Shown: positions 1 through 46,202 of the stretch, in pieces
How the letters are laid out: every line of letters begins with the position of its first letter
Position numbering within the stretch: the first letter of the stretch is position 1
Assembly (NCBI GenBank): GCA_019246335.1
Contig: JAFAQQ010000177.1
Location: 1-46,202 of the forward strand
DNA length: 46,202 bases
Reading direction: 5' to 3'
DNA from: Actinomycetota bacterium
GTDB lineage: Bacteria > Actinomycetota > Thermoleophilia > Solirubrobacterales > Thermoleophilaceae
Notes under the pieces: generated by a model
Told to the model about the DNA's origin: nothing
What the model saw: the letters and a program-made list of their open reading frames with translations, nothing else
The model's database searches: none
Made by a program: the position numbers and the translations under genes

Positions 1-2
1 GC

Positions 3-338
3 TTCAAGGGCGCGTGGTTCGGCCGCCTCAGCCGCACGAGCACGGCGGGCGCGGCGATGGCCGTAGTGGTGCGCGGCGCCGAGGTGTTCCTCGTGGGCCG
101 CGTCGGGCGGCTCGGCGGGCGAGCAACCGTCACCTACGCGACCCTGCACAAGACGATCAGCTTCAGGGCGACGCACACGCGCAACCGCGTGGTCCTTGTC
201 CACTTCCGCCGGACACGCGTGTGCGCCGCGCGCAAGCCGCGCAAGTGCCGTGGCGTGCGACCGACCGACAGGGCGACACTACGCGTGGTGAGCCTCGGCG
301 GGGGACGCGTCAACATCGACGCGATCGGGTTCCGGTAG
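3..338 (+). CDS. C-terminal end of a probable secreted protein (truncated by window edge)
   Basis: The reading frame is open from the first bases of the window to a TAG at 336-338, so only the last ~111 residues are visible and the start lies outside. The fragment is rich in Gly, Arg and Val and reads like an all-beta module. It has an F-x-G-x-W near its start, alternating V/A strands (AVVVRGAEVFLVGRVG), and ends in NIDAIGFR. This resembles the small C-terminal beta-sandwich with a terminal VDVDAF-type strand seen in many secreted actinobacterial proteins. An internal ATG at 57 could be taken for a start, but coding character continues upstream of it. The function of the whole protein cannot be told from this piece. 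Confidence 0.55.
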   Translation, partial: FKGAWFGRLSRTSTAGAAMAVVVRGAEVFLVGRVGRLGGRATVTYATLHKTISFRATHTRNRVVLVHFRRTRVCAARKPRKCRGVRPTDRATLRVVSLGGGRVNIDAIGFR

Positions 339-383
339 GGCGAGCCCTCCGCCGGCCCCCGGCCGCGTCTAGGGCCCGCCTGT

Positions 384-674
384 CTAGCCCTGCTCGAGCG
401 GCGCCATCGTCAGGCCGGCCTCGCGGAGCTGCTCCCAGTAGTGCTCCGCGGGCTCGCGGGGCCCGGACCAGACGATCGCCTGACCAGTGTTGTGGATCTT
501 GTTGGCGATCGCATACCCCTGATCGAGCGTGACGCCGGGGATTATGCGCGCGAGCGCCGAGGCCACCCCGTCGAAGGTGTTGTGGTCGTCGTTGAGGACG
601 ATGACCCGCCAGGCGCCGCCGAGACCGGATCCGGGCTCCTCCACCCGCGGCATCTCGACGGTCTCGGTCGTCAC
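384..674 (-). CDS. clpS: ATP-dependent Clp protease adaptor ClpS
   Basis: A 96-residue protein with the ClpS core: W-R-V-I-V-L-N-D-D-H-N-T-F near residues 22-34, followed by an amphipathic helical half ending in GLTMAPLEQ. ClpS binds the N-terminal domain of the ClpA/ClpC unfoldase and delivers N-degron substrates to ClpP. The usual length is 90-110 residues, so this is complete. The GTG start at 674 overlaps the TGA of the upstream hydrolase by 4 bp (GTGA), which fixes the start and implies translational coupling. A longer in-frame extension upstream lies wholly inside the hydrolase gene and is very Arg-rich, so I rejected it. Confidence 0.93.
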   Translation of the reverse strand: MTTETVEMPRVEEPGSGLGGAWRVIVLNDDHNTFDGVASALARIIPGVTLDQGYAIANKIHNTGQAIVWSGPREPAEHYWEQLREAGLTMAPLEQG

Positions 675-1492
675 TTGGCGGCCGCGCCCTCGGAGGGCTT
701 CGCGAGGTACCGCTCCAGTCCCATGTAGAGCTGATCGGGCACCGCCGCCTGGACGAAGCTCTCGGCCCACTCGTTCGGCAGGCCGGCGCGCAGCCACGCC
801 TCGAACTCGCGCTGACCGGTCCGCTCGACCATCTCGATCTGGCGGTCCAGGGCCTCGCGGACGGCGTCCAGCTGGGCCGGCGGGTCGTCCACGCAGCCGA
901 AGTGCGTCAGGCACAGCCGGCGGGGCGACCACCCCGAGATCGTGTCGAGAGACGAGCGCCACGCCTCGACGTCGATATCCGGCGGGGGCGTGGGCGCGAC
1001 GGTGTGCTCGGTGGGGGTGATGCGCACCCCGCCCATGTCGCCGACATACGCGTCGCCGGTCTCCTCGTGGAGATAGCAGACGTGGTGCGACGCGTGCCCG
1101 GGCGTGTACGCCACGCGGAAGCCCTCGACCTCCTCGCCGCCCGACAGGGCGCGGACGTTCTCCTGCGGCACCGGGGCCACCTCGCCCCACAGCCGCTCCA
1201 TCTCCTCGCCGTACAGCCGCTCGGCGCTCCGAAGGAGGCGTGAGGGGTCCACCAGGTGGGGGGCGCCGCGCTCGTGGACGTATACGACGAGGTTCGGGTG
1301 GTGTCTAGCCAGGACGCCCGCCGCGCCGGCGTGGTCGAGGTGGATGTGGGTGAGCAGGAGCGCGCGCGGCTCCACCTCCGCCAATGCATCCACGGTGGAT
1401 GCCGGGCCTGGGTCGACCAGCACGCCATCCAGCTCGTAGGCGCCGATGACCCGTTCCCGTCCCAGGTGGCGCACGTCGATCAGGCGTGCCAC
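671..1492 (-). CDS. MBL-fold metallo-hydrolase
   Basis: About 273 residues of metallo-beta-lactamase fold. The zinc motif THIHLDHAG is at residues ~48-56, preceded by LVDPGP, and later GHASHH and LTHFG supply the other metal ligands. The family covers glyoxalase II, lactonases and other hydrolases. No motif here tells the substrate. I chose the GTG at 1492 because an AAGG lies 8 nt upstream of it and because longer starts would run into ecm, which starts divergently at 1517. It forms a two-gene unit with clpS through a 4-bp overlap. Only 24 bp separate it from ecm, so the two promoters must overlap the coding starts. Confidence 0.85.
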   Translation of the reverse strand: MARLIDVRHLGRERVIGAYELDGVLVDPGPASTVDALAEVEPRALLLTHIHLDHAGAAGVLARHHPNLVVYVHERGAPHLVDPSRLLRSAERLYGEEMERLWGEVAPVPQENVRALSGGEEVEGFRVAYTPGHASHHVCYLHEETGDAYVGDMGGVRITPTEHTVAPTPPPDIDVEAWRSSLDTISGWSPRRLCLTHFGCVDDPPAQLDAVREALDRQIEMVERTGQREFEAWLRAGLPNEWAESFVQAAVPDQLYMGLERYLAKPSEGAAAK

Positions 1493-1503
1493 CCCGCTGA
1501 CCT

Positions 1504-1509
1504 TACAAT
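1504..1509 (+). promoter_or_regulatory. Putative -10 element of ecm (leaderless)
   Basis: TACAAT ends 7 nt before the ecm ATG at 1517. That spacing places the transcription start at or next to the A of the ATG, so the mRNA would have no 5' leader. No Shine-Dalgarno sequence precedes the ATG. No clear -35 is visible. Confidence 0.6.
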
Positions 1510-1516
1510 TCGGTCC

Positions 1517-3520
1517 ATGAGCGACGCTGGCGGCGGCCGCGCAACCAGGCTCGAGGAGCGCGATCGGCCCTGGGTCATGCGCACGTACGCCGGGCATTCG
1601 ACCGCCCGCGAGTCAAACGCGCTCTATCGCAAGAACCTCGAGAAGGGCCAGACCGGCCTCTCGGTCGCTTTCGACCTGCCGACGCAGACGGGCTACGACC
1701 CCGACGACGAGCTCTCGCGGGGAGAGGTTGGCAAGGTCGGCGTCTCGATCGCCCACAAGGGCGACATGCACACGCTCCTCGACGGCATCCCGCTCGACGA
1801 GATGAACACGTCGATGACGATCAACGCCACGGCCGCGTGGCTGCTCGCGCTCTACATGACGGTGGCGGAGGAGAACGACGTGCCCGTCGAGCGGCTCCAG
1901 GGCACCACGCAGAACGACATCATCAAGGAGTTCCTCTCGCGCGGGACCTACGCGTTCCCGCCGGGGCCGTCGATGCGGCTGATCGCGGACATGATCGCGT
2001 TCACGGTCGACGCCGTCCCGAAGTGGAACCCGATCAACATCTGCTCGTATCACCTCCAGGAGGCGGGCGCCACCCCCGTACAGGAGATCGCCTACGCCCT
2101 ATCGACCGCCCAGGCCGTGCTGGACGCCGTTCGCCCGCAGGTCGACGACGAGACCTTCCCGCGGGTGTTCGGCCGTATGTCCTTCTTCGTGAACGCGGGC
2201 ATCCGGTTCATCGAGGAGCACGCGAAGCTGCGTGCGATGGGACAGCTCTGGCGCGAGCTGGGGCGTGAGCGGTACGGCGTCGACGACGAACGGTTCCTGC
2301 GCTTCCGGTACGGCGTCCAGGTCAACTCGCTCGGGCTGACTGAGTCCCAGCCCGAGAACAACGTGATACGGATCGTGCTCGAGGCGCTGGCCGTCGCGAT
2401 GGGACGCGACGCTCGCGCCCGCGCCATTCAGCTTCCCGCCTGGAACGAGGCGCTCGGGCTCCCGCGTCCGTGGGACCAGCAATGGTCGCTGCGGATCCAG
2501 CAGATCCTGGCGCTCGAGACTGACATCCTCGAGTACCCCGACATCTTCGAGGGCTCCAACGTGATGGAGGGCCTCGTCGCCGAGCTCGTCGAGGGCGCCC
2601 GCGAGGAGATGGCGGTGGTGGCCGAGCACGGCGGCGCGGTCGAGGCGGTCGACTACATGAAGACCCAGCTCGTGGAGTCGCACCGCGCGCGGCTCGCGAA
2701 GATCGAGAGCGGAGAGCAGACCGTGGTGGGCCAGAACGCGTTCACGACCACGGAGCCCTCGCCCCTCCAGCAGGGCGAGGACGGCGGCATCCTGACCGTC
2801 GACCCCAACGTCGAGCGCGACCAGATCGAGGCCGTGCGGCACTGGCGCGAGCAGCGCGACGAGCCGGCGGTGCGGGCGGCGCTCGACGAGCTTCGCGGCG
2901 CCGCCGAGGACGACGGCGTGAACGTCATGCCCGCGACGCTCGCCGCGGCGCGCGCCGGCGCGACGACCGGCGAGTGGGCCGGCACGCTGCGGGAGGTCTT
3001 CGGCGAATACCGCGCTCCGACCGGAGTGGACAGCGCCGCCGGCGCCGACGACGCAGCGCTCGAGGAGGTCCGCGAGAAGGTCGAGCGTGTATCGGAGGCG
3101 CTCGGCCGGCGCCTGAAGGTCCTGGTGGGCAAGCCCGGCCTCGACGGGCACTCGAACGGGGCCGAGCAGATCGCGCTGCGCGCCCGTGACGCCGGCATGG
3201 ACGTGGTGTACGAGGGCATCAGGCTGACGCCCTCGCGCATCGCCGCCACTGCGGTGCAGGAGGGCGTGCACGTGGTCGGGCTCTCGATCCTCTCGGGCTC
3301 CCACCGCGAGCTGATCCCGGAGGTGCTGCGGGAGCTCCGGGAGGCGGGCGCGGACGTGCCGGTGGTCGTCGGCGGCATCATCCCGGCCGCGGATGCCGAG
3401 TGGCTCCGGGAGGCCGGGGTCGCCCGCGTCTACACGCCCAAGGACTTCGAGCTGACGAAGAGCATCGACGACATCGTCGACCTCGTCGCCGAACGCCACG
3501 GCGCCGCCGCCGCGGCTTGA
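1517..3520 (+). CDS. ecm: Ethylmalonyl-CoA mutase (B12-dependent)
   Basis: A 667-residue, single-chain coenzyme-B12 mutase with an N-terminal substrate-binding barrel (to ~residue 510) and a C-terminal cobalamin domain with the DxHxxG signature as DGHSNG at 543-548. Methylmalonyl-CoA mutases carry DLATHRGYDSD and SVSMTMNG at the corresponding places. This protein has LPTQTGYDPDD, NTSMTINAT, LSRGTY, SQPENNV and PAWNEALGLPRPWDQQW, which I recognise from ethylmalonyl-CoA mutase (called MeaA in Streptomyces). Length also fits Ecm (~650-680) better than MCM (>700). Ecm converts (2R)-ethylmalonyl-CoA to (2S)-methylsuccinyl-CoA in the ethylmalonyl-CoA pathway of acetyl-CoA assimilation. It is translationally coupled to meaB downstream and starts without a leader. 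An older annotation would call it methylmalonyl-CoA mutase. Confidence 0.9.
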   Translation: MSDAGGGRATRLEERDRPWVMRTYAGHSTARESNALYRKNLEKGQTGLSVAFDLPTQTGYDPDDELSRGEVGKVGVSIAHKGDMHTLLDGIPLDEMNTSMTINATAAWLLALYMTVAEENDVPVERLQGTTQNDIIKEFLSRGTYAFPPGPSMRLIADMIAFTVDAVPKWNPINICSYHLQEAGATPVQEIAYALSTAQAVLDAVRPQVDDETFPRVFGRMSFFVNAGIRFIEEHAKLRAMGQLWRELGRERYGVDDERFLRFRYGVQVNSLGLTESQPENNVIRIVLEALAVAMGRDARARAIQLPAWNEALGLPRPWDQQWSLRIQQILALETDILEYPDIFEGSNVMEGLVAELVEGAREEMAVVAEHGGAVEAVDYMKTQLVESHRARLAKIESGEQTVVGQNAFTTTEPSPLQQGEDGGILTVDPNVERDQIEAVRHWREQRDEPAVRAALDELRGAAEDDGVNVMPATLAAARAGATTGEWAGTLREVFGEYRAPTGVDSAAGADDAALEEVREKVERVSEALGRRLKVLVGKPGLDGHSNGAEQIALRARDAGMDVVYEGIRLTPSRIAATAVQEGVHVVGLSILSGSHRELIPEVLRELREAGADVPVVVGGIIPAADAEWLREAGVARVYTPKDFELTKSIDDIVDLVAERHGAAAAA

Positions 3521-4509
3521 GGGACAGGCGGTCGGCCGCGGCGCGGACCGCGGTCGATGCGGCTGAGCTCGGCCGTCGCCTTCGGGAGGGCGACCGAACG
3601 GCCGCGCCCGCCGCGTTGAACGCAATCGAGGACCGCTCGCAGGCCGGGCGCGATCGGGCCCGGGCGCTTCTTCACGAGATCTCCCCCGCCGCGCTCGGCG
3701 GCGAGGCGCGGGCCCACCTGATCGGAGTCACGGGGCCGCCGGGCGCCGGGAAGTCGTCCCTCCTGTCGGCCCTCGTCGCCGCCTGGCGCGAGCGCGGTCG
3801 CTCTGTGGCGGTCCTGGCCGTCGACCCCTCGTCTCGGCGCTCCGGCGGCGCGCTCCTGGGAGACCGCGCGCGAATCGAGCACGACCCGCGCGACGACGGC
3901 GTCCTCATTCGCTCGACCGCCGCCGGGTCGCGGCTCGGCGGTCTCGCCCCGCCCACGCGCGAGGCCGTCCAGGTGCTGGCCCCGGCCTACGAGGTCGTGG
4001 TCGTCGAGACCGTCGGCGTCGGGCAGTCCGAGACCGACGTGGCCGAGGTCTGCGACACCGTGGCTGTCGTGGTCCAGCCCGGCTCCGGCGACGTGCTCCA
4101 GTTCCTGAAGGCGGGCATCATGGAGATCCCCGACGTGCTCGTGATCACCAAGGGAGACCTCGGCGACGTCGCCCGCCGTGCCCGGCGCGACCTCGCGTCG
4201 GCCCTGCGGGCGCTGGGCGCGCGGGAGACCCCGGTGGTGACGGTGTCTTCGATCCCTCCTCCAACCGGGATCGACGAGCTCGTCCAAGCCCTCGACGCCC
4301 ACCGCGGCGTGGTCGATGTGAAGGCCGCGCGAACGTCCGCGCGGCGCCTGGCCGCGCTCGCCGAGTTTGCGACCGAGCACGGCGAGAGCGGACTGCGGGC
4401 GCTCGGCGGCCGCCGGGAGGCGCTGCTCCTGCTCGAAGCGCAGGACGCCGGGCTGGAGGTGCCGAGGCTGGTCGAAGCGCTGGAGCGAGCGGCCCGGCAG
4501 GACGGCTAG
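3517..4509 (+). CDS. meaB: MeaB/ArgK-type G-protein chaperone of the B12 mutase
   Basis: A 330-residue P-loop GTPase of the MeaB family. Walker A is GPPGAGKS at ~73-80, the ETVGVGQSE switch element at ~164-172, and the base-recognition motif reads TKGD at ~211-214 in place of the commoner NKxD. An N-terminal helical segment and a C-terminal helical dimerisation arm are present, as in MeaB. The protein gates adenosylcobalamin loading and protects acyl-CoA mutases from inactivation. It starts at TTG 3517, overlapping the ecm stop by 4 bp (TTGA), and no better ATG/GTG exists before the conserved region. The overlap makes Ecm its obvious client. Confidence 0.92.
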   Translation: MRDRRSAAARTAVDAAELGRRLREGDRTAAPAALNAIEDRSQAGRDRARALLHEISPAALGGEARAHLIGVTGPPGAGKSSLLSALVAAWRERGRSVAVLAVDPSSRRSGGALLGDRARIEHDPRDDGVLIRSTAAGSRLGGLAPPTREAVQVLAPAYEVVVVETVGVGQSETDVAEVCDTVAVVVQPGSGDVLQFLKAGIMEIPDVLVITKGDLGDVARRARRDLASALRALGARETPVVTVSSIPPPTGIDELVQALDAHRGVVDVKAARTSARRLAALAEFATEHGESGLRALGGRREALLLLEAQDAGLEVPRLVEALERAARQDG

Positions 4510-4805
4510 AGGTCGAGCTCGATCGCGCCCTCTCGGATGGCGATCGCCACGGCCTGCTCCCGCGTCTTCGCCCCGACCTTGCGCAACGCGGTCTTGAGCC
4601 TGCTGCGAACCGTGTGCGGGCTCACGTGCAGCGCAAGCGCCGCCTCGTCCGTGGTCAGGCCGGCCGCGAGCTGATAGAGGACCTCGCGCTCGCGATCGGT
4701 GAGATCCGAGGTCCTCCTCGTGAATCGCCGCCCGGTGCTCTCGGCGAGGTACTCCTCGAGGTCGACAAGGGCCTCGCGGGCCGTCTGGATCACCCTCACC
4801 TCCAT
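4506..4805 (-). CDS. Single-domain LuxR-type HTH regulator
   Basis: A 99-residue protein with a C-terminal LuxR/NarL DNA-binding domain: LTDREREVLYQLAAG, then SPHTVRSRLKTALRKVGA as the recognition helix region, and ends AIAIREGAIELDL. The first ~30 residues are helical and contain no receiver or sensor domain, so the protein may act as a stand-alone or partner-dependent regulator. The start is taken at ATG 4805. An in-frame TTG at 4856 would add 17 less convincing residues. Its TAG overlaps the meaB TAG in a CTAG (4506-4509), so the two genes converge with no space for a terminator. Confidence 0.85.
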   Translation of the reverse strand: MEVRVIQTAREALVDLEEYLAESTGRRFTRRTSDLTDREREVLYQLAAGLTTDEAALALHVSPHTVRSRLKTALRKVGAKTREQAVAIAIREGAIELDL

Positions 4806-4874
4806 GAGCGCCGCTGGACGGTATCCCTGCAAAGGGCGCGTTACCAGCGCCTGCAACGTGGCTTGCGCCCGCCA

Positions 4875-4880
4875 TATGCT
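4875..4880 (+). promoter_or_regulatory. Putative -10 of the 51-residue membrane protein gene (leaderless)
   Basis: TATGCT is followed by exactly 6 nt and then the GTG at 4887, the spacing expected for a leaderless start. This supports the small gene being real. Confidence 0.5.
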
Positions 4881-4886
4881 CCGGCG

Positions 4887-5042
4887 GTGCGGCTGCGGAC
4901 CCAGCTCCTAGTCCTCCTTGCGGCGTTCGCGGGCGCGACCGGCATCGCGGCGCTGGCCGGAGCGGCCAACCTCGGCACCGCCCTGACGTTCGGCCAGATG
5001 GCGTTCGCGCTCGCGCTGATCTACGTCCTGCTGCGAGGCTGA
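4887..5042 (+). CDS. Small two-helix membrane protein, unknown
   Basis: A 51-residue hydrophobic protein with two likely membrane segments: residues ~5-27 (LLVLLAAFAGATGIAAL) and ~34-49 (FGQMAFALALIYVLL), joined by a short polar turn. The N-terminus is VRLR, so the inside-positive rule puts it in the cytoplasm. I do not recognise the family. Evidence for being a gene: a good -10 (TATGCT) six bases ahead of the GTG, and hydrophobic patterning throughout. Its 3' end overlaps the convergent mobA 3' end by 22 bp. Confidence 0.55.
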   Translation: MRLRTQLLVLLAAFAGATGIAALAGAANLGTALTFGQMAFALALIYVLLRG

Positions 5043-5611
5043 CGCAGCTCACGGTCGGCCGCGGCGAGGGCCTCGGGCGTGTTCACGCTTCGGAGGGCCG
5101 CCTGGTCGAGCTCGACCACGACCGGCTCGAGCGCGGCGGCGATCGAGCGCGTCGGCTCGCCTTCGATCGCCCCTCGCAAGAGGAGGTCACGCGCGTCCGC
5201 GCGGTAGATGCCCAGCAGCGGCTCGACCTCGCCGCCGGCGGCGGCGAGGACCGCGCTCGCCAGCGAGCCCTCATCGCCCGCGGCCGCCGCGGCGATCGAC
5301 CGGCATTCGGCCTCCCCCACGAACGGCATGTCCGCCGCGCAGACGAGGATGTCCCGCCCGCCCGCGCGACCGAGGGCGTGGGCGATGCCGGCGGCCGGGT
5401 GCCTCGGCTCGACGGGCTCGTCGTCCCACACCTCGACGCCCTCGAGAGCCGGTAGATCGTCGCGTGACTTGCCGACCACAGCGACGACATCGGCGACAGA
5501 GGCGAGCGCGTCCGCCGGATATGCGGCCAGCGGGCGCCCGGCCGCGGCGCGGGTGGCCTTCCGGCCCCCCATCCTGCGCGACGCACCGCCGGCGAGTATC
5601 GCGCCCACCAC
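5021..5611 (-). CDS. mobA: Molybdenum cofactor guanylyltransferase (MobA family)
   Basis: A 196-residue nucleotidyltransferase with the N-terminal signature AILAGGASRRMGGRK (residues ~4-18). The acidic metal site lies in ILVCAADMPF, and the C-terminal segment VNTPEALAAAD is typical of MobA (N-T-P-E-D-L). MobA transfers GMP from GTP to molybdopterin, forming the dinucleotide cofactor of DMSO-reductase-type enzymes. CTP-using MocA-type enzymes share the fold, so base specificity is not certain. The start is one of two consecutive GTG codons (5611 or 5608). No other molybdenum gene is near. Confidence 0.82.
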   Translation of the reverse strand: MVGAILAGGASRRMGGRKATRAAAGRPLAAYPADALASVADVVAVVGKSRDDLPALEGVEVWDDEPVEPRHPAAGIAHALGRAGGRDILVCAADMPFVGEAECRSIAAAAAGDEGSLASAVLAAAGGEVEPLLGIYRADARDLLLRGAIEGEPTRSIAAALEPVVVELDQAALRSVNTPEALAAADRELRQPRSRT

Positions 5612-5618
5612 GCTGGGC

Positions 5619-5624
5619 TATGGT
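5619..5624 (+). promoter_or_regulatory. Putative -10 of the F420-type oxidoreductase gene
   Basis: TATGGT, then 8 nt, then TTG 5633 (or GTG 5639). It lies in the short divergent gap with mobA and is consistent with a leaderless or nearly leaderless mRNA. Confidence 0.4.
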
Positions 5625-5632
5625 GCCAGCCC

Positions 5633-6610
5633 TTGCCGGTGGGGACCTTCATCTCCGTCGGGCGTTCGCTCGGCTCGGCGCTCGAGCGCGTGCGCCGAGC
5701 CGAGGAGCTCGGCTACGACTCGGCCTGCGTGACCCACATCGCCGGGCGCGACTCCCTCGCGGTGCTCGCCGCGTACGCAGCGGAGACCCAGCGCATCCAC
5801 CTCGGCTCCGGCGTGCTGCCGATCTACTCGCGGACGCCGGTCGCGACCGCCCAGGCCGCGGCGACCATTGACGAGATGTCCGGGGGGCGGCTGCGCCTGG
5901 GCCTCGGCGTGTCACACCGGGTCACCGTCGAGGGCTGGTACGGGCAGACGATCGACAAGCCGGTCCGCGAGATGCGCGAGTACGTCGCGATCCTGCGCGC
6001 GATCTTCGCGGGCGAGGAGCCACCGAAGAGCCAGCGGTGGCCGACGCAGTTCCGGTTCATGGGGTACGGGCCCCGGGCGGACCTCCCGCTGTACGTCGCC
6101 GCGCTGTCGCCGGGAATGCTGCGGCTGGCGGGAGAGATCGCGGACGGCGTCGTGCTTTGGCTCTGCAACCCGGACTACATACGTGACACCGTCCTCCCGG
6201 AGGTCACTGCCGGCCGCGAACGTGCTGGCAAGTCGATGGCGGGGTTCGACGTCGTGGCCGCCGTGCCGTCGGCCGTCACAGACGAGCCGGAGGCCGCTCG
6301 CGGACGCCTCCGCGGAGACCTCATCACCTACTTCTCGCTGCCTTTCTACCGAGCGATGCTGGAGCGCTCCGGCTTCGAGGAGGACATCGCCGGGTTCGAC
6401 GCGGGCATGCAGAAGGGGGACGCGGAGGCGGCGACCGGCGCCATCTCGGACGGCTTCCTCCAGACCCTGGCGGCGGTCGGCAGCGCGGACGACGCGAAGG
6501 GGACCGTCCGCGGATACCTCGAGGCGGGCGCGACGTCCCCGTGCGTCGGCCCGATCCCCGGCACGGACTTCACGGCCACGCTCGAGTCGCTGGCGTCGCT
6601 GAACGCCTGA
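5633..6610 (+). CDS. LLM-class (luciferase-like) F420-dependent oxidoreductase
   Basis: A ~325-residue luciferase-like monooxygenase fold protein. The N-terminus has the barrel start A-E-E-L-G-Y-D-S, then IHLGSGVLPIYSRTPV, the family hallmark ATIDEMSGGRLRLGLGVSH, and MLRLAGEIADGVVLWLCNPDYI in the C-terminal half. These features group with the actinobacterial F420-dependent rather than the FMN-dependent luciferase-like enzymes. The substrate is unknown. The start is TTG 5633 or GTG 5639. A -10 at 5619 favours the TTG. It is divergent from mobA. Confidence 0.85.
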   Translation: MPVGTFISVGRSLGSALERVRRAEELGYDSACVTHIAGRDSLAVLAAYAAETQRIHLGSGVLPIYSRTPVATAQAAATIDEMSGGRLRLGLGVSHRVTVEGWYGQTIDKPVREMREYVAILRAIFAGEEPPKSQRWPTQFRFMGYGPRADLPLYVAALSPGMLRLAGEIADGVVLWLCNPDYIRDTVLPEVTAGRERAGKSMAGFDVVAAVPSAVTDEPEAARGRLRGDLITYFSLPFYRAMLERSGFEEDIAGFDAGMQKGDAEAATGAISDGFLQTLAAVGSADDAKGTVRGYLEAGATSPCVGPIPGTDFTATLESLASLNA

Positions 6611-6611
6611 G

Positions 6612-7079
6612 CTAGCGGCCGCGCACGATGCCGGCCGATGCGATCCGGAAGCGGCCGCCCTCGCGAACGAAATGGATCTGGTCGGAGGCGGTGGGCTGCC
6701 CCGCAGCCGACGCGAGGACGTTGACCGTGGCCCGGTCGCCTGCGACGGCCACGCTCCTGATCGACACAGCCGGAGACGCGATGCGCGCTCCGTTCTGGGC
6801 CAGGACAGAGGGGCAGTTGTCGCCGCCCGCCGCCTCGCGGGCGCCGATCGTGAACAAGCTGTCGCAGATCGTCTGGTAGTCGCGTCCCGCGAGCGCATGC
6901 TGGAGCGAGTTGGTGGCGGTCACGACCTGCGACGCCGTCCCCGCCACGTTCTGCGGGCCGCCTCCGCCGCCCTGACCGACGAGCAGCCACCCGAGCACGC
7001 CGATCACCGCGAGCAGGACGACCAGGCCGAGCAGGGCGCGGCGGCGCCGGAAGGTGGCGCTTGCTTGCGGATCGTCCAT
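6612..7079 (-). CDS. Membrane-anchored NTF2-like protein, unknown
   Basis: A 155-residue protein with a short basic N-terminus (FRRRR), a single membrane anchor at ~15-35 (ALLGLVVLLAVIGVLGWLLV), a Gly linker and an extracytoplasmic domain. The latter has the helix-plus-sheet pattern of small NTF2-like/DUF4878-like domains: ALAGRDYQTICDSLF near its start and RVATVNV/IHFVREGGRFRI strands at the end. Two cysteines (in TICDS and DNCPS) could form a disulfide. Function unknown. It has a -10-like TATAAG 8 nt before the ATG and is divergent from the zinc-ribbon gene at 7147. Confidence 0.7.
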   Translation of the reverse strand: MDDPQASATFRRRRALLGLVVLLAVIGVLGWLLVGQGGGGGPQNVAGTASQVVTATNSLQHALAGRDYQTICDSLFTIGAREAAGGDNCPSVLAQNGARIASPAVSIRSVAVAGDRATVNVLASAAGQPTASDQIHFVREGGRFRIASAGIVRGR

Positions 7080-7087
7080 CGCGTGGT

Positions 7088-7093
7088 CTTATA
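7088..7093 (-). promoter_or_regulatory. Putative -10 of the NTF2-like gene (leaderless)
   Basis: On the minus strand TATAAG is followed by 8 nt and ATG (7079). It is one half of a divergent promoter region only 67 bp long. Confidence 0.5.
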
Positions 7094-7134
7094 GCGGGGT
7101 CCTCGGCGCGCTGGGCGCACCTCGATGGTTTCGC

Positions 7135-7140
7135 CATAAT
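7135..7140 (+). promoter_or_regulatory. Putative -10 of the zinc-ribbon gene (leaderless)
   Basis: CATAAT, then CGGTCC, then ATG at 7147. The stretch AATCGGTCCATG is almost identical to the ecm start region (AATTCGGTCCATG at 1507-1519). Confidence 0.55.
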
Positions 7141-7146
7141 CGGTCC

Positions 7147-7755
7147 ATGGAGGGTTCGGCCCCGGACTTCCTCGGGACCACGGCGAGCTGGCTCCGCTGC
7201 TACCGCTGCTGGTCTCAGAACCTCGAGGTCCAGGTTCACTACGAGGGCGTTCTGCGTGTCGACCCCGAGAGCGGCGAGGCCGCCGAGCCGGTCGAGGAGG
7301 TGCAGGAGGCGGTCGTGCAGTGCCTCGACTGCCTTCACGACCAGCCCCACCTCAACCTGGCCTTCTACGAGGAGGACGGCCGTCGCGTGAGCCGCATCGA
7401 GGCGGTCGAGGACCGCTGGGAGCGGATGGTCGTCGGCCGTCCCTGGGTCGCGTCCTGCACCGTCACGGTCGACTCCGAGCAGGTGGAGAGCTGCTCGGGT
7501 CCGGAGGCCGCGGACTCGCTTGCGTTCGGCGCCTTCGGCGACCACGGCACGCGCGAGTTCTTCACGCACGTCCGCTTCCACAAGCACGACGGCGACCAGA
7601 TCGTCATCCACATGCTCGTCGAGCTCTACGCCCGGTCGGAGCAGGAGGCCGCGGAGGTGCTGAGCGACGCCGCGCGCGGCCCCCTGTCGATCACCTCCCT
7701 CGCGGAGGAGTCCCGGCCCCCCGCCGCGGCGGCGAGCCCGGAGGAGCCGCACTAG
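7147..7755 (+). CDS. Putative zinc-ribbon protein, unknown
   Basis: A 202-residue soluble acidic protein. Two CxxC knuckles, CYRC (~residue 18-21) and CLDC (~59-62), with beta-strands between them look like a zinc ribbon at the N-terminus. The middle holds FFTHVRFHKHDGDQIVIHMLVELYARSE, a strand-helix pattern with several His. The tail is Ala/Pro-rich and disordered. I do not recognise a named family. It is flanked by the NTF2-like gene (divergent) and pckA (convergent, 3 bp between stops). The ATG at 7147 is chosen because a -10 element precedes it by 6 nt. Confidence 0.7.
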   Translation: MEGSAPDFLGTTASWLRCYRCWSQNLEVQVHYEGVLRVDPESGEAAEPVEEVQEAVVQCLDCLHDQPHLNLAFYEEDGRRVSRIEAVEDRWERMVVGRPWVASCTVTVDSEQVESCSGPEAADSLAFGAFGDHGTREFFTHVRFHKHDGDQIVIHMLVELYARSEQEAAEVLSDAARGPLSITSLAEESRPPAAAASPEEPH

Positions 7756-7758
7756 CGG

Positions 7759-9306
7759 CTAGCGGACCGCCTGGATGATCTCCTCGGACAGGGCGGGGAA
7801 CTTCGCCAGGTACTCGGCCCGCTCCGACTTGAGGCGCTCGACGATCTTGCCGTACTCGTCCGAACGGCCCTGAGACTCATACACCTCGCGCGGGCGAAGG
7901 ACGCCCGCGTCGGACTCGTCGATGCCAGGGACGCGCACGGCGACCTCGTAGCCGAAGTCCGGGTCGCGCTCCCATTCGATCGTGCCCTCGGCGATCGACT
8001 TCACGATCGCCGAGCTGTGCGGGATCCGGACCTTGACGGAGCGCTCGTCCTCGTCCGTCCCCGCGACCCGGCCGGTATTCATCAGGTAGACGTCCAGCTG
8101 GTGGTCGGCCATCAGCTCGAGGAAGCGGTTCCCCTGGTTGTCGTGGTCGTCGGGGAAGAACGGGTTCGTGCCCGGGACGCGAAGGAACTTCCCGGCCTCC
8201 TCGGCGCCACCGGCGCTCGTGCCCTGCGTCTCGCCGAGCATGAAGTAGGCGGCAGCCTGCTCCGGCGTGAGACGGGCGACGGCGGGGATGATGTTCTCAT
8301 TCCGGTTGAGTATCAGCAGGAAGTCCGCGGACTGGAGCTCGCGCGCATCGGCGGCCTCGATCGCCGAGAACGAGAAGGTGGCGCGGCCGTTCTGCGTGTA
8401 GCTCGTATCGAAGAAGTCGAGCTCGCCCTCCCCATCCTGGGAGACGTTCTCGAGGTAGGCCTCCGGCCGCGTCACCGCGCCGTAAATCGTCGGCTCGTCC
8501 TCCGCGGAGAGCGCGAAAGTCTTGGCGAAGCAGCCCGCCTCGGTCGCATAGACCTTGCCGCCGGGCATCATGGCCACGAAGTCGTCCTGCACCGGCAGCG
8601 ACCCGTTCTGCCGGGTGAAGGTCGTCGTGGTCTTGCCGGTGCCGGACAGGCCGACGATGAGGCCGACCTTGTCGCCCGAGTCCGTCGGGATGACCTTGCA
8701 GCCGGCGTGGAGCGGAAGCCCGCCGCGGTCGTAGACGAGCTTGTTCCACATGCGAAGCCCGCCCTTCTTCGACTCGCCGAAGTAGTCGGAGTTGCACACG
8801 CGCGTGACGCCGCGCTCGCAGTCGACCGAGATCACCCGGTCGTTCGGATAGCCCTCAACCGCGAAGTTCGGCGTGTAGATGACCGTGAGCTCGGGCTCGA
8901 AGCTGTCGGGATCGTCGACGTCGAAGTAGAGCTGCCGCTGCATGCCGGCGATGTTCGCGTTCGACTCCTCGATGTAGAGGCGTGCCGCCGTGCGGAACTC
9001 GGGGTCGTCCCCGATGTAGCCGTCGACCACGAGCATGTCGCGCCCCGCGATGTAGTCGTCCTGGAGCTCGGCGATCCGATCGCCCTCCTCGCGCGAGATC
9101 GCCTGATGCGAGCACGCGTCCGGGTCGTCGACGACCAGGTACGTCGAGGCCTTGGACCGTGCCAGCACCTGCGTCTGCACGTTCAGGTTCCCGTACCGGG
9201 TCTCGCGGGCGTTCGGCATGCTCGCGGCGAGCTCCTTGAGCTCCTCGGACGAGGGATTCGCGCGGACGGATTTCGCGTCCGGCAGCGGGGTCATCTGCTT
9301 CGCCAT
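7759..9306 (-). CDS. pckA: Phosphoenolpyruvate carboxykinase (ATP)
   Basis: A 515-residue ATP-type PEP carboxykinase, close to the usual ~520-540. Recognisable elements: YFGESKKGG at ~175-183, the kinase P-loop GLSGTGKT at 219-226, QDDFVAMMPGGKVYATEAGCFAKT with metal and nucleotide contacts, and LNRNENIIPAVARLTPEQAAAYF. It makes PEP from oxaloacetate plus ATP, the first committed step of gluconeogenesis from C4 acids. In this window it would receive the C4 output of an ethylmalonyl-CoA route. A GAGGAG sits ~14 nt before the ATG, rather far for a Shine-Dalgarno. GTP-type enzymes are the rule in many actinobacteria, so the ATP type is mildly notable. Confidence 0.95.
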   Translation of the reverse strand: MAKQMTPLPDAKSVRANPSSEELKELAASMPNARETRYGNLNVQTQVLARSKASTYLVVDDPDACSHQAISREEGDRIAELQDDYIAGRDMLVVDGYIGDDPEFRTAARLYIEESNANIAGMQRQLYFDVDDPDSFEPELTVIYTPNFAVEGYPNDRVISVDCERGVTRVCNSDYFGESKKGGLRMWNKLVYDRGGLPLHAGCKVIPTDSGDKVGLIVGLSGTGKTTTTFTRQNGSLPVQDDFVAMMPGGKVYATEAGCFAKTFALSAEDEPTIYGAVTRPEAYLENVSQDGEGELDFFDTSYTQNGRATFSFSAIEAADARELQSADFLLILNRNENIIPAVARLTPEQAAAYFMLGETQGTSAGGAEEAGKFLRVPGTNPFFPDDHDNQGNRFLELMADHQLDVYLMNTGRVAGTDEDERSVKVRIPHSSAIVKSIAEGTIEWERDPDFGYEVAVRVPGIDESDAGVLRPREVYESQGRSDEYGKIVERLKSERAEYLAKFPALSEEIIQAVR

Positions 9307-9472
9307 CGGGTTCGGCTCAACTCCTCTGGGTCGCTTGGAGGCCGTTTAGGGTACCTGTACCCGCCCGAGCCGCGCTGTACCTGCTCGAAGCCGGGCTCGG
9401 TCCGGTCGCGGTCGCCGCGCGGGGCGAATCGGGCGACGCGGCCGGGGCCCCGGGGGCCCGCCCACCGCGACA

Positions 9473-9478
9473 TACACT
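9473..9478 (+). promoter_or_regulatory. Putative -10 of the sortase gene
   Basis: TACACT, then 9 nt, then GTG 9488. GAAGG inside the gap could serve as a weak Shine-Dalgarno if transcription starts earlier. Confidence 0.4.
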
Positions 9479-9487
9479 GAAGGCCGG

Positions 9488-10174
9488 GTGGCAGCGCGCA
9501 CCGGAAGGATCCGCCTCGTGCTCCGCTTCGTGGCGTCCGTGCTGATCACGAGCGGGGTGCTGATGCTGGCCGACGCCGGCCTCACGCTCGCCTGGCAGGA
9601 GCCGATCTCGGCGTTCCTCGCGAGCCAGGAGCAGGATCGCCTCGGCCGCGAGCTCGATGCGTACGCCCGGGGGGCGCTCCAGCGCGAGGAGGCGATGGTC
9701 GCTGCGATCCGCAACCTGCGGCGGCGGCTGGCGCGCCTGGCTCGCATCGAGCGGGCACGCGCCAGGACGGGCAGCCCGATCGGCCGGATCGAGCTGCCGA
9801 CGCTCGGCCGGCAGTACGTCGTGGTGCAGGGCACCGACATCGACACGCTCCGGAAGGGGCCCGGGCACTACCCCGGCACCGTCTTTCCGGGCGAGAAGGG
9901 CACGGTGGCGATCGCCGGCCACCGGACGACGTACCTCGCGCCCTTCCGGACGATCAACGAGCTGAAGCCCGGCCAGCCGATCATCCTGAAGATGCCGTAC
10001 GGCCGCTTCACCTACGCCGTCGAGCAGACCCAGATCGTCGACCCGACCGCGATCTGGATCACCAACCGCGTGCCGGGCCGTCCCCGGCTCGTGCTCAGCG
10101 CATGCCACCCGCTGTACAGCGCCTCTCACCGGATCGTGGTCTTCGCACGACTCGTGAAGGAGAGCGCTAGATGA
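9488..10174 (+). CDS. Class-E-like sortase
   Basis: A 228-residue membrane transpeptidase. The N-terminal anchor is at ~10-35, a charged coiled-coil stalk at ~50-95, and the sortase beta-barrel from ~100. Catalytic residues are visible: His145 in AIAGHRT, Cys206 in LSACHP and Arg215 in ASHRIV. The order and the LSACHPLYSASHR context fit actinobacterial class E/D sortases. It cleaves LPxTG-like sorting signals and attaches proteins to the envelope. A plausible substrate ending in LPFTG is encoded 2.5 kb away at 12634. Its 3' end overlaps the convergent small gene by 8 bp. Confidence 0.9.
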   Translation: MAARTGRIRLVLRFVASVLITSGVLMLADAGLTLAWQEPISAFLASQEQDRLGRELDAYARGALQREEAMVAAIRNLRRRLARLARIERARARTGSPIGRIELPTLGRQYVVVQGTDIDTLRKGPGHYPGTVFPGEKGTVAIAGHRTTYLAPFRTINELKPGQPIILKMPYGRFTYAVEQTQIVDPTAIWITNRVPGRPRLVLSACHPLYSASHRIVVFARLVKESAR

Positions 10175-10331
10175 TCGGCCCGATCGGAGGAACGACGGCG
10201 CCGCGCCCGACCGACGACTGGTCGCGCGACTCGATCAGCAGGATCAGCGCCACGAGCAGGGCGAACGAGACCGCGAAGACGGCCACCCAGTAGAGGACCT
10301 TCAATCCGATCTGCTGCCAGCGCGGTCTCAT
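10167..10331 (-). CDS. Small single-pass membrane protein coupled to the polymerase gene
   Basis: A 54-residue protein with a basic start (MRPRWQQIGLK), one strong membrane helix at ~12-34 (VLYWVAVFAVSFALLVALILL), then ESRDQSSVGRGAVVPPIGPII. It is too short and too simple to name. The ATG at 10331 overlaps the TGA of the upstream polymerase (ATGA), which both supports the gene and suggests it acts with the polymerase, for example as a small accessory subunit. Confidence 0.6.
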   Translation of the reverse strand: MRPRWQQIGLKVLYWVAVFAVSFALLVALILLIESRDQSSVGRGAVVPPIGPII

Positions 10332-12346
10332 CGCCCGAGCCTTCGTGCACGCGTGAGGATGCGCTGGTTCATAGCAGCGATGTCGATCGCCCCGCCTCTC
10401 CGGGCCCGTGAGAGCGCGGCGGACACGATCTGGTCGCGCGGGTCGAGCCGGTGCGCCGACGCGAGCAGCGCGACGCCCTCCGAGCGCCGGCCGGAATCGA
10501 TCGCCAGCGCGCCGAGCTCGAGCCGCGAGTATGAGTCGCCGGGGTCCCGGTCGAGCGCCTGCCTGAAATAGCGCTCGGCGTCCCGGCGCCGGCCGAGACG
10601 CAGGGCGATGCTCGCGGCGACGAGCTTCGGATGGGCGCTCAGCGGATCGAGCGCCGCGGCCGAGTCGAGGTTCTCCAGCGCGCGCGCCGGGTGAGCCGGC
10701 CACACCCGCTCGGCCTGGCTGACGTAGCGCTCCGATAGCCATGGGCCGGCGAAGCTTGCCGCCACGACCAGCGCGACAACGACGGCGGCGACCGCCGGTA
10801 CGCGGCGATGCACCGCCGCTCGGCCCGGACCGCGCGGCGGGCGGGCGCCGCGCGGTGCGAGCCCGGCGGCCATGCCCAGGACCGCGAATGCGAGCGCGCC
10901 GAGCGCCGGGAACTCCCAGAACCAGTCAACGGAGCCGTGCACGAGCCAGTACCCGAACGTCACGACCCCGCTGGCCGCCGCGGCGGCACCCACGCCACGC
11001 CGGCGACGGATCCCCCGCAACGCCGCACAGAGCGCCGCCGTCAGCGCCGCCGCCAGGAGAGCAGCCCCCACGATGCCGGTCTGCGACAGCGTCCGGAGCT
11101 CGACGCTGTGGGGATATCGGGGTTGCTCGCGGCTGTGGCCGAGCCGAAGGTAGGCCTCCTGGAAGTTGTCGGCCCCGATGCCCCGCACCGGCTGGGCTCG
11201 GAACCGGCCCCACGCCACCCTCCAGAAGTCGTAGCGGTTCGAACCGAGGCGGCCGAGCCGGGATGACCCGCCGTGGGGTGTGGGATGCGTCTTGAACTGG
11301 TTCCACGCGTGGGCGATGTCGGTGAACGGGCTGCCGCGCGCGCCGACGTACACGACCGCCCCGATCACGAAGGCCACCGCCCCGGCCGTGGCCAGCGCGG
11401 CGGCGGCGCGGCGGCCGGCCGCCGGCGACACGCGGTAGCGTCGGTCGCCGATCCCCGCCAGACCTGCGAGCGCGCCTGTCACGACGGCCGCGGACACGAT
11501 CGTTGCGGCGGCGGAGCTCATCGCATCCGCGAGGGGTCGGCCCGTCTTGTCGTATACGGCGAGGGTCGACGGGATCGTCACGCCCGTGCCCGCGAGCACC
11601 AGGAGCGTCGTGAGCACGGTCCGCACCCGCCTCGGGGTCACCAGCAGGTAGACCACCGCGACGACCGGGAGCGCGAACAGCCAACCCCGGCTCTGGCCCA
11701 TCAGCGCCAGTCCAGCGAGGAGGACAGCGGCCCCGGCGAGGACAGCGCGAAGCGCCGGGGAGGTCTCGCGGCGCGATCCGAGTATCACGCACGGCCAGAA
11801 CGCGCTGGACCAGAGCGCGGCATCGGCGTTCGCGTAGCCGATCGGCCGCGCGAACCGGCCGTCGATGAAGTAGTACGAGGGATCGGCGGCGCCCGCGGCG
11901 CGCAGTAGCTCGACGAGCCCGATCGCCGCGATCAGCAGCGCCACCGCCCCCACCAGGACCGCGGCGGGGCGGGCTCGAACGGGCCAGAGGGCGAAGAGCG
12001 CGAACACGACCGCGTAGAACGCAGTGCGGTTCGCTCCGTCCCAGGCGTCCCCCTTCTGCGCGGCCCAGGCGATGGACAGGCAGCTCCAAGCCGCGTACCC
12101 GGCGAGCAGGGCCAGGCCGAGGTGAACGGCGCGGCTCGGCGGCCTGCTTCTGGGCACAGCCAGCGCCGCGACGACCAGCAGGCCGAGCATGAACAGCGCG
12201 GCGGGGTACCAGTCAGTGGGGAAATAGCCCCCGTTCGACGCCGCCATCACCACCAGGCAGACGCCGGCGAGGGTCAGCACTGGGATGATCGGAGAGAGAC
12301 CGAGCGCGGCGCGCACGGTCTGCGAGAGGGCGCGCCAGGCCGGCAC
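10328..12346 (-). CDS. O-antigen ligase/polymerase (Wzy/WaaL-like) with C-terminal TPRs
   Basis: A 672-residue polytopic membrane protein with about a dozen hydrophobic helices over the first ~520 residues. The large periplasmic loop characteristic of O-antigen ligase/polymerase proteins contains RFRAQPVRGIGADNFQEAYL and the PHSVELRTLSQTGIVG motif. The last ~130 residues are soluble and read as TPR repeats (ALENLDSAAALDPLSAHPK, ERYFRQALDRDPGDSYSRLELG). Likely role: polymerising or transferring lipid-linked glycan repeat units outside the membrane. A second, TPR-less homologue lies at 21033-22412. GTG start at 12346, with TAGAAT six bases ahead. Confidence 0.85.
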   Translation of the reverse strand: MPAWRALSQTVRAALGLSPIIPVLTLAGVCLVVMAASNGGYFPTDWYPAALFMLGLLVVAALAVPRSRPPSRAVHLGLALLAGYAAWSCLSIAWAAQKGDAWDGANRTAFYAVVFALFALWPVRARPAAVLVGAVALLIAAIGLVELLRAAGAADPSYYFIDGRFARPIGYANADAALWSSAFWPCVILGSRRETSPALRAVLAGAAVLLAGLALMGQSRGWLFALPVVAVVYLLVTPRRVRTVLTTLLVLAGTGVTIPSTLAVYDKTGRPLADAMSSAAATIVSAAVVTGALAGLAGIGDRRYRVSPAAGRRAAAALATAGAVAFVIGAVVYVGARGSPFTDIAHAWNQFKTHPTPHGGSSRLGRLGSNRYDFWRVAWGRFRAQPVRGIGADNFQEAYLRLGHSREQPRYPHSVELRTLSQTGIVGAALLAAALTAALCAALRGIRRRRGVGAAAAASGVVTFGYWLVHGSVDWFWEFPALGALAFAVLGMAAGLAPRGARPPRGPGRAAVHRRVPAVAAVVVALVVAASFAGPWLSERYVSQAERVWPAHPARALENLDSAAALDPLSAHPKLVAASIALRLGRRRDAERYFRQALDRDPGDSYSRLELGALAIDSGRRSEGVALLASAHRLDPRDQIVSAALSRARRGGAIDIAAMNQRILTRARRLGR

Positions 12347-12352
12347 GAGGCG

Positions 12353-12358
12353 ATTCTA
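12353..12358 (-). promoter_or_regulatory. Putative -10 of the polymerase gene (leaderless)
   Basis: On the minus strand TAGAAT is followed by 6 nt and GTG (12346). It is one of the cleanest leaderless arrangements in the window. Confidence 0.55.
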
Positions 12359-12399
12359 AGCGGCGGTTCGGAGCCCTCCGCGTCGGATATGCGTCCAGA

Positions 12400-12411
12400 T
12401 CTTGCGCAAGA
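12400..12411. promoter_or_regulatory. 12-bp perfect palindrome, possible operator
   Basis: TCTTGCGCAAGA is self-complementary over 12 bp. Flanks ATGCG (from 12389) and CGCAT (to ~12418) extend the symmetry imperfectly. It lies between the divergent polymerase and LPFTG-protein genes, ~37 bp upstream of the latter's putative -10, a plausible regulator-binding site. Confidence 0.4.
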
Positions 12412-12447
12412 CGCGCATGGTCACTCGCGGATTGGGTAAAGCCGACC

Positions 12448-12633
12448 TATCATGCGTAGGCCAGTGTGCTTCGTGATGTCCTCGGGGTTGCGACGCTAAG
12501 CTTCTCCGGGTACAGTTTTCGGGAGCCGCGCAGAGGGGTTGCTTGTGCGTACCGTATTCGCCGAGGCCACGGAACGGTCCGGGAAACGTAGCTCACGGCA
12601 CGGAGGCCAACAGAGATGGTAAGGAGACCACTA
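12448..12633 (+). promoter_or_regulatory. Promoter and long leader of the LPFTG surface-protein gene
   Basis: TATCAT at 12448-12453 is a candidate -10. If used, the mRNA carries a ~170-nt untranslated leader ending in a strong Shine-Dalgarno (AAGGAG at 12621-12626, 7 nt before ATG 12634). This is unlike the leaderless genes around it. The leader can fold locally (for example ACCGT near 12550 with ACGGT near 12575), but I could not match it to a known riboswitch class. No coding sequence is credible here. Confidence 0.4.
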
Positions 12634-12966
12634 ATGCGAGTGAAGATGATCGCCGTCGGTGCCGTCGTCAGCGGGGCGCTTATGTCCGCCGCGCCGGCGG
12701 CGCTCGCCGTATCGCCGGCTCAGCAGGGATATAGCTTCCCCGCCGGCAGCGTCCAGGAGGAGTTGGGCCAGAACTCGAACAGCACGGCGTCCCAGCCCGC
12801 GCAGCAGAGCAGCGAGGGCACCGAGGCCGCGCAGACCACGACCAGCGGTGGCGACAGCCAGCTTCCGTTCACCGGCATGGACGTAGGCCTTGTCGTCGGC
12901 GCCGGTGGCGTGCTCGTGGCGATGGGCCTCGGGATCCGGCGACTGAGCCGCACGCCCTCCGCCTGA
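12634..12966 (+). CDS. Short LPFTG-anchored surface protein (sortase substrate)
   Basis: A 110-residue secreted protein: Sec signal peptide 1-25 (MRVKMIAVGAVVSGAL... ending AALA), a low-complexity Ser/Thr/Gln/Asn-rich stalk 26-76, then a classic sorting signal: LPFTG at 77-81, hydrophobic helix 82-100 and basic tail (RRLSR). The mature protein is only ~50 residues, so it is probably a cell-wall-linked stalk or spacer rather than an enzyme. ATG 12634 is chosen over an in-frame ATG at 12616 because the AAGGAG ribosome site lies between them. The sortase at 9488 is the natural partner. Confidence 0.88.
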   Translation: MRVKMIAVGAVVSGALMSAAPAALAVSPAQQGYSFPAGSVQEELGQNSNSTASQPAQQSSEGTEAAQTTTSGGDSQLPFTGMDVGLVVGAGGVLVAMGLGIRRLSRTPSA

Positions 12967-13007
12967 CGCAACAGGCCCGCAGATCGGCTAAACATTCGCT
13001 GTACCGG

Positions 13008-13025
13008 CCCCGATACTGGTCGGGG
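13008..13025 (+). terminator. Hairpin between the LPFTG gene and the sugar transferase gene
   Basis: CCCCGA (13008-13013), loop TACTGG, TCGGGG (13020-13025): a perfect 6-bp GC-rich stem with no following T-tract. It ends 11 nt before ATG 13037 and its 3' arm abuts AAGG. It could attenuate read-through or mask the ribosome site. Confidence 0.35.
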
Positions 13026-13036
13026 AAGGTGATCGC

Positions 13037-14596
13037 ATGCGTCGTTCCGGTCAGTCGGGTAGTGACGAGCTCGCACTAGCGGAGACGACTGGGCTGATCG
13101 CGGATCCGGAGCCCGCAGGCCTCGCGGGCACCGAGGCCGGCGCATTCGAGGCCGGTCAGGGCTCCCCTGGCGAGGCGCGCAGGCGAGCGCGCATCTTCGA
13201 GGGTCGCGGCTGGGTCCTCACCTCGCTCGCCGCGGACGCGCTCATGCTCGTGCTCGCGGTGCTGGCCGCGCTGCTCGGTGCGCACGCCGCCCACGTGCAC
13301 GCGCCCGCCCCCGGCCTGGCGTGGGCGTTCCCGCCGCTCGTCATCGCCCTTCTGGCGATCCGCGGGCTCTACCGCCCGAAGCTGAGCATGCAATACCTCG
13401 ACGAGGCGGGGCACGTCGTCGGCGCGTGCTCGGTTGCCGCGATGGTGATCATCGCCGTCGTGGCGCTGACCGAAGGCGTCACGGGCCAGGCGGAGCTGAT
13501 CGCGCGCGTGTGGGCCTTTGGGTTGGTCTACGTCGCCGGCAGCCGGTACGTGCTCGCCCGGTCGCAGCGCCGTGCGCGGACGGAGCGGACGGTCGCGCAG
13601 CGCACGATCATCCTCGGCGCAGGCCGGATCGGGGCGCAGGTCGAGAGGCGCCTGGAGGATTGTCCGGAGCTCGGGCTCCAGCCGGTCGGATTCGTCGATT
13701 CCCATCCCCCCAGCTCGGATCAGGTCCCCGGACGCCGCCTGCCGGTCCTCGGCGGTCCCGACGAGCTGGAGGAGATAGTCGTCCGCACCCATGCGCAGCA
13801 CGTCGTGATCGCGTTCCTGTCCTCCCGCGGCTCTGACGCCGCCCTCGTCCCGATCGTGCGCCGCTGCGACGAGCTCGGGCTCGAGGTGTCGCTCGTCCCA
13901 CGCCTGTTCGAGAGCATCAACGTGCGGGTCGGCCTCGAGCACATCGGCGGGATGCCGCTCTTCCGGCTGCGGTCCGTCCGCCCGAAGGGTTGGCAGTTCG
14001 CGGTCAAGCACGCACTGGACCGGATAGTGGCCGCGGTGTTCGTACTGCTGCTCACTCCGCTCCTGCTCCTCGCGACGCTTGCGGTGAAGCTCTCGTCGCG
14101 AGGGCCGGTGTTCTTCCGTCAGCGACGTGTTGGCCGGGACGAGCACGCGTTCGACCTTCTCAAGTTCCGCTCGATGCGCGTCTCCGAGGAGCGCACGCGC
14201 GGAAACGTGTCCGTCCTGTTGCCGGAGGACACCGCGCCGGGCGGGGTCGAGGGAATCGATCGCCGGACCGCGGTAGGGCGGCTGATGCGCAGCCTCTCGA
14301 TCGATGAGCTCCCGCAGCTCTTCAACGTCCTCCGCGGCGAGATGAGCATCGTGGGCCCCCGGCCCGAGCGGCCGGAGTTCGTGGAGCTGTTCGAGCGCCG
14401 CGTCAACCGTTATGAGGACCGGCACCGCGTCAAGTCCGGCATCACCGGCTGGGCGCAGGTCCACGGCCTCCGAGGGAAGACCTCCCTGTCGGACCGCATC
14501 GAGTGGGACAACTACTACATCGAGAACTGGTCGCTCTGGCTGGATTTGAAGATCCTGCTCATGACGCTGACCGCCGTCTTCCGTCCGGCCGAGTAA
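13037..14596 (+). CDS. Exopolysaccharide priming sugar-phosphate transferase (polyprenyl-phosphate glycosylphosphotransferase)
   Basis: A 519-residue WbaP/WcaJ-type polyisoprenyl-phosphate hexose-1-phosphate transferase. Order: disordered N-terminus (~1-50), four membrane helices (~60-170), a Rossmann-like domain starting TIILGAGRIG (~195), a re-entrant helix (~325-350), and the catalytic domain with GPVFFRQRRVGRDEHAF, LLKFRSMR, SIDELPQLFNVLRGEMSIVGPRPE and KSGITGWAQVHG. It loads the first sugar phosphate onto undecaprenyl phosphate, starting repeat-unit synthesis for the glycan locus. GGGGAAGG precedes the ATG by ~7 nt. Confidence 0.93.
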   Translation: MRRSGQSGSDELALAETTGLIADPEPAGLAGTEAGAFEAGQGSPGEARRRARIFEGRGWVLTSLAADALMLVLAVLAALLGAHAAHVHAPAPGLAWAFPPLVIALLAIRGLYRPKLSMQYLDEAGHVVGACSVAAMVIIAVVALTEGVTGQAELIARVWAFGLVYVAGSRYVLARSQRRARTERTVAQRTIILGAGRIGAQVERRLEDCPELGLQPVGFVDSHPPSSDQVPGRRLPVLGGPDELEEIVVRTHAQHVVIAFLSSRGSDAALVPIVRRCDELGLEVSLVPRLFESINVRVGLEHIGGMPLFRLRSVRPKGWQFAVKHALDRIVAAVFVLLLTPLLLLATLAVKLSSRGPVFFRQRRVGRDEHAFDLLKFRSMRVSEERTRGNVSVLLPEDTAPGGVEGIDRRTAVGRLMRSLSIDELPQLFNVLRGEMSIVGPRPERPEFVELFERRVNRYEDRHRVKSGITGWAQVHGLRGKTSLSDRIEWDNYYIENWSLWLDLKILLMTLTAVFRPAE

Positions 14597-14672
14597 CACA
14601 GCGATCGACGCCCGGCCGGACGGGCGCTGACCTGCGCGTGAAGCCCTCACGGATTAGGGTTACCGAGCCGTC

Positions 14673-15458
14673 GTGATCGACCTCCACTGCCACATCCTCC
14701 CGGGACTCGACGACGGGCCGGTCAACCTGGACTTCAGCGTGGCGATGGCCCGCGCCGCTGCGGAGGAGGGCACGCAGGTGATGGTCGCGACGCCGCACGT
14801 ACGGGACGACTACCGGGTCGAGGCGGACGACATCGACCGCGCGGTGGCGCAGATCAACGAGGCCATCGCCTCGCTCGGCCTTCAGCTCATGGTCGTCGGT
14901 GGCGCGGAGGTGTCGCTGCCGAAGGCGGCGGAGCTGCCCGAGGAGACGCTCGGAAGGCTGTGCCTCGGCTCAGGCGACTACATCCTCGTGGAGAGCCCGT
15001 ACCGCTCTTCGGACATCGACCTGGAGGGGATCATCTCGGGTGTCCAGGAGCGCGGGTTGCGGCCCGTCCTCGCCCATCCCGAGCGTTGTCCGATCTTCCA
15101 GCGCGATCCTGACCGCCTGGTGCGCCTCGTGAACTCGGGCGTCCTGTGCTCGGTGACCTCGGGGTCGCTGTCCGGCCGGTTCGGCTCCACCGTTCGCGCG
15201 TTCACGATCGAGCTCTTCTCCGACGGCCTCGTCCACGACGTCGCCTCAGATGCCCACGACCACCTCCACCGCCCACCGCACCTCCTGCCCGGGTTCGACG
15301 CGGCCGAGGCGGACATCCCGGGCATCCGGGAGCAAGCGAGCTGGTTCACCGTCACGGCCCCTGTGGCGATCCTCGCGGGCAGGCCCCTGCCGCCTTCGCC
15401 CGACCCGCCGCCGCGGCCGCCGGTATCGCGCTGGCGCCGCATCGTCGACCGGCTGTAG
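14673..15458 (+). CDS. CpsB/YwqE-type PHP-fold tyrosine phosphatase
   Basis: A 261-residue PHP-family metal-dependent phosphatase. The metal motifs are DLHCHILPGLDDGP (residues 3-16), ATPHVRDDY (~43), GGAEVSL (~75), LAHPER (~131) and ASDAHD (~190). Homologues dephosphorylate the tyrosine cluster of bacterial tyrosine kinases controlling capsule length. Here the likely substrate is the Tyr-rich tail of the Wzz/kinase at 22423-24021. It lies 76 bp after the priming transferase on the same strand. TAGGGT at 14655-14660 could be a separate -10 element, 12 nt before the GTG. Confidence 0.88.
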   Translation: MIDLHCHILPGLDDGPVNLDFSVAMARAAAEEGTQVMVATPHVRDDYRVEADDIDRAVAQINEAIASLGLQLMVVGGAEVSLPKAAELPEETLGRLCLGSGDYILVESPYRSSDIDLEGIISGVQERGLRPVLAHPERCPIFQRDPDRLVRLVNSGVLCSVTSGSLSGRFGSTVRAFTIELFSDGLVHDVASDAHDHLHRPPHLLPGFDAAEADIPGIREQASWFTVTAPVAILAGRPLPPSPDPPPRPPVSRWRRIVDRL

Positions 15459-15503
15459 CTCCGCCTGCCGCTGGCGCGGCCGATGATCTCGTCGGGGTCG
15501 CGA

Positions 15504-15522
15504 AGCCGCTCCCCGAGCGGCT
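15504..15522 (+). terminator. GC-rich hairpin after the PHP phosphatase gene
   Basis: AGCCGCT and AGCGGCT form a perfect 7-bp stem around a CCCCG loop, 45 nt after the stop of the phosphatase gene. No T-tract follows immediately, so it is a weak or Rho-assisted terminator candidate. Confidence 0.35.
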
Positions 15523-15600
15523 CGGAGCCGTGGCTGGACGTTTGTTCGACCAAGGCTCCATAACCGTTCGGATACCCAGGGCTGAGCCGATGGTGAAGGC

Positions 15601-17013
15601 ATGTCCGCCACCGCGGCCTCCCTCCTCCGCCGCAGCCTGGTCGGCGCCCTCGTCGCGGCCGGCGCCGTCGCCTTCTCCGCGGGACACGCGACCGCCGACG
15701 TGACCTGCACCCGCGTGGCCGCACCGAACGGCTCTGACTCCGGAGCGGGGACTGCGGACGACCCGTACGCGAGCGTCCAGCAGCTCGTCGATTCGCTCCA
15801 GCCGGGAGACACCGGGTGCCTGCGCGCGGGGACCTACTCGGAGGACGTCACGATCAACAGCGGCGGCTCGGGCGACGGCTCACGCGTCACCCTCACGAGC
15901 TACCCCGGCGAGCGCGCGACTGTCGACGGGCGGCTGTACGTCACCGACGCAGCGAACTACGTGACCGTCGAGAACCTGAACCTGAACGGCCGCGACGCGC
16001 CGACCTGCGCATCCGGGACGACGTGCGAACGACTGCCGAGCCCGACGGTGAACGGCGACTACGTGATCTTCTCCGGCGACGATGTGACGAACGACCACGT
16101 CGCCATCTGCTTCGACCTCGGCAACGCCAGCTACGGCCGTGCCGAGCACGACGTGATCGAGAACAACCGGATCCACGACTGCGGCCGGATCCCGTCGAGC
16201 AACCACGACCACGGGATCTACCTGACGGCGGCGGACGACACGACGGTGACGGGCAACGTGATCTACAACAACGCGGACCGCGGCATCCAGCTCTACCCCG
16301 ATGCCCAGCGCACGACGATCGAGGGCAACATCATCGACGGCAACGGCGAGGGCGTCATCTTCTCGGGCGCCGGCGGCACGGTCTCCAGCAACAACATCGT
16401 CGAGCACAACATCATCTCGAACGCCCGGCTTCGCTACAACGTCGAGTCGTACTTCCCCGACGGGGTCGGCAGCGGCAACGTAGTCCGTGATAACTGCCTC
16501 TACGGCGGCGCGGAGGGCGACGTCGTCCCTGGCCAGCTCGGGTTCAGCGCGACGAACAACCTCGTGGCCGACCCGGATTACGCAGATGCCGCGGCCGGCG
16601 ACTACAGCGTGGGCAACGACCGTTGCGCGCAGGTCCTTGCCGGCAAGTCCCCGCCGACCAACCCCATCGCGGACTCCGGCTCACAGCAAGGCGGTGCCGG
16701 CGCGGGCACCTCCGCGGCGGGCGGCCTTCCGGTGCAGCTGTCGCACGTGTTCCTTCGCCATGGCCGCCACCACCGGCACTGGCGGCTGCAGCTCCGGGGC
16801 CATTTCTCGACTCGGGGCCTGCACACCTCGATCGTCGAGGTGCGCCACGGCGGCCACTGGGATCGGCTCGCCGTCCGCCACCTCGGTCGGAGGTTCCGGA
16901 TCAGCGTCGATACGCGAACCGTGGGCTTCCACGGCGCAACTGCGACCGTCGTGCGGATCGTGGCGCCAAGCGTCGGTCGCTCCCGGGCGGTCCTCGCCAG
17001 ACTGATCGGCTAG
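15601..17013 (+). CDS. Secreted parallel beta-helix protein (pectate-lyase-like fold)
   Basis: A 470-residue exported protein. Signal peptide ~1-35 (ending GHATA), then a NosD/DUF1565-like entry (DDPYASVQQLVDSLQPGDTGCLRAGTY). A right-handed beta-helix covers ~70-310 with repeating N-x-I/V strands (VIENNRIHDCG, TVTGNVIYNNADRGIQLY, TIEGNIIDGNGEGV). The C-terminal ~100 residues are a basic beta domain rich in His/Arg. Such proteins are polysaccharide lyases, epimerases or hydrolases. Its place beside a C5-epimerase and deacetylase suggests it acts on the same polymer, but I cannot see a decisive catalytic set. Its TAG overlaps the stop of the convergent deacetylase. Confidence 0.8.
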   Translation: MSATAASLLRRSLVGALVAAGAVAFSAGHATADVTCTRVAAPNGSDSGAGTADDPYASVQQLVDSLQPGDTGCLRAGTYSEDVTINSGGSGDGSRVTLTSYPGERATVDGRLYVTDAANYVTVENLNLNGRDAPTCASGTTCERLPSPTVNGDYVIFSGDDVTNDHVAICFDLGNASYGRAEHDVIENNRIHDCGRIPSSNHDHGIYLTAADDTTVTGNVIYNNADRGIQLYPDAQRTTIEGNIIDGNGEGVIFSGAGGTVSSNNIVEHNIISNARLRYNVESYFPDGVGSGNVVRDNCLYGGAEGDVVPGQLGFSATNNLVADPDYADAAAGDYSVGNDRCAQVLAGKSPPTNPIADSGSQQGGAGAGTSAAGGLPVQLSHVFLRHGRHHRHWRLQLRGHFSTRGLHTSIVEVRHGGHWDRLAVRHLGRRFRISVDTRTVGFHGATATVVRIVAPSVGRSRAVLARLIG

Positions 17014-17777
17014 CGCCGCACCAAGCGGCGCCTCAGACCGTCGATGCCGGCCCAGGCCGGCGACCCGCGCAAGCTCCTGATCGCGGGCGAGACCTTGAGG
17101 CGGAAGCGCCACTCGGAATCGGCGTGGTAGACGCCCACGCGCGGCCAGTGGAGCGGACGCGGCGCGTGCAGACCGCGCGGGAGGGTCACCGCGAAGCGGT
17201 AGCCCGCGCGGCCCGCGGCCTCCACCACCCGCTCGTCCACGGCGCCGTAGGGGTAGGCGAGCGTGTCGCAAGACCGGCCCATGCCTCGTTCGCAGTCCCT
17301 CCGCGAGCCGGCGAGCTCGTCCTCGAGGGCGCCGTCGTCGAGCTCCGGAAGGCGCGGGTGCGACCGGGTGTGCGAACCGACCTCCCAGCCGTCGTCGGCA
17401 AGCGCCCTGAGCTCGTCCCAGTCCATGCCCGCGAGCTCGCCCTCGTGAGGTCCCCCGAGCCACTGGTCGACGCCTGCCCAGCTCAGTGGCTGCGAACGGC
17501 CCGGCCAGTCGGTGACGGCGTAGACCGACCCGACCATCCCGAACCGGTCGAGGATCGGCCGGGCGAGCTCGAGGACCGACCTGTAGGCGTCGTCGAACGT
17601 CACCGCCACCGCGCGCTCCGAGGGCGGGTCGCTCAGGGCCTCGGTGAGCGTGACCCCGCGGAAGCCCCGCCGGTGGAGGAGACCGAGCTGGCGCTCGAGG
17701 CCGTCCGGCGTGACGGACAGCGCCGCCGGCCAGCTCTCGCTGACCGCGTGGTAGCAGAGGACGAGGACGTCGCTCAC
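17010..17777 (-). CDS. Polysaccharide deacetylase (NodB/CE4)
   Basis: A 255-residue CE4 deacetylase without an obvious signal peptide. NodB motifs: TFDDAY at 60-65 (catalytic base and metal Asp), SHTRSH at 135-140 (two metal His) and AYPYG at 174-178. It hydrolyses N- or O-acetyl groups on a sugar polymer or lipid-linked precursor. The GTG at 17777 overlaps the TGA of the C5-epimerase gene by 4 bp, so the two are co-translated. Without a signal peptide the enzyme may work on the cytoplasmic lipid-linked oligosaccharide. Confidence 0.9.
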   Translation of the reverse strand: MSDVLVLCYHAVSESWPAALSVTPDGLERQLGLLHRRGFRGVTLTEALSDPPSERAVAVTFDDAYRSVLELARPILDRFGMVGSVYAVTDWPGRSQPLSWAGVDQWLGGPHEGELAGMDWDELRALADDGWEVGSHTRSHPRLPELDDGALEDELAGSRRDCERGMGRSCDTLAYPYGAVDERVVEAAGRAGYRFAVTLPRGLHAPRPLHWPRVGVYHADSEWRFRLKVSPAIRSLRGSPAWAGIDGLRRRLVRR

Positions 17778-18781
17778 CGGCGCAGCCACGGAAGCACCCG
17801 CCCCAGGGGCGCGCTCCGGGGCACGGCGAGCCGGAACAGGACCTTCGCCGCCAGAGCGCGCGTGCGGAGGGCCGGCGACCGCGAGTAGCTCGCGAATCGC
17901 GCGGCCGCTTCGGCGATCTCCGTCCGCGGCGCGAGCGCATGCATGGCCTCGAGCTGGAGCACGTGGAGGGTGTGGTAGGCGGAGCTCGCCACGTTCGTCA
18001 CGGGATGCGGGAAGAGGTCGTAGCGCGACCAGAAGCCCGTGTCCCAGCGTCCGATGTGGGCGGCGAGCGTGTCGACGCCGCTGGTGAACGCCGCCCCCGC
18101 CCGATCGTCGCCCAGGGCGTGGCCGACGTCCCGGAGGCCCCACAGGCCGAAGATCGCGCCGTTCAGGACGTGCGACGCCGGCCTGGTCGGATATTCCTCT
18201 GGGAGCGCGCCTCCGTCCAGCGGGGCGCAGACACCGCCATCCGAGGTCGGCCTCGCCAGGGGCGACAGGGCTCGCCGCGCTGAGTCCGCGTAGCGCTCCT
18301 CCCCGGTCTCGAGATGCATGCGCACCAGCAGGCTCGCGCCCTCGCCCTGCGCCATTCCCGAGACCCAAGGAGGGGTGAGCCGAAACGTATGCGGGTACGG
18401 CGCTCGCTGCAGCCACGCGCCCTCGTGCGCCCCGCCGTCGGTCTGGTGCTGGACGAGCAGGTCGGCCGCCGCGCGGGCGCCGGCGAGCCATTCCTCCCCC
18501 TCCCCCGCGAGCCACCTCTCGTGCGCGCCGAGCGCCCACTGGATCAGACCCACCCACAGCCAGCGTCCCGGGTGGGAGGCATATCCGGGCCAGGGCGTCG
18601 GTTTCTCGGCCTTGACCGAGAAGTCGATCGGGTAGCCGCGCACCCCGCCGCTGTCGGCGTGCCGCCCGGGACCGACCCCGAACGAATGGCTCACGAAGCG
18701 CTCGCCCAGCCGTTGGAGGATCGGCTGCCGGGGAGGAAGGCGCGGGGCGTCGTCGCGAGCCTGGGTGGTCATCTTCACCAT
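17774..18781 (-). CDS. D-glucuronyl C5-epimerase-like protein
   Basis: A 335-residue (alpha/alpha)-barrel protein matching the C-terminal domain of heparan-sulfate glucuronyl C5-epimerase (Pfam C5-epimerase_C). The eukaryotic enzyme has LEEYPT, NGFIYSLIGLYDL, YDLRH and YHTTHINQL. Here I see PEEYPTRP (194-201), LNGAIFGLWGLRDV (206-219), RYDL (253-256) and YHTLHVLQLEAM (269-280). Glu196, Tyr197, Tyr254 and Tyr269 align with catalytic residues as I recall them. The Arg after YDL is replaced by Phe257. The eukaryotic N-terminal beta domain is absent. It would convert glucuronate to iduronate units in a polymer. Coupled to the deacetylase. Confidence 0.85.
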   Translation of the reverse strand: MVKMTTQARDDAPRLPPRQPILQRLGERFVSHSFGVGPGRHADSGGVRGYPIDFSVKAEKPTPWPGYASHPGRWLWVGLIQWALGAHERWLAGEGEEWLAGARAAADLLVQHQTDGGAHEGAWLQRAPYPHTFRLTPPWVSGMAQGEGASLLVRMHLETGEERYADSARRALSPLARPTSDGGVCAPLDGGALPEEYPTRPASHVLNGAIFGLWGLRDVGHALGDDRAGAAFTSGVDTLAAHIGRWDTGFWSRYDLFPHPVTNVASSAYHTLHVLQLEAMHALAPRTEIAEAAARFASYSRSPALRTRALAAKVLFRLAVPRSAPLGRVLPWLRR

Positions 18782-18788
18782 CAGTCAC

Positions 18789-18796
18789 GCTATAGC
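18789..18796. promoter_or_regulatory. Palindromic -10 region between epimerase and glycosyltransferase genes
   Basis: GCTATAGC is a perfect 8-bp palindrome in an 18-bp divergent gap. On the minus strand TATAGC is 7 nt from ATG 18781, the leaderless spacing. On the plus strand it ends 3 nt before GTG 18800, too close for that codon, so its role there is doubtful. Confidence 0.4.
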
Positions 18797-18799
18797 GCG

Positions 18800-19969
18800 G
18801 TGCCGGACGCCTCTGACAACGGGCGCCTGCGCGTCCTGACGCTCGTCGACCATCTGGGTACGTCGGGCGGCGGGGAGCGGCTCGCGATGGAGATGGTTCG
18901 CCGGCTCGACCGGGACCGCTTCGATCGCTTCTACTGCATCAGCCGCTGGGATGAGGGCGCCTGCGAGGACGAGCACGAGCTGCGCGCCGTCGCGCGGCTG
19001 CGTGACGAAGGCGTGCACGTGATGGGGCTCGGCCGCCAGAGCACGGCGGAGGTATGGCGATGGCGCCCCCTCGTGCGCGTCCTTCGCGAGGAGGACGTGC
19101 ACGTCCTGCACTCCCACAAGTTTGGCTCGAACGTCTGGGCGGCGGCGATCGCGCCGGCCGCACGCGTTCCCGTGTTCCTCGCCCACGAGCACTCGTGGTC
19201 TTACGAGGGCCGTCCCGTACGCCGCATGCTCGACCGCCACCTGATCGCGAGGTCCTGCGACCGCCTCCTCGCGGTCTCGGAGGCCGACCGCCGCCGGATG
19301 ATCGCCGTCGAGCACATCCCGCCGGAGTCGATCGTGGTCGTGCCCAACGGCATCGACCCGCTGCCGCCGGCGGACGGCGCGCGGATCCGGACCGAGCTCG
19401 GGCTCTCGCCGGAAGACCCGGTAGTGGGCGCCGTCGCGCTGCTGCGCCGCGAGAAGGGGCTCGAACTCCTCGTGCGCGCCATCGCCGCGCTCGTGGGAGA
19501 CATTCCGCGGCTCCGCGTGGTGGTCGCCGGCGACGGCCCCGAGCGCGCCCCACTCGAGGCGCTCGCAGCGGAGCTTGGCGTCGCCGAGCATCTGCGGATC
19601 CTCGGGATTCGCTCGGACGTGCCCGACGTGCTCGCGGCGATCGACGTCGCCGTCAACTGCTCGGTGTTCGAGGGCACGCCACTCGCCATCCTGGAATACA
19701 TGGACGCCGCGCTGCCGATCGTGGCGACGCGGGTCGGGGGCGTGCCCGACATCCTCGAGGACGGCCGCGACGGCGTACTGGTCGAATCGGGTGACGTCAG
19801 CGGGTTCGCGTCGTCCATCGCCAACCTGTTGAACGATCGGGAGCGGGCGCGGTCCCTGGGGGAACGGGCGCGGGTCCGCCGTCGCGAGCACTACGACCTC
19901 ACCGCCACGGTCCGCCGGATCGAGGGCCTCTACCAGGACCTCGTGGCCGCCGCCGGGAGCCGCCGGTGA
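18800..19969 (+). CDS. Glycosyltransferase family 4
   Basis: A 389-residue GT-B glycosyltransferase. The N-terminal Rossmann domain starts RVLTLVDHLGTSGGGERLAMEMV, with VLHSHKFGSN as the acceptor-side strand. The C-terminal GT4 domain has VPNGIDP, VGAVALLRREKGLELLVRA, RVVVAGDGPER and the nucleotide-sugar motif E-G-T-P-L-A-I-L-E (residues ~291-299). It is a retaining, NDP-sugar-dependent cytoplasmic enzyme that extends the lipid-linked repeat unit. Starts at GTG 18800. The next gene overlaps its end by 4 bp (GTGA). Confidence 0.9.
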   Translation: MPDASDNGRLRVLTLVDHLGTSGGGERLAMEMVRRLDRDRFDRFYCISRWDEGACEDEHELRAVARLRDEGVHVMGLGRQSTAEVWRWRPLVRVLREEDVHVLHSHKFGSNVWAAAIAPAARVPVFLAHEHSWSYEGRPVRRMLDRHLIARSCDRLLAVSEADRRRMIAVEHIPPESIVVVPNGIDPLPPADGARIRTELGLSPEDPVVGAVALLRREKGLELLVRAIAALVGDIPRLRVVVAGDGPERAPLEALAAELGVAEHLRILGIRSDVPDVLAAIDVAVNCSVFEGTPLAILEYMDAALPIVATRVGGVPDILEDGRDGVLVESGDVSGFASSIANLLNDRERARSLGERARVRRREHYDLTATVRRIEGLYQDLVAAAGSRR

Positions 19970-21036
19970 GCCTGGAGCCACTCGAGCTCGACCTCCTGAC
20001 CCGGCTCGAGGACGCCCGTGAGGACTGGCTCCGACTGGGCGAAGGCGCCGGGAATCCGTTCAGCACGTGGGAGTGGGCGCAAGCATGGTGGACGCACTTC
20101 GGGGAGGAGCGGGAGCTCCTGCTCGTGCGGCTGCGCTCGGGTGACGGTCGGGTCGTCGCGCTCGTCCCCCTGTATGTCGCCCGGACGAAACCCGTGAGGA
20201 TGGTCCGGCTGATCGGACACGGCCCCGCGGACCAGCTCGGGCCCGTCTGCGCGAGGGCCGACGCCGGAGCGGCCATGACGGCCCTCCGGCAGGGGTTCCG
20301 CGAGCGCATCCTTGGATGCCAGGTCGCGCTGCTGGAGCGCCTGCCGGCCGAGGACGAGGGCCTGGCGCCTGCGGCGGGCGGACGATTCCTCCGTCGCGAG
20401 CCGAGCCCGGTCCTCGAGCACGAGGGCGACTTCCAGTCCTTTCTCGCCTCCCGCTCGCGAAACTTCCGAGAGCAGGTTCGCCGCCGCGAGCGTCGCCTGG
20501 CACGCGACCACAGCACGGAGCTCGTCCTCACGACGAGCTCCGAGACACTCGAGCGGGACTACTGGACGCTCGTGGAGCTGCACCGTCGCCGCTGGGGGGA
20601 GGGCTCGCGCGCGTTCGAGCCGCCGCGCGACCGCTTCCACCTCGAGTTCGCCGCAGCCGCGCTCGACCGCGGCTGGCTGCGGCTGTGGACACTGCAGGTC
20701 GACGGCCGCCCGGCGGCCGCATGGCTCGGCTACAGGATGGGCGGCGCCGAGTGGTATTACCAGGCCGGTCGCGACCCCGCGCTCGAGCGCGAGGCTGTGG
20801 GCTTCGTCCTGATGGCCCACACCGTGCGCGCTGCCCTCGACGACGGGATGCACCGGTACCGGCTCCTGCTCGGCGGCGAGGCGTACAAGGACAGGTTCGC
20901 CACGTCCGACCCCGGAGTCGACACCGTCGCGCTCGCGCATGGCGTGCGCGGCCGGGCTGCGGTGGCCCTCGCGCGGGCTGCGGCGAGCGCGCCGGCGCCT
21001 TTGCGTAGGCGGGTCGGGCGCCTCGGACGCGTCTAG
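19966..21036 (+). CDS. GNAT-fold acyltransferase, CelD/BcsL-like
   Basis: A 356-residue protein of the cellulose-biosynthesis CelD/FemAB-like GNAT superfamily: NPFSTWEWAQAWWTHFG near residue 25-40, LVPLYVAR, FREQVRRRERRL at ~165, then RLWTLQVDGRPAAAWLGYRMGG and YYQAGRDPALEREAVG. These enzymes transfer acyl or aminoacyl groups and are common in exopolysaccharide loci. The exact donor is unknown. Translationally coupled to the GT4 gene, so probably decorates the same sugar. Its TAG and the convergent ligase's TAG share a CTAG at 21033-21036. Confidence 0.8.
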   Translation: MSLEPLELDLLTRLEDAREDWLRLGEGAGNPFSTWEWAQAWWTHFGEERELLLVRLRSGDGRVVALVPLYVARTKPVRMVRLIGHGPADQLGPVCARADAGAAMTALRQGFRERILGCQVALLERLPAEDEGLAPAAGGRFLRREPSPVLEHEGDFQSFLASRSRNFREQVRRRERRLARDHSTELVLTTSSETLERDYWTLVELHRRRWGEGSRAFEPPRDRFHLEFAAAALDRGWLRLWTLQVDGRPAAAWLGYRMGGAEWYYQAGRDPALEREAVGFVLMAHTVRAALDDGMHRYRLLLGGEAYKDRFATSDPGVDTVALAHGVRGRAAVALARAAASAPAPLRRRVGRLGRV

Positions 21037-22412
21037 GTCCGCTCCGCCTCGGCCGCAGCCGAACGGGCGATCGCCAGCAGCGCCGGCCCGAGCGCGAGCA
21101 GCAGCCAGAGCTGCTTGCTGAACTCGTCGGAGATGAAGAAGTCCGCGGCGAGGATGCCGGCCAGCGCCACCAGCAGGCCGCGCGAGAGAAGCTCCATCGA
21201 CGCGTCTCCCAGCCGCTCGAAGATCCGCGAGGCGCGCAGGATCGACACGAGGGAGAAGAGGATGATCGACACGAACAGCGCCGCTCCGATGACGCCCTCC
21301 TCCGCGAGGACGTTCAGGTACGTGTTGTGAGCGACCTTCGGCGTGTCGACGATGAGGTCCGCGCGCTGAAGCGCGCCGGGCTGGAGCAGGTAGTGGATCG
21401 AGCTGGTCTGGAAGTTCCCCACGCCGACGCCCCGGACCGGATGCGCCTGGACCATCCGCCATCCGACCGTCCAGATGTCCTGCCGTCCGCTGCCGTTCCC
21501 GAAAGACGTGACGCGCGCGATCTGGTCGGGCGTCGCCGCAAATCCGAAGTAGAGGAGGGCCGTGACCCCGAGCACGACGACGAAGGCGATCGCCTGGATT
21601 CGCCAGCGGCCCGCCGCAAACACCGCTGTGACGAGCGCGAAGCCCAGCGCGACGAGCCCGCCCCGCGACAGCGTCAGGAAGATCCCGAGCGTGCAGACGA
21701 TCGCAACGCCGATCAGCATCAGCCGCAAGAACGGCGACCGTTTCACCGTCGCCGCCAGGGCCGCGGCGAGGACGATTCCGCCGATCAGGACGGCGGCCAG
21801 CTGGTTGGGGTCGCCGAGCGTTCCCGTGGCCCGGCTGACCTCGTAGTACGTGACCGTTTGGGGGGGCGTGACCAAGCCGTACCCGGCCGCGAGCATCGCG
21901 CCCGTGACGTACGCGCCGACCGTCCACTTGAAGTCGCGTGGAGTCTTTACGGCGCTGTAGACGATGAGGAAGAGGATCACGTTCAGCGCGTACCGCATGA
22001 GTGGCGTGGCGCCGGCCGACTTGCTCTCGGCCCAGGTGAGGCTCAGGGCGGCGAACGCGACGAAGACGCCGAGCACGTAGGTGAACCCCGGGTGCTCCGC
22101 CAGGAAGTCGTTGCGGGAGTCGTCGGCGGTGGAGACCTTCGCGAACCACGAGATCGCGAGCAGGAGGCCGACGATCTTCGAGAAGCTGAAGGCCGAGCCT
22201 CCGAGGTTCGGCAGGACGTCGAGGAACGAGACGACGGCGAAGAGGCAGAGCCCGATCGTGAGGTCGCCGATGACCAGAACGACGAACGCGAGCCCGATCG
22301 CCGCGGCCACCGCGATCCTGGGATCGACGCCGGCCGCCACGCCGAGCGCAACCGCGACGAGCCCGACCAGCGCCAGGCGAGTACGTGAGGCGAGGTCGAT
22401 CCGGGCGACCAC
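21033..22412 (-). CDS. O-antigen ligase/polymerase family membrane protein
   Basis: A 459-residue polytopic protein with ~12 hydrophobic helices and the O-antigen ligase domain (PF04932 type): LGIFLTLSRGGLVALG, GRQDIWTVGWRMVQAHPVRGVGVGNFQTSS and HNTYLNVLAEEGVIGA. It polymerises or ligates repeat units on the outer side of the membrane. It lacks the TPR tail of the homologue at 10328. GTG start at 22412, 10 nt after the kinase stop, so it forms an operon with the Wzz/kinase, the usual pairing of polymerase and chain-length regulator. Confidence 0.88.
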   Translation of the reverse strand: MVARIDLASRTRLALVGLVAVALGVAAGVDPRIAVAAAIGLAFVVLVIGDLTIGLCLFAVVSFLDVLPNLGGSAFSFSKIVGLLLAISWFAKVSTADDSRNDFLAEHPGFTYVLGVFVAFAALSLTWAESKSAGATPLMRYALNVILFLIVYSAVKTPRDFKWTVGAYVTGAMLAAGYGLVTPPQTVTYYEVSRATGTLGDPNQLAAVLIGGIVLAAALAATVKRSPFLRLMLIGVAIVCTLGIFLTLSRGGLVALGFALVTAVFAAGRWRIQAIAFVVVLGVTALLYFGFAATPDQIARVTSFGNGSGRQDIWTVGWRMVQAHPVRGVGVGNFQTSSIHYLLQPGALQRADLIVDTPKVAHNTYLNVLAEEGVIGAALFVSIILFSLVSILRASRIFERLGDASMELLSRGLLVALAGILAADFFISDEFSKQLWLLLALGPALLAIARSAAAEAERT

Positions 22413-22422
22413 GACCGGCTGC

Positions 22423-24021
22423 TCAGCTGCGGGTCGCGGCGCCCTCGGGGCGGCTGCGCCGCTCGGCGGGAGGCGCGGCCGACGGCGTGTAGTAGTAGTA
22501 GCCCTCGCGCGTGGGCGGCACGCCCACGACGGCGAACCCGACGGGCTCGATGTCGTGCGTCGCCAGCAATTCGCCGAGGTTCTGCAGCTTGGTGAGCTGG
22601 GTGCGGCCGAGGCGCACGACGACCAGCACCTCGTCGACCTGCTGCGCGAGCGGCAGCGCGTCGATCACCTCACTGAGCGGCGGGGAGTCGACGATCACGT
22701 AGTCGGCAAGCCGCTTGGCCTCGGCCACGAGGTTCCGCGCCGCCGGCAGGAAGAGCTGGTCGGCCATGAAGCTGCTCGCCGCGCCGCTCGTGTCGGCGAG
22801 CAGCAGCCGGAGGTAGCGCCCGTACGCCTTCGTCTCGACGAGCGAGTCCTCGAGGTTCGCCATCCCGAGGAGAACCGCGCCGGTGCCGTTGGCGGAGGTC
22901 GCACCGAGCGCCTCCCCGATCGACGGACGCCGCAGGTCGGCCTCGATCAGTATCACGGAGTTGCCGGCGAGGGCGAGGGACGAGGCCAGGTTGATCGCGG
23001 TGGTCGACTTGCCCTCGGAGGGTGACGGGCTCGTCACCAGCACCGCGGGGGCGCCGGTGATGCCGACGCGCGAGGCCGCGAGCGTGGCCCTCAGCGTGCG
23101 GTACGCCTCGAGCGTGGACGGCGAAAGCCTCTCGGGGGCGAGCGCGCGGTCGTTCCCACGGCGCGAGTCACGCGGGATCCGGCCGAGGATCGGAAGGCTG
23201 TACAAGCGCCGCAGCTGCTCCTCCCGGCGCAGGCGCGGGTCCAGGACCTGCAGCGCGAAGGCGCTGCCGACGCCAAGGATCAGTCCGGCGAGGACGCCCG
23301 CGACGATGCTGAGCTTCTTCTTCGGCGACGACGGACGCTTAGGGAGAGCGGCGGTGGTCTCGATCCGAAGGGTGGGATCCGGCTGTGAGCGCAGCGCCTG
23401 GAGCCGCGCGAGCTGCGCCGGCAGGGAATCGGGGCCGACGGTCGCGGCTCGCTGTGCGGCCGACATAGCGGCAACGCGCGACGCGAGAGCCGAGATCGTG
23501 GTGTCGAGGGCCGAGTGGAACTGCTCGGTCTGCACTTCGATCACCGCCCTGGTGAACCCGTTTGCGAGGTCCTGAGAGAGCTTCGCCGAGCCCGCGGTGG
23601 CGGTGACGCTCACGATGTTGCTCTGGGCCACCGGCTGCGCGCTCACCTTGCTGGCGATGTCGTTGGGCCCCTGGCTCAGGGCCAGGTCGCGCTTCACCCG
23701 CAGCGCCGTCTCGCGGTTCACGATGAGCCGCGCCGCCGTCTCCACGTCGCGCGTCGGATCGCTCGTCTCCTTGATCAGCGGAAGGCTCGAGAGGGCCGTG
23801 TCGGAGCTCGAGATCGGTGAGACGAGGACGTCGCTGGCAGACGTGTACTCCTTCGGGGCGACGAGGATGTAGACGACCGCCGCCAGCGTTGTCAGCACCG
23901 TGATGGCGACGATGAGGATCCAGCGCTCGCGGATCGTGCTGACGTAGCGCTGCAACCCCTGCTGCTCCATCCGCGGGCGCAGCCACTGCGCCGAGCGACC
24001 GGTGGCCTCGGGCGTAGCCAT
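22423..24021 (-). CDS. Wzz-type chain-length determinant fused to BY-type tyrosine kinase
   Basis: A 532-residue protein with two membrane helices (~34-54 and ~238-260) around a Wzz periplasmic domain. A cytoplasmic bacterial tyrosine kinase follows, with Walker A SPSEGKST (333-340), Walker A' ADLRRP (361-366) and Walker B VIVDSPP (442-448). The tail contains GYYYY (507-511), a minimal tyrosine cluster. It controls polymer length through cycles of autophosphorylation. The PHP phosphatase at 14673 should reverse this. ATG 24021 is chosen over an upstream ATG (24120) because TACCAT lies 9 nt ahead and the Wzz domain starts soon after. Confidence 0.92.
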   Translation of the reverse strand: MATPEATGRSAQWLRPRMEQQGLQRYVSTIRERWILIVAITVLTTLAAVVYILVAPKEYTSASDVLVSPISSSDTALSSLPLIKETSDPTRDVETAARLIVNRETALRVKRDLALSQGPNDIASKVSAQPVAQSNIVSVTATAGSAKLSQDLANGFTRAVIEVQTEQFHSALDTTISALASRVAAMSAAQRAATVGPDSLPAQLARLQALRSQPDPTLRIETTAALPKRPSSPKKKLSIVAGVLAGLILGVGSAFALQVLDPRLRREEQLRRLYSLPILGRIPRDSRRGNDRALAPERLSPSTLEAYRTLRATLAASRVGITGAPAVLVTSPSPSEGKSTTAINLASSLALAGNSVILIEADLRRPSIGEALGATSANGTGAVLLGMANLEDSLVETKAYGRYLRLLLADTSGAASSFMADQLFLPAARNLVAEAKRLADYVIVDSPPLSEVIDALPLAQQVDEVLVVVRLGRTQLTKLQNLGELLATHDIEPVGFAVVGVPPTREGYYYYTPSAAPPAERRSRPEGAATRS

Positions 24022-24030
24022 GGGTGAACC

Positions 24031-24036
24031 ATGGTA
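24031..24036 (-). promoter_or_regulatory. Putative -10 of the Wzz/kinase gene
   Basis: Minus-strand TACCAT followed by 9 nt and ATG (24021). It supports the shorter start. Confidence 0.4.
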
Positions 24037-24227
24037 GGCGGAGTTGCCGACGATCCCCATGGCGCGAGGATCCGGCGGTTGACGGAGGGAGCCGGCCATC
24101 GACAGGGTGTACATCGGCACGGGATCGCGGCTTCACAAGCCCCGCATGGCAGGATTGCGGCACGCCCTTCCCGGACGGCGGGCCTCGACGCATCCAGCGG
24201 CGTGCCTATCGTGCCGAGACAGACGGC

Positions 24228-25280
24228 ATGCACGGTTCCGGGCAAAGCGGCGCCGGGGGGCGCGTCGACGCGAGCGTCCTGACCCCGGTCCTGAACGAGG
24301 AGCGGCACATACGGGAGGCCGTGGCCGCCATGCAGGCCCAGCGCTTCGACGGCGAGCTCGAGTTCCTGTTCATGGACGGCCGCTCGGAGGACCGGACGCG
24401 GGCGATCCTGGAGGACCTGGCCCGGTCCGACCCGCGCATCCGCATCTTCGACAACCCCGGCCGATCGTCGACCGCCGGGCTCAACGTGGGCCTCCGTCAC
24501 GCGCGCGGCGACTACCTCGTGCGCATGGACGCGCACACGTTCTATCCCGAGGACTACATCGCGCGCGGCGTGGAGCGGCTGCGTCGCGGGGATGTCGTAT
24601 GGGTGGCCGGGCCCCAGGTCCCATTCGGAACCGATGCGTGGTCCCGGCGCGTCGCGCTCGCCCTGCGCACCTGGCTCGGGACCGGCGGCTCCGCCCGCTG
24701 GGAGGCCGGAATGGACGGCGCCGGCGAGAAGGACCTCGACACCGGCGTCTTCGCCGGGCTGTGGCGGAGGTCGACCGTCGACGACCACGGTGGCTGGGAC
24801 GAGGGCTGGCCGATCAACCAGGACTCGGAGCTCGCCGCGCGCGTCCTGGCCGGCGGAGGCCGGATCGTCTCGCTGCCCGAGCTCGCCGCACGGTACGTGC
24901 CGCGAAACAGCCTCCGCGGCCTCGCCCGCCAGTACTGGCGGTACGGGAACTATCGCGCGAAGACGGCGTCGCGGCATCCCTCGAGTCTCGAGCGCCGGCA
25001 GCTCTTCGCCCCCGCCCTGGCGATCGTCCTGGTGGCGGCCGCCGCTGCGCCGACCCCCCTCCGGCGGCTAGCCCGCGCGTCGCTTGGGGCGTACGCGGCT
25101 CTGATCCTCGTCACATCGGCGAGGGCGATGCCGGAGGCCGGACCGCGCGACGCCGCCTCGCTGCCCGCGATCTTCGCGGTCATGCACCTCGCCTGGGGCT
25201 TCGGCTTCCTCTCTGGCTCGGTGCGCTTCGGGCCGCCGCTCGCCGCGCTCGCGCGCGCGGCCGGGATGCACCGTCGGTGA
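24228..25280 (+). CDS. Glycosyltransferase family 2 (ExoA-like)
   Basis: A 350-residue GT-A enzyme resembling succinoglycan ExoA. VDASVLTPVLNEERHIREAV is the nucleotide-binding start (~13-32), FMDGRSEDRT carries a substrate Asp, MDAHTFYPEDYI (~96) is the DxD-equivalent and INQDSELAARVLAGGG (~195) the catalytic-base region. The C-terminal ~100 residues contain three hydrophobic helices, as in ExoA. It is an inverting transferase that adds one sugar to the lipid-linked repeat unit at the membrane. ATG 24228; the next gene overlaps by 4 bp. Confidence 0.88.
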   Translation: MHGSGQSGAGGRVDASVLTPVLNEERHIREAVAAMQAQRFDGELEFLFMDGRSEDRTRAILEDLARSDPRIRIFDNPGRSSTAGLNVGLRHARGDYLVRMDAHTFYPEDYIARGVERLRRGDVVWVAGPQVPFGTDAWSRRVALALRTWLGTGGSARWEAGMDGAGEKDLDTGVFAGLWRRSTVDDHGGWDEGWPINQDSELAARVLAGGGRIVSLPELAARYVPRNSLRGLARQYWRYGNYRAKTASRHPSSLERRQLFAPALAIVLVAAAAAPTPLRRLARASLGAYAALILVTSARAMPEAGPRDAASLPAIFAVMHLAWGFGFLSGSVRFGPPLAALARAAGMHRR

Positions 25281-26425
25281 GGCTCCTCGTCTACACCGAC
25301 TACGTGTACCGGCGCCAGGACGGCTCGATCTATGCGGAACGGGCGTTCGCGCTGTTCCTGGCGGAGCTGCAGCACCACGTCGACCGGTTGGTGATCGCCG
25401 GACGACTCGACCCAACCGCTGGCAGCTCGCATTACCGCCTGCCGGCCGAGCTCGACTTCGTGCCCCTGCCCCATTACGCGAGCCTGGTCGACGCTCGCGC
25501 GTCGGTGCCGGCGATGCTGCGATCGCTCGGGCGGTTCTGGCGTGCGTTGAGGGACGTGGATACCGCGTGGCTGCTCGGCCCGTACGCCCTGTCGGTCGTA
25601 TTCGCGGCGCTGGCCGCGGTGCGCTCACGCCGGGTGGCCCTGGGCGTGCGCCAGGACCAGCCCGCGTATGTCCGCAGCCGCCACCCCGACCGCCGCTGGG
25701 TGCATGCCGCCGGAGACGCCCTCGATGCGGTCTACCGCGCGCTCGCCCGGATCTGGCCGGTCGTCGTCGTCGGCCCGCAGCTGGCGCAGCGGTATCGCCG
25801 CTCGCGAGCCCTGCTGCCGATCAGCGTCTCGCTCGTCCGTGAGGACCAGGTGGTTCCCGTCGAGCGCGCGCTAGAGAGGACGTACGACGGCGAGCTCGTC
25901 GCTCTGAGCGTGGGCAGGCTGGACAGGGAGAAGAACCCGACGCTCCTCGCCGAAGTCCTAGCCCGCCTGGATCCCCGCTGGCGCCTCGTGGTATGCGGCG
26001 AGGGCCCGATGGCGGAGGCGGTCGCAGAGCGCCTCACGGAGCTCGGTGTGCGCGACCGCGCCGAGCTGCGCGGCTACGTGCCGATCGATGGCGAGCTGCC
26101 GGCGCTCTACCGGTCGAGCCACGCGCTGCTGCACGTGTCATGGACCGAGGGCGTTCCGCAGGTGCTGTTCGAGGCCTTTGCCGCCGGCCTCCCCGCCGTC
26201 GCCACCGCGGTCGGGGGCGTCGCCGATGCAGCTGGGGACGCGGCGCTGCTGGTGCCCCCGGGGGACGCCGACGCCGCGGCGCGTGCGGTCGAGCGGATCG
26301 GTTCGGAGCCCGAGCTGCGAACCCGCCTCGTCACCGCTGGCCATGCGATCGTGTCAACGCGCACGCTCGAGTCGGAGTCCGAGCGCGTGGCGCGGTTCCT
26401 CGAAGGGGCGCCGAAGGGCCGGTAG
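25277..26425 (+). CDS. Glycosyltransferase family 4
   Basis: A 382-residue GT-B glycosyltransferase. Start VRLLVYTDYVYRRQDGSIYAERAF, then central VVVVGPQLAQRYR. The C-terminal domain has ALSVGRLDREKNPTLLAEVL, RLVVCGEGPMAEAV, ALLHVSWTEGVPQVLFEAFAAGLPAVAT with the E-x7-E-type motif, and GDAALLVPPGD. The GTG at 25277 overlaps the GT2 stop (GTGA), so the two act in one operon. The sugar specificity is not visible. Confidence 0.88.
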   Translation: MRLLVYTDYVYRRQDGSIYAERAFALFLAELQHHVDRLVIAGRLDPTAGSSHYRLPAELDFVPLPHYASLVDARASVPAMLRSLGRFWRALRDVDTAWLLGPYALSVVFAALAAVRSRRVALGVRQDQPAYVRSRHPDRRWVHAAGDALDAVYRALARIWPVVVVGPQLAQRYRRSRALLPISVSLVREDQVVPVERALERTYDGELVALSVGRLDREKNPTLLAEVLARLDPRWRLVVCGEGPMAEAVAERLTELGVRDRAELRGYVPIDGELPALYRSSHALLHVSWTEGVPQVLFEAFAAGLPAVATAVGGVADAAGDAALLVPPGDADAAARAVERIGSEPELRTRLVTAGHAIVSTRTLESESERVARFLEGAPKGR

Positions 26426-26461
26426 CGCGCAGTGCGACCACAGGGTGACGGTGACGAGCGT

Positions 26462-27277
26462 TTACGCTCGGACGTCCGACGGACCGAAGAGCTCGTCGAG
26501 CAGCTCGTCCCAGCCGTCGCCGCCGTATTGCGACCGCAGGCGTTCGTCGATCTCGCTGCGGTCGCGGCCCTCGATCGCCATGAGGACCGCGGAATAGCGA
26601 GCATCCGCGGCGGGATCGGCGGACCGTGACGGCATTCGCATCATCGGCGCGCCCTCGGGCATCTCGCCCTCGTAGCGGCGCGCAGTGTCGGGCGGCGTCG
26701 CGCCCTCCGGCGACGTCGCGCCGTCCGTCGGTGCGGCGGGCGCTGCAGGCGACCGTTCTCCGGCTGAGTCCGCGGCCATCTCACGGCCGTCCGGGCCCAG
26801 CGCCACCTCGCGCATGATGCGATCCTCCACGTGCCCGAGGATCTCGACGAGCTGGTCGAGCCGGAGCTTCGTCAGCTCTCCGCCTTCGAGACCCTCCGTC
26901 AGCGACCCGGCACGCGCGGCGATCGAGGCCCTCAGCGCCGACAGCCGCTCGGCGCGCTCCCGCGCCACCGCCTGCGCGGCACTGTGAGCGGCCTGCGCCG
27001 CGCCTCGGCCCTCACCGCGCGCGGACTCAGCGATCCCCTCCGCCTCGCGCTCCGCCCCTTCTCGGATCGCCGCGGCGTCCCGCTCGGCGTCCGCGAGCAC
27101 GGACGCGACGCGCCCCGAGGTGTCGGCGGCGACCGAATCGTCAGCGGCGGCGGCAGCGGGGTCGTCGGCCTCGGCCGCAACCGGGGCGCCCGTCTCCGCA
27201 GTCGCCGGCCCGGGCGCTGGCGCGTCCTCGGGCGCCCCCTGCCCGGGCGTCGTCTCGTCAGGTCCTTCGCGATCCAT
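26462..27277 (-). CDS. Coiled-coil protein B of a tandem paralogous pair
   Basis: A 271-residue very acidic/Ala-rich soluble protein. Residues 1-54 are disordered (Ala/Pro/Glu), 55-125 form an Ala-rich coiled coil (VLADAERDAAAIREGAERE) like DivIVA or ATP-synthase b-type helices, 160-226 are a disordered linker. A conserved-looking C-terminal module (227-267) has the pattern A-I-E-G-x-x-R-x-E-I-D-x-x-L-R and ends LLDELFGPSD. The same module ends its neighbour at 27337. ATG 27277 chosen: GGAGG lies upstream and the paralogue starts in the same way. Function unknown. It may be a scaffold near the cell pole or membrane, by inference only. Confidence 0.7.
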   Translation of the reverse strand: MDREGPDETTPGQGAPEDAPAPGPATAETGAPVAAEADDPAAAAADDSVAADTSGRVASVLADAERDAAAIREGAEREAEGIAESARGEGRGAAQAAHSAAQAVARERAERLSALRASIAARAGSLTEGLEGGELTKLRLDQLVEILGHVEDRIMREVALGPDGREMAADSAGERSPAAPAAPTDGATSPEGATPPDTARRYEGEMPEGAPMMRMPSRSADPAADARYSAVLMAIEGRDRSEIDERLRSQYGGDGWDELLDELFGPSDVRA

Positions 27278-27303
27278 GCTCCGGCCTCCGCCGAACCGTA
27301 CCA

Positions 27304-27321
27304 CCCGGCTCGCGAGCCGGG
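27304..27321. promoter_or_regulatory. 18-bp perfect palindrome between the coiled-coil genes
   Basis: CCCGGCTCGCGAGCCGGG is self-complementary over its whole length. It lies between the stop of gene A (27337) and the start of gene B (27277), just upstream of a minus-strand TACGGT (27300-27295) that could be a -10. It could be an operator or, as RNA, a 7-bp-stem hairpin; there is no T-tract. Confidence 0.45.
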
Positions 27322-27336
27322 ATACGGATCGACCGC

Positions 27337-28173
27337 CTACGCCGCGCTGTCGCCGGTGCGTGGCCAAGCGACGCGCTTCTCGGGGTCGCTGCCGGGACCG
27401 AAGACGTCGTCGAGGATGCTCGACGGATCAGCGATGCCGAACGTCTGGCGGAGGTGGGCGTCTACGTCGCCGCGGTTGCCGCCCGCGACGGCCATCTGGA
27501 GGGCCACCAGACGCGCGCTCAGCTGGTCGTCGGGCTCCCGGCGCTCCTCCGTGGGCGCCTCCGGAGCGGGCTGCGCGCCTGCGGCCTCTGAGAGCTGTAC
27601 CACCTCGGAGGCATCCTCCGGACCGGCGGCGGGGCTGCCCGGCGGCTCCGGCTCGCCCGTCGCGGGCGCAACACTCTCCTCCGAAGCCGCGGGCGCAGGC
27701 GGCTCAACGCCGCCGGACGGCGTGGGGGCTGCCGCGGCTGCGGGCTCCTCGCCTGGCGCCGCCTGCGGGGCGGGCGCCTGCGGGGCCGGCTGATCCTTGA
27801 GCTCGAGCGCGAGCTCCTCCGCGCTCTCCCCGAGGGCATCCGCGAGTCCCTGCAGCTGCCTGCGCACGTCCTCGGCGCGGTCGAGCCGCGCCACGATCTT
27901 CTCGGCGCGCTCGACGACGCTGTCGCTCAGCTCGGAGATCCGCCGGCGGCGCTCCTCGAGGTAGGCGTCCGCGTCACGCGTGGCGTCCTCGACGATCCGG
28001 GTCGCCTCCTCCTCCGCGATCCTCCGGCGCACCTGGGCAGACTGCTCCGCCTCATGGCGGACGGCGTTGGCCGCAGCCTCCGCGGCGGAGATGACCGACC
28101 GCACGCGCTCGGCGACCTCCGAAGCGAGTTCGTGCTCCCCTCCCGGCAGTGATTCCTGATCGCGCTCGTCCAC
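27337..28173 (-). CDS. Coiled-coil protein A of a tandem paralogous pair (DivIVA-like helix)
   Basis: A 278-residue acidic protein. A long coiled coil (~15-125) with DivIVA/b-subunit character (VRRRIAEEEATRIVEDATRD, YLEERRRRISELSDSV) is followed by a Pro/Ala/Glu-rich linker (~128-215) and a C-terminal module (218-262) with G-x-x-R-x-D-V-D-x-x-L-R and ILDDVFGPGSD. The paralogue downstream has the same layout and module. I chose GTG 28173 (GGAG 6 nt upstream; VDERDQE mirrors MDREGPDE of the paralogue). A TTG at 28308, overlapping the maoC stop by 4 bp, is possible and would add 45 residues. Role unknown. Confidence 0.68.
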   Translation of the reverse strand: MDERDQESLPGGEHELASEVAERVRSVISAAEAAANAVRHEAEQSAQVRRRIAEEEATRIVEDATRDADAYLEERRRRISELSDSVVERAEKIVARLDRAEDVRRQLQGLADALGESAEELALELKDQPAPQAPAPQAAPGEEPAAAAAPTPSGGVEPPAPAASEESVAPATGEPEPPGSPAAGPEDASEVVQLSEAAGAQPAPEAPTEERREPDDQLSARLVALQMAVAGGNRGDVDAHLRQTFGIADPSSILDDVFGPGSDPEKRVAWPRTGDSAA

Positions 28174-28304
28174 TGCTCCAGCCCCTTCTGCGCCTCCTTG
28201 CGCGCCGCCAACCGTACCACCGGGACCAGGGCCTTCGCGCGGGCTGGGCGTGATCTTGCCCCTCAAAACCGCGTACCGGCGCGGCCCCGCGCTCCGGTCG
28301 TCGG

Positions 28305-28892
28305 TCAACCGTCGGGATTGTGGGCCGGAGGAGCGTCCGCGGAGGTCGCGGCCGCCGGTTCGAGCTCCCGCAGCGTGTCGGGGCGCCGCGGCACCAGGAC
28401 CGCCCGCTTGAAGGTGGCCACGAGCGTGCCGTCCTGCTTGTAGGCGTCGGTCTTGACCTTGACCACGCCGCGGTCCGGCTTCGAGCGCGAAGGGGTGACC
28501 TCCAGCACCTCGCTCTCGACGAACAGAGTGTCTCCGTGGAAGACCGGGGCCGGGTGCTTCAGCTCCTCGGTCGCGAGGTTCGCTATCGCCTTGCCGGACA
28601 CGTCGCTCACCGACATGCCGAGCATGATCGAGTACACGAGCGGCCCGACCACGACGTTTCGGCCCTGCTGCGACTCGCGGGCGTACAGGTCGTTGATGTG
28701 GAGCGGGTGGTGGTTCATCGTGAGGAGGCAGAAGAGGTGGTCGTCGGCCTCGGTGATCGTCTTCGCCGGCCAGTGCTTGTAGACGGCGCCGACCTCGAAC
28801 TCCTCGAGGTACCGGCCGTAGGCGTGCGCCCCCGAGGCCTCCCGGGAGGCCTGGTCGGTCAGGAGCTCGTGTGGCTGGTGGTCGTCGCCCAT
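28305..28892 (-). CDS. MaoC-family hot-dog acyl-CoA hydratase (candidate mesaconyl/itaconyl-CoA hydratase)
   Basis: A 195-residue single hot-dog protein. The hydratase-2 active-site region reads [21 protein letters not shown] (broken as TITEAD 45-50, then HHPLH 61-65), giving the Asp/His pair. [15 protein letters not shown] and [17 protein letters not shown] complete the fold. Such proteins hydrate enoyl-CoAs. Beside a malyl-CoA-lyase-like gene, the likeliest substrates are branched C5-dicarboxyl-CoAs (mesaconyl-CoA in the ethylmalonyl-CoA route, or itaconyl-CoA). The well-known proteobacterial mesaconyl-CoA hydratase is about twice this length with two hot-dog units, so the assignment is tentative. 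Divergent from the lyase operon. Confidence 0.8.
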
Positions 28893-28944
28893 GGCTGCGG
28901 GGACGGGCGCGCGATCAGTCCGGCGCCCGCGTCGAGGGGTCCCG

Positions 28945-28950
28945 ATCTTA
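28945..28950 (-). promoter_or_regulatory. Putative -10 of the MaoC gene
   Basis: Minus-strand TAAGAT, which would give a ~45-nt leader before ATG 28892. The first of three direct repeats (28964) covers its -35 region. Confidence 0.4.
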
Positions 28951-28963
28951 CGGGACTATCCGA

Positions 28964-29011
28964 ACCGGCCGCACAGGGGACGGACCGGCCGCAGTGCGCG
29001 AACCGGCCGCA
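28964..29011. repeat. Three direct repeats of ACCGGCCGCA in a divergent promoter region
   Basis: Copies start at 28964, 28984 and 29002 (spacing 20 and 18 bp, close to two helical turns). Copies 1 and 3 share the longer GAACCGGCCGCACA. They lie between the divergent MaoC gene and lyase operon, over the -35 region of the former and just upstream of a -10 candidate of the latter. This is the layout of a multi-copy regulator-binding site. Confidence 0.55.
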
Positions 29012-29034
29012 CACGGGGCTTTTCTCGTTGTCGC

Positions 29035-29040
29035 TAGATT
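29035..29040 (+). promoter_or_regulatory. Putative -10 of the lyase-ligase operon
   Basis: TAGATT, 35 nt before ATG 29076 and 24 bp downstream of the last direct repeat. No strong -35, consistent with activator dependence (inference). Confidence 0.35.
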
Positions 29041-29075
29041 CCCCACCCCTGGGCCGGCCCGCCGCGCCCGGCACC

Positions 29076-30137
29076 ATGCGAAATCCGCGCGACTTCCTCA
29101 AGCCCCTCGCCATCGGCGCGCCAGAGCCGGCGCGCGACGTGCCCTTCAGGCCGTCGCGGATGATCCACTTCCTCGACTTCTCGAACGAGAAGATGGTCGC
29201 GAAGGTGCCGGAGATCGCGCCGACGGTCGACATCCTGCTCGGCAACCTCGAGGATGCCATCCCCGTCGACCGCAAGGAGGCCGCCCGCGAGGGCCTGATC
29301 CGCGTGGGCAGGGAGATGGAGCTCGGAGAGACCCAGCTCTGGACGCGCGTGAACTCCCTCGAGTCCCCGTGGGTGCTGGACGACCTCACGCAGGTCGTGA
29401 CGGAGATCGGCCATCGCCTCGACGTCGTGATGGTTCCCAAGGTCGAGGGGCCCTGGGACATCCACTACGTCGACCGTCTGCTGGCGCAGCTCGAGGCGAA
29501 GGCGGAGCTCCGCAAGCCGCTGCTCGTCCACGCGATCCTGGAGACCTCGCTCGGCGTCGTGAACCTCGAGGAGATCGCGACCGCCAGCCCGCGGATGCAG
29601 GGGATGAGCTTCGGGCCGGCTGACCTCGCGGCCTTCCGGCGGATGAAGACGACCCGGGTTGGCGGCGGCCATCCCGCCTACCGTGTTGTCGAGGACCCCG
29701 ATCCCGACGACCCCGACGCCCGCCGGGCGACCGCGCAGCAGGACCCCTGGCACTACTCAATCGCCCGCATGGTGGACGCGTGCACGTCCGCCGGGATCCT
29801 GCCGTTCTACGGCCCCTACGGCGACATCAAGGACGTGCAGGGCTGCGAGACGCAGTTCCGCGCCGCATTCCTCCTCGGCTGCGTCGGCGCCTGGTCGCTC
29901 CACCCCGTCCAGATCGAGATCGCCAAGAAGGTGTTCAGCCCGCCCGCCGAGGAGGTGCGGTTCGCGAAGAAGGTGCTCGAGGCGATCCCCGACGGCCGCG
30001 GAGTGCACATGATCGACGGCAAGATGCAGGACGACGCCACCTGGAAGCAATCGAAGGTGATGGTCGACCTCGCCCAGATGCTCGCGAAGAAGGACCCCGA
30101 GCTGGCGGACGCCTACGAGCTCCCCTCGTCACGCTAG
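29076..30137 (+). CDS. mcl: Malyl-CoA lyase-like CoA-ester lyase (HpcH/CitE superfamily)
   Basis: A 353-residue TIM-barrel lyase. Active-site elements: NLEDAIP (57-63), RVN (91-93) as the acyl-CoA arginine, ETSLG (156-160) and FGPADL (179-184). The C-terminal half has [14 protein letters not shown] and [16 protein letters not shown], which I recognise from malyl-CoA lyases of the serine cycle and ethylmalonyl-CoA pathway. CitE-type lyases are shorter (~270-300). The reaction is (S)-malyl-CoA to acetyl-CoA plus glyoxylate, or methylmalyl-CoA to propionyl-CoA plus glyoxylate; citramalyl-CoA is an alternative. It is the first gene of an operon with an acyl-CoA ligase that starts directly after its stop. 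Confidence 0.85.
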
Positions 30138-31424
30138 ATGCGCTTCTACGAGTACGAGTCCCGTCGGATCCTCGCCCGAGAGGGGATCCCCCTCTCCAAG
30201 CACGGCTTCGCCCGCAGCGCCGAGGAGGCCAAGCGAGTCGCGGCCGAGATCGAGGGCCCGGTCGTGATCAAGTCGCAGGTCCTGTCCGGCGGCCGCATGA
30301 AGGCCGGTGGCGTGAAGTTCGCGGATACCCCGGAGGAGGCCGAGGCACACGCGCGGGAGATCCTCCAGCTCGAGATCGGCGGGCACATGCCGCGCGGCGT
30401 GCTCGTCGACGCGCGCGCGGCCATCAAGCAGGAGTACTACGCCGGCGTGATCTACGACGGCGTGCGCAAGCGACCGACGTTCGTCTTCAGCGACATGGGC
30501 GGGATCGACATCGAGGAGGTGGCCGACACCAACCCGGAGCGCATCGGCCGCGGCCACTTCTCCACGATCCTGCCGCACATGGACTTCCGCGCGAAGGACG
30601 TGATCGCCTCGATCGGGATCACCGGATCGGAGCTCAACCGGCTCACCCCGATCCTCTCGAAGCTCGCCCGGCTCTTCCTGAAGTACGACATGACGCTCGC
30701 GGAGATCAACCCCCTCGCTCAGCTCGAGGACGGGACCTTCGTGGCCGTCGACGCCCACATGGACTTGGAGAACGAGGCCCGGCCACGGCAGAGAGAGCTC
30801 CTGGAGGAGCTTGGGGTGGGAGACGAGGAGACACGCGAAGCCCGCGAGCCGACCGAGTTCGAGATCAGGGGCGAGCAGATCGACGCGGTCGACCACCGCG
30901 GCGTGGCCGGGAACGTCACCGAGTTCGACGGGAACCTCGGGCTCGTCATCGGAGCGGGCGGCGGCTCGCTCACGCTTTTCGACGCGGTCCGCCGCCACGG
31001 CGGCAAGCCCGCCAACTACTGCGAGATCGGTGGAAACCCGAGCGTCTCGAAGGCGAAGAACCTCACCAAGCTCGTGCTCGAGAAGCCGGGAGTGGACAAG
31101 ATCGCGGTGATGATGAGCATCGTCTCGAACACACGGGTCGACATCGTCGCCCGCGGGGTGATCAAGGCGTGCCTCGAGCTGGGCCACGACCCCGCCGAGA
31201 AGATCGCCGTCTTCCGCATCCCCGGCGCCTGGGAGGAGGAGGGGTTCAAGATCCTCGAGAAGTACGGCGTCGAGTACTACGACCGCAGCGTCTCGATGCA
31301 CGAGGCGGCGCGCCGTGCCGTGGAGAAGGTCGGGGCCGCGTCGGACGGAGCCGGGCCGTCGGTGGACGAGCACCCGCCCGCCACCGTGGACGCCGGCACC
31401 AGCGGCGAGGGCGAGGCGCCGTGA
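30138..31424 (+). CDS. Acyl-CoA ligase, ATP-grasp beta-type subunit (ATP-citrate-lyase/citryl-CoA-synthetase-like)
   Basis: A 428-residue ATP-grasp subunit related to succinyl-CoA synthetase beta. The ATP-grasp half has VVIKSQVLSGGRMKAGG (42-58) and the metal-site EINP (189-192). The CoA-ligase half reads GAGGGSL (272-278) and ANYCEIGGNPS (292-302). SucC normally has GAGLAM and ANFLDVGG there. The sequence here recalls ATP-citrate lyase (ANY-E-x-G-x-PS). Length exceeds SucC (~385), with an inserted segment ~212-262 and a disordered acidic tail. Substrate inferred from the adjoining lyase: malate, citramalate or citrate. Overlaps the alpha-subunit start by 4 bp. Confidence 0.78.
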   Translation: MRFYEYESRRILAREGIPLSKHGFARSAEEAKRVAAEIEGPVVIKSQVLSGGRMKAGGVKFADTPEEAEAHAREILQLEIGGHMPRGVLVDARAAIKQEYYAGVIYDGVRKRPTFVFSDMGGIDIEEVADTNPERIGRGHFSTILPHMDFRAKDVIASIGITGSELNRLTPILSKLARLFLKYDMTLAEINPLAQLEDGTFVAVDAHMDLENEARPRQRELLEELGVGDEETREAREPTEFEIRGEQIDAVDHRGVAGNVTEFDGNLGLVIGAGGGSLTLFDAVRRHGGKPANYCEIGGNPSVSKAKNLTKLVLEKPGVDKIAVMMSIVSNTRVDIVARGVIKACLELGHDPAEKIAVFRIPGAWEEEGFKILEKYGVEYYDRSVSMHEAARRAVEKVGAASDGAGPSVDEHPPATVDAGTSGEGEAP

Positions 31425-32353
31425 GCGATCGTGAGCACCACCACCTGATCGACGAGGACACGACCTTCATCGTCCAAGGGATCACCGGGCGCGAGGCGGT
31501 CAACCTGACGAGGGAGTGCCTCGACTACGGCTCGAAGATCGTCGGTGGCGTCACTCCGGGCCGCCGCGGCCGTGACGTCCACGGGGTTCCCGTGTTCGAC
31601 TCGGTCGCGCAGCTCGTCGAGGAGGTCGGCGAGGTCCCGGACGGATCGGTGGTGACCGTCCCCCCCGCCTTCACCCGGGACGCGGTCTTCGAAGCGATCG
31701 AGGCCGGCGTAGCGCTGATCGTGATCGTGACCGAGCGGATCCCGCGGCAGGACGTCGCGCAGATGGTCGAGCTGGCGACGCTCCGCGGCGCCCGGATCAT
31801 CGGGCCGAACTGCCTCGGCATCATCCGCCCCGGCGTCGCCAAGATGGGTGGGATCGGTGGCCCCGCGCGCGACGCGCGCAAGGCCTACGAGCCGGGCTCG
31901 ATCGGCGTGATGTCCCGGAGCGGCGGCATGACCACCGAGATCTCGTCGACCCTGAGCGCCGCTGGGCTCGGGGTCTCCACCGCGATCTCGATCGGCGGGG
32001 ACGCGATCATCGGCTCCACCTACGCGGAGCTGATGTCGCTGTTCGAGGCCGACGAGCAGACCGAGGGAATCGTCATCTACACGGAGCCCGGCGGGCGGAT
32101 GGAGGCGCAGCTCGCGGAATGGGTAGTCGAGAACGAGTCCCGGCTGCCAATCGTGGCCTTCATGGCCGGCCGCTTCATGGACGAGATGCCGGGGATGAGC
32201 TTCGGCCACGCGGGCACGATCGTCGAGGGCAGGGCCGATACGGCAGCCGAGAAGATCAACCGTCTCCAATCCGCCGGCATCACGGTGGCCGAGGAGATCT
32301 CGGAGATCCCCGACCTGATGCGCGAGAAGCTCGGACAGAAGGCCACGGCGTAG
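31421..32353 (+). CDS. Acyl-CoA ligase, alpha-type (phospho-histidine) subunit
   Basis: A 310-residue SucD-like subunit. CoA-binding VQGITGREA (18-26), VVGGVTPG-type segment (40-47), GPNCLGI (128-134), and the phospho-histidine His263 in SFGHAGTIVEG. The phosphate/substrate loop reads SRSGGM (165-170), as in ATP-citrate lyase, rather than SRSGTL of SucD and of malate-CoA ligase MtkB. This again separates it from house-keeping SucCD. GTG 31421 overlaps the beta-subunit stop, and its TAG overlaps the ferredoxin GTG by one base (TAGTG), so lyase, ligase and ferredoxin are one translational unit. Confidence 0.8.
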   Translation: MSDREHHHLIDEDTTFIVQGITGREAVNLTRECLDYGSKIVGGVTPGRRGRDVHGVPVFDSVAQLVEEVGEVPDGSVVTVPPAFTRDAVFEAIEAGVALIVIVTERIPRQDVAQMVELATLRGARIIGPNCLGIIRPGVAKMGGIGGPARDARKAYEPGSIGVMSRSGGMTTEISSTLSAAGLGVSTAISIGGDAIIGSTYAELMSLFEADEQTEGIVIYTEPGGRMEAQLAEWVVENESRLPIVAFMAGRFMDEMPGMSFGHAGTIVEGRADTAAEKINRLQSAGITVAEEISEIPDLMREKLGQKATA

Positions 32354-32586
32354 TGCCCGGGACCTTCATCGACGTCGAGCTCGACGACTCGGTCCGCGGC
32401 GACCGGGAGCTTGCCGCGAAGCTCGAGGAGGCATGCCCGGTCGACATCTACGCGAGCGGGGAAGGCGTCGAGGTCGTTGAGGAGAACCTCGACGAATGCG
32501 TGCTCTGCGAGCTTTGCATCAAGGCGGCGCCGCCCGGCAAGCTGCGCGTTCGCAAGCTGTACGACGGGACGGCGCTAGAGGCCTAG
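32353..32586 (+). CDS. FixX-like small ferredoxin, single 4Fe-4S cluster
   Basis: A 77-residue protein with four cysteines: Cys28 in EACPVDIY, and Cys49, 52 and 55 in ECVLCELC. The order CP first and C-x2-C-x2-C later, with Y after the first motif, matches FixX-type ferredoxin-like proteins that serve electron-transfer-flavoprotein:quinone oxidoreductases. One 4Fe-4S cluster is predicted. No FixABC or ETF genes are near; the gene is tightly joined to the CoA ligase instead. Its electron partner is unknown. GTG start at 32353, first base shared with the previous stop. Confidence 0.78.
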   Translation: MPGTFIDVELDDSVRGDRELAAKLEEACPVDIYASGEGVEVVEENLDECVLCELCIKAAPPGKLRVRKLYDGTALEA

Positions 32587-32590
32587 CGCC

Positions 32591-33772
32591 GTGAACGGCG
32601 GGCTGCCCCCGGCGGTCCTCCTCGGCGGCGAGGCCATCGCGGTCTCCGCCTGCCGGAGCCTGGCGTGGTCCGGCGTGCGCGTGCACGCCCTCGGCCACGT
32701 GCACGATCCGGTGGCGCGTTCGCGTTGGTGCCACGAGTTCGTCGGTATCGAGTCGAAGGCGGGGCTGATCGAGCGCTACCTCACCTGGCTCGAGGCAAGC
32801 GGTCCACGCGACGCGGCGATCCTGCCCTGCGACGACCACGGAGTGGAGCTGATCGCGCGCAACCGGGCACGCCTGGAGGAGTGGGGATACCGGCCGGTCG
32901 AGGGCGATGACGAGGTGATGCTGGCGATGCTCGACAAAGACCGCACCTACGAGCTCGCGCGCACCGTCGGCGTGGCCACCCCGCGGTCCACGAGCGCCCA
33001 AACAGCCGACGAGGCGCTCGCGAGCGCGGAGACGCTCGAGTACCCGATCGGGCTGAAGCCGCTCCGCTCGCACGTATTCGCCGCGCACTCCCCGCACAAG
33101 CTCATGGTCGCCAGCGACCGCGCCGGCCTCGAGGCGATCGTCGGCTGGGCCTTCGGCCCCGGCGTCCCCATGCTGATGACGGAGGTCATACCCGGCCCCG
33201 AGGGCGCCATCTGCACCTACTTCACCTACGTCGACGACCGCGGCCAGCCGCTCTTCGACTACACGAAGTCCAAGATCCGCCAGTGGCCGAAGCGCTCTGG
33301 GCTGACGTGCTACCAGGTGAGCGACTGGCAGCCGGAGGTTGTCGAGGTCGGCAGGCGCCTCGTCCAGGGAATCGGGCTGCGCGGGATCGCCGCGCCCGAG
33401 TTCAAGCTGGACCCCCGGGATGGACAGTGGAAGCTGATCGAGTGCAACCACCGGTTCACCGGGTCCATCGACCTGACCCGGCACTGCGGGATCGACGTCG
33501 CGCGAATCGCCTACGACCGCCTCGCGGGGAGGCCGTTGAACGTGCCCGAGAGCTACAGGACCGGCGTCACGCAGTGGAATCCGATCGAGGACATCCGGGC
33601 CCTCCTCGACTATCGCCGCGACGGCGAGCTGACGGTGCCGCGCTGGATTGCGAGCGTCGCGCGACGCCAGCACTTCCCGATGATGCGCCTGGACGACCCG
33701 ATGCCGACGGTGGCGAGCCTCAGCCACAAGGTCTCGCGCGCGGTCGCGAGGCTGCGGCGCGCCCAGGGCTAG
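32591..33772 (+). CDS. ATP-grasp carboxylate-amine ligase-like protein
   Basis: A 393-residue ATP-grasp protein. N-terminal Rossmann-like pre-grasp domain (PAVLLGGEAIAVSACRSLAWSGVRV, LPCDDHGVELIARN), ATP-grasp core (LDKDRTYELARTVGVATPRS, YPIGLKPLRS, MLMTEVIPGPEGAICTYF) and metal-ligand region (APEFKLDPRDGQWKLIECNHRFTGS). Homologues join amino acids or amines to carboxylates, and one could amidate a uronic acid or peptide in the envelope. GTG start 4 nt after the ferredoxin stop; the flippase starts right after its own stop. So it links the metabolic operon to an envelope gene by position, although a functional link is doubtful. Confidence 0.8.
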   Translation: MNGGLPPAVLLGGEAIAVSACRSLAWSGVRVHALGHVHDPVARSRWCHEFVGIESKAGLIERYLTWLEASGPRDAAILPCDDHGVELIARNRARLEEWGYRPVEGDDEVMLAMLDKDRTYELARTVGVATPRSTSAQTADEALASAETLEYPIGLKPLRSHVFAAHSPHKLMVASDRAGLEAIVGWAFGPGVPMLMTEVIPGPEGAICTYFTYVDDRGQPLFDYTKSKIRQWPKRSGLTCYQVSDWQPEVVEVGRRLVQGIGLRGIAAPEFKLDPRDGQWKLIECNHRFTGSIDLTRHCGIDVARIAYDRLAGRPLNVPESYRTGVTQWNPIEDIRALLDYRRDGELTVPRWIASVARRQHFPMMRLDDPMPTVASLSHKVSRAVARLRRAQG

Positions 33773-35290
33773 ATGGGTCCGGCGCGCCAGCGGGACGCGG
33801 CGCCGGTCGCCGAGAGCACGGACGGGCCGGCGCGCAACACGCTCTTCTCGTTCCTGACCCAGATCGCGACGGCAGCCTTCACGGCCGCGCTCACGCTCTA
33901 CCTGGTGCGGGCGCTAGGACCGCGAGAGTTCGGCGTCTTCTCGCTGGCGGTGGGCGTCGGCGCGTTTCTCTACCTGCCATCGGACTTCGGGATCTCGGCC
34001 TCGGCATCGAGATTCGTCGCGGAGCGGCGCGGCGACGACTCCGCGATCGCCGCCCTCCTGTCCGACTCCCTGAGGCTCAAGCTCGCGATCAGCGGGATCG
34101 TCAGCGCCGCCCTGATCGTGGCCGCCGGGCCGATCGCCGCGGCGTACAGCGTGCCGTCGCTGGCCTGGCCCGTCCGCTGGATGGCGATCGCAGTCCTCGG
34201 TCAGAGCCTCGTCGCGTTCTACCGCTACGTCTACCTGGCGATGCACGAGGGGTCGCTGGGGTTCAGGATCGTGTTCGGCGAGTCTGCGGTGGAGACGGGC
34301 GCCAGCATCGCGTTCGTCGTCGCGGCCGGGGGTGCCGCCGCCGCCAGCGCCGGACGGGCCACGGGGTACGCGGCCGGAGCGCTGCTCGCGCTCGCCCTGA
34401 CGCTGCGCCGCTTCGGGCGCACCGCGATCCTGGGGGGTCACGGGCTGGCGAGCGCGCGGAGGAAGCTCGCGCGTTACGCCGCGGCTCTCTTCGTGATCGA
34501 CGCGGCGTACAGCGCGAGCGTGGCTGTGTCCCCCCTGCTCATCGGCGGGTTCCTCGGCCCGCGCGCGGTCGGGCTCTACCAGGCGCCGATGCGGCTGATC
34601 GTGCTCATCCAGTACCCCGGGGTCGCGGTGGGCACCGGGGTGGCGCCGTCGATGGCGAGACGCGAGGGGCAAGGTCCGAACGTCCGCCTGTTCACGGCCA
34701 CGTTGCGCTACCTGATCGTCTTCCAAGCCGTGGTGCTCGCGCCCGTGCTCGTGTGGGGCGGGCCGATAGTCGACCTCCTCCTCGGGCCCAAGTACGGCCG
34801 CTCGGCGACGTTGCTCAAGCAGCTGACGCCGTACATCTACATGTCCGGGCTCAACTCGTTGGTGGTGTTCGCGGTGAACTTCCTCGGAGTCGCCCGCTGG
34901 CGCGTGCCGATCGCGGTCGCCGACCTCGTGGTCAACGCCGCGGCCACGGCCGCGCTGCTGTCCGCCTTCGGCCTGAGCGGCGCGGCCTGGGCGTCGGACA
35001 TCGTGCCGCTCTTCTACGTACCGGCCCACCTGTGGATCATCAAGCGGACGATCGACCTCCCGCTCCGGCCGTTCTTCGTAGCCGCAGGGCGCAGCCTCGT
35101 TGCGGCGGTTGCGATGGCCCCGGTGCTGCTGGCATTCGGGACGTCGCACCTGACGCCGCTCGACTGGGTGGGCGGCGGCGTGCTGGGGCTTGCCGCATTC
35201 GCGGGCACTCTGCTCCTCACCCGGGAGGTCACAGTGGACGACCTTCGGCGATTGCCGGGCGCGCTGGCGTCCCTGCGGCGTCCGAGGTAG
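33773..35290 (+). CDS. Wzx-type lipid-linked oligosaccharide flippase
   Basis: A 505-residue membrane protein with ~14 hydrophobic helices and the MOP-superfamily start NTLFSFLTQIATAAFTAALTLYLVRALGPREFGVFSLA. The middle has FYRYVYLAMHEGSLGFRIVFGE and GPRAVGLYQAPMRLI, as in polysaccharide-biosynthesis flippases. It moves undecaprenyl-linked repeat units across the membrane. The glycan locus at 10-26 kb has polymerases, a chain-length regulator and transferases but no flippase, so this protein is its likely missing partner. The ATG follows the ATP-grasp stop without a gap. Confidence 0.87.
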   Translation: MGPARQRDAAPVAESTDGPARNTLFSFLTQIATAAFTAALTLYLVRALGPREFGVFSLAVGVGAFLYLPSDFGISASASRFVAERRGDDSAIAALLSDSLRLKLAISGIVSAALIVAAGPIAAAYSVPSLAWPVRWMAIAVLGQSLVAFYRYVYLAMHEGSLGFRIVFGESAVETGASIAFVVAAGGAAAASAGRATGYAAGALLALALTLRRFGRTAILGGHGLASARRKLARYAAALFVIDAAYSASVAVSPLLIGGFLGPRAVGLYQAPMRLIVLIQYPGVAVGTGVAPSMARREGQGPNVRLFTATLRYLIVFQAVVLAPVLVWGGPIVDLLLGPKYGRSATLLKQLTPYIYMSGLNSLVVFAVNFLGVARWRVPIAVADLVVNAAATAALLSAFGLSGAAWASDIVPLFYVPAHLWIIKRTIDLPLRPFFVAAGRSLVAAVAMAPVLLAFGTSHLTPLDWVGGGVLGLAAFAGTLLLTREVTVDDLRRLPGALASLRRPR

Positions 35291-35332
35291 CGGTCCGCCG
35301 GGCGGACGCGGAGCAGTGCGGGCGCGAGTGCC

Positions 35333-36256
35333 TCAGCGGCGACCGTCACGGGGCGCCGCGCCATGGTCGCCTCCCCGCAGCTCCGCCCCGACCGCCCCCC
35401 GGACCAGCTCCATCGCCTCGCTGAGCGCCACGTCCATGTTGGCTGCCTCGATCACCGGCGCACCCGCCGCCTGGGCCCTCTCCACGAGGTAGTCCTGCAG
35501 TTTCCGTATCTCGGCGAACCGATCGAGGTAGCGGTCCGCGGGCCGATCGCCGCCGCGGAGGAGGAAGTGGCTGCGGTGGGCGTCCTCCTGCTCGATCGCG
35601 ACGACCGCCTCGACGAGCACGCACCGCTCGCGTAACGCCGGCGCAACCGAGCCCGGCACGATGTGGACGCCCTCGAGGATCATCGGTGTCCCCTCGAGCA
35701 GCGCGCGGTCGAGGATCGCCGCAGCGCCGGTGCGGACGCTCTCGACCTGGCGGAGGTAGCCGGCGATGTCCCGGTCGCCCTCGAGCCCGGGCACCGGGTC
35801 GAGCGCCGCTCCGGCCTCGAAGGAGGAGTAGTGAACCGCCGGCATGAGGTCGTGCGAGAAGAACGCGCGGATCACGTGCCTGATCGCGTCGGTCGCGATG
35901 ACGCGCGTGATGCCCACCCGTCCGGCGAGCAGCGTCGCAAGCGTCGACTTGCCCACGCCCGGCGCACCGCCGAGCAGCACGACGAGGGGCCGATCCAGGC
36001 GGGTTAGGTCCTCCCAGTCGAGGAAGCGCTCGGCGGCCTCGGGTCCCTCACGCTCGCGCAGCACCTCGGCCACCTGCGACCGCAGCTCCGCCACCGGGAT
36101 CTCGGCTCGACCGGCCTCCGCCAGCCGTGATTCCAGCGCTCGCGCCACCTCGTACGCCCGCTCCGGGGCCACCCCGGACGCCGAGAGTGACTGCGCCATC
36201 AGCCCCTTGGAGTACGGCAGACCGTGCTCGCCCTTGACGACGATCGTCTCAGGCAT
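35333..36256 (-). CDS. pgk2: 2-phosphoglycerate kinase
   Basis: A 307-residue kinase with an N-terminal ATP-cone-like domain (VVKGEHGLPYSKGLMAQSL, ~1-85), a P-loop GGAPGVGKS (96-104), IATDAIRHVIRAF and LEGVHIVPG. This two-domain layout matches archaeal 2-phosphoglycerate kinase, which makes 2,3-diphosphoglycerate from 2-phosphoglycerate and ATP as the first step to cyclic 2,3-diphosphoglycerate. The second-step enzyme is encoded just upstream and overlaps by 8 bp, which strongly supports the call. The C-terminal ~20 residues are basic and poorly ordered. Confidence 0.86.
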   Translation of the reverse strand: MPETIVVKGEHGLPYSKGLMAQSLSASGVAPERAYEVARALESRLAEAGRAEIPVAELRSQVAEVLREREGPEAAERFLDWEDLTRLDRPLVVLLGGAPGVGKSTLATLLAGRVGITRVIATDAIRHVIRAFFSHDLMPAVHYSSFEAGAALDPVPGLEGDRDIAGYLRQVESVRTGAAAILDRALLEGTPMILEGVHIVPGSVAPALRERCVLVEAVVAIEQEDAHRSHFLLRGGDRPADRYLDRFAEIRKLQDYLVERAQAAGAPVIEAANMDVALSEAMELVRGAVGAELRGGDHGAAPRDGRR

Positions 36257-37508
36257 CGTCGTGCAGTCGAAGGAGCGCGTCGTCGAGGTCGAAGTCGATT
36301 CCGACTGGCCGGTTCCGCACGAACGCGATCCGCGCGCCCGTCTTGCGGGCCGTCATGGCCACGGTGTCGATCGCCGCGGCCTTGAGCTCGGTGAGGTAGA
36401 CGTCGCAGCGCTCCCCGCTCGCGCGTGCGAGGTCGGCGTCCAGCGCCGCGCGGCGTGCGAGGTTCGTCGAGACCACGACCGGGTCTACGCCCTCGCACCG
36501 CTCGGCCCCGGTGGTGAACAGCGCAACCCGCGCCCCCGCCGGAACCCGCTCGGCGGGCTCCGGAACGAGCTCGCAGCGCCTGACCGGACCGGCCGCGATC
36601 GACTCCACCTCGCCCGCCCGCTCCGAGGACGCCGCTCCGCGCACCAGCAGCACGAGGTGCGACCGCAGTAGGCGGTAGGGACCCAGGTCCCGCAGCGCGT
36701 CGTCGGTGTCGCCGACGATGCAGACAGTCCGGTCCACCTCGACGGGCGGAATGCACGAGCCCGAGCCCTCGAAGACGATCGCGCTCGGTTCCTGCTGGAT
36801 CGCGAGCGCCGCACCGGCGGCCACGTTGGACTCGTACGGCTGGCCGGCGAGTCCCCCGCCGATCCGCCTGCAGCCCACCGAGTCGACGCCGGCCAGAACC
36901 GCATCCTCGAGGTAGTCCGATGCCGCATGCCGGCCCGCGCCGGCGATCCGAAGGAGGTCCTCGAGGCCGGTGCCGCTCGGCGCGAGCTGCGGTTGCGGCG
37001 GACCACCCCGGCCCATGGAGACGATCACCGGACGTAGCCCGCGTCCCTGCAGAAGCCGCGCCCAGTGCCCCGCCACCGCGGTCTTGCCCGTGCGCTTGCC
37101 GGTCGCGATCACGGCGAGCTTCGGACCCGCGAAGGCGAGCGCGTCGTAGGGCGGCGGGTCGAAACGCATTCCCGGGGCCTCGTAGGCGAGGCCGAGGTGA
37201 AGCGCGAGCGCCGCAAGCCGAAGCTTGCGCTCCGGCGGCAGAACCGGCTCGTCGGCCAGGTCGACGACCATCCCGCCGGCGAGCTCGGCGGCGGCCGTCC
37301 GCAGCGCCTGGTCGGGGCTCCCGAACACGACCTCCCGCCCGTAGTGATCCTCGGGTGCGGCGAGGACGGCCGGCCCGGCCTTCTCCTCGCCACCGCAGAA
37401 GACGACCCCGGCCAGGCCTCGCTCCCGGTCGAGGTGATCCAGGGCGTCCCGCACGACGGAAGGGTGGTGGTCGCCGTCGATCAGCGCTAAGGCCGCGCCC
37501 TGACGCAC
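36249..37508 (-). CDS. cpgS: Cyclic 2,3-diphosphoglycerate synthetase
   Basis: A ~419-residue protein matching archaeal cDPG synthetase. It starts ALALIDGDHHPSVVRDAL, has GVVFCGGEEK near 34-43, a P-loop-like ATGKRTGKTA (135-144) and GSGSCIPPVEVDRTVC in the middle, and closes VYLTELKAAAIDTVA and GIDFDLDDALL. It closes the ring of 2,3-diphosphoglycerate using ATP. The product is a solute known as thermoprotectant and phosphate/energy store in thermophilic methanogens. I chose GTG 37508 (GGAGG and AAGGA just upstream); a longer in-frame ATG at 37580 adds a non-conserved leader. First gene of a two-gene operon. Confidence 0.86.
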   Translation of the reverse strand: MRQGAALALIDGDHHPSVVRDALDHLDRERGLAGVVFCGGEEKAGPAVLAAPEDHYGREVVFGSPDQALRTAAAELAGGMVVDLADEPVLPPERKLRLAALALHLGLAYEAPGMRFDPPPYDALAFAGPKLAVIATGKRTGKTAVAGHWARLLQGRGLRPVIVSMGRGGPPQPQLAPSGTGLEDLLRIAGAGRHAASDYLEDAVLAGVDSVGCRRIGGGLAGQPYESNVAAGAALAIQQEPSAIVFEGSGSCIPPVEVDRTVCIVGDTDDALRDLGPYRLLRSHLVLLVRGAASSERAGEVESIAAGPVRRCELVPEPAERVPAGARVALFTTGAERCEGVDPVVVSTNLARRAALDADLARASGERCDVYLTELKAAAIDTVAMTARKTGARIAFVRNRPVGIDFDLDDALLRLHDDA

Positions 37509-37584
37509 CCTCCAATCCTTGCAGCACTCTCGGAGCCCACTCCCGCGGGGGAGGGAAGAATGCCTCGAATATCCGTCCAAACCC

Positions 37585-37614
37585 TTGTAATTCGGTAAGC
37601 TGCCCCGCTAATCT
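37585..37614 (+). promoter_or_regulatory. Putative promoter of the LamG-phosphatase gene
   Basis: TTGTAA (37585-37590), an 18-bp spacer and TAATCT (37609-37614). It predicts a ~40-nt leader with GAGGGGG before the TTG start. It is one of the few -35/-10 pairs with a proper leader in the window. Confidence 0.45.
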
Positions 37615-37661
37615 GCCGCCGGGCAGTCGGGCTCTGGACGGATCCAGACAGTGAGGGGGCT

Positions 37662-39308
37662 TTGAGTACCCTGAGAGTCAAGGGAGTGGTCGCGGCCGCG
37701 GGGGCCGTCGCACTAGCGCTATTCACCGCTTCGGGCGCGGAGGCCTCGGGGTGCGCGAGCACGTCCTCGCCGTACGCGAGCGCCGTCGCGGGCACGACGG
37801 GCATCGTCAGCTACTGGCGGCTCGGCGAGTCGTCGGGCACCGCCGCATGCGACGCCGTCGGCTCGAACACGGGCACGTACCAGGGCGGATACACGCTCGG
37901 CCAGACCGGCGCCCTCAACGGGGATCCCGACACCGCCCTGGGCTTGAACGGCTCGAACGGGATCGTGAGCGTCCCCCACTCGAGCTCGCTCGACGTCGGG
38001 GACAAGTTCACGCTCGAGGCGTGGGTGAAGCGCGGATCGGTCGGCGGCTCGAACAACCAGGCCGTCGCCTCCCAGCAGGCGAAGGCCTGGCTTCTGATGT
38101 TCAACCCGAGCAACCACCTGGTGCTCCGCGACGCCACCGTTGCCGACGTCGCCTCGTCGAAGGCCACCGTCACCGACAACGCCTGGCACCAGGTGGCCGT
38201 CACCAAGAACGGCAGCGCGGTCCACCTCTACATCGACGGCGTCGACCAGACCGGCTCGGTCAGCAACCAGACGCTTCAGACCAACACCCTGCCGCTGACC
38301 ATCGGGCAGAGCTCGGGCACGTCGTACTGGAACGGCACGATCGACGAGGTCTCGCTCTACAGCCGCGATCTCTCGGCCAGCGAGATCCAGTCCCACTACA
38401 ACCAGGCGACGACCACGCCGTCGCCGACCCCCGCGCCGACTCCGGCGCCCGATCCGGTGATCGGCGTGGCCGGCGACATCGCGTGCGACCCGTCGGACCC
38501 GAACTACAATGGCGGCCTCGGAAACGCCACGAACTGCCACCAGAAGTACACGTCCGACCTGCTCGTCAACACCGGCCTGAGCGGCGTCGTCACGCTCGGC
38601 GACGAGCAGTACGAGGACGGCGCCTACAGCAAGTTCCAGACCGTCTACAACACCACCTGGGGCCGAGCGGTGCAGCTCTCGCACCCCGCGGTCGGCAATC
38701 ACGAGTACCTCACTTCCAACGCGTCCGGCTACTTCGACTACTTCAACGGACCGGGCAACCAGACCGGCGCCGCCGGCGACCGGTCGCAGGGCTACTACAG
38801 CTACGACATCGGCACGTGGCACCTGATCGCGCTCAACTCGAACTGCTCGCAGATCGGGGGCTGCGGCTCGGGCTCGCCGCAGGAGACGTGGCTGCGCAAC
38901 GACCTCGCCACCCACCCCAACAAGTGCACGCTCGCGTACTGGCACCACCCGCGCTTCACCTCGGGGCCCGCGGGCAACTCGGGCAACATGGGCCAGATCT
39001 GGACCGACCTCTACAACGCCAACGCGGACCTGATCCTGTCTGCGCACGACCACCACTACGAGCGCTTCGCTCCTCAGACGCCGGCCCAGGTGGCGGATCC
39101 GAACCGCGGCATTCGCGAGTTCGTCGTGGGCACCGGCGGGAAGAGCCTCGTCGGCTGGGCGAGCAGCCTGCAGCCCAACAGCGAGGTGCGCGACTCGGAC
39201 ACCTACGGGATCCTGCGCCTGACGCTCCATCCCTCGGGCTACGACTGGCAGTTCGTCCCCGAGGCGGGCAAGACGTTCACGGATTCCGGCTCCGCCAGCT
39301 GCCACTAG
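37662..39308 (+). CDS. Secreted LamG-domain metallophosphoesterase (purple-acid-phosphatase-like)
   Basis: A 548-residue exported protein. Signal peptide ~1-29, LamG/concanavalin-like domain ~45-245 (VSYWRLGESSGT, FTLEAWVKRG, HLYIDGV, GTIDEVSLYSRDLSASEI), Pro/Thr linker ~250-264, then a calcineurin-type phosphoesterase 266-548. Metal motifs: GDIAC (271), GDEQYEDG (313), GNHEY (345), YWHHPRF (426) and SAHDHHYERF (460). It hydrolyses phosphate esters outside the cell; the LamG part probably binds a glycan or surface. TTG start at 37662 with GAGGGGG just ahead. Its 3' end overlaps the convergent GNAT gene by 32 bp. Confidence 0.9.
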   Translation: MSTLRVKGVVAAAGAVALALFTASGAEASGCASTSSPYASAVAGTTGIVSYWRLGESSGTAACDAVGSNTGTYQGGYTLGQTGALNGDPDTALGLNGSNGIVSVPHSSSLDVGDKFTLEAWVKRGSVGGSNNQAVASQQAKAWLLMFNPSNHLVLRDATVADVASSKATVTDNAWHQVAVTKNGSAVHLYIDGVDQTGSVSNQTLQTNTLPLTIGQSSGTSYWNGTIDEVSLYSRDLSASEIQSHYNQATTTPSPTPAPTPAPDPVIGVAGDIACDPSDPNYNGGLGNATNCHQKYTSDLLVNTGLSGVVTLGDEQYEDGAYSKFQTVYNTTWGRAVQLSHPAVGNHEYLTSNASGYFDYFNGPGNQTGAAGDRSQGYYSYDIGTWHLIALNSNCSQIGGCGSGSPQETWLRNDLATHPNKCTLAYWHHPRFTSGPAGNSGNMGQIWTDLYNANADLILSAHDHHYERFAPQTPAQVADPNRGIREFVVGTGGKSLVGWASSLQPNSEVRDSDTYGILRLTLHPSGYDWQFVPEAGKTFTDSGSASCH

Positions 39309-40413
39309 GCAGCTGGCGGCGCTGCAGCCTGCCGAGCGTCGCCCTTGCGCGCTTGGCGGCAGTCCGTCCGCGGCGCCACGCGGCGTGCTCGACCCCGCCC
39401 AGCGGCGAGCGCGGGAAGACCTGCAGCCGCACGCGCTCCCGGACCGTCCGCGTCCAGTGCAGCTTGTACTCGTCCGCCTCGCCGAGTAGCTCGTATGACG
39501 TGAAGCCCGCTTCGAAGGCCCGGCGTAGCTCGTCATGGGTCAGGAGCACGCCAGGCCCGAGGCTTCGCGCCTCCGTGTCGAAGCCGCCCTTCAGCACGTA
39601 GCAGGTGCGATCGACCTCGATGCACAGGTCGAAGGCCACGGCGCGCCCGCCGACTCGCAGGAACGCAAGTGTGAGCCAGCCGCGTGTAGCCGCCCACGCG
39701 CAGACCTCGCGGTAGAAGCGCTCCCGAACCGGGTCAGAGGCGATCGCCGTCCCCGCGGCGGACTTCCAGCCCGAGCCCTCGAGCCGGAACCCCTCGTCCA
39801 GCAGGAGGTCCAGATCGCGCGAGCCGTCCTCGTACGCGACCTCCACCTCGCCCTGGTCCTCAAGGCGTCGCCAGCGCCGGCCGATCTCCTTACGGAACTT
39901 GCGCTCGAGGCCGGCCATGAACTCATCGAACGACCCCTCGATCGGCACGTACGGCGCTCGCGTCATCGTGCGCTCGAGTGTCCTCAGGCCCGCCGCCTCG
40001 GCGGTGGAGCGCGCCTCCGCCAGTCCGAGCGCTTCGCGGTCGAGGAACCCGAGGTCCGCACGCCGCCGGACCCGCCGGAAGAGCTCCTCGGCGAGCGCGA
40101 CGGCCGCTTCGGCATCCTCGGCCACGGGTCCGAAGAGCGGCGTCTGCCAGTTGGTCGCGGACCTCAGAACACCGCGCCGGCGCTCGAGCGGCAACACGCC
40201 CGCGAGGCGATCCCCCCTACGCACGACGATGGCGACGGGTTGCCCGGTCGCGAACGCGCGCCAGTACGCGTCGATCCATCCAGGGCGCGAGAACGGCGGC
40301 ACCGCCGCCCGGTCCGCGAGCTCGTCCCACTCCGCCCGATCGACGGCGCCCGCCTCGCAGAGCTCGGTCCTCTGGCGGAGCGCCGTGCCGGACTGCGCTT
40401 CCCGGGTCGCCAC
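39277..40413 (-). CDS. GNAT/FemAB-like acyltransferase (CelD-like)
   Basis: A ~378-residue protein of the CelD/FemAB-like GNAT superfamily. WDELADRAAVPPFSRPGWIDAYWRAFATG near the N-terminus, VLPLERRRGVLRS, then FMAGLERKFRKEIGRRWRRLED, LAFLRVGGRAVAFDLCIEVD and ARSLGPGVLLTHDELRRAFEAGFTSYELLGEADEYK. The same layout as the protein at 19966. It probably transfers an acyl or aminoacyl group to an envelope glycan or lipid-linked precursor. GTG 40413 is taken because TATGTT lies 8 nt upstream; longer in-frame starts would run into the divergent gene at 40450. Confidence 0.78.
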   Translation of the reverse strand: MATREAQSGTALRQRTELCEAGAVDRAEWDELADRAAVPPFSRPGWIDAYWRAFATGQPVAIVVRRGDRLAGVLPLERRRGVLRSATNWQTPLFGPVAEDAEAAVALAEELFRRVRRRADLGFLDREALGLAEARSTAEAAGLRTLERTMTRAPYVPIEGSFDEFMAGLERKFRKEIGRRWRRLEDQGEVEVAYEDGSRDLDLLLDEGFRLEGSGWKSAAGTAIASDPVRERFYREVCAWAATRGWLTLAFLRVGGRAVAFDLCIEVDRTCYVLKGGFDTEARSLGPGVLLTHDELRRAFEAGFTSYELLGEADEYKLHWTRTVRERVRLQVFPRSPLGGVEHAAWRRGRTAAKRARATLGRLQRRQLPSGSWRSRNP

Positions 40414-40421
40414 GGGCGCAC

Positions 40422-40427
40422 AACATA
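40422..40427 (-). promoter_or_regulatory. Putative -10 of the 39277-40413 gene (leaderless)
   Basis: Minus-strand TATGTT, 8 nt, GTG (40413). It lies in a 36-bp divergent gap. Confidence 0.4.
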
Positions 40428-40449
40428 GGGACCGGTTCGGAGGCCGCCG

Positions 40450-41604
40450 GTGAGCCGTCGCCTCCGTTACGACGTCGGGCCGGATCAGCGACACCCTGCC
40501 GCGGGCGGGCGGGGCCTCGTGCCGCGAGTGGTCGGGGTGGACCCGCAATCCGACCCCCGCTGGGACGAGCTGGTCCGGCGGCATCCGCGAGCGGGCGCCT
40601 ACCACCTCGGCGCCTGGGCGCCGATCCTCGCCGGGTCCTACGGCTACGAGCCCGCATACCTGGCGCTCGAGACGAGCGACGGGCGCCTGACCGGGGCGCT
40701 GCCGCTGATGAAGACGCGCGGGCTCCTCACCGGGCGCAGGCTGCGATCGCTGCCCGTCGTGCCCCCGGCCGGTCCGCTCGCCGAGTCCGATGAGGGGATC
40801 GCGCTACTCGTCGAGTCGGCATGCCGGCTGACGGACGACTGGGGGAAGGTCTGGACTCTCCACTCCCGCGAGGCCGCCCACGACGGCCTCTGCATGAAGC
40901 TACGGCCGGTGCCGAAGCACCCGACGTGGGTGCTCGAGCTGCCGGGTGACGTCGAGGAGATGCGGAGGGGCTGGAAGAGGACCGCGAACAACCTCTTCCG
41001 GGGTATCCGCCGGGCCGAGCGGGACGGAGTGACCGTCCGCGAGGGCACGGCGCAGGACGACCTCAAGGCCTTCTACGCCCTGTACGCGCGAACCATGCGG
41101 CGCAGGACCACGCTCCCGAGGCCGTATCGCCAGCTGGCGCTGGATCGCGAGCTCCTCGGCCCCCCGGGCGCCTTCCGGTTGTTCGTGGCGGAGCACGGGG
41201 GCGAGATCGTCGCCGGCGGGGTCTTCCACTCCTTCCGCGGGACGCTCGACCTCCTCTACAACGGGAGTGACGAGCGGCGTCTCGACGTCCGCCCGAACCA
41301 CGCTCTCTACTGGCACGCGATCGAGTGGGCGGCGACCCATGGCCACTCCGAGATCGACTTCGGCCACGCCCGACCGGGTTCCTCGCTGGCGCGCTTCAAG
41401 GCGCAGTGGGGCGCCGTCGAGGTGCCCGAGTACCGCTACGACTATCTGCCGGTCGGCGCCGCAACGAGCTCGGGCGACGAGCCACGGGGCCGCCCGGAGA
41501 TCCTTCAGGGCCGCGGTCGCAAGGGGATCGTCGAGCGCGTCTGGCCGCGGCTGCCGCTCGCCGTCACCCGCCTCGCGGGCAGGATCGCCTACCGCTACGT
41601 GTAG
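40450..41604 (+). CDS. FemAB-like GNAT-fold protein (peptidoglycan/EPS aminoacyl or acyl transferase)
   Basis: A 384-residue FemAB-family-like protein. RWDELVRRHPRAGAYHLGAWAPIL, LPLMKTRGLLTGRRLRSLP, RGWKRTANNLFRGIRRAERDGV as the phosphate/tRNA-like binding helix, LFVAEHGGEIVAGGVFHSF, and the ending EIDFGHARPGSSLARFKAQWGA, typical of the FemAB proteins associated with exopolysaccharide (PEP-CTERM/XrtA-type) loci. GTG 40450 has GGAGG six bases ahead. It is divergent from the related gene at 39277, so the two probably arose from an old duplication and act in the same process. Confidence 0.82.
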   Translation: MSRRLRYDVGPDQRHPAAGGRGLVPRVVGVDPQSDPRWDELVRRHPRAGAYHLGAWAPILAGSYGYEPAYLALETSDGRLTGALPLMKTRGLLTGRRLRSLPVVPPAGPLAESDEGIALLVESACRLTDDWGKVWTLHSREAAHDGLCMKLRPVPKHPTWVLELPGDVEEMRRGWKRTANNLFRGIRRAERDGVTVREGTAQDDLKAFYALYARTMRRRTTLPRPYRQLALDRELLGPPGAFRLFVAEHGGEIVAGGVFHSFRGTLDLLYNGSDERRLDVRPNHALYWHAIEWAATHGHSEIDFGHARPGSSLARFKAQWGAVEVPEYRYDYLPVGAATSSGDEPRGRPEILQGRGRKGIVERVWPRLPLAVTRLAGRIAYRYV

Positions 41605-41778
41605 ATGACTGATCCCAAACCCCTGCACCCCTGGATGCCGGCTGCAAATCGTCGCTGGGCGTGCGTCCTCGGGCTCGTCCATGCATTCATGCATGAACTT
41701 CGCCCTGCGTCCTGCGCCAGCTTGATTTTCGCCGCCCCAGGGGCACACGGATTCGGAATCAATCATCAGGGCGGCCGG
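41605..41778. other. Convergent intergenic region with palindromes, no gene seen
   Basis: A 174-bp gap between two convergent genes, less GC-rich than its surroundings. It holds TTCATGCATGAA (41686-41697, perfect 12-bp palindrome), GCCCCAGGGGC (41734-41744) and GATTCGGAATC (41750-41760). None has a T-tract that would make it a standard terminator. I see no convincing coding sequence or RNA gene. Confidence 0.45.
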
Positions 41779-42141
41779 CTACCGCGCGCCGGCGCGCGCC
41801 AGCTGGCGCTCGATCACGTTCCCCACCAGCTTCACGACCGCGGCCTCGCCCGACACGTTCACGTGCCCGCGCCGGTACGCATCGAGCCAGTGCCGGAGGG
41901 ACCCCGCGCGCGCGAGCTCGTTGAAGTGCGAGCGCGGGATCGAGATCTGGATGCGGGCGTCCGCGGCTGGATCCCGGGCGATCCGCGGCCCGGGCAGTTC
42001 TACGCGCCAGACCGGAGCGTCCGCTCCGCGGGCCCGCAGCTCCAGCTTGACCACCGCCTTGAGCTGTCGAAGCGCGGGCACCTCCTGGCCGAACCGCTCC
42101 ACCGCCTGCTCGATCAGCGCTCGCGTGTCGCCCGCCGACAT
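41779..42141 (-). CDS. Small SCP2-like domain protein
   Basis: A 120-residue soluble protein. The C-terminal half (RIQISIPRSHFNELARAGSL, DAYRRGHVNVSGEAAVVKLVG) has the pattern of the SCP2 sterol-carrier fold: strand, helix with a small-residue turn, then G-x-V-x-V-S-G. SCP2 domains bind lipids or acyl-CoAs. The match is partial and the N-terminus is generic, so the call is moderate. It lies 44 bp downstream of the Nudix-MFS gene on the same strand, probably the same transcript. Confidence 0.55.
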   Translation of the reverse strand: MSAGDTRALIEQAVERFGQEVPALRQLKAVVKLELRARGADAPVWRVELPGPRIARDPAADARIQISIPRSHFNELARAGSLRHWLDAYRRGHVNVSGEAAVVKLVGNVIERQLARAGAR

Positions 42142-42185
42142 CGCGCGGGATTCTTGCGGAAACGCGCTGGCGGGGAGCCGGAGCG

Positions 42186-44261
42186 TCAGGCGCTGGCAGC
42201 GGCCGCGGCGGCGTTCTGGATCTGCTGCGGATGCCGCCGCATGGTGAAGGCGAGCGGGATGGCCAAGAGCTCGCAGAGGGCGGCGACGCGAAACGCGTCG
42301 GCATACGAGCTTCGGGCGGCGTCGGCGGCGAGGTTCGCGACCTGCTTCTGCACGGTCGTGCGCGGGATGAGCCGCCGGTAGTGCGGCTGGTTCGGGTCCG
42401 CGAACGCGCGCCCGATCAACCTCCGCTGCTTCTTCGGCTTCAGGCCGTGCGCTCTGGTGACCTGCACCGCCCGCGCCTGGGCCTTAGGGATGTTGTTGTT
42501 GATCGCTCCGGTGAAGACGGCAACCAGGATCGCGATGCCCAGCGCAAAGCCGAGTTGGCGCGCCATGTTCACGATTCCGGACGCGAGCCCCACCTCCTGG
42601 CCGGGGACCGAGCCCATCGCGCCCACGTTGAGCGACGGGAAGGCCGCCCCCATGCCTGCGCCCATGAGGACGAGGGCCGGCAGCACGCGGCCGTAGACCG
42701 CGTGCGCGGGCAGGTCGGCGACCCACAGCAACCCAGCTCCCATCGCGACCAGGGCCGCCACAGCCATGATCCTCGGCTGGACGCGGTCGGCGAAGCGTCC
42801 GACGATCGGTGCGACGAACAGGCCGACCAGCGGGATCGGAGAGATCGCGAACGCCGCGGTGAGCTGCGAGTAGCCCCACATGTTCTGGAACGCGAGGACG
42901 AGCAGGAACAGGACGCCCATGACCCCGGCTGCGAAGAGCACGAACGCGCCGCTCGCGCCCATGAACTGACCGTTGCGGGTCAGCCGGTCGGTGAGCATCG
43001 GGAACCGGCCGGTCCGCTGGGAGATCACGAAAGCCACCGTCAGTGCCACGGAGACGACGAACAGGCCCACGATCTCCGCCGAGCCCCACCCCTTCGTGTT
43101 CGCCTCCACCAGGCCGTAGGTCAGCGCCGCCACGGCGCCGCCGAGCGTGACCATGCCGACCAGGTCGATGCGCCTGTTGGCGTGGAGGTCGTACGTCTCG
43201 GGCATGACCCTGATCGCCAGCAGGACGCCCGCGACACCGATCGGTACGTTGATGAGGAAGATCCAGTGCCAGCTCGCGTACTGGACCAGCACGCCTCCAA
43301 GCGGAGGTCCGATCGCCGCGGCCGTGTTGGCGACGACGGCCAGCAGCGCGAGGCCGAGCCCGCGCTGATGCGGAGGGAAGATGATCGCGGCGATGGCCAG
43401 CGCGAGCGGAGCCAGGATCCCCGCGCCCACAGCCTGCAGGACGCGGAAGCCGATGAGCGCCCCGATCGTCGGGGATAGCGCGCACAGGAGCGATCCGACG
43501 GTGAAGACCGCCATCCCGATGAGGAAGAACCGCTTCCGGCCGAACTGGTCGGCGAGACGCCCCATCGAGACCAGCAGGACGGCGAACATGATGTTGTAGG
43601 CGTTCAGCACCCACGACACGGTGTCCACGCCGGCGTGGAGCTTGCGCTGGAGGGTGGGAATCGTGATGTTCACGATCGTCACGTCGATCAGCGCCATGAA
43701 CAGGCCGACCATCGTGACCGCGAAGATCTTCCACTTGCGCGCGTAGAGGTACTCGGGGTCGGGGTTGCGGCGGCCCTGCATCGCGGCCGGGGCGTCGGTC
43801 GGCACCTGGTCGGCGACAGCGGTGGAGGAGGGAGCGGTGGCGGCCGCCGGCGCGGCCCCGTCCAGCGCCGCCAGGACCTCCCGGTCGCGGTCGTAGCTCA
43901 GGCGCGCCAGCGCCTCGTGAGGGGGAAGCCACTCGATCTCGTCGACCTCGTGGTCGGGCAGGAACCGCCCGCCCACCGGCGTCATCAGCCAGTAGCGGAC
44001 GAGCTTGAAGCGTCCGTGCGCGTCCTCATACGTGGTCTCGCCGATCTCCCGGCCGATCGCGACCCGCAGGCCGGTCTCCTCCTCGACCTCGCGCACCGCC
44101 GCCTGCTCGAACCCCTCGCCGGGGTCGAGCTTTCCCTTTGGCAGGGTCCAGTCGTCGTACTTCGGCCGGTGAATCACGGCGACCTCCGGATTCCCGTCCG
44201 CTCCGAGACGCCGGACGATGCCACCGGCCGCCTGGACCTCGATCTCCGAGCCGCGCGCCAC
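42186..44261 (-). CDS. Nudix hydrolase fused to a 14-helix MFS (DHA2) transporter
   Basis: A continuous 691-residue reading frame. Residues ~5-130 are a Nudix domain: GKLDPGE (43-49), then REVEEETGL (57-65), which together complete the GX5EX7REUXEEXGU box. A Pro/Ala/Thr linker (~133-165) leads to a full MFS transporter (~172-691) with 14 hydrophobic helices, motif A as GRLADQFGRKR and motif C-like GPPLGG, like EmrB/QacA drug exporters. Nudix enzymes cleave nucleoside diphosphate derivatives. I know of no standard fusion of this kind. An internal ATG (the M of MQGRRNP, ~residue 160) could also start the transporter alone. GTG start 44261, 3 nt after the phosphoesterase stop. Confidence 0.85.
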   Translation of the reverse strand: MARGSEIEVQAAGGIVRRLGADGNPEVAVIHRPKYDDWTLPKGKLDPGEGFEQAAVREVEEETGLRVAIGREIGETTYEDAHGRFKLVRYWLMTPVGGRFLPDHEVDEIEWLPPHEALARLSYDRDREVLAALDGAAPAAATAPSSTAVADQVPTDAPAAMQGRRNPDPEYLYARKWKIFAVTMVGLFMALIDVTIVNITIPTLQRKLHAGVDTVSWVLNAYNIMFAVLLVSMGRLADQFGRKRFFLIGMAVFTVGSLLCALSPTIGALIGFRVLQAVGAGILAPLALAIAAIIFPPHQRGLGLALLAVVANTAAAIGPPLGGVLVQYASWHWIFLINVPIGVAGVLLAIRVMPETYDLHANRRIDLVGMVTLGGAVAALTYGLVEANTKGWGSAEIVGLFVVSVALTVAFVISQRTGRFPMLTDRLTRNGQFMGASGAFVLFAAGVMGVLFLLVLAFQNMWGYSQLTAAFAISPIPLVGLFVAPIVGRFADRVQPRIMAVAALVAMGAGLLWVADLPAHAVYGRVLPALVLMGAGMGAAFPSLNVGAMGSVPGQEVGLASGIVNMARQLGFALGIAILVAVFTGAINNNIPKAQARAVQVTRAHGLKPKKQRRLIGRAFADPNQPHYRRLIPRTTVQKQVANLAADAARSSYADAFRVAALCELLAIPLAFTMRRHPQQIQNAAAAAASA

Positions 44262-44264
44262 GGG

Positions 44265-45665
44265 CTACCCGCCCCCCAGGCAGACGATGAAGCTCCGGTG
44301 GCGGGTCGCCCTCCTGCCAAACCGGTCGACCGCTGTGGCCAGCAGGTCATGCCTTCCCGCGCTGAGCGAACCCGCGTGGACCGTGAACGCGAAGCGCCGG
44401 CTGTGAGACCTCTTCAGCCGATGGCCGTCGAGCTTCACCGTGACCGTTCGCGGGCCCGCCGCGCTGGTCCGTGCGTGAAATCGCACGTCCCCCCGCACGC
44501 AGCCCGCCCGCGGAACGTCGTCGAAGCGGACGCGGGGGGGCGGGATCTCATTCACCTTGTGCCCGCTGGGATTGGTGAAGATGTCCGAGCCGAACGGCCG
44601 CAGGCCTGCCGCGGCTGCGTAACCGAGGTGGCCGAGGCCGAAAGTGTCCTCCACGCTGCGAAGCAGCGAGTAGTGGTTGTACTCCTGGCTTGTCTGCGTG
44701 CCGGGCTTGATGTAGGGCGAGAGTAGGACCGCGCCGGTCTCGCCCCCGCCGGAGCCCGGCGTCGGACCGCCGTTGTTGGGTGTGTTCGGGCCCTGCACCT
44801 CACCGCAGCAAGACGCCGCACCCGTCGCCGACTCGTCGAAGATCACGGCGAGCAGACCGTCCTTCTTGTACGCGGGCGAGGAGGTGATCTTCGGCACCCA
44901 TTTCTCGAGGAAGCCGTTGGCGCTGACGAGTCCGCCGGCCTCGCCGTCAACGCACGGGGAGTCGTGCCCGTCGTGGCAGAGGTTCGGTGTGATGAACACG
45001 TAGCTGGGCGTCTTGCTCTCGGTCGCGAGGGCCGCGTCGAGCGCGGTCAGCGGATGGACGTGGTCCGAGCAGCGCGCGTCGCTGTCGATTATCGAATGGA
45101 AGTACATGAACGGGTCGTGCCGCATCGCGTACTGGTCCCCCTTGGACGCGGTCTGCGAGTTGTCCTTCGACCCGACCGCCGGATGGCCGTCGTTACAGCT
45201 CGTGCCGTCGCGCGAGGGGTCGTTTCCCATGTCCTCCATGAACCCGCCCCAGGTGCGCCCCGCGCCCTCCAGCTGGTCGGCCACCGTTGGCACGGCCGTG
45301 GGATAGACGCTTCCGACGCCGATCGCCTGGCCGTTGGCCCCGCCCGGGGAGCCCGTGAAATCGACGTAGAGGGGCGCATCCGCCTGCGTGTAGGGGTTCG
45401 GGCCCTGACCGCTCGCCAGGGCTATGTAGTTGTCGAGGCTCTCGTGGCCGATCCCGAAGTAGCCCGGCACGAACGCGCCTTCGGCGCGCAGCGTGTGCGC
45501 TAGATAGGGCGCCGGCGAGCTGGTCCCGAACGACTTCGCCTGATCCTGGTTTTCGAGGACCACGATGAACACGTGCTTGATCGGGGGCAGCCCTGCGGCG
45601 GCGCTGCCGGGCGCCAGCGCCGCCGCGAGCGCGACGCACATGAGCGTGCAGGCCAGCCTCCGCAA
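44265..45665 (-). CDS. Secreted phosphoesterase (PF04185 phospholipase C/acid phosphatase family)
   Basis: A 466-residue exported protein. Signal peptide ~1-24 (ending GSAAA), phosphoesterase domain ~28-375: HVFIVVLENQ (metal Glu/Asn), FGIGHESLDNYIALASGQ, MRHDPFMYF, FITPNLCHDGHD, VIFDES and GAVLLSPYIKPG. A C-terminal Ig-like/beta module (~385-466) ends CLGGG. The family includes bacterial phospholipases C and acid phosphatases, acting outside the cell on phospholipids or phosphate esters. Two Cys pairs in the catalytic part suggest disulfides. Followed after 3 nt by the Nudix-MFS gene, so co-transcribed. Confidence 0.88.
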   Translation of the reverse strand: MRRLACTLMCVALAAALAPGSAAAGLPPIKHVFIVVLENQDQAKSFGTSSPAPYLAHTLRAEGAFVPGYFGIGHESLDNYIALASGQGPNPYTQADAPLYVDFTGSPGGANGQAIGVGSVYPTAVPTVADQLEGAGRTWGGFMEDMGNDPSRDGTSCNDGHPAVGSKDNSQTASKGDQYAMRHDPFMYFHSIIDSDARCSDHVHPLTALDAALATESKTPSYVFITPNLCHDGHDSPCVDGEAGGLVSANGFLEKWVPKITSSPAYKKDGLLAVIFDESATGAASCCGEVQGPNTPNNGGPTPGSGGGETGAVLLSPYIKPGTQTSQEYNHYSLLRSVEDTFGLGHLGYAAAAGLRPFGSDIFTNPSGHKVNEIPPPRVRFDDVPRAGCVRGDVRFHARTSAAGPRTVTVKLDGHRLKRSHSRRFAFTVHAGSLSAGRHDLLATAVDRFGRRATRHRSFIVCLGGG

Positions 45666-45676
45666 GGGGCCGGTCC

Positions 45677-46202
45677 TCAGATCTTGTGGCGCTCGAGGAG
45701 CTTCTTGCCGATGACCATGCGCTGGATCTCCGACGTTCCCTCCCCGATCAGGAGAAGCGGCGCGTCGCGATAGAGCCGCTCGATCTCGTACTCCTTCGAG
45801 TAGCCGTATCCGCCGTGGATGCGAAAGGCGTCCTCCACGACCTCCTTGCCCGTCTCGGACGCGAAGAGCTTCGCCATCCCCGCCTCGAGGTCCGAGCGCT
45901 CGCCCGCATCCTTCAACCGGGCTGCGCGAAGCGTGAGCAGCCGGGCGGCGTCGACCTTCGTGGCCATGTCGGCGAGCTTGAACTGGATGGCCTGGTGCTG
46001 GGAGATCGGCTTGCCGAACGTGCGCCGCTCCTGCGAGTAGCGAAGCGCCAGCTCCAGCGCGCGCTGCGCGATCCCGACGCCGCGCGCCGCCACGTTCACT
46101 CGCCCCACCTCGAGCGCGTCCATCATCTGGCGGAAGCCCTGGCCGAGGCCCTCGTCTCCACCAAGGATGCGGTTCGCAGGGCAGCGATAGTCCTCGTAGA
46201 CG
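45677..46202 (-). CDS. Acyl-CoA dehydrogenase, C-terminal part (start outside window)
   Basis: About 174 residues of the C-terminal half of an acyl-CoA dehydrogenase, open to the window edge. Visible: GLGQGFRQMMDALEVGRVNVAARGVG, RRTFGKPISQHQAIQFKLADMAT (FAD/CoA helix bundle), GGYGYSKEYEIERLYRDA and LIGEGTSEIQRMVIGK. The Glu of GEGTSEIQ is the usual catalytic base position. Flavoenzyme that oxidises acyl-CoA to enoyl-CoA. Whether it is the (2S)-methylsuccinyl-CoA dehydrogenase of the ethylmalonyl-CoA route or another family member cannot be told from this half. Confidence 0.93.
   Translation of the reverse strand, partial: VYEDYRCPANRILGGDEGLGQGFRQMMDALEVGRVNVAARGVGIAQRALELALRYSQERRTFGKPISQHQAIQFKLADMATKVDAARLLTLRAARLKDAGERSDLEAGMAKLFASETGKEVVEDAFRIHGGYGYSKEYEIERLYRDAPLLLIGEGTSEIQRMVIGKKLLERHKI

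What the first reader, a model, noticed from the sequence alone, without database searches (positions are those of the whole stretch)
29076..32586. Lyase + ATP-citrate-lyase-like CoA ligase + ferredoxin operon: a possible ATP-coupled C-C splitting or joining module
Four genes (malyl-CoA-lyase-like, two ligase subunits, FixX-like ferredoxin) are joined with zero to 4-bp spacing. The ligase differs from SucCD: SRSGGM in place of SRSGTL, and GAGGGSL/ANYCEIGGNPS where SucC has other residues. These resemble ATP-citrate lyase and citryl-CoA synthetase as I recall them. A ligase plus a lyase would together cleave a hydroxy acid with ATP (malate to acetyl-CoA + glyoxylate). Run in reverse, they would conserve ATP when malyl-CoA is turned to malate, replacing the thioesterase of the usual ethylmalonyl-CoA route. 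The fused-in ferredoxin is unexplained.
Basis: partly seen in the sequence, partly recalled or inferred. Interest (0 to 1): 0.85.

Follow-up and report, generated by a model that had tools for sequence, protein, structure and literature searches.

The report
Ferredoxin-linked ligase paired with malyl-CoA lyase
Soil bacteria of the order Solirubrobacterales carry a distinct ATP-forming CoA ligase, always encoded with a small ferredoxin and usually next to malyl-CoA lyase inside their acetate-assimilation genes, and it probably recovers ATP at a step that other bacteria waste by hydrolysis.

Summary
The four-gene operon is real: malyl-CoA lyase, two ligase subunits and ferredoxin, with spacings of 0, -4 and -1 bp. 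The lyase is of the Chloroflexus MCL type and keeps every catalytic residue. The ligase is neither SucCD nor the known malate-CoA ligase MtkAB. In both subunit trees it forms a separate clade, whereas MtkAB nests inside SucCD. Its acid-binding domain carries motifs of citryl-CoA synthetase (DHRG, GGGS, GGNP, NTRxD) but lacks an arginine found in ATP-citrate lyase and citryl-CoA synthetase. The ligase-ligase-ferredoxin trio was intact in every related locus long enough to show it. Outside the order the same trio sits beside non-orthologous lyases: CitE-like enzymes, and once a citryl-CoA-lyase-family enzyme next to methylaspartate-pathway genes. In Solirubrobacterales it lies among ethylmalonyl-CoA-pathway genes. 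Those genomes almost always lack isocitrate lyase, often lack malate synthase, and show no thioesterase of the Rhodobacter type. Best reading: malyl-CoA + ADP + Pi -> L-malate + CoA + ATP, replacing the hydrolytic last step of acetate assimilation. Substrate, direction and the ferredoxin's role are inferred. The window's own genome also has malate synthase, and two relatives without Ccr keep the operon. New variant of a known kind.

The parts
29076..30137 (+). [quoted passage not shown]
   Evidence: Best PDB matches 4l7z (510 bits) and 6kin (504 bits), next 197 bits. His31, Asn57, Glu59, Asp60, Arg91, Glu156, Asp183 and Asp319 match all eight MCL-C active-site residues, including the MCL-C-specific Asn58 and His32.
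30138..31424 (+). ligB: ATP-grasp (beta) subunit of an ADP-forming acid-CoA ligase, 428 aa
   Evidence: ATP-grasp_2 170 bits, weak ATP-citrate-lyase citrate-binding domain hit 8e-5; below NCBIfam cut-offs for SucC and for malate-CoA ligase; motifs shared with citryl-CoA synthetase large subunit; own clade.
31421..32353 (+). ligA: CoA-binding/phosphohistidine (alpha) subunit, 310 aa
   Evidence: CoA_binding and Ligase_CoA; invariant H263 in the FGHAG loop and SRSGGM; own clade 100/100 against SucD and MtkB.
32353..32586 (+). fdx: small ferredoxin, 77 aa, predicted single [4Fe-4S] cluster
   Evidence: Four cysteines (CP and CxxCxxC) kept in all 68 complete orthologues checked. A distant homologue in L165 is a full 2[4Fe-4S] ferredoxin. 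AlphaFold pLDDT 94.8; closest folds are ferredoxins and PsaC, weakly.
28305..28892 (-). MaoC-type hydratase, candidate mesaconyl-CoA hydratase, divergent from mcl
   Evidence: MaoC_dehydratas and MC_hydratase above cut-off; conserved beside mcl in most relatives.
1517..3520 (+). Acyl-CoA mutase, candidate ethylmalonyl-CoA mutase, 667 aa
   Evidence: MM_CoA_mutase 441 bits plus B12-binding domain; below the methylmalonyl-CoA mutase equivalog cut-off; same position beside MBL and ClpS genes in G034 and G047, which also have Ccr nearby.
3616..4509 (+). MeaB-type GTPase, mutase chaperone
   Evidence: TIGR00750 214 bits, just under its cut-off.
7762..9306 (-). PEP carboxykinase (ATP-type family)
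   Evidence: NF006821 415 bits, over its cut-off of 369.
41782..42141 (-). Small SCP2-like protein of the type found between the MaoC and acyl-CoA dehydrogenase genes in relatives (named by eye; no Pfam hit)
45677..46201 (-). C-terminal part of an acyl-CoA dehydrogenase cut by the contig end, candidate methylsuccinyl-CoA dehydrogenase
   Evidence: Acyl-CoA dehydrogenase families. The full-length relative L218:15474-16679 has Msd 6es9 as its second PDB match, 299 bits, after FadE3, 407 bits.

Best explanation
The operon encodes an ADP-forming hydroxy-acid--CoA ligase (ligB-ligA) working in series with malyl-CoA lyase, as the last step of acetate assimilation by the ethylmalonyl-CoA (EMC) pathway. 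[quoted passage not shown] It then condenses glyoxylate with acetyl-CoA to malyl-CoA. The ligase converts malyl-CoA + ADP + Pi to L-malate + CoA + ATP through a phosphohistidine (H263 of LigA) and the beta-subunit ATP-grasp site, conserving energy that the malyl-CoA thioesterase (Mcl2) or malate synthase would lose. PEP carboxykinase, encoded nearby, then draws C4 acid into gluconeogenesis. The reaction is reversible, so it could also split malate with ATP. The ferredoxin is translationally coupled to LigA nearly everywhere and most likely binds the ligase as an Fe-S accessory subunit. Shown by computation: gene identities, operon, conservation, phylogeny, catalytic residues, genomic context. 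Inferred: malate as substrate, direction, ATP gain, ferredoxin role.
For: Lyase is an MCL-C-type enzyme with all active-site residues. Ligase clade is separate from SucCD and MtkAB, 100/100 for alpha and 100/100 for beta once the long CCS row is left out; a separate canonical SucC/SucD exists. Acid-binding domain shares DHRG, GGGS, GGNP and NTRxD with citryl-CoA synthetase, absent from SucC and MtkA. Context: Ccr in 43 of 46 relatives, isocitrate lyase in 2 of 46, malate synthase in 15 of 46, Mcl-type lyase in 45 of 46. Ligase present in 25 genomes that lack malate synthase. No surveyed CitE-like protein has the Glu that marks malyl-CoA thioesterases. In 14 genomes ligA and ccr share a contig, median 27 kb apart. 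G047 holds acetate symporter, acetyl-CoA synthetase, trio, PEPCK, Mcl, acyl-CoA dehydrogenase, MaoC, mutase and Ccr within 36 kb. Window itself carries mutase, MeaB, PEPCK, MaoC and an acyl-CoA dehydrogenase end. Bin G515 (Dehalococcoidia label) has mutase, mesaconyl-CoA hydratase-like, methylsuccinyl-CoA dehydrogenase, a non-orthologous CitE-like lyase and the trio together, and Ccr; G516 also has Ccr.
Against: The window's genome and, with it, 12 of 15 ligase-bearing genomes of its family also have malate synthase, so the step is not unique there. G005 (one contig) and G019 keep the whole operon without Ccr, so the module can serve outside the EMC pathway. Four genomes lack the ligase and malate synthase: G046, G052 and G056 have Ccr and Mcl plus a second MCL-like gene, and G037 has Ccr but no Mcl. 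Distant relatives sit in non-EMC contexts, so the family's substrate may vary. Much of the co-occurrence is shared ancestry within one order. No assay. Ferredoxin role untested.
Confidence: 0.6

Rival explanations
1. Same enzymes, opposite direction: the ligase activates malate with ATP and Mcl splits malyl-CoA to acetyl-CoA and glyoxylate, as in the serine cycle, supplying glyoxylate/glycine or acetyl-CoA.
For: MtkAB and Mcl do this in methylotrophs and are neighbours there. The window's family has malate synthase as well, which would make the forward ligase redundant. G005 and G019 keep the operon without Ccr.
Against: Neighbourhood is acetate uptake and activation, EMC pathway and PEPCK. 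Serine-cycle genes were not searched for.
Confidence: 0.2
2. The ligase activates citramalate or beta-methylmalate rather than malate, feeding a citramalyl-CoA or beta-methylmalyl-CoA lyase.
For: In L165 the trio is followed by a citryl-CoA-lyase-family gene and lies beside glutamate mutase and methylaspartate ammonia-lyase, a pathway that leads to citramalate. Chloroflexus MCL also cleaves citramalyl-CoA (PMC3832036). The family lacks the ACLY Arg379-equivalent, arguing against citrate.
Against: L165 alpha and beta are only 47-49% identical to the window's. No methylaspartate or itaconate genes were seen near the Solirubrobacterales operon.
Confidence: 0.13
3. A duplicated succinyl-CoA synthetase that still uses succinate, placed in the operon because propionyl-CoA from the EMC pathway ends as succinyl-CoA.
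For: Overall scores are higher against SCS than CCS: alpha 268 vs 210 bits, beta 235 vs 187 bits. NCBIfam's best models are SucC/SucD, though below cut-off.
Against: Canonical SucC/SucD is present separately. The acid-binding motifs are replaced by CCS-type ones in every member. The trio associates with C-C lyases in unrelated lineages.
Confidence: 0.07

Closest known systems
Malate-CoA ligase MtkAB with malyl-CoA lyase (serine cycle of methylotrophs)
   Same: ADP-forming two-subunit ligase in a cluster with a malyl-CoA lyase; would interconvert malate and malyl-CoA.
   Different: MtkAB nests inside SucCD in both trees, while this ligase lies outside; 33-35% (beta) and 40-44% (alpha) identity; no ferredoxin gene is annotated in the Mtk loci read; different lyase subgroup.
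Citryl-CoA synthetase CcsAB with citryl-CoA lyase (Hydrogenobacter, reverse TCA cycle)
   Same: Ligase and separate lyase splitting a hydroxy acid with ATP; shared DHRG, GGGS, GGNP and NTRxD motifs in the beta subunit.
   Different: Overall similarity lower than to SCS; Arg379-equivalent replaced by Ile; the lyase is a CitE-type TIM barrel, not a citrate-synthase fold (except in distant L165).
Malyl-CoA lyase + (3S)-malyl-CoA thioesterase (Mcl1/Mcl2) of the ethylmalonyl-CoA pathway
   Same: Same pathway position: release of malate from malyl-CoA made by Mcl.
   Different: Ligase instead of hydrolase; no Glu-type thioesterase paralogue found in the order.
Chloroflexus aurantiacus malyl-CoA lyase (MCL-C)
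   Same: Closest solved relative of the lyase; all active-site residues kept.
   Different: In Chloroflexus malate is activated by a CoA-transferase in the 3-hydroxypropionate bicycle (own knowledge), not by a ligase operon.

Membership tests
Malyl-CoA lyase, MCL-C subgroup | Asn at MCL-C position 58 and His32, plus Glu60, Asp61, Arg92, Glu157, Asp184, Asp318 | tested here: met
   All eight present; residues listed in PMC3832036.
Malyl-CoA lyase, MCL-C subgroup | Cleavage of malyl-CoA | not testable with these tools
   Needs enzyme assay.
ADP-forming acid-CoA ligase (SCS/ACD superfamily) | ATP-grasp beta subunit and CoA-binding alpha subunit with phosphohistidine loop GHA | tested here: met
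   Pfam domains above cut-off; H263 invariant.
Succinyl-CoA synthetase SucCD | Branching within SucC/SucD and passing the curated SucC/SucD score | tested here: not met
   259 vs 370 and 285 vs 336 bits; outside the SucCD clade.
Malate-CoA ligase MtkAB | Branching with MtkA/MtkB and passing NF010647 | tested here: not met
   184 vs 604 bits; MtkAB nest inside SucCD, this family outside.
Malate-CoA ligase MtkAB | ATP-dependent malyl-CoA formation | not testable with these tools
   Needs assay.
Citryl-CoA synthetase CcsAB | Shared acid-domain motifs and grouping with CcsA in the tree | tested here: inconclusive
   Motifs shared; CCS falls on the family's side of the SucC split with 97/93 support, but on a very long branch.
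Citryl-CoA synthetase CcsAB | Citrate-contacting Arg379 (ACLY numbering) | tested here: not met
   Ile in the family, Arg in CCS, Leu in SucC. Pocket placement of Arg378/Arg379 from PMC9504748; direct citrate contact from own knowledge.
Ferredoxin [4Fe-4S] | Four cysteine ligands for at least one cluster | tested here: met
   CP and CxxCxxC in 68 of 68; these are the ligands of cluster II of the 2[4Fe-4S] homologue in L165.
Ethylmalonyl-CoA pathway | Crotonyl-CoA carboxylase/reductase in the same genome | tested here: met
   514 bits on contig C50 of the window's genome, cut-off 379; 43 of 46 relatives.

The most novel reading that the evidence does not exclude
An undescribed family of ferredoxin-bearing hydroxy-acid CoA ligases forms a portable ATP-coupled C-C cleavage/condensation cassette that has paired independently with at least three kinds of C-C lyase (MCL-C, CitE-like and citryl-CoA-lyase type). 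In Solirubrobacterales it gives an energy-conserving version of the ethylmalonyl-CoA pathway, with the Fe-S subunit gating the ligase by redox state or oxygen.
Probability: 0.3. Interest if true: 0.8.

Novelty: new variant of a known kind. Interest (0 to 1): 0.62.

Why it matters
If right, a large and poorly studied order of soil bacteria assimilates acetate by an ethylmalonyl-CoA pathway that gains one ATP where the textbook version loses a thioester. It would be a second, unrelated malate-CoA ligase type, useful for synthetic malyl-CoA pathways in which the malate-activating step can be limiting (low in vivo malate thiokinase activity: PMC2948502). A CoA ligase with an obligate ferredoxin partner would also be new to the succinyl-CoA synthetase superfamily as far as I know; none was found in the papers searched.

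Tried and rejected
Duplicated SucCD and MtkAB orthologue: rejected by trees and motifs. Citrate as substrate: disfavoured by loss of the Arg379-equivalent and absence of a citryl-CoA-lyase-type gene near the operon in the order. FixX orthologue: the ferredoxin is a reduced 2[4Fe-4S] type; L163 shows an intermediate that keeps extra cysteines. A tempting idea, that ligase-lacking genomes carry an Mcl2 thioesterase instead, failed: the second MCL-like gene in G046, G052, G056 and G060 has Asp, not Glu, at the marking position, and by plasmid matches resembles CoA ester lyases, including those in serine-cycle clusters. Structure of LigB (pLDDT 82.5, pTM 0.61) matches SCS first and CCS at rank 14; too loose in domain arrangement to decide. 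Paper searches for malyl-CoA with Thermoleophilia, Solirubrobacter or citryl-CoA synthetase found nothing on this system (titles and start of abstracts only). The CCS small-subunit sequence could not be printed, so it is missing from the alpha tree.
Full report
Observation. The four genes are present as described, at 29076-30137, 30138-31424, 31421-32353 and 32353-32586 on the + strand, with spacings of 0, -4 and -1 bp. Pfam gives HpcH/HpaI for the first, ATP-grasp_2 for the second and CoA_binding plus Ligase_CoA for the third; the fourth passes no model. A MaoC-type hydratase at 28305-28892 lies divergent to the lyase gene. The ferredoxin is not fused; it overlaps the alpha gene by one base.

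Where it is. The contig belongs to a 2.5-Mb genome, 93.65% complete. Its close relatives in named collections are Thermoleophilaceae and Solirubrobacterales MAGs. A separate canonical sucC lies at the end of contig C20, and relatives have canonical SucD at about 40-43% identity to LigA besides the LigA orthologue at 70-93%.

Conservation. In 38 orthologous loci read from relatives, ligB, ligA and fdx are always together, most often with overlapping or nearly overlapping genes; mcl and MaoC are usually upstream, sometimes with PEP carboxykinase in between. The same holds in 80 named loci wherever the contig is long enough. In a class-wide draw of 120 genomes, 22 have the ligase at E <= 1e-80, all in the order except two of one genus at 55% identity. 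A phylum-wide draw adds one genus at 48-49%.

The lyase. Its best solved matches are Chloroflexus MCL (4l7z, 510 bits) and 6kin (504 bits), far ahead of the Rhodobacter type, 189 bits. All eight active-site residues named by Zarzycki and Kerfeld (PMC3832036) are kept, including Asn58, which they found only in the MCL-C group.

The ligase. Both subunits score below NCBIfam cut-offs for SucC, SucD and malate-CoA ligase. Trees of both subunits put the family, two Chloroflexi-labelled members and two distant groups in one clade apart from SucCD: alpha 100/100, beta 97/94 with the long CCS row and 100/100 without it. MtkAB, fetched from four alphaproteobacterial plasmids, three of them with a lyase gene close by, nests inside SucCD. 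The beta acid-binding domain shares DHRG..G, GGGS/GGAS, IGGNP and NTRxD with the citryl-CoA synthetase large subunit; SucC, MtkA and aldehyde-dehydrogenase-linked ligases have none of these. Yet overall scores remain higher against SCS than CCS, so 'CCS-like' applies to the pocket, not the whole protein. The position of ACLY Arg379 is Arg in CCS, Ile in this family and Leu in SucC. That Arg378/Arg379 line the citrate/inhibitor pocket is from PMC9504748; that Arg379 contacts citrate is own knowledge.

The ferredoxin. All 68 complete orthologues keep four cysteines, CP and CxxCxxC. In the distant locus L165 the same gene is a full 2[4Fe-4S] ferredoxin, and in L163 an intermediate. From the known ligand pattern of such ferredoxins, the four that remain are exactly those of cluster II. 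One working cluster is therefore likely. Its tight coupling to ligA even where the lyase differs suggests a partner of the ligase rather than of the lyase; this is inference.

Pathway context. Among 46 relatives at least 88% complete: Ccr in 43, isocitrate lyase in 2, malate synthase in 15, an Mcl match in 45. Among 44 genomes whose ligase status is known, 25 have the ligase and no malate synthase, 14 have both (12 of them in the window's family), and 5 lack the ligase (G053 counted as ligase-bearing from a ligB fragment at a contig end). LigA and Ccr share a contig in 14 genomes, 15-65 kb apart; in the single-contig genomes G034 and G047 the chance of such proximity is about 1.5% and 1.0%. 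In G047 one 36-kb stretch holds an acetate-type symporter, acetyl-CoA synthetase, the trio, GTP-type PEPCK, Mcl, an acyl-CoA dehydrogenase, MaoC, a B12 mutase and Ccr. The window itself carries the mutase, MeaB, PEPCK and part of an acyl-CoA dehydrogenase. In the class draw, ligase and Ccr co-occur in 18 genomes, ligase alone in 4, Ccr alone in 6, neither in 92; this is inflated by shared ancestry.

Independent contexts. In G515 (record titled Dehalococcoidia) the trio follows a mutase, a full-length mesaconyl-CoA-hydratase-like protein, a dehydrogenase whose only strong solved matches are methylsuccinyl-CoA dehydrogenases, and a CitE-like lyase only about 30% identical to the window's; G515 and G516 both have Ccr. 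In G064 the trio is followed by another CitE-like lyase and preceded by a TRAP transporter. In G188 it is followed by a gene passing citryl-CoA-lyase models and lies beside methylaspartate mutase and methylaspartate ammonia-lyase. These last two groups have no Ccr over the cut-off. Three kinds of lyase next to one ligase type argue that the ligase makes or consumes the lyase's CoA thioester, and that its acid may differ between lineages.

Mechanism proposed. In organisms with the EMC pathway, glyoxylate and acetyl-CoA are joined by Mcl and malate must be released. Rhodobacter and Methylobacterium hydrolyse malyl-CoA with Mcl2 (PMC2948502). Thioesterases of that group carry Glu in place of the catalytic Asp (PMC3832036); none of 19 CitE-like homologues inspected, 17 of them from the order, does. 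The ligase is the natural candidate for the step, forming ATP. This fits best in families that lack malate synthase. In the window's own family both exist, and in G005 and G019 the operon persists without Ccr, so the reverse direction (malate to glyoxylate and acetyl-CoA) remains a serious rival.

Verdict. The module is real, conserved and distinct. What is new is a ligase lineage, its ferredoxin partner and its likely place in the EMC pathway; what it resembles (malate-CoA ligase plus Mcl) is known. New variant of a known kind, confidence 0.6 in the malyl-CoA-to-malate reading.

Noticed in passing
L165:4973-12998 (G188, also G211 and G319): Trio followed by a citryl-CoA-lyase-family gene, with methylaspartate mutase, its GlmL accessory protein and methylaspartate ammonia-lyase nearby (read in G188): a possible ATP-dependent citramalate-splitting branch of glutamate degradation.
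   Followed up: partly
L186:11492-12430, L187:5971-6909, L188:10649-11563, L189:421-1344: A second MCL-like gene occurs in the four ligase-lacking, Mcl-bearing genomes (G056, G052, G060, G046), within about 6 kb of mcl in three of them; it keeps Asp, so it is not a thioesterase by the published criterion.
   Followed up: partly
window:7762-9306: The window has an ATP-type PEP carboxykinase near the operon, whereas several relatives have a GTP-type one between mcl and ligB or beside them.
   Followed up: no
window:32591-33772: An ATP-grasp protein gene starts 5 bp after the ferredoxin stop; seen in the same place only in the closest relative (L035/L078), so probably not part of the module. It is followed by a polysaccharide flippase.
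   Followed up: partly
L043 (G005) and L045 (G019): Full mcl-ligB-ligA-fdx operon in genomes with malate synthase but no Ccr.
   Followed up: partly
L119, L134, L117: Contigs labelled Bifidobacterium breve and Chlamydiae carry Solirubrobacterales-type operons; probably mislabelled or misbinned MAG contigs.
   Followed up: no
G037: Ccr present but no Mcl, ligase, isocitrate lyase or malate synthase detected in a 99% complete genome.
   Followed up: no
L152:7606-8004: A RidA-family (L-PSP) gene sits between the CitE-like lyase and ligB in the Dehalococcoidia-labelled bin.
   Followed up: no

Follow-up and report, generated by a model that had tools for sequence, protein, structure and literature searches.

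The window, by which we mean the whole 46,202-nucleotide stretch of DNA analysed here, carries an overlapping gene pair that very probably forms a working unit for the biosynthesis of cyclic 2,3-diphosphoglycerate (cDPG). In most genomes that carry the pair, a phosphoesterase encoded beside it probably recycles the product, which would give a reversible cytosolic store. The novelty of the system lies in its bacterial, largely non-thermophilic setting and in the phosphoesterase co-inherited in most carriers. Only the two-gene form is present in the window. A structure paper of 2023 described cDPG as exclusive to hyperthermophilic methanogens (PMC10690619). The presence of a co-inherited pathway in ~39% of the sampled Actinomycetota, many of them from soil or permafrost, would overturn that exclusivity. 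It would also give the physiology of uncultured but abundant soil bacteria a further metabolite rich in phosphate. Searches of the open-licence literature returned no paper on cDPG or the pathway to it in Actinomycetota; automatic database names may well exist for some of these genes.

Layout of the gene pair

The window spans a complete contig (C178) from a 2.5-Mb genome, which is assembled in 227 contigs and is 93.65% complete. Its GC content is about 70%, and Thermoleophilaceae/Actinomycetota MAGs were the nearest named relatives in the cDPGS tree and listing of relatives, in agreement with the high-GC bacterium of the preliminary description. The coordinates given there for the two genes were also correct. 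The gene for cyclic 2,3-diphosphoglycerate synthetase (cDPGS, 36249..37508, minus strand) starts with GTG at 37508, 7 nt after a Shine-Dalgarno-like AAGGA (37516..37520, same strand), and ends with a TGA stop at 36249-36251. The gene for a 2-phosphoglycerate kinase homologue of 307 aa (2PGK, 35333..36256, minus strand) runs from an ATG at 36256 to a stop at 35333. The two genes overlap by 8 bp (ATGCCTGA, 36249..36256, minus strand), a layout that likely couples their translation, and alignment points to the same overlap in the eight named loci closest to the window (L018-L025).

cDPGS and 2PGK were free of internal stops in the window and in both of its genus mates. Within the genus, dN was ~0.14-0.22 and dS ~0.7-0.8 for both genes, the high dS making this a rough ratio, and both genes are under purifying selection. 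Scans for sigma-70 and terminator consensus sequences returned no match, nor did a search against Rfam.

Identity of the two enzymes

A PDB sequence search with the cDPGS protein returned cDPGS entries only, with 9SXB at 9.1e-59 and 8ORK/8ORU at 2.7e-58 (Methanothermus fervidus). Query residues 31-439 were aligned to residues 8-448 of 8ORK, which is nearly the whole length, and the homology includes the N-terminal domain of ~127 aa that has no counterpart in other known structures. The AlphaFold model (pLDDT 94.8) matched 8ORU over the whole chain with a query-normalised Foldseek TMq of 0.89, and the best non-cDPGS match in this structure search fell to 2e-05. No Pfam or NCBIfam model matched the protein at E<=1e-3, so annotation by these libraries alone would overlook it.

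Nine of the residues in contact with 2,3-DPG, Mg or ADP in the 8ORU structure were checked, namely E45, K46, K145, R146, K149, T150, D208, E404 and K406 (PMC10690619). All nine were conserved in the window protein, as E42, K43, K138, R139, K142, T143, D198, E374 and K376, and they were invariant across 30 bacterial cDPGS sequences. The window protein resembles M. fervidus cDPGS (8ORK, 8ORU; De Rose et al. 2023, PMC10690619) in length class, fold, P-loop (GTGKRxGKT, here ATGKRTGKT) and the ligands of 2,3-DPG and Mg. It differs in its sequence (34% identity), its bacterial host and its high GC. Of three further ADP contacts, E305, which touches the adenosine, falls in an alignment gap, and P335 and T353 aligned with low confidence.

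The 2PGK protein matched the NCBIfam models PRK12337 (6.9e-83) and PRK04220 (3.4e-80), both named 2-phosphoglycerate kinase, and covered profile positions 6-289 of 306 of the latter, a full-length match. It shares an ATP-cone and a P-loop kinase along its whole length with the archaeal enzyme (PRK04220; COG2074), and COG2074 has been reported as common to Thermus, Deinococcus and archaea (PMC1274311). The predicted fold was that of a P-loop kinase, and a PDB sequence search found no solved relative. Unlike the archaeal kinase, the window protein scored below the curated cut-offs, with 279 bits against 603 for PRK12337 and 269.7 against 343 for PRK04220. We therefore term it a homologue and infer its substrate from linkage and co-occurrence. 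Its score of 270 bits on PRK04220 compares with 73 on the model of the related mevalonate-3-phosphate 5-kinase (NF008996), a homologue from the same superfamily. Both enzymes of the cDPG pathway are encoded in this genome, as the preliminary description had proposed, at the level of homologues with full-length matches and, for cDPGS, with the nine checked ligand residues invariant.

Co-occurrence and linkage of cDPGS and 2PGK

Among 61 close relatives, cDPGS was found in 15 genomes, and a strong 2PGK match was found in exactly those 15, on the same contig. A phylum-wide sample of 397 Actinomycetota genomes included 153 with cDPGS (~39%). Both genes occurred in 152 genomes, cDPGS alone in one, 2PGK alone in one and neither in 243. 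A strong 2PGK match was thus present in 152/153 cDPGS-positive and 1/244 cDPGS-negative genomes (Fisher p ~1e-109, ignoring shared ancestry), and in the sole cDPGS-only genome the gene is a fragment located where a contig ends. GTDB contigs were scanned for relatives of cDPGS, which gave at least 429 matches, the best 80 of which were examined. 2PGK lay directly downstream of cDPGS in 74 of these best 80 loci; the other six comprised three contig ends, two Rubrobacter loci with 2PGK elsewhere (L079, L097) and one locus from Acetothermia/Bipolaricaulota for which no 2PGK was detected. In a 100-genome sample of this second phylum, cDPGS was found in 11. In Acetothermia 64_32 (L088), cDPGS was present and 2PGK was not detected in the genome.

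In Rubrobacteraceae (the f20 group, with Rubrobacter taiwanensis among its members), cDPGS and 2PGK were unlinked yet co-occurring, as seen in two single-contig genomes (G071 and G101), and the distance between them in G071 was 0.9 Mb. Because the genes are far apart, their co-occurrence in this group is not a by-product of linkage. A mirror-tree comparison of cDPGS and 2PGK distances gave r=0.87 for 71 pairs, a value reached in 0/2000 permutations. The earlier view that the pair belongs together functionally is borne out by the co-occurrence in 152/153 genomes, the adjacency in 74 of the best 80 of at least 429 loci, and the invariant catalytic residues.

A phosphoesterase gene beside cDPGS

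In 71 of the best 80 of at least 429 loci, the gene immediately preceding cDPGS, in the same orientation, encodes a calcineurin-like metallophosphoesterase of ~260 aa (MPE; for example L059:3210-3989). It matched Pfam Metallophos and no NCBIfam model above cut-off, and it contained an invariant HHHL.P.PGTGRER..DAGD block together with the usual metal ligands. Mean column identity was 66% for MPE and 54% for cDPGS and 2PGK in similar samples. At E<1e-98, a threshold set by eye with a paralogous group lying at ~1e-88 to 1e-97, MPE was found in 128/153 cDPGS-positive and 0/244 cDPGS-negative genomes of the 397 Actinomycetota. This restriction to cDPGS-positive genomes at high stringency makes MPE a candidate cDPG hydrolase, and so points to a candidate gene for cDPG breakdown. 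MPE was also present in one of the closer relatives, G009 (87% complete), in which no cDPGS was detected. Many genomes of the f20 group carry extra MPE paralogues. The cassette-type MPE was absent from all three genomes of the window's genus, which is why the preliminary description overlooked it.

The superfamily of MPE spans many activities, and a 2,3-DPG phosphatase would be an alternative role. Calcineurin-like enzymes that cleave pyrophosphate bonds exist, such as LpxH/LpxG, so hydrolysis of cDPG by MPE would be chemically reasonable. A membrane-bound cDPG hydrolase activity has been described in Methanothermobacter (Van Alebeek et al. 1994, as cited in PMC1224877), and this breakdown activity is the one that would be expected of MPE. 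MPE, by comparison, belongs to the Metallophos family, looks soluble and does not occur in the window's genome. No gene for the Methanothermobacter hydrolase was found in the open-licence literature. A PiT phosphate transporter was encoded upstream of the cassette in eight of the best 80 of at least 429 loci (L029, L038, L053, L054, L055, L059, L069 and L081), an assignment confirmed with Pfam PHO4 in L059 only.

Age and origin of the pair

The cDPGS tree grouped the sequences from Thermoleophilaceae, Gaiellales-like bacteria, Rubrobacter and Coriobacteriia by taxon with good support; it included two archaeal sequences, too few to tell the direction of a very old exchange or the root. A downstream gene order of TalC followed by Rho recurs in distant lineages. 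The GC content of the pair was ~72-73%, close to that of its surroundings. These results indicate that the inheritance of the pair is old and mainly vertical, with losses. The described enzymes are archaeal, and the preliminary description had suggested phylogeny as a check for transfer from archaea. However, the tree following bacterial taxonomy, the wide spread of the pair in Actinomycetota (cDPGS in 39% of those sampled), the recurring TalC-Rho neighbours and the matching GC all argue against a recent acquisition of the genes by this lineage through horizontal transfer from archaea, which we consider highly improbable. No cDPGS was found in plasmid records or viral contigs, so carriage by mobile elements is unsupported.

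Function of the pair

In the proposed pathway, 2PGK would convert 2-phosphoglycerate and ATP to 2,3-diphosphoglycerate. cDPGS would then spend another ATP on phosphorylating the 2-phosphate, and ring closure would yield an internal phosphoanhydride, in line with the published M. fervidus mechanism. MPE, encoded directly upstream in most carriers, would probably return cDPG or 2,3-DPG to central metabolism. The result would be a reversible cytosolic reserve of phosphate, carbon and phosphoanhydride energy, in which cDPG accumulates. As MPE is absent from the window's genus, turnover of cDPG there would have to use another enzyme or the reversal of cDPGS.

A more specific form of this proposal, to which we give about an even chance, is that MPE, cDPGS and 2PGK are an old three-gene module of much of Actinomycetota that was lost in some groups. 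In mesophiles, this module would run a reversible phosphate/energy reserve of cDPG or a cyclic-metabolite signal, with MPE as the cDPG hydrolase.

For archaeal cDPG, both thermoprotection and storage of carbon, phosphate and energy have been discussed (PMC1224877). The archaeal carriers described in most detail are hyperthermophiles, which counts against a store as the best explanation. Hyperthermophilic methanogens are the model for the alternative in which cDPG serves chiefly as a compatible solute or thermoprotectant, a role published for M. fervidus and M. kandleri (PMC10690619). Thermoprotection was also proposed in thermophilic ammonia oxidisers (PMC7554672, PMC5797428). In our data, cDPGS was present in a hot-spring Rubrobacter. 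However, the record titles of carrier MAGs also include fen, palsa, Chersky, permafrost, and shallow and 20-40 cm soil, environments that we take, from these titles and general knowledge, to be cold or temperate. With many carriers from soil, fen and permafrost, heat protection is not an obvious function. In addition, the occurrence of 2PGK in mesophilic methanogens has prompted the proposal of a different function (PMC2686161), cDPG has been reported in Methanobrevibacter smithii (PMC1224877), and the recurrent MPE suggests turnover. A mainly thermoprotective role is thus rather doubtful here. On the basis of the archaeal storage literature, the mesophilic 2PGK, the carriers from cold places and soil, and the PiT transporter in eight loci, we tentatively favour a store of phosphate, energy and carbon over heat protection. 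With such a bacterial pathway, the old question of heat protection or storage would become open to study in cultured aerobes that are not methanogens, for example Rubrobacter.

The other explanations concern the product itself. 2,3-BPG is the cofactor of dPGM, and 2PGK could serve to supply it, leaving cDPGS with a side function. However, the window's own genome (93.65% complete) has iPGM (645.8 bits) and no dPGM above cut-off, which makes 2,3-DPG as a mutase cofactor unlikely, and across the 397 genomes 2PGK is hardly ever seen where cDPGS is missing. We therefore rejected this role and give it hardly any credence. The pair might also act on a different, related phosphorylated acid, as homologous enzymes with a changed product. 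Both families are versatile P-loop enzymes, cDPGS is far from the characterised enzymes at 34% identity, and 2PGK falls below its curated cut-offs. Against such a change, the nine checked ligand residues are all kept and the two genes, which encode successive steps, are inherited together with almost no exception, and we regard a changed product as quite unlikely. The reading of the pair as a cDPG biosynthesis unit is the one that we prefer to both.

Surroundings of the pair in the window

The preliminary description had noted two secreted phosphatases nearby and supposed that they would supply phosphate. One of them is clear: the gene at 37662..39308 (plus strand), divergent from cDPGS, encodes a protein with a signal-like N-terminus, a LamG domain and a calcineurin-like Metallophos domain (Pfam). 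The second is probably the Phosphoesterase (PF04185, Pfam) gene at 44265-46202 (minus strand), which lies at the contig edge, ~6.8 kb from the pair. The link of the first of these to the pair is weak, as this LamG phosphatase adjoins it in both genus mates (G001 and G002) and not in the other relatives checked. For this reason, the LamG phosphatase was rejected as a part of the core system, and it is probably a neighbour of the pathway, not a member.

In the window's genus, the pair stands in an exopolysaccharide-type neighbourhood beside this secreted LamG phosphatase. Exopolysaccharide-type genes, encoding Wzy-like ligases, Wzz and CpsB/CapC, were observed at 10331-24120 and 39277-41604 of the window. 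Three GNAT/FemAB-like proteins are encoded in these stretches, one of which scored under the cut-off of the XrtA/PEP-CTERM FemAB model that it matched. The stretch 30138-32353 encodes beta and alpha subunits of a divergent succinyl-CoA synthetase-like type, with scores below the succinate-CoA ligase cut-offs.
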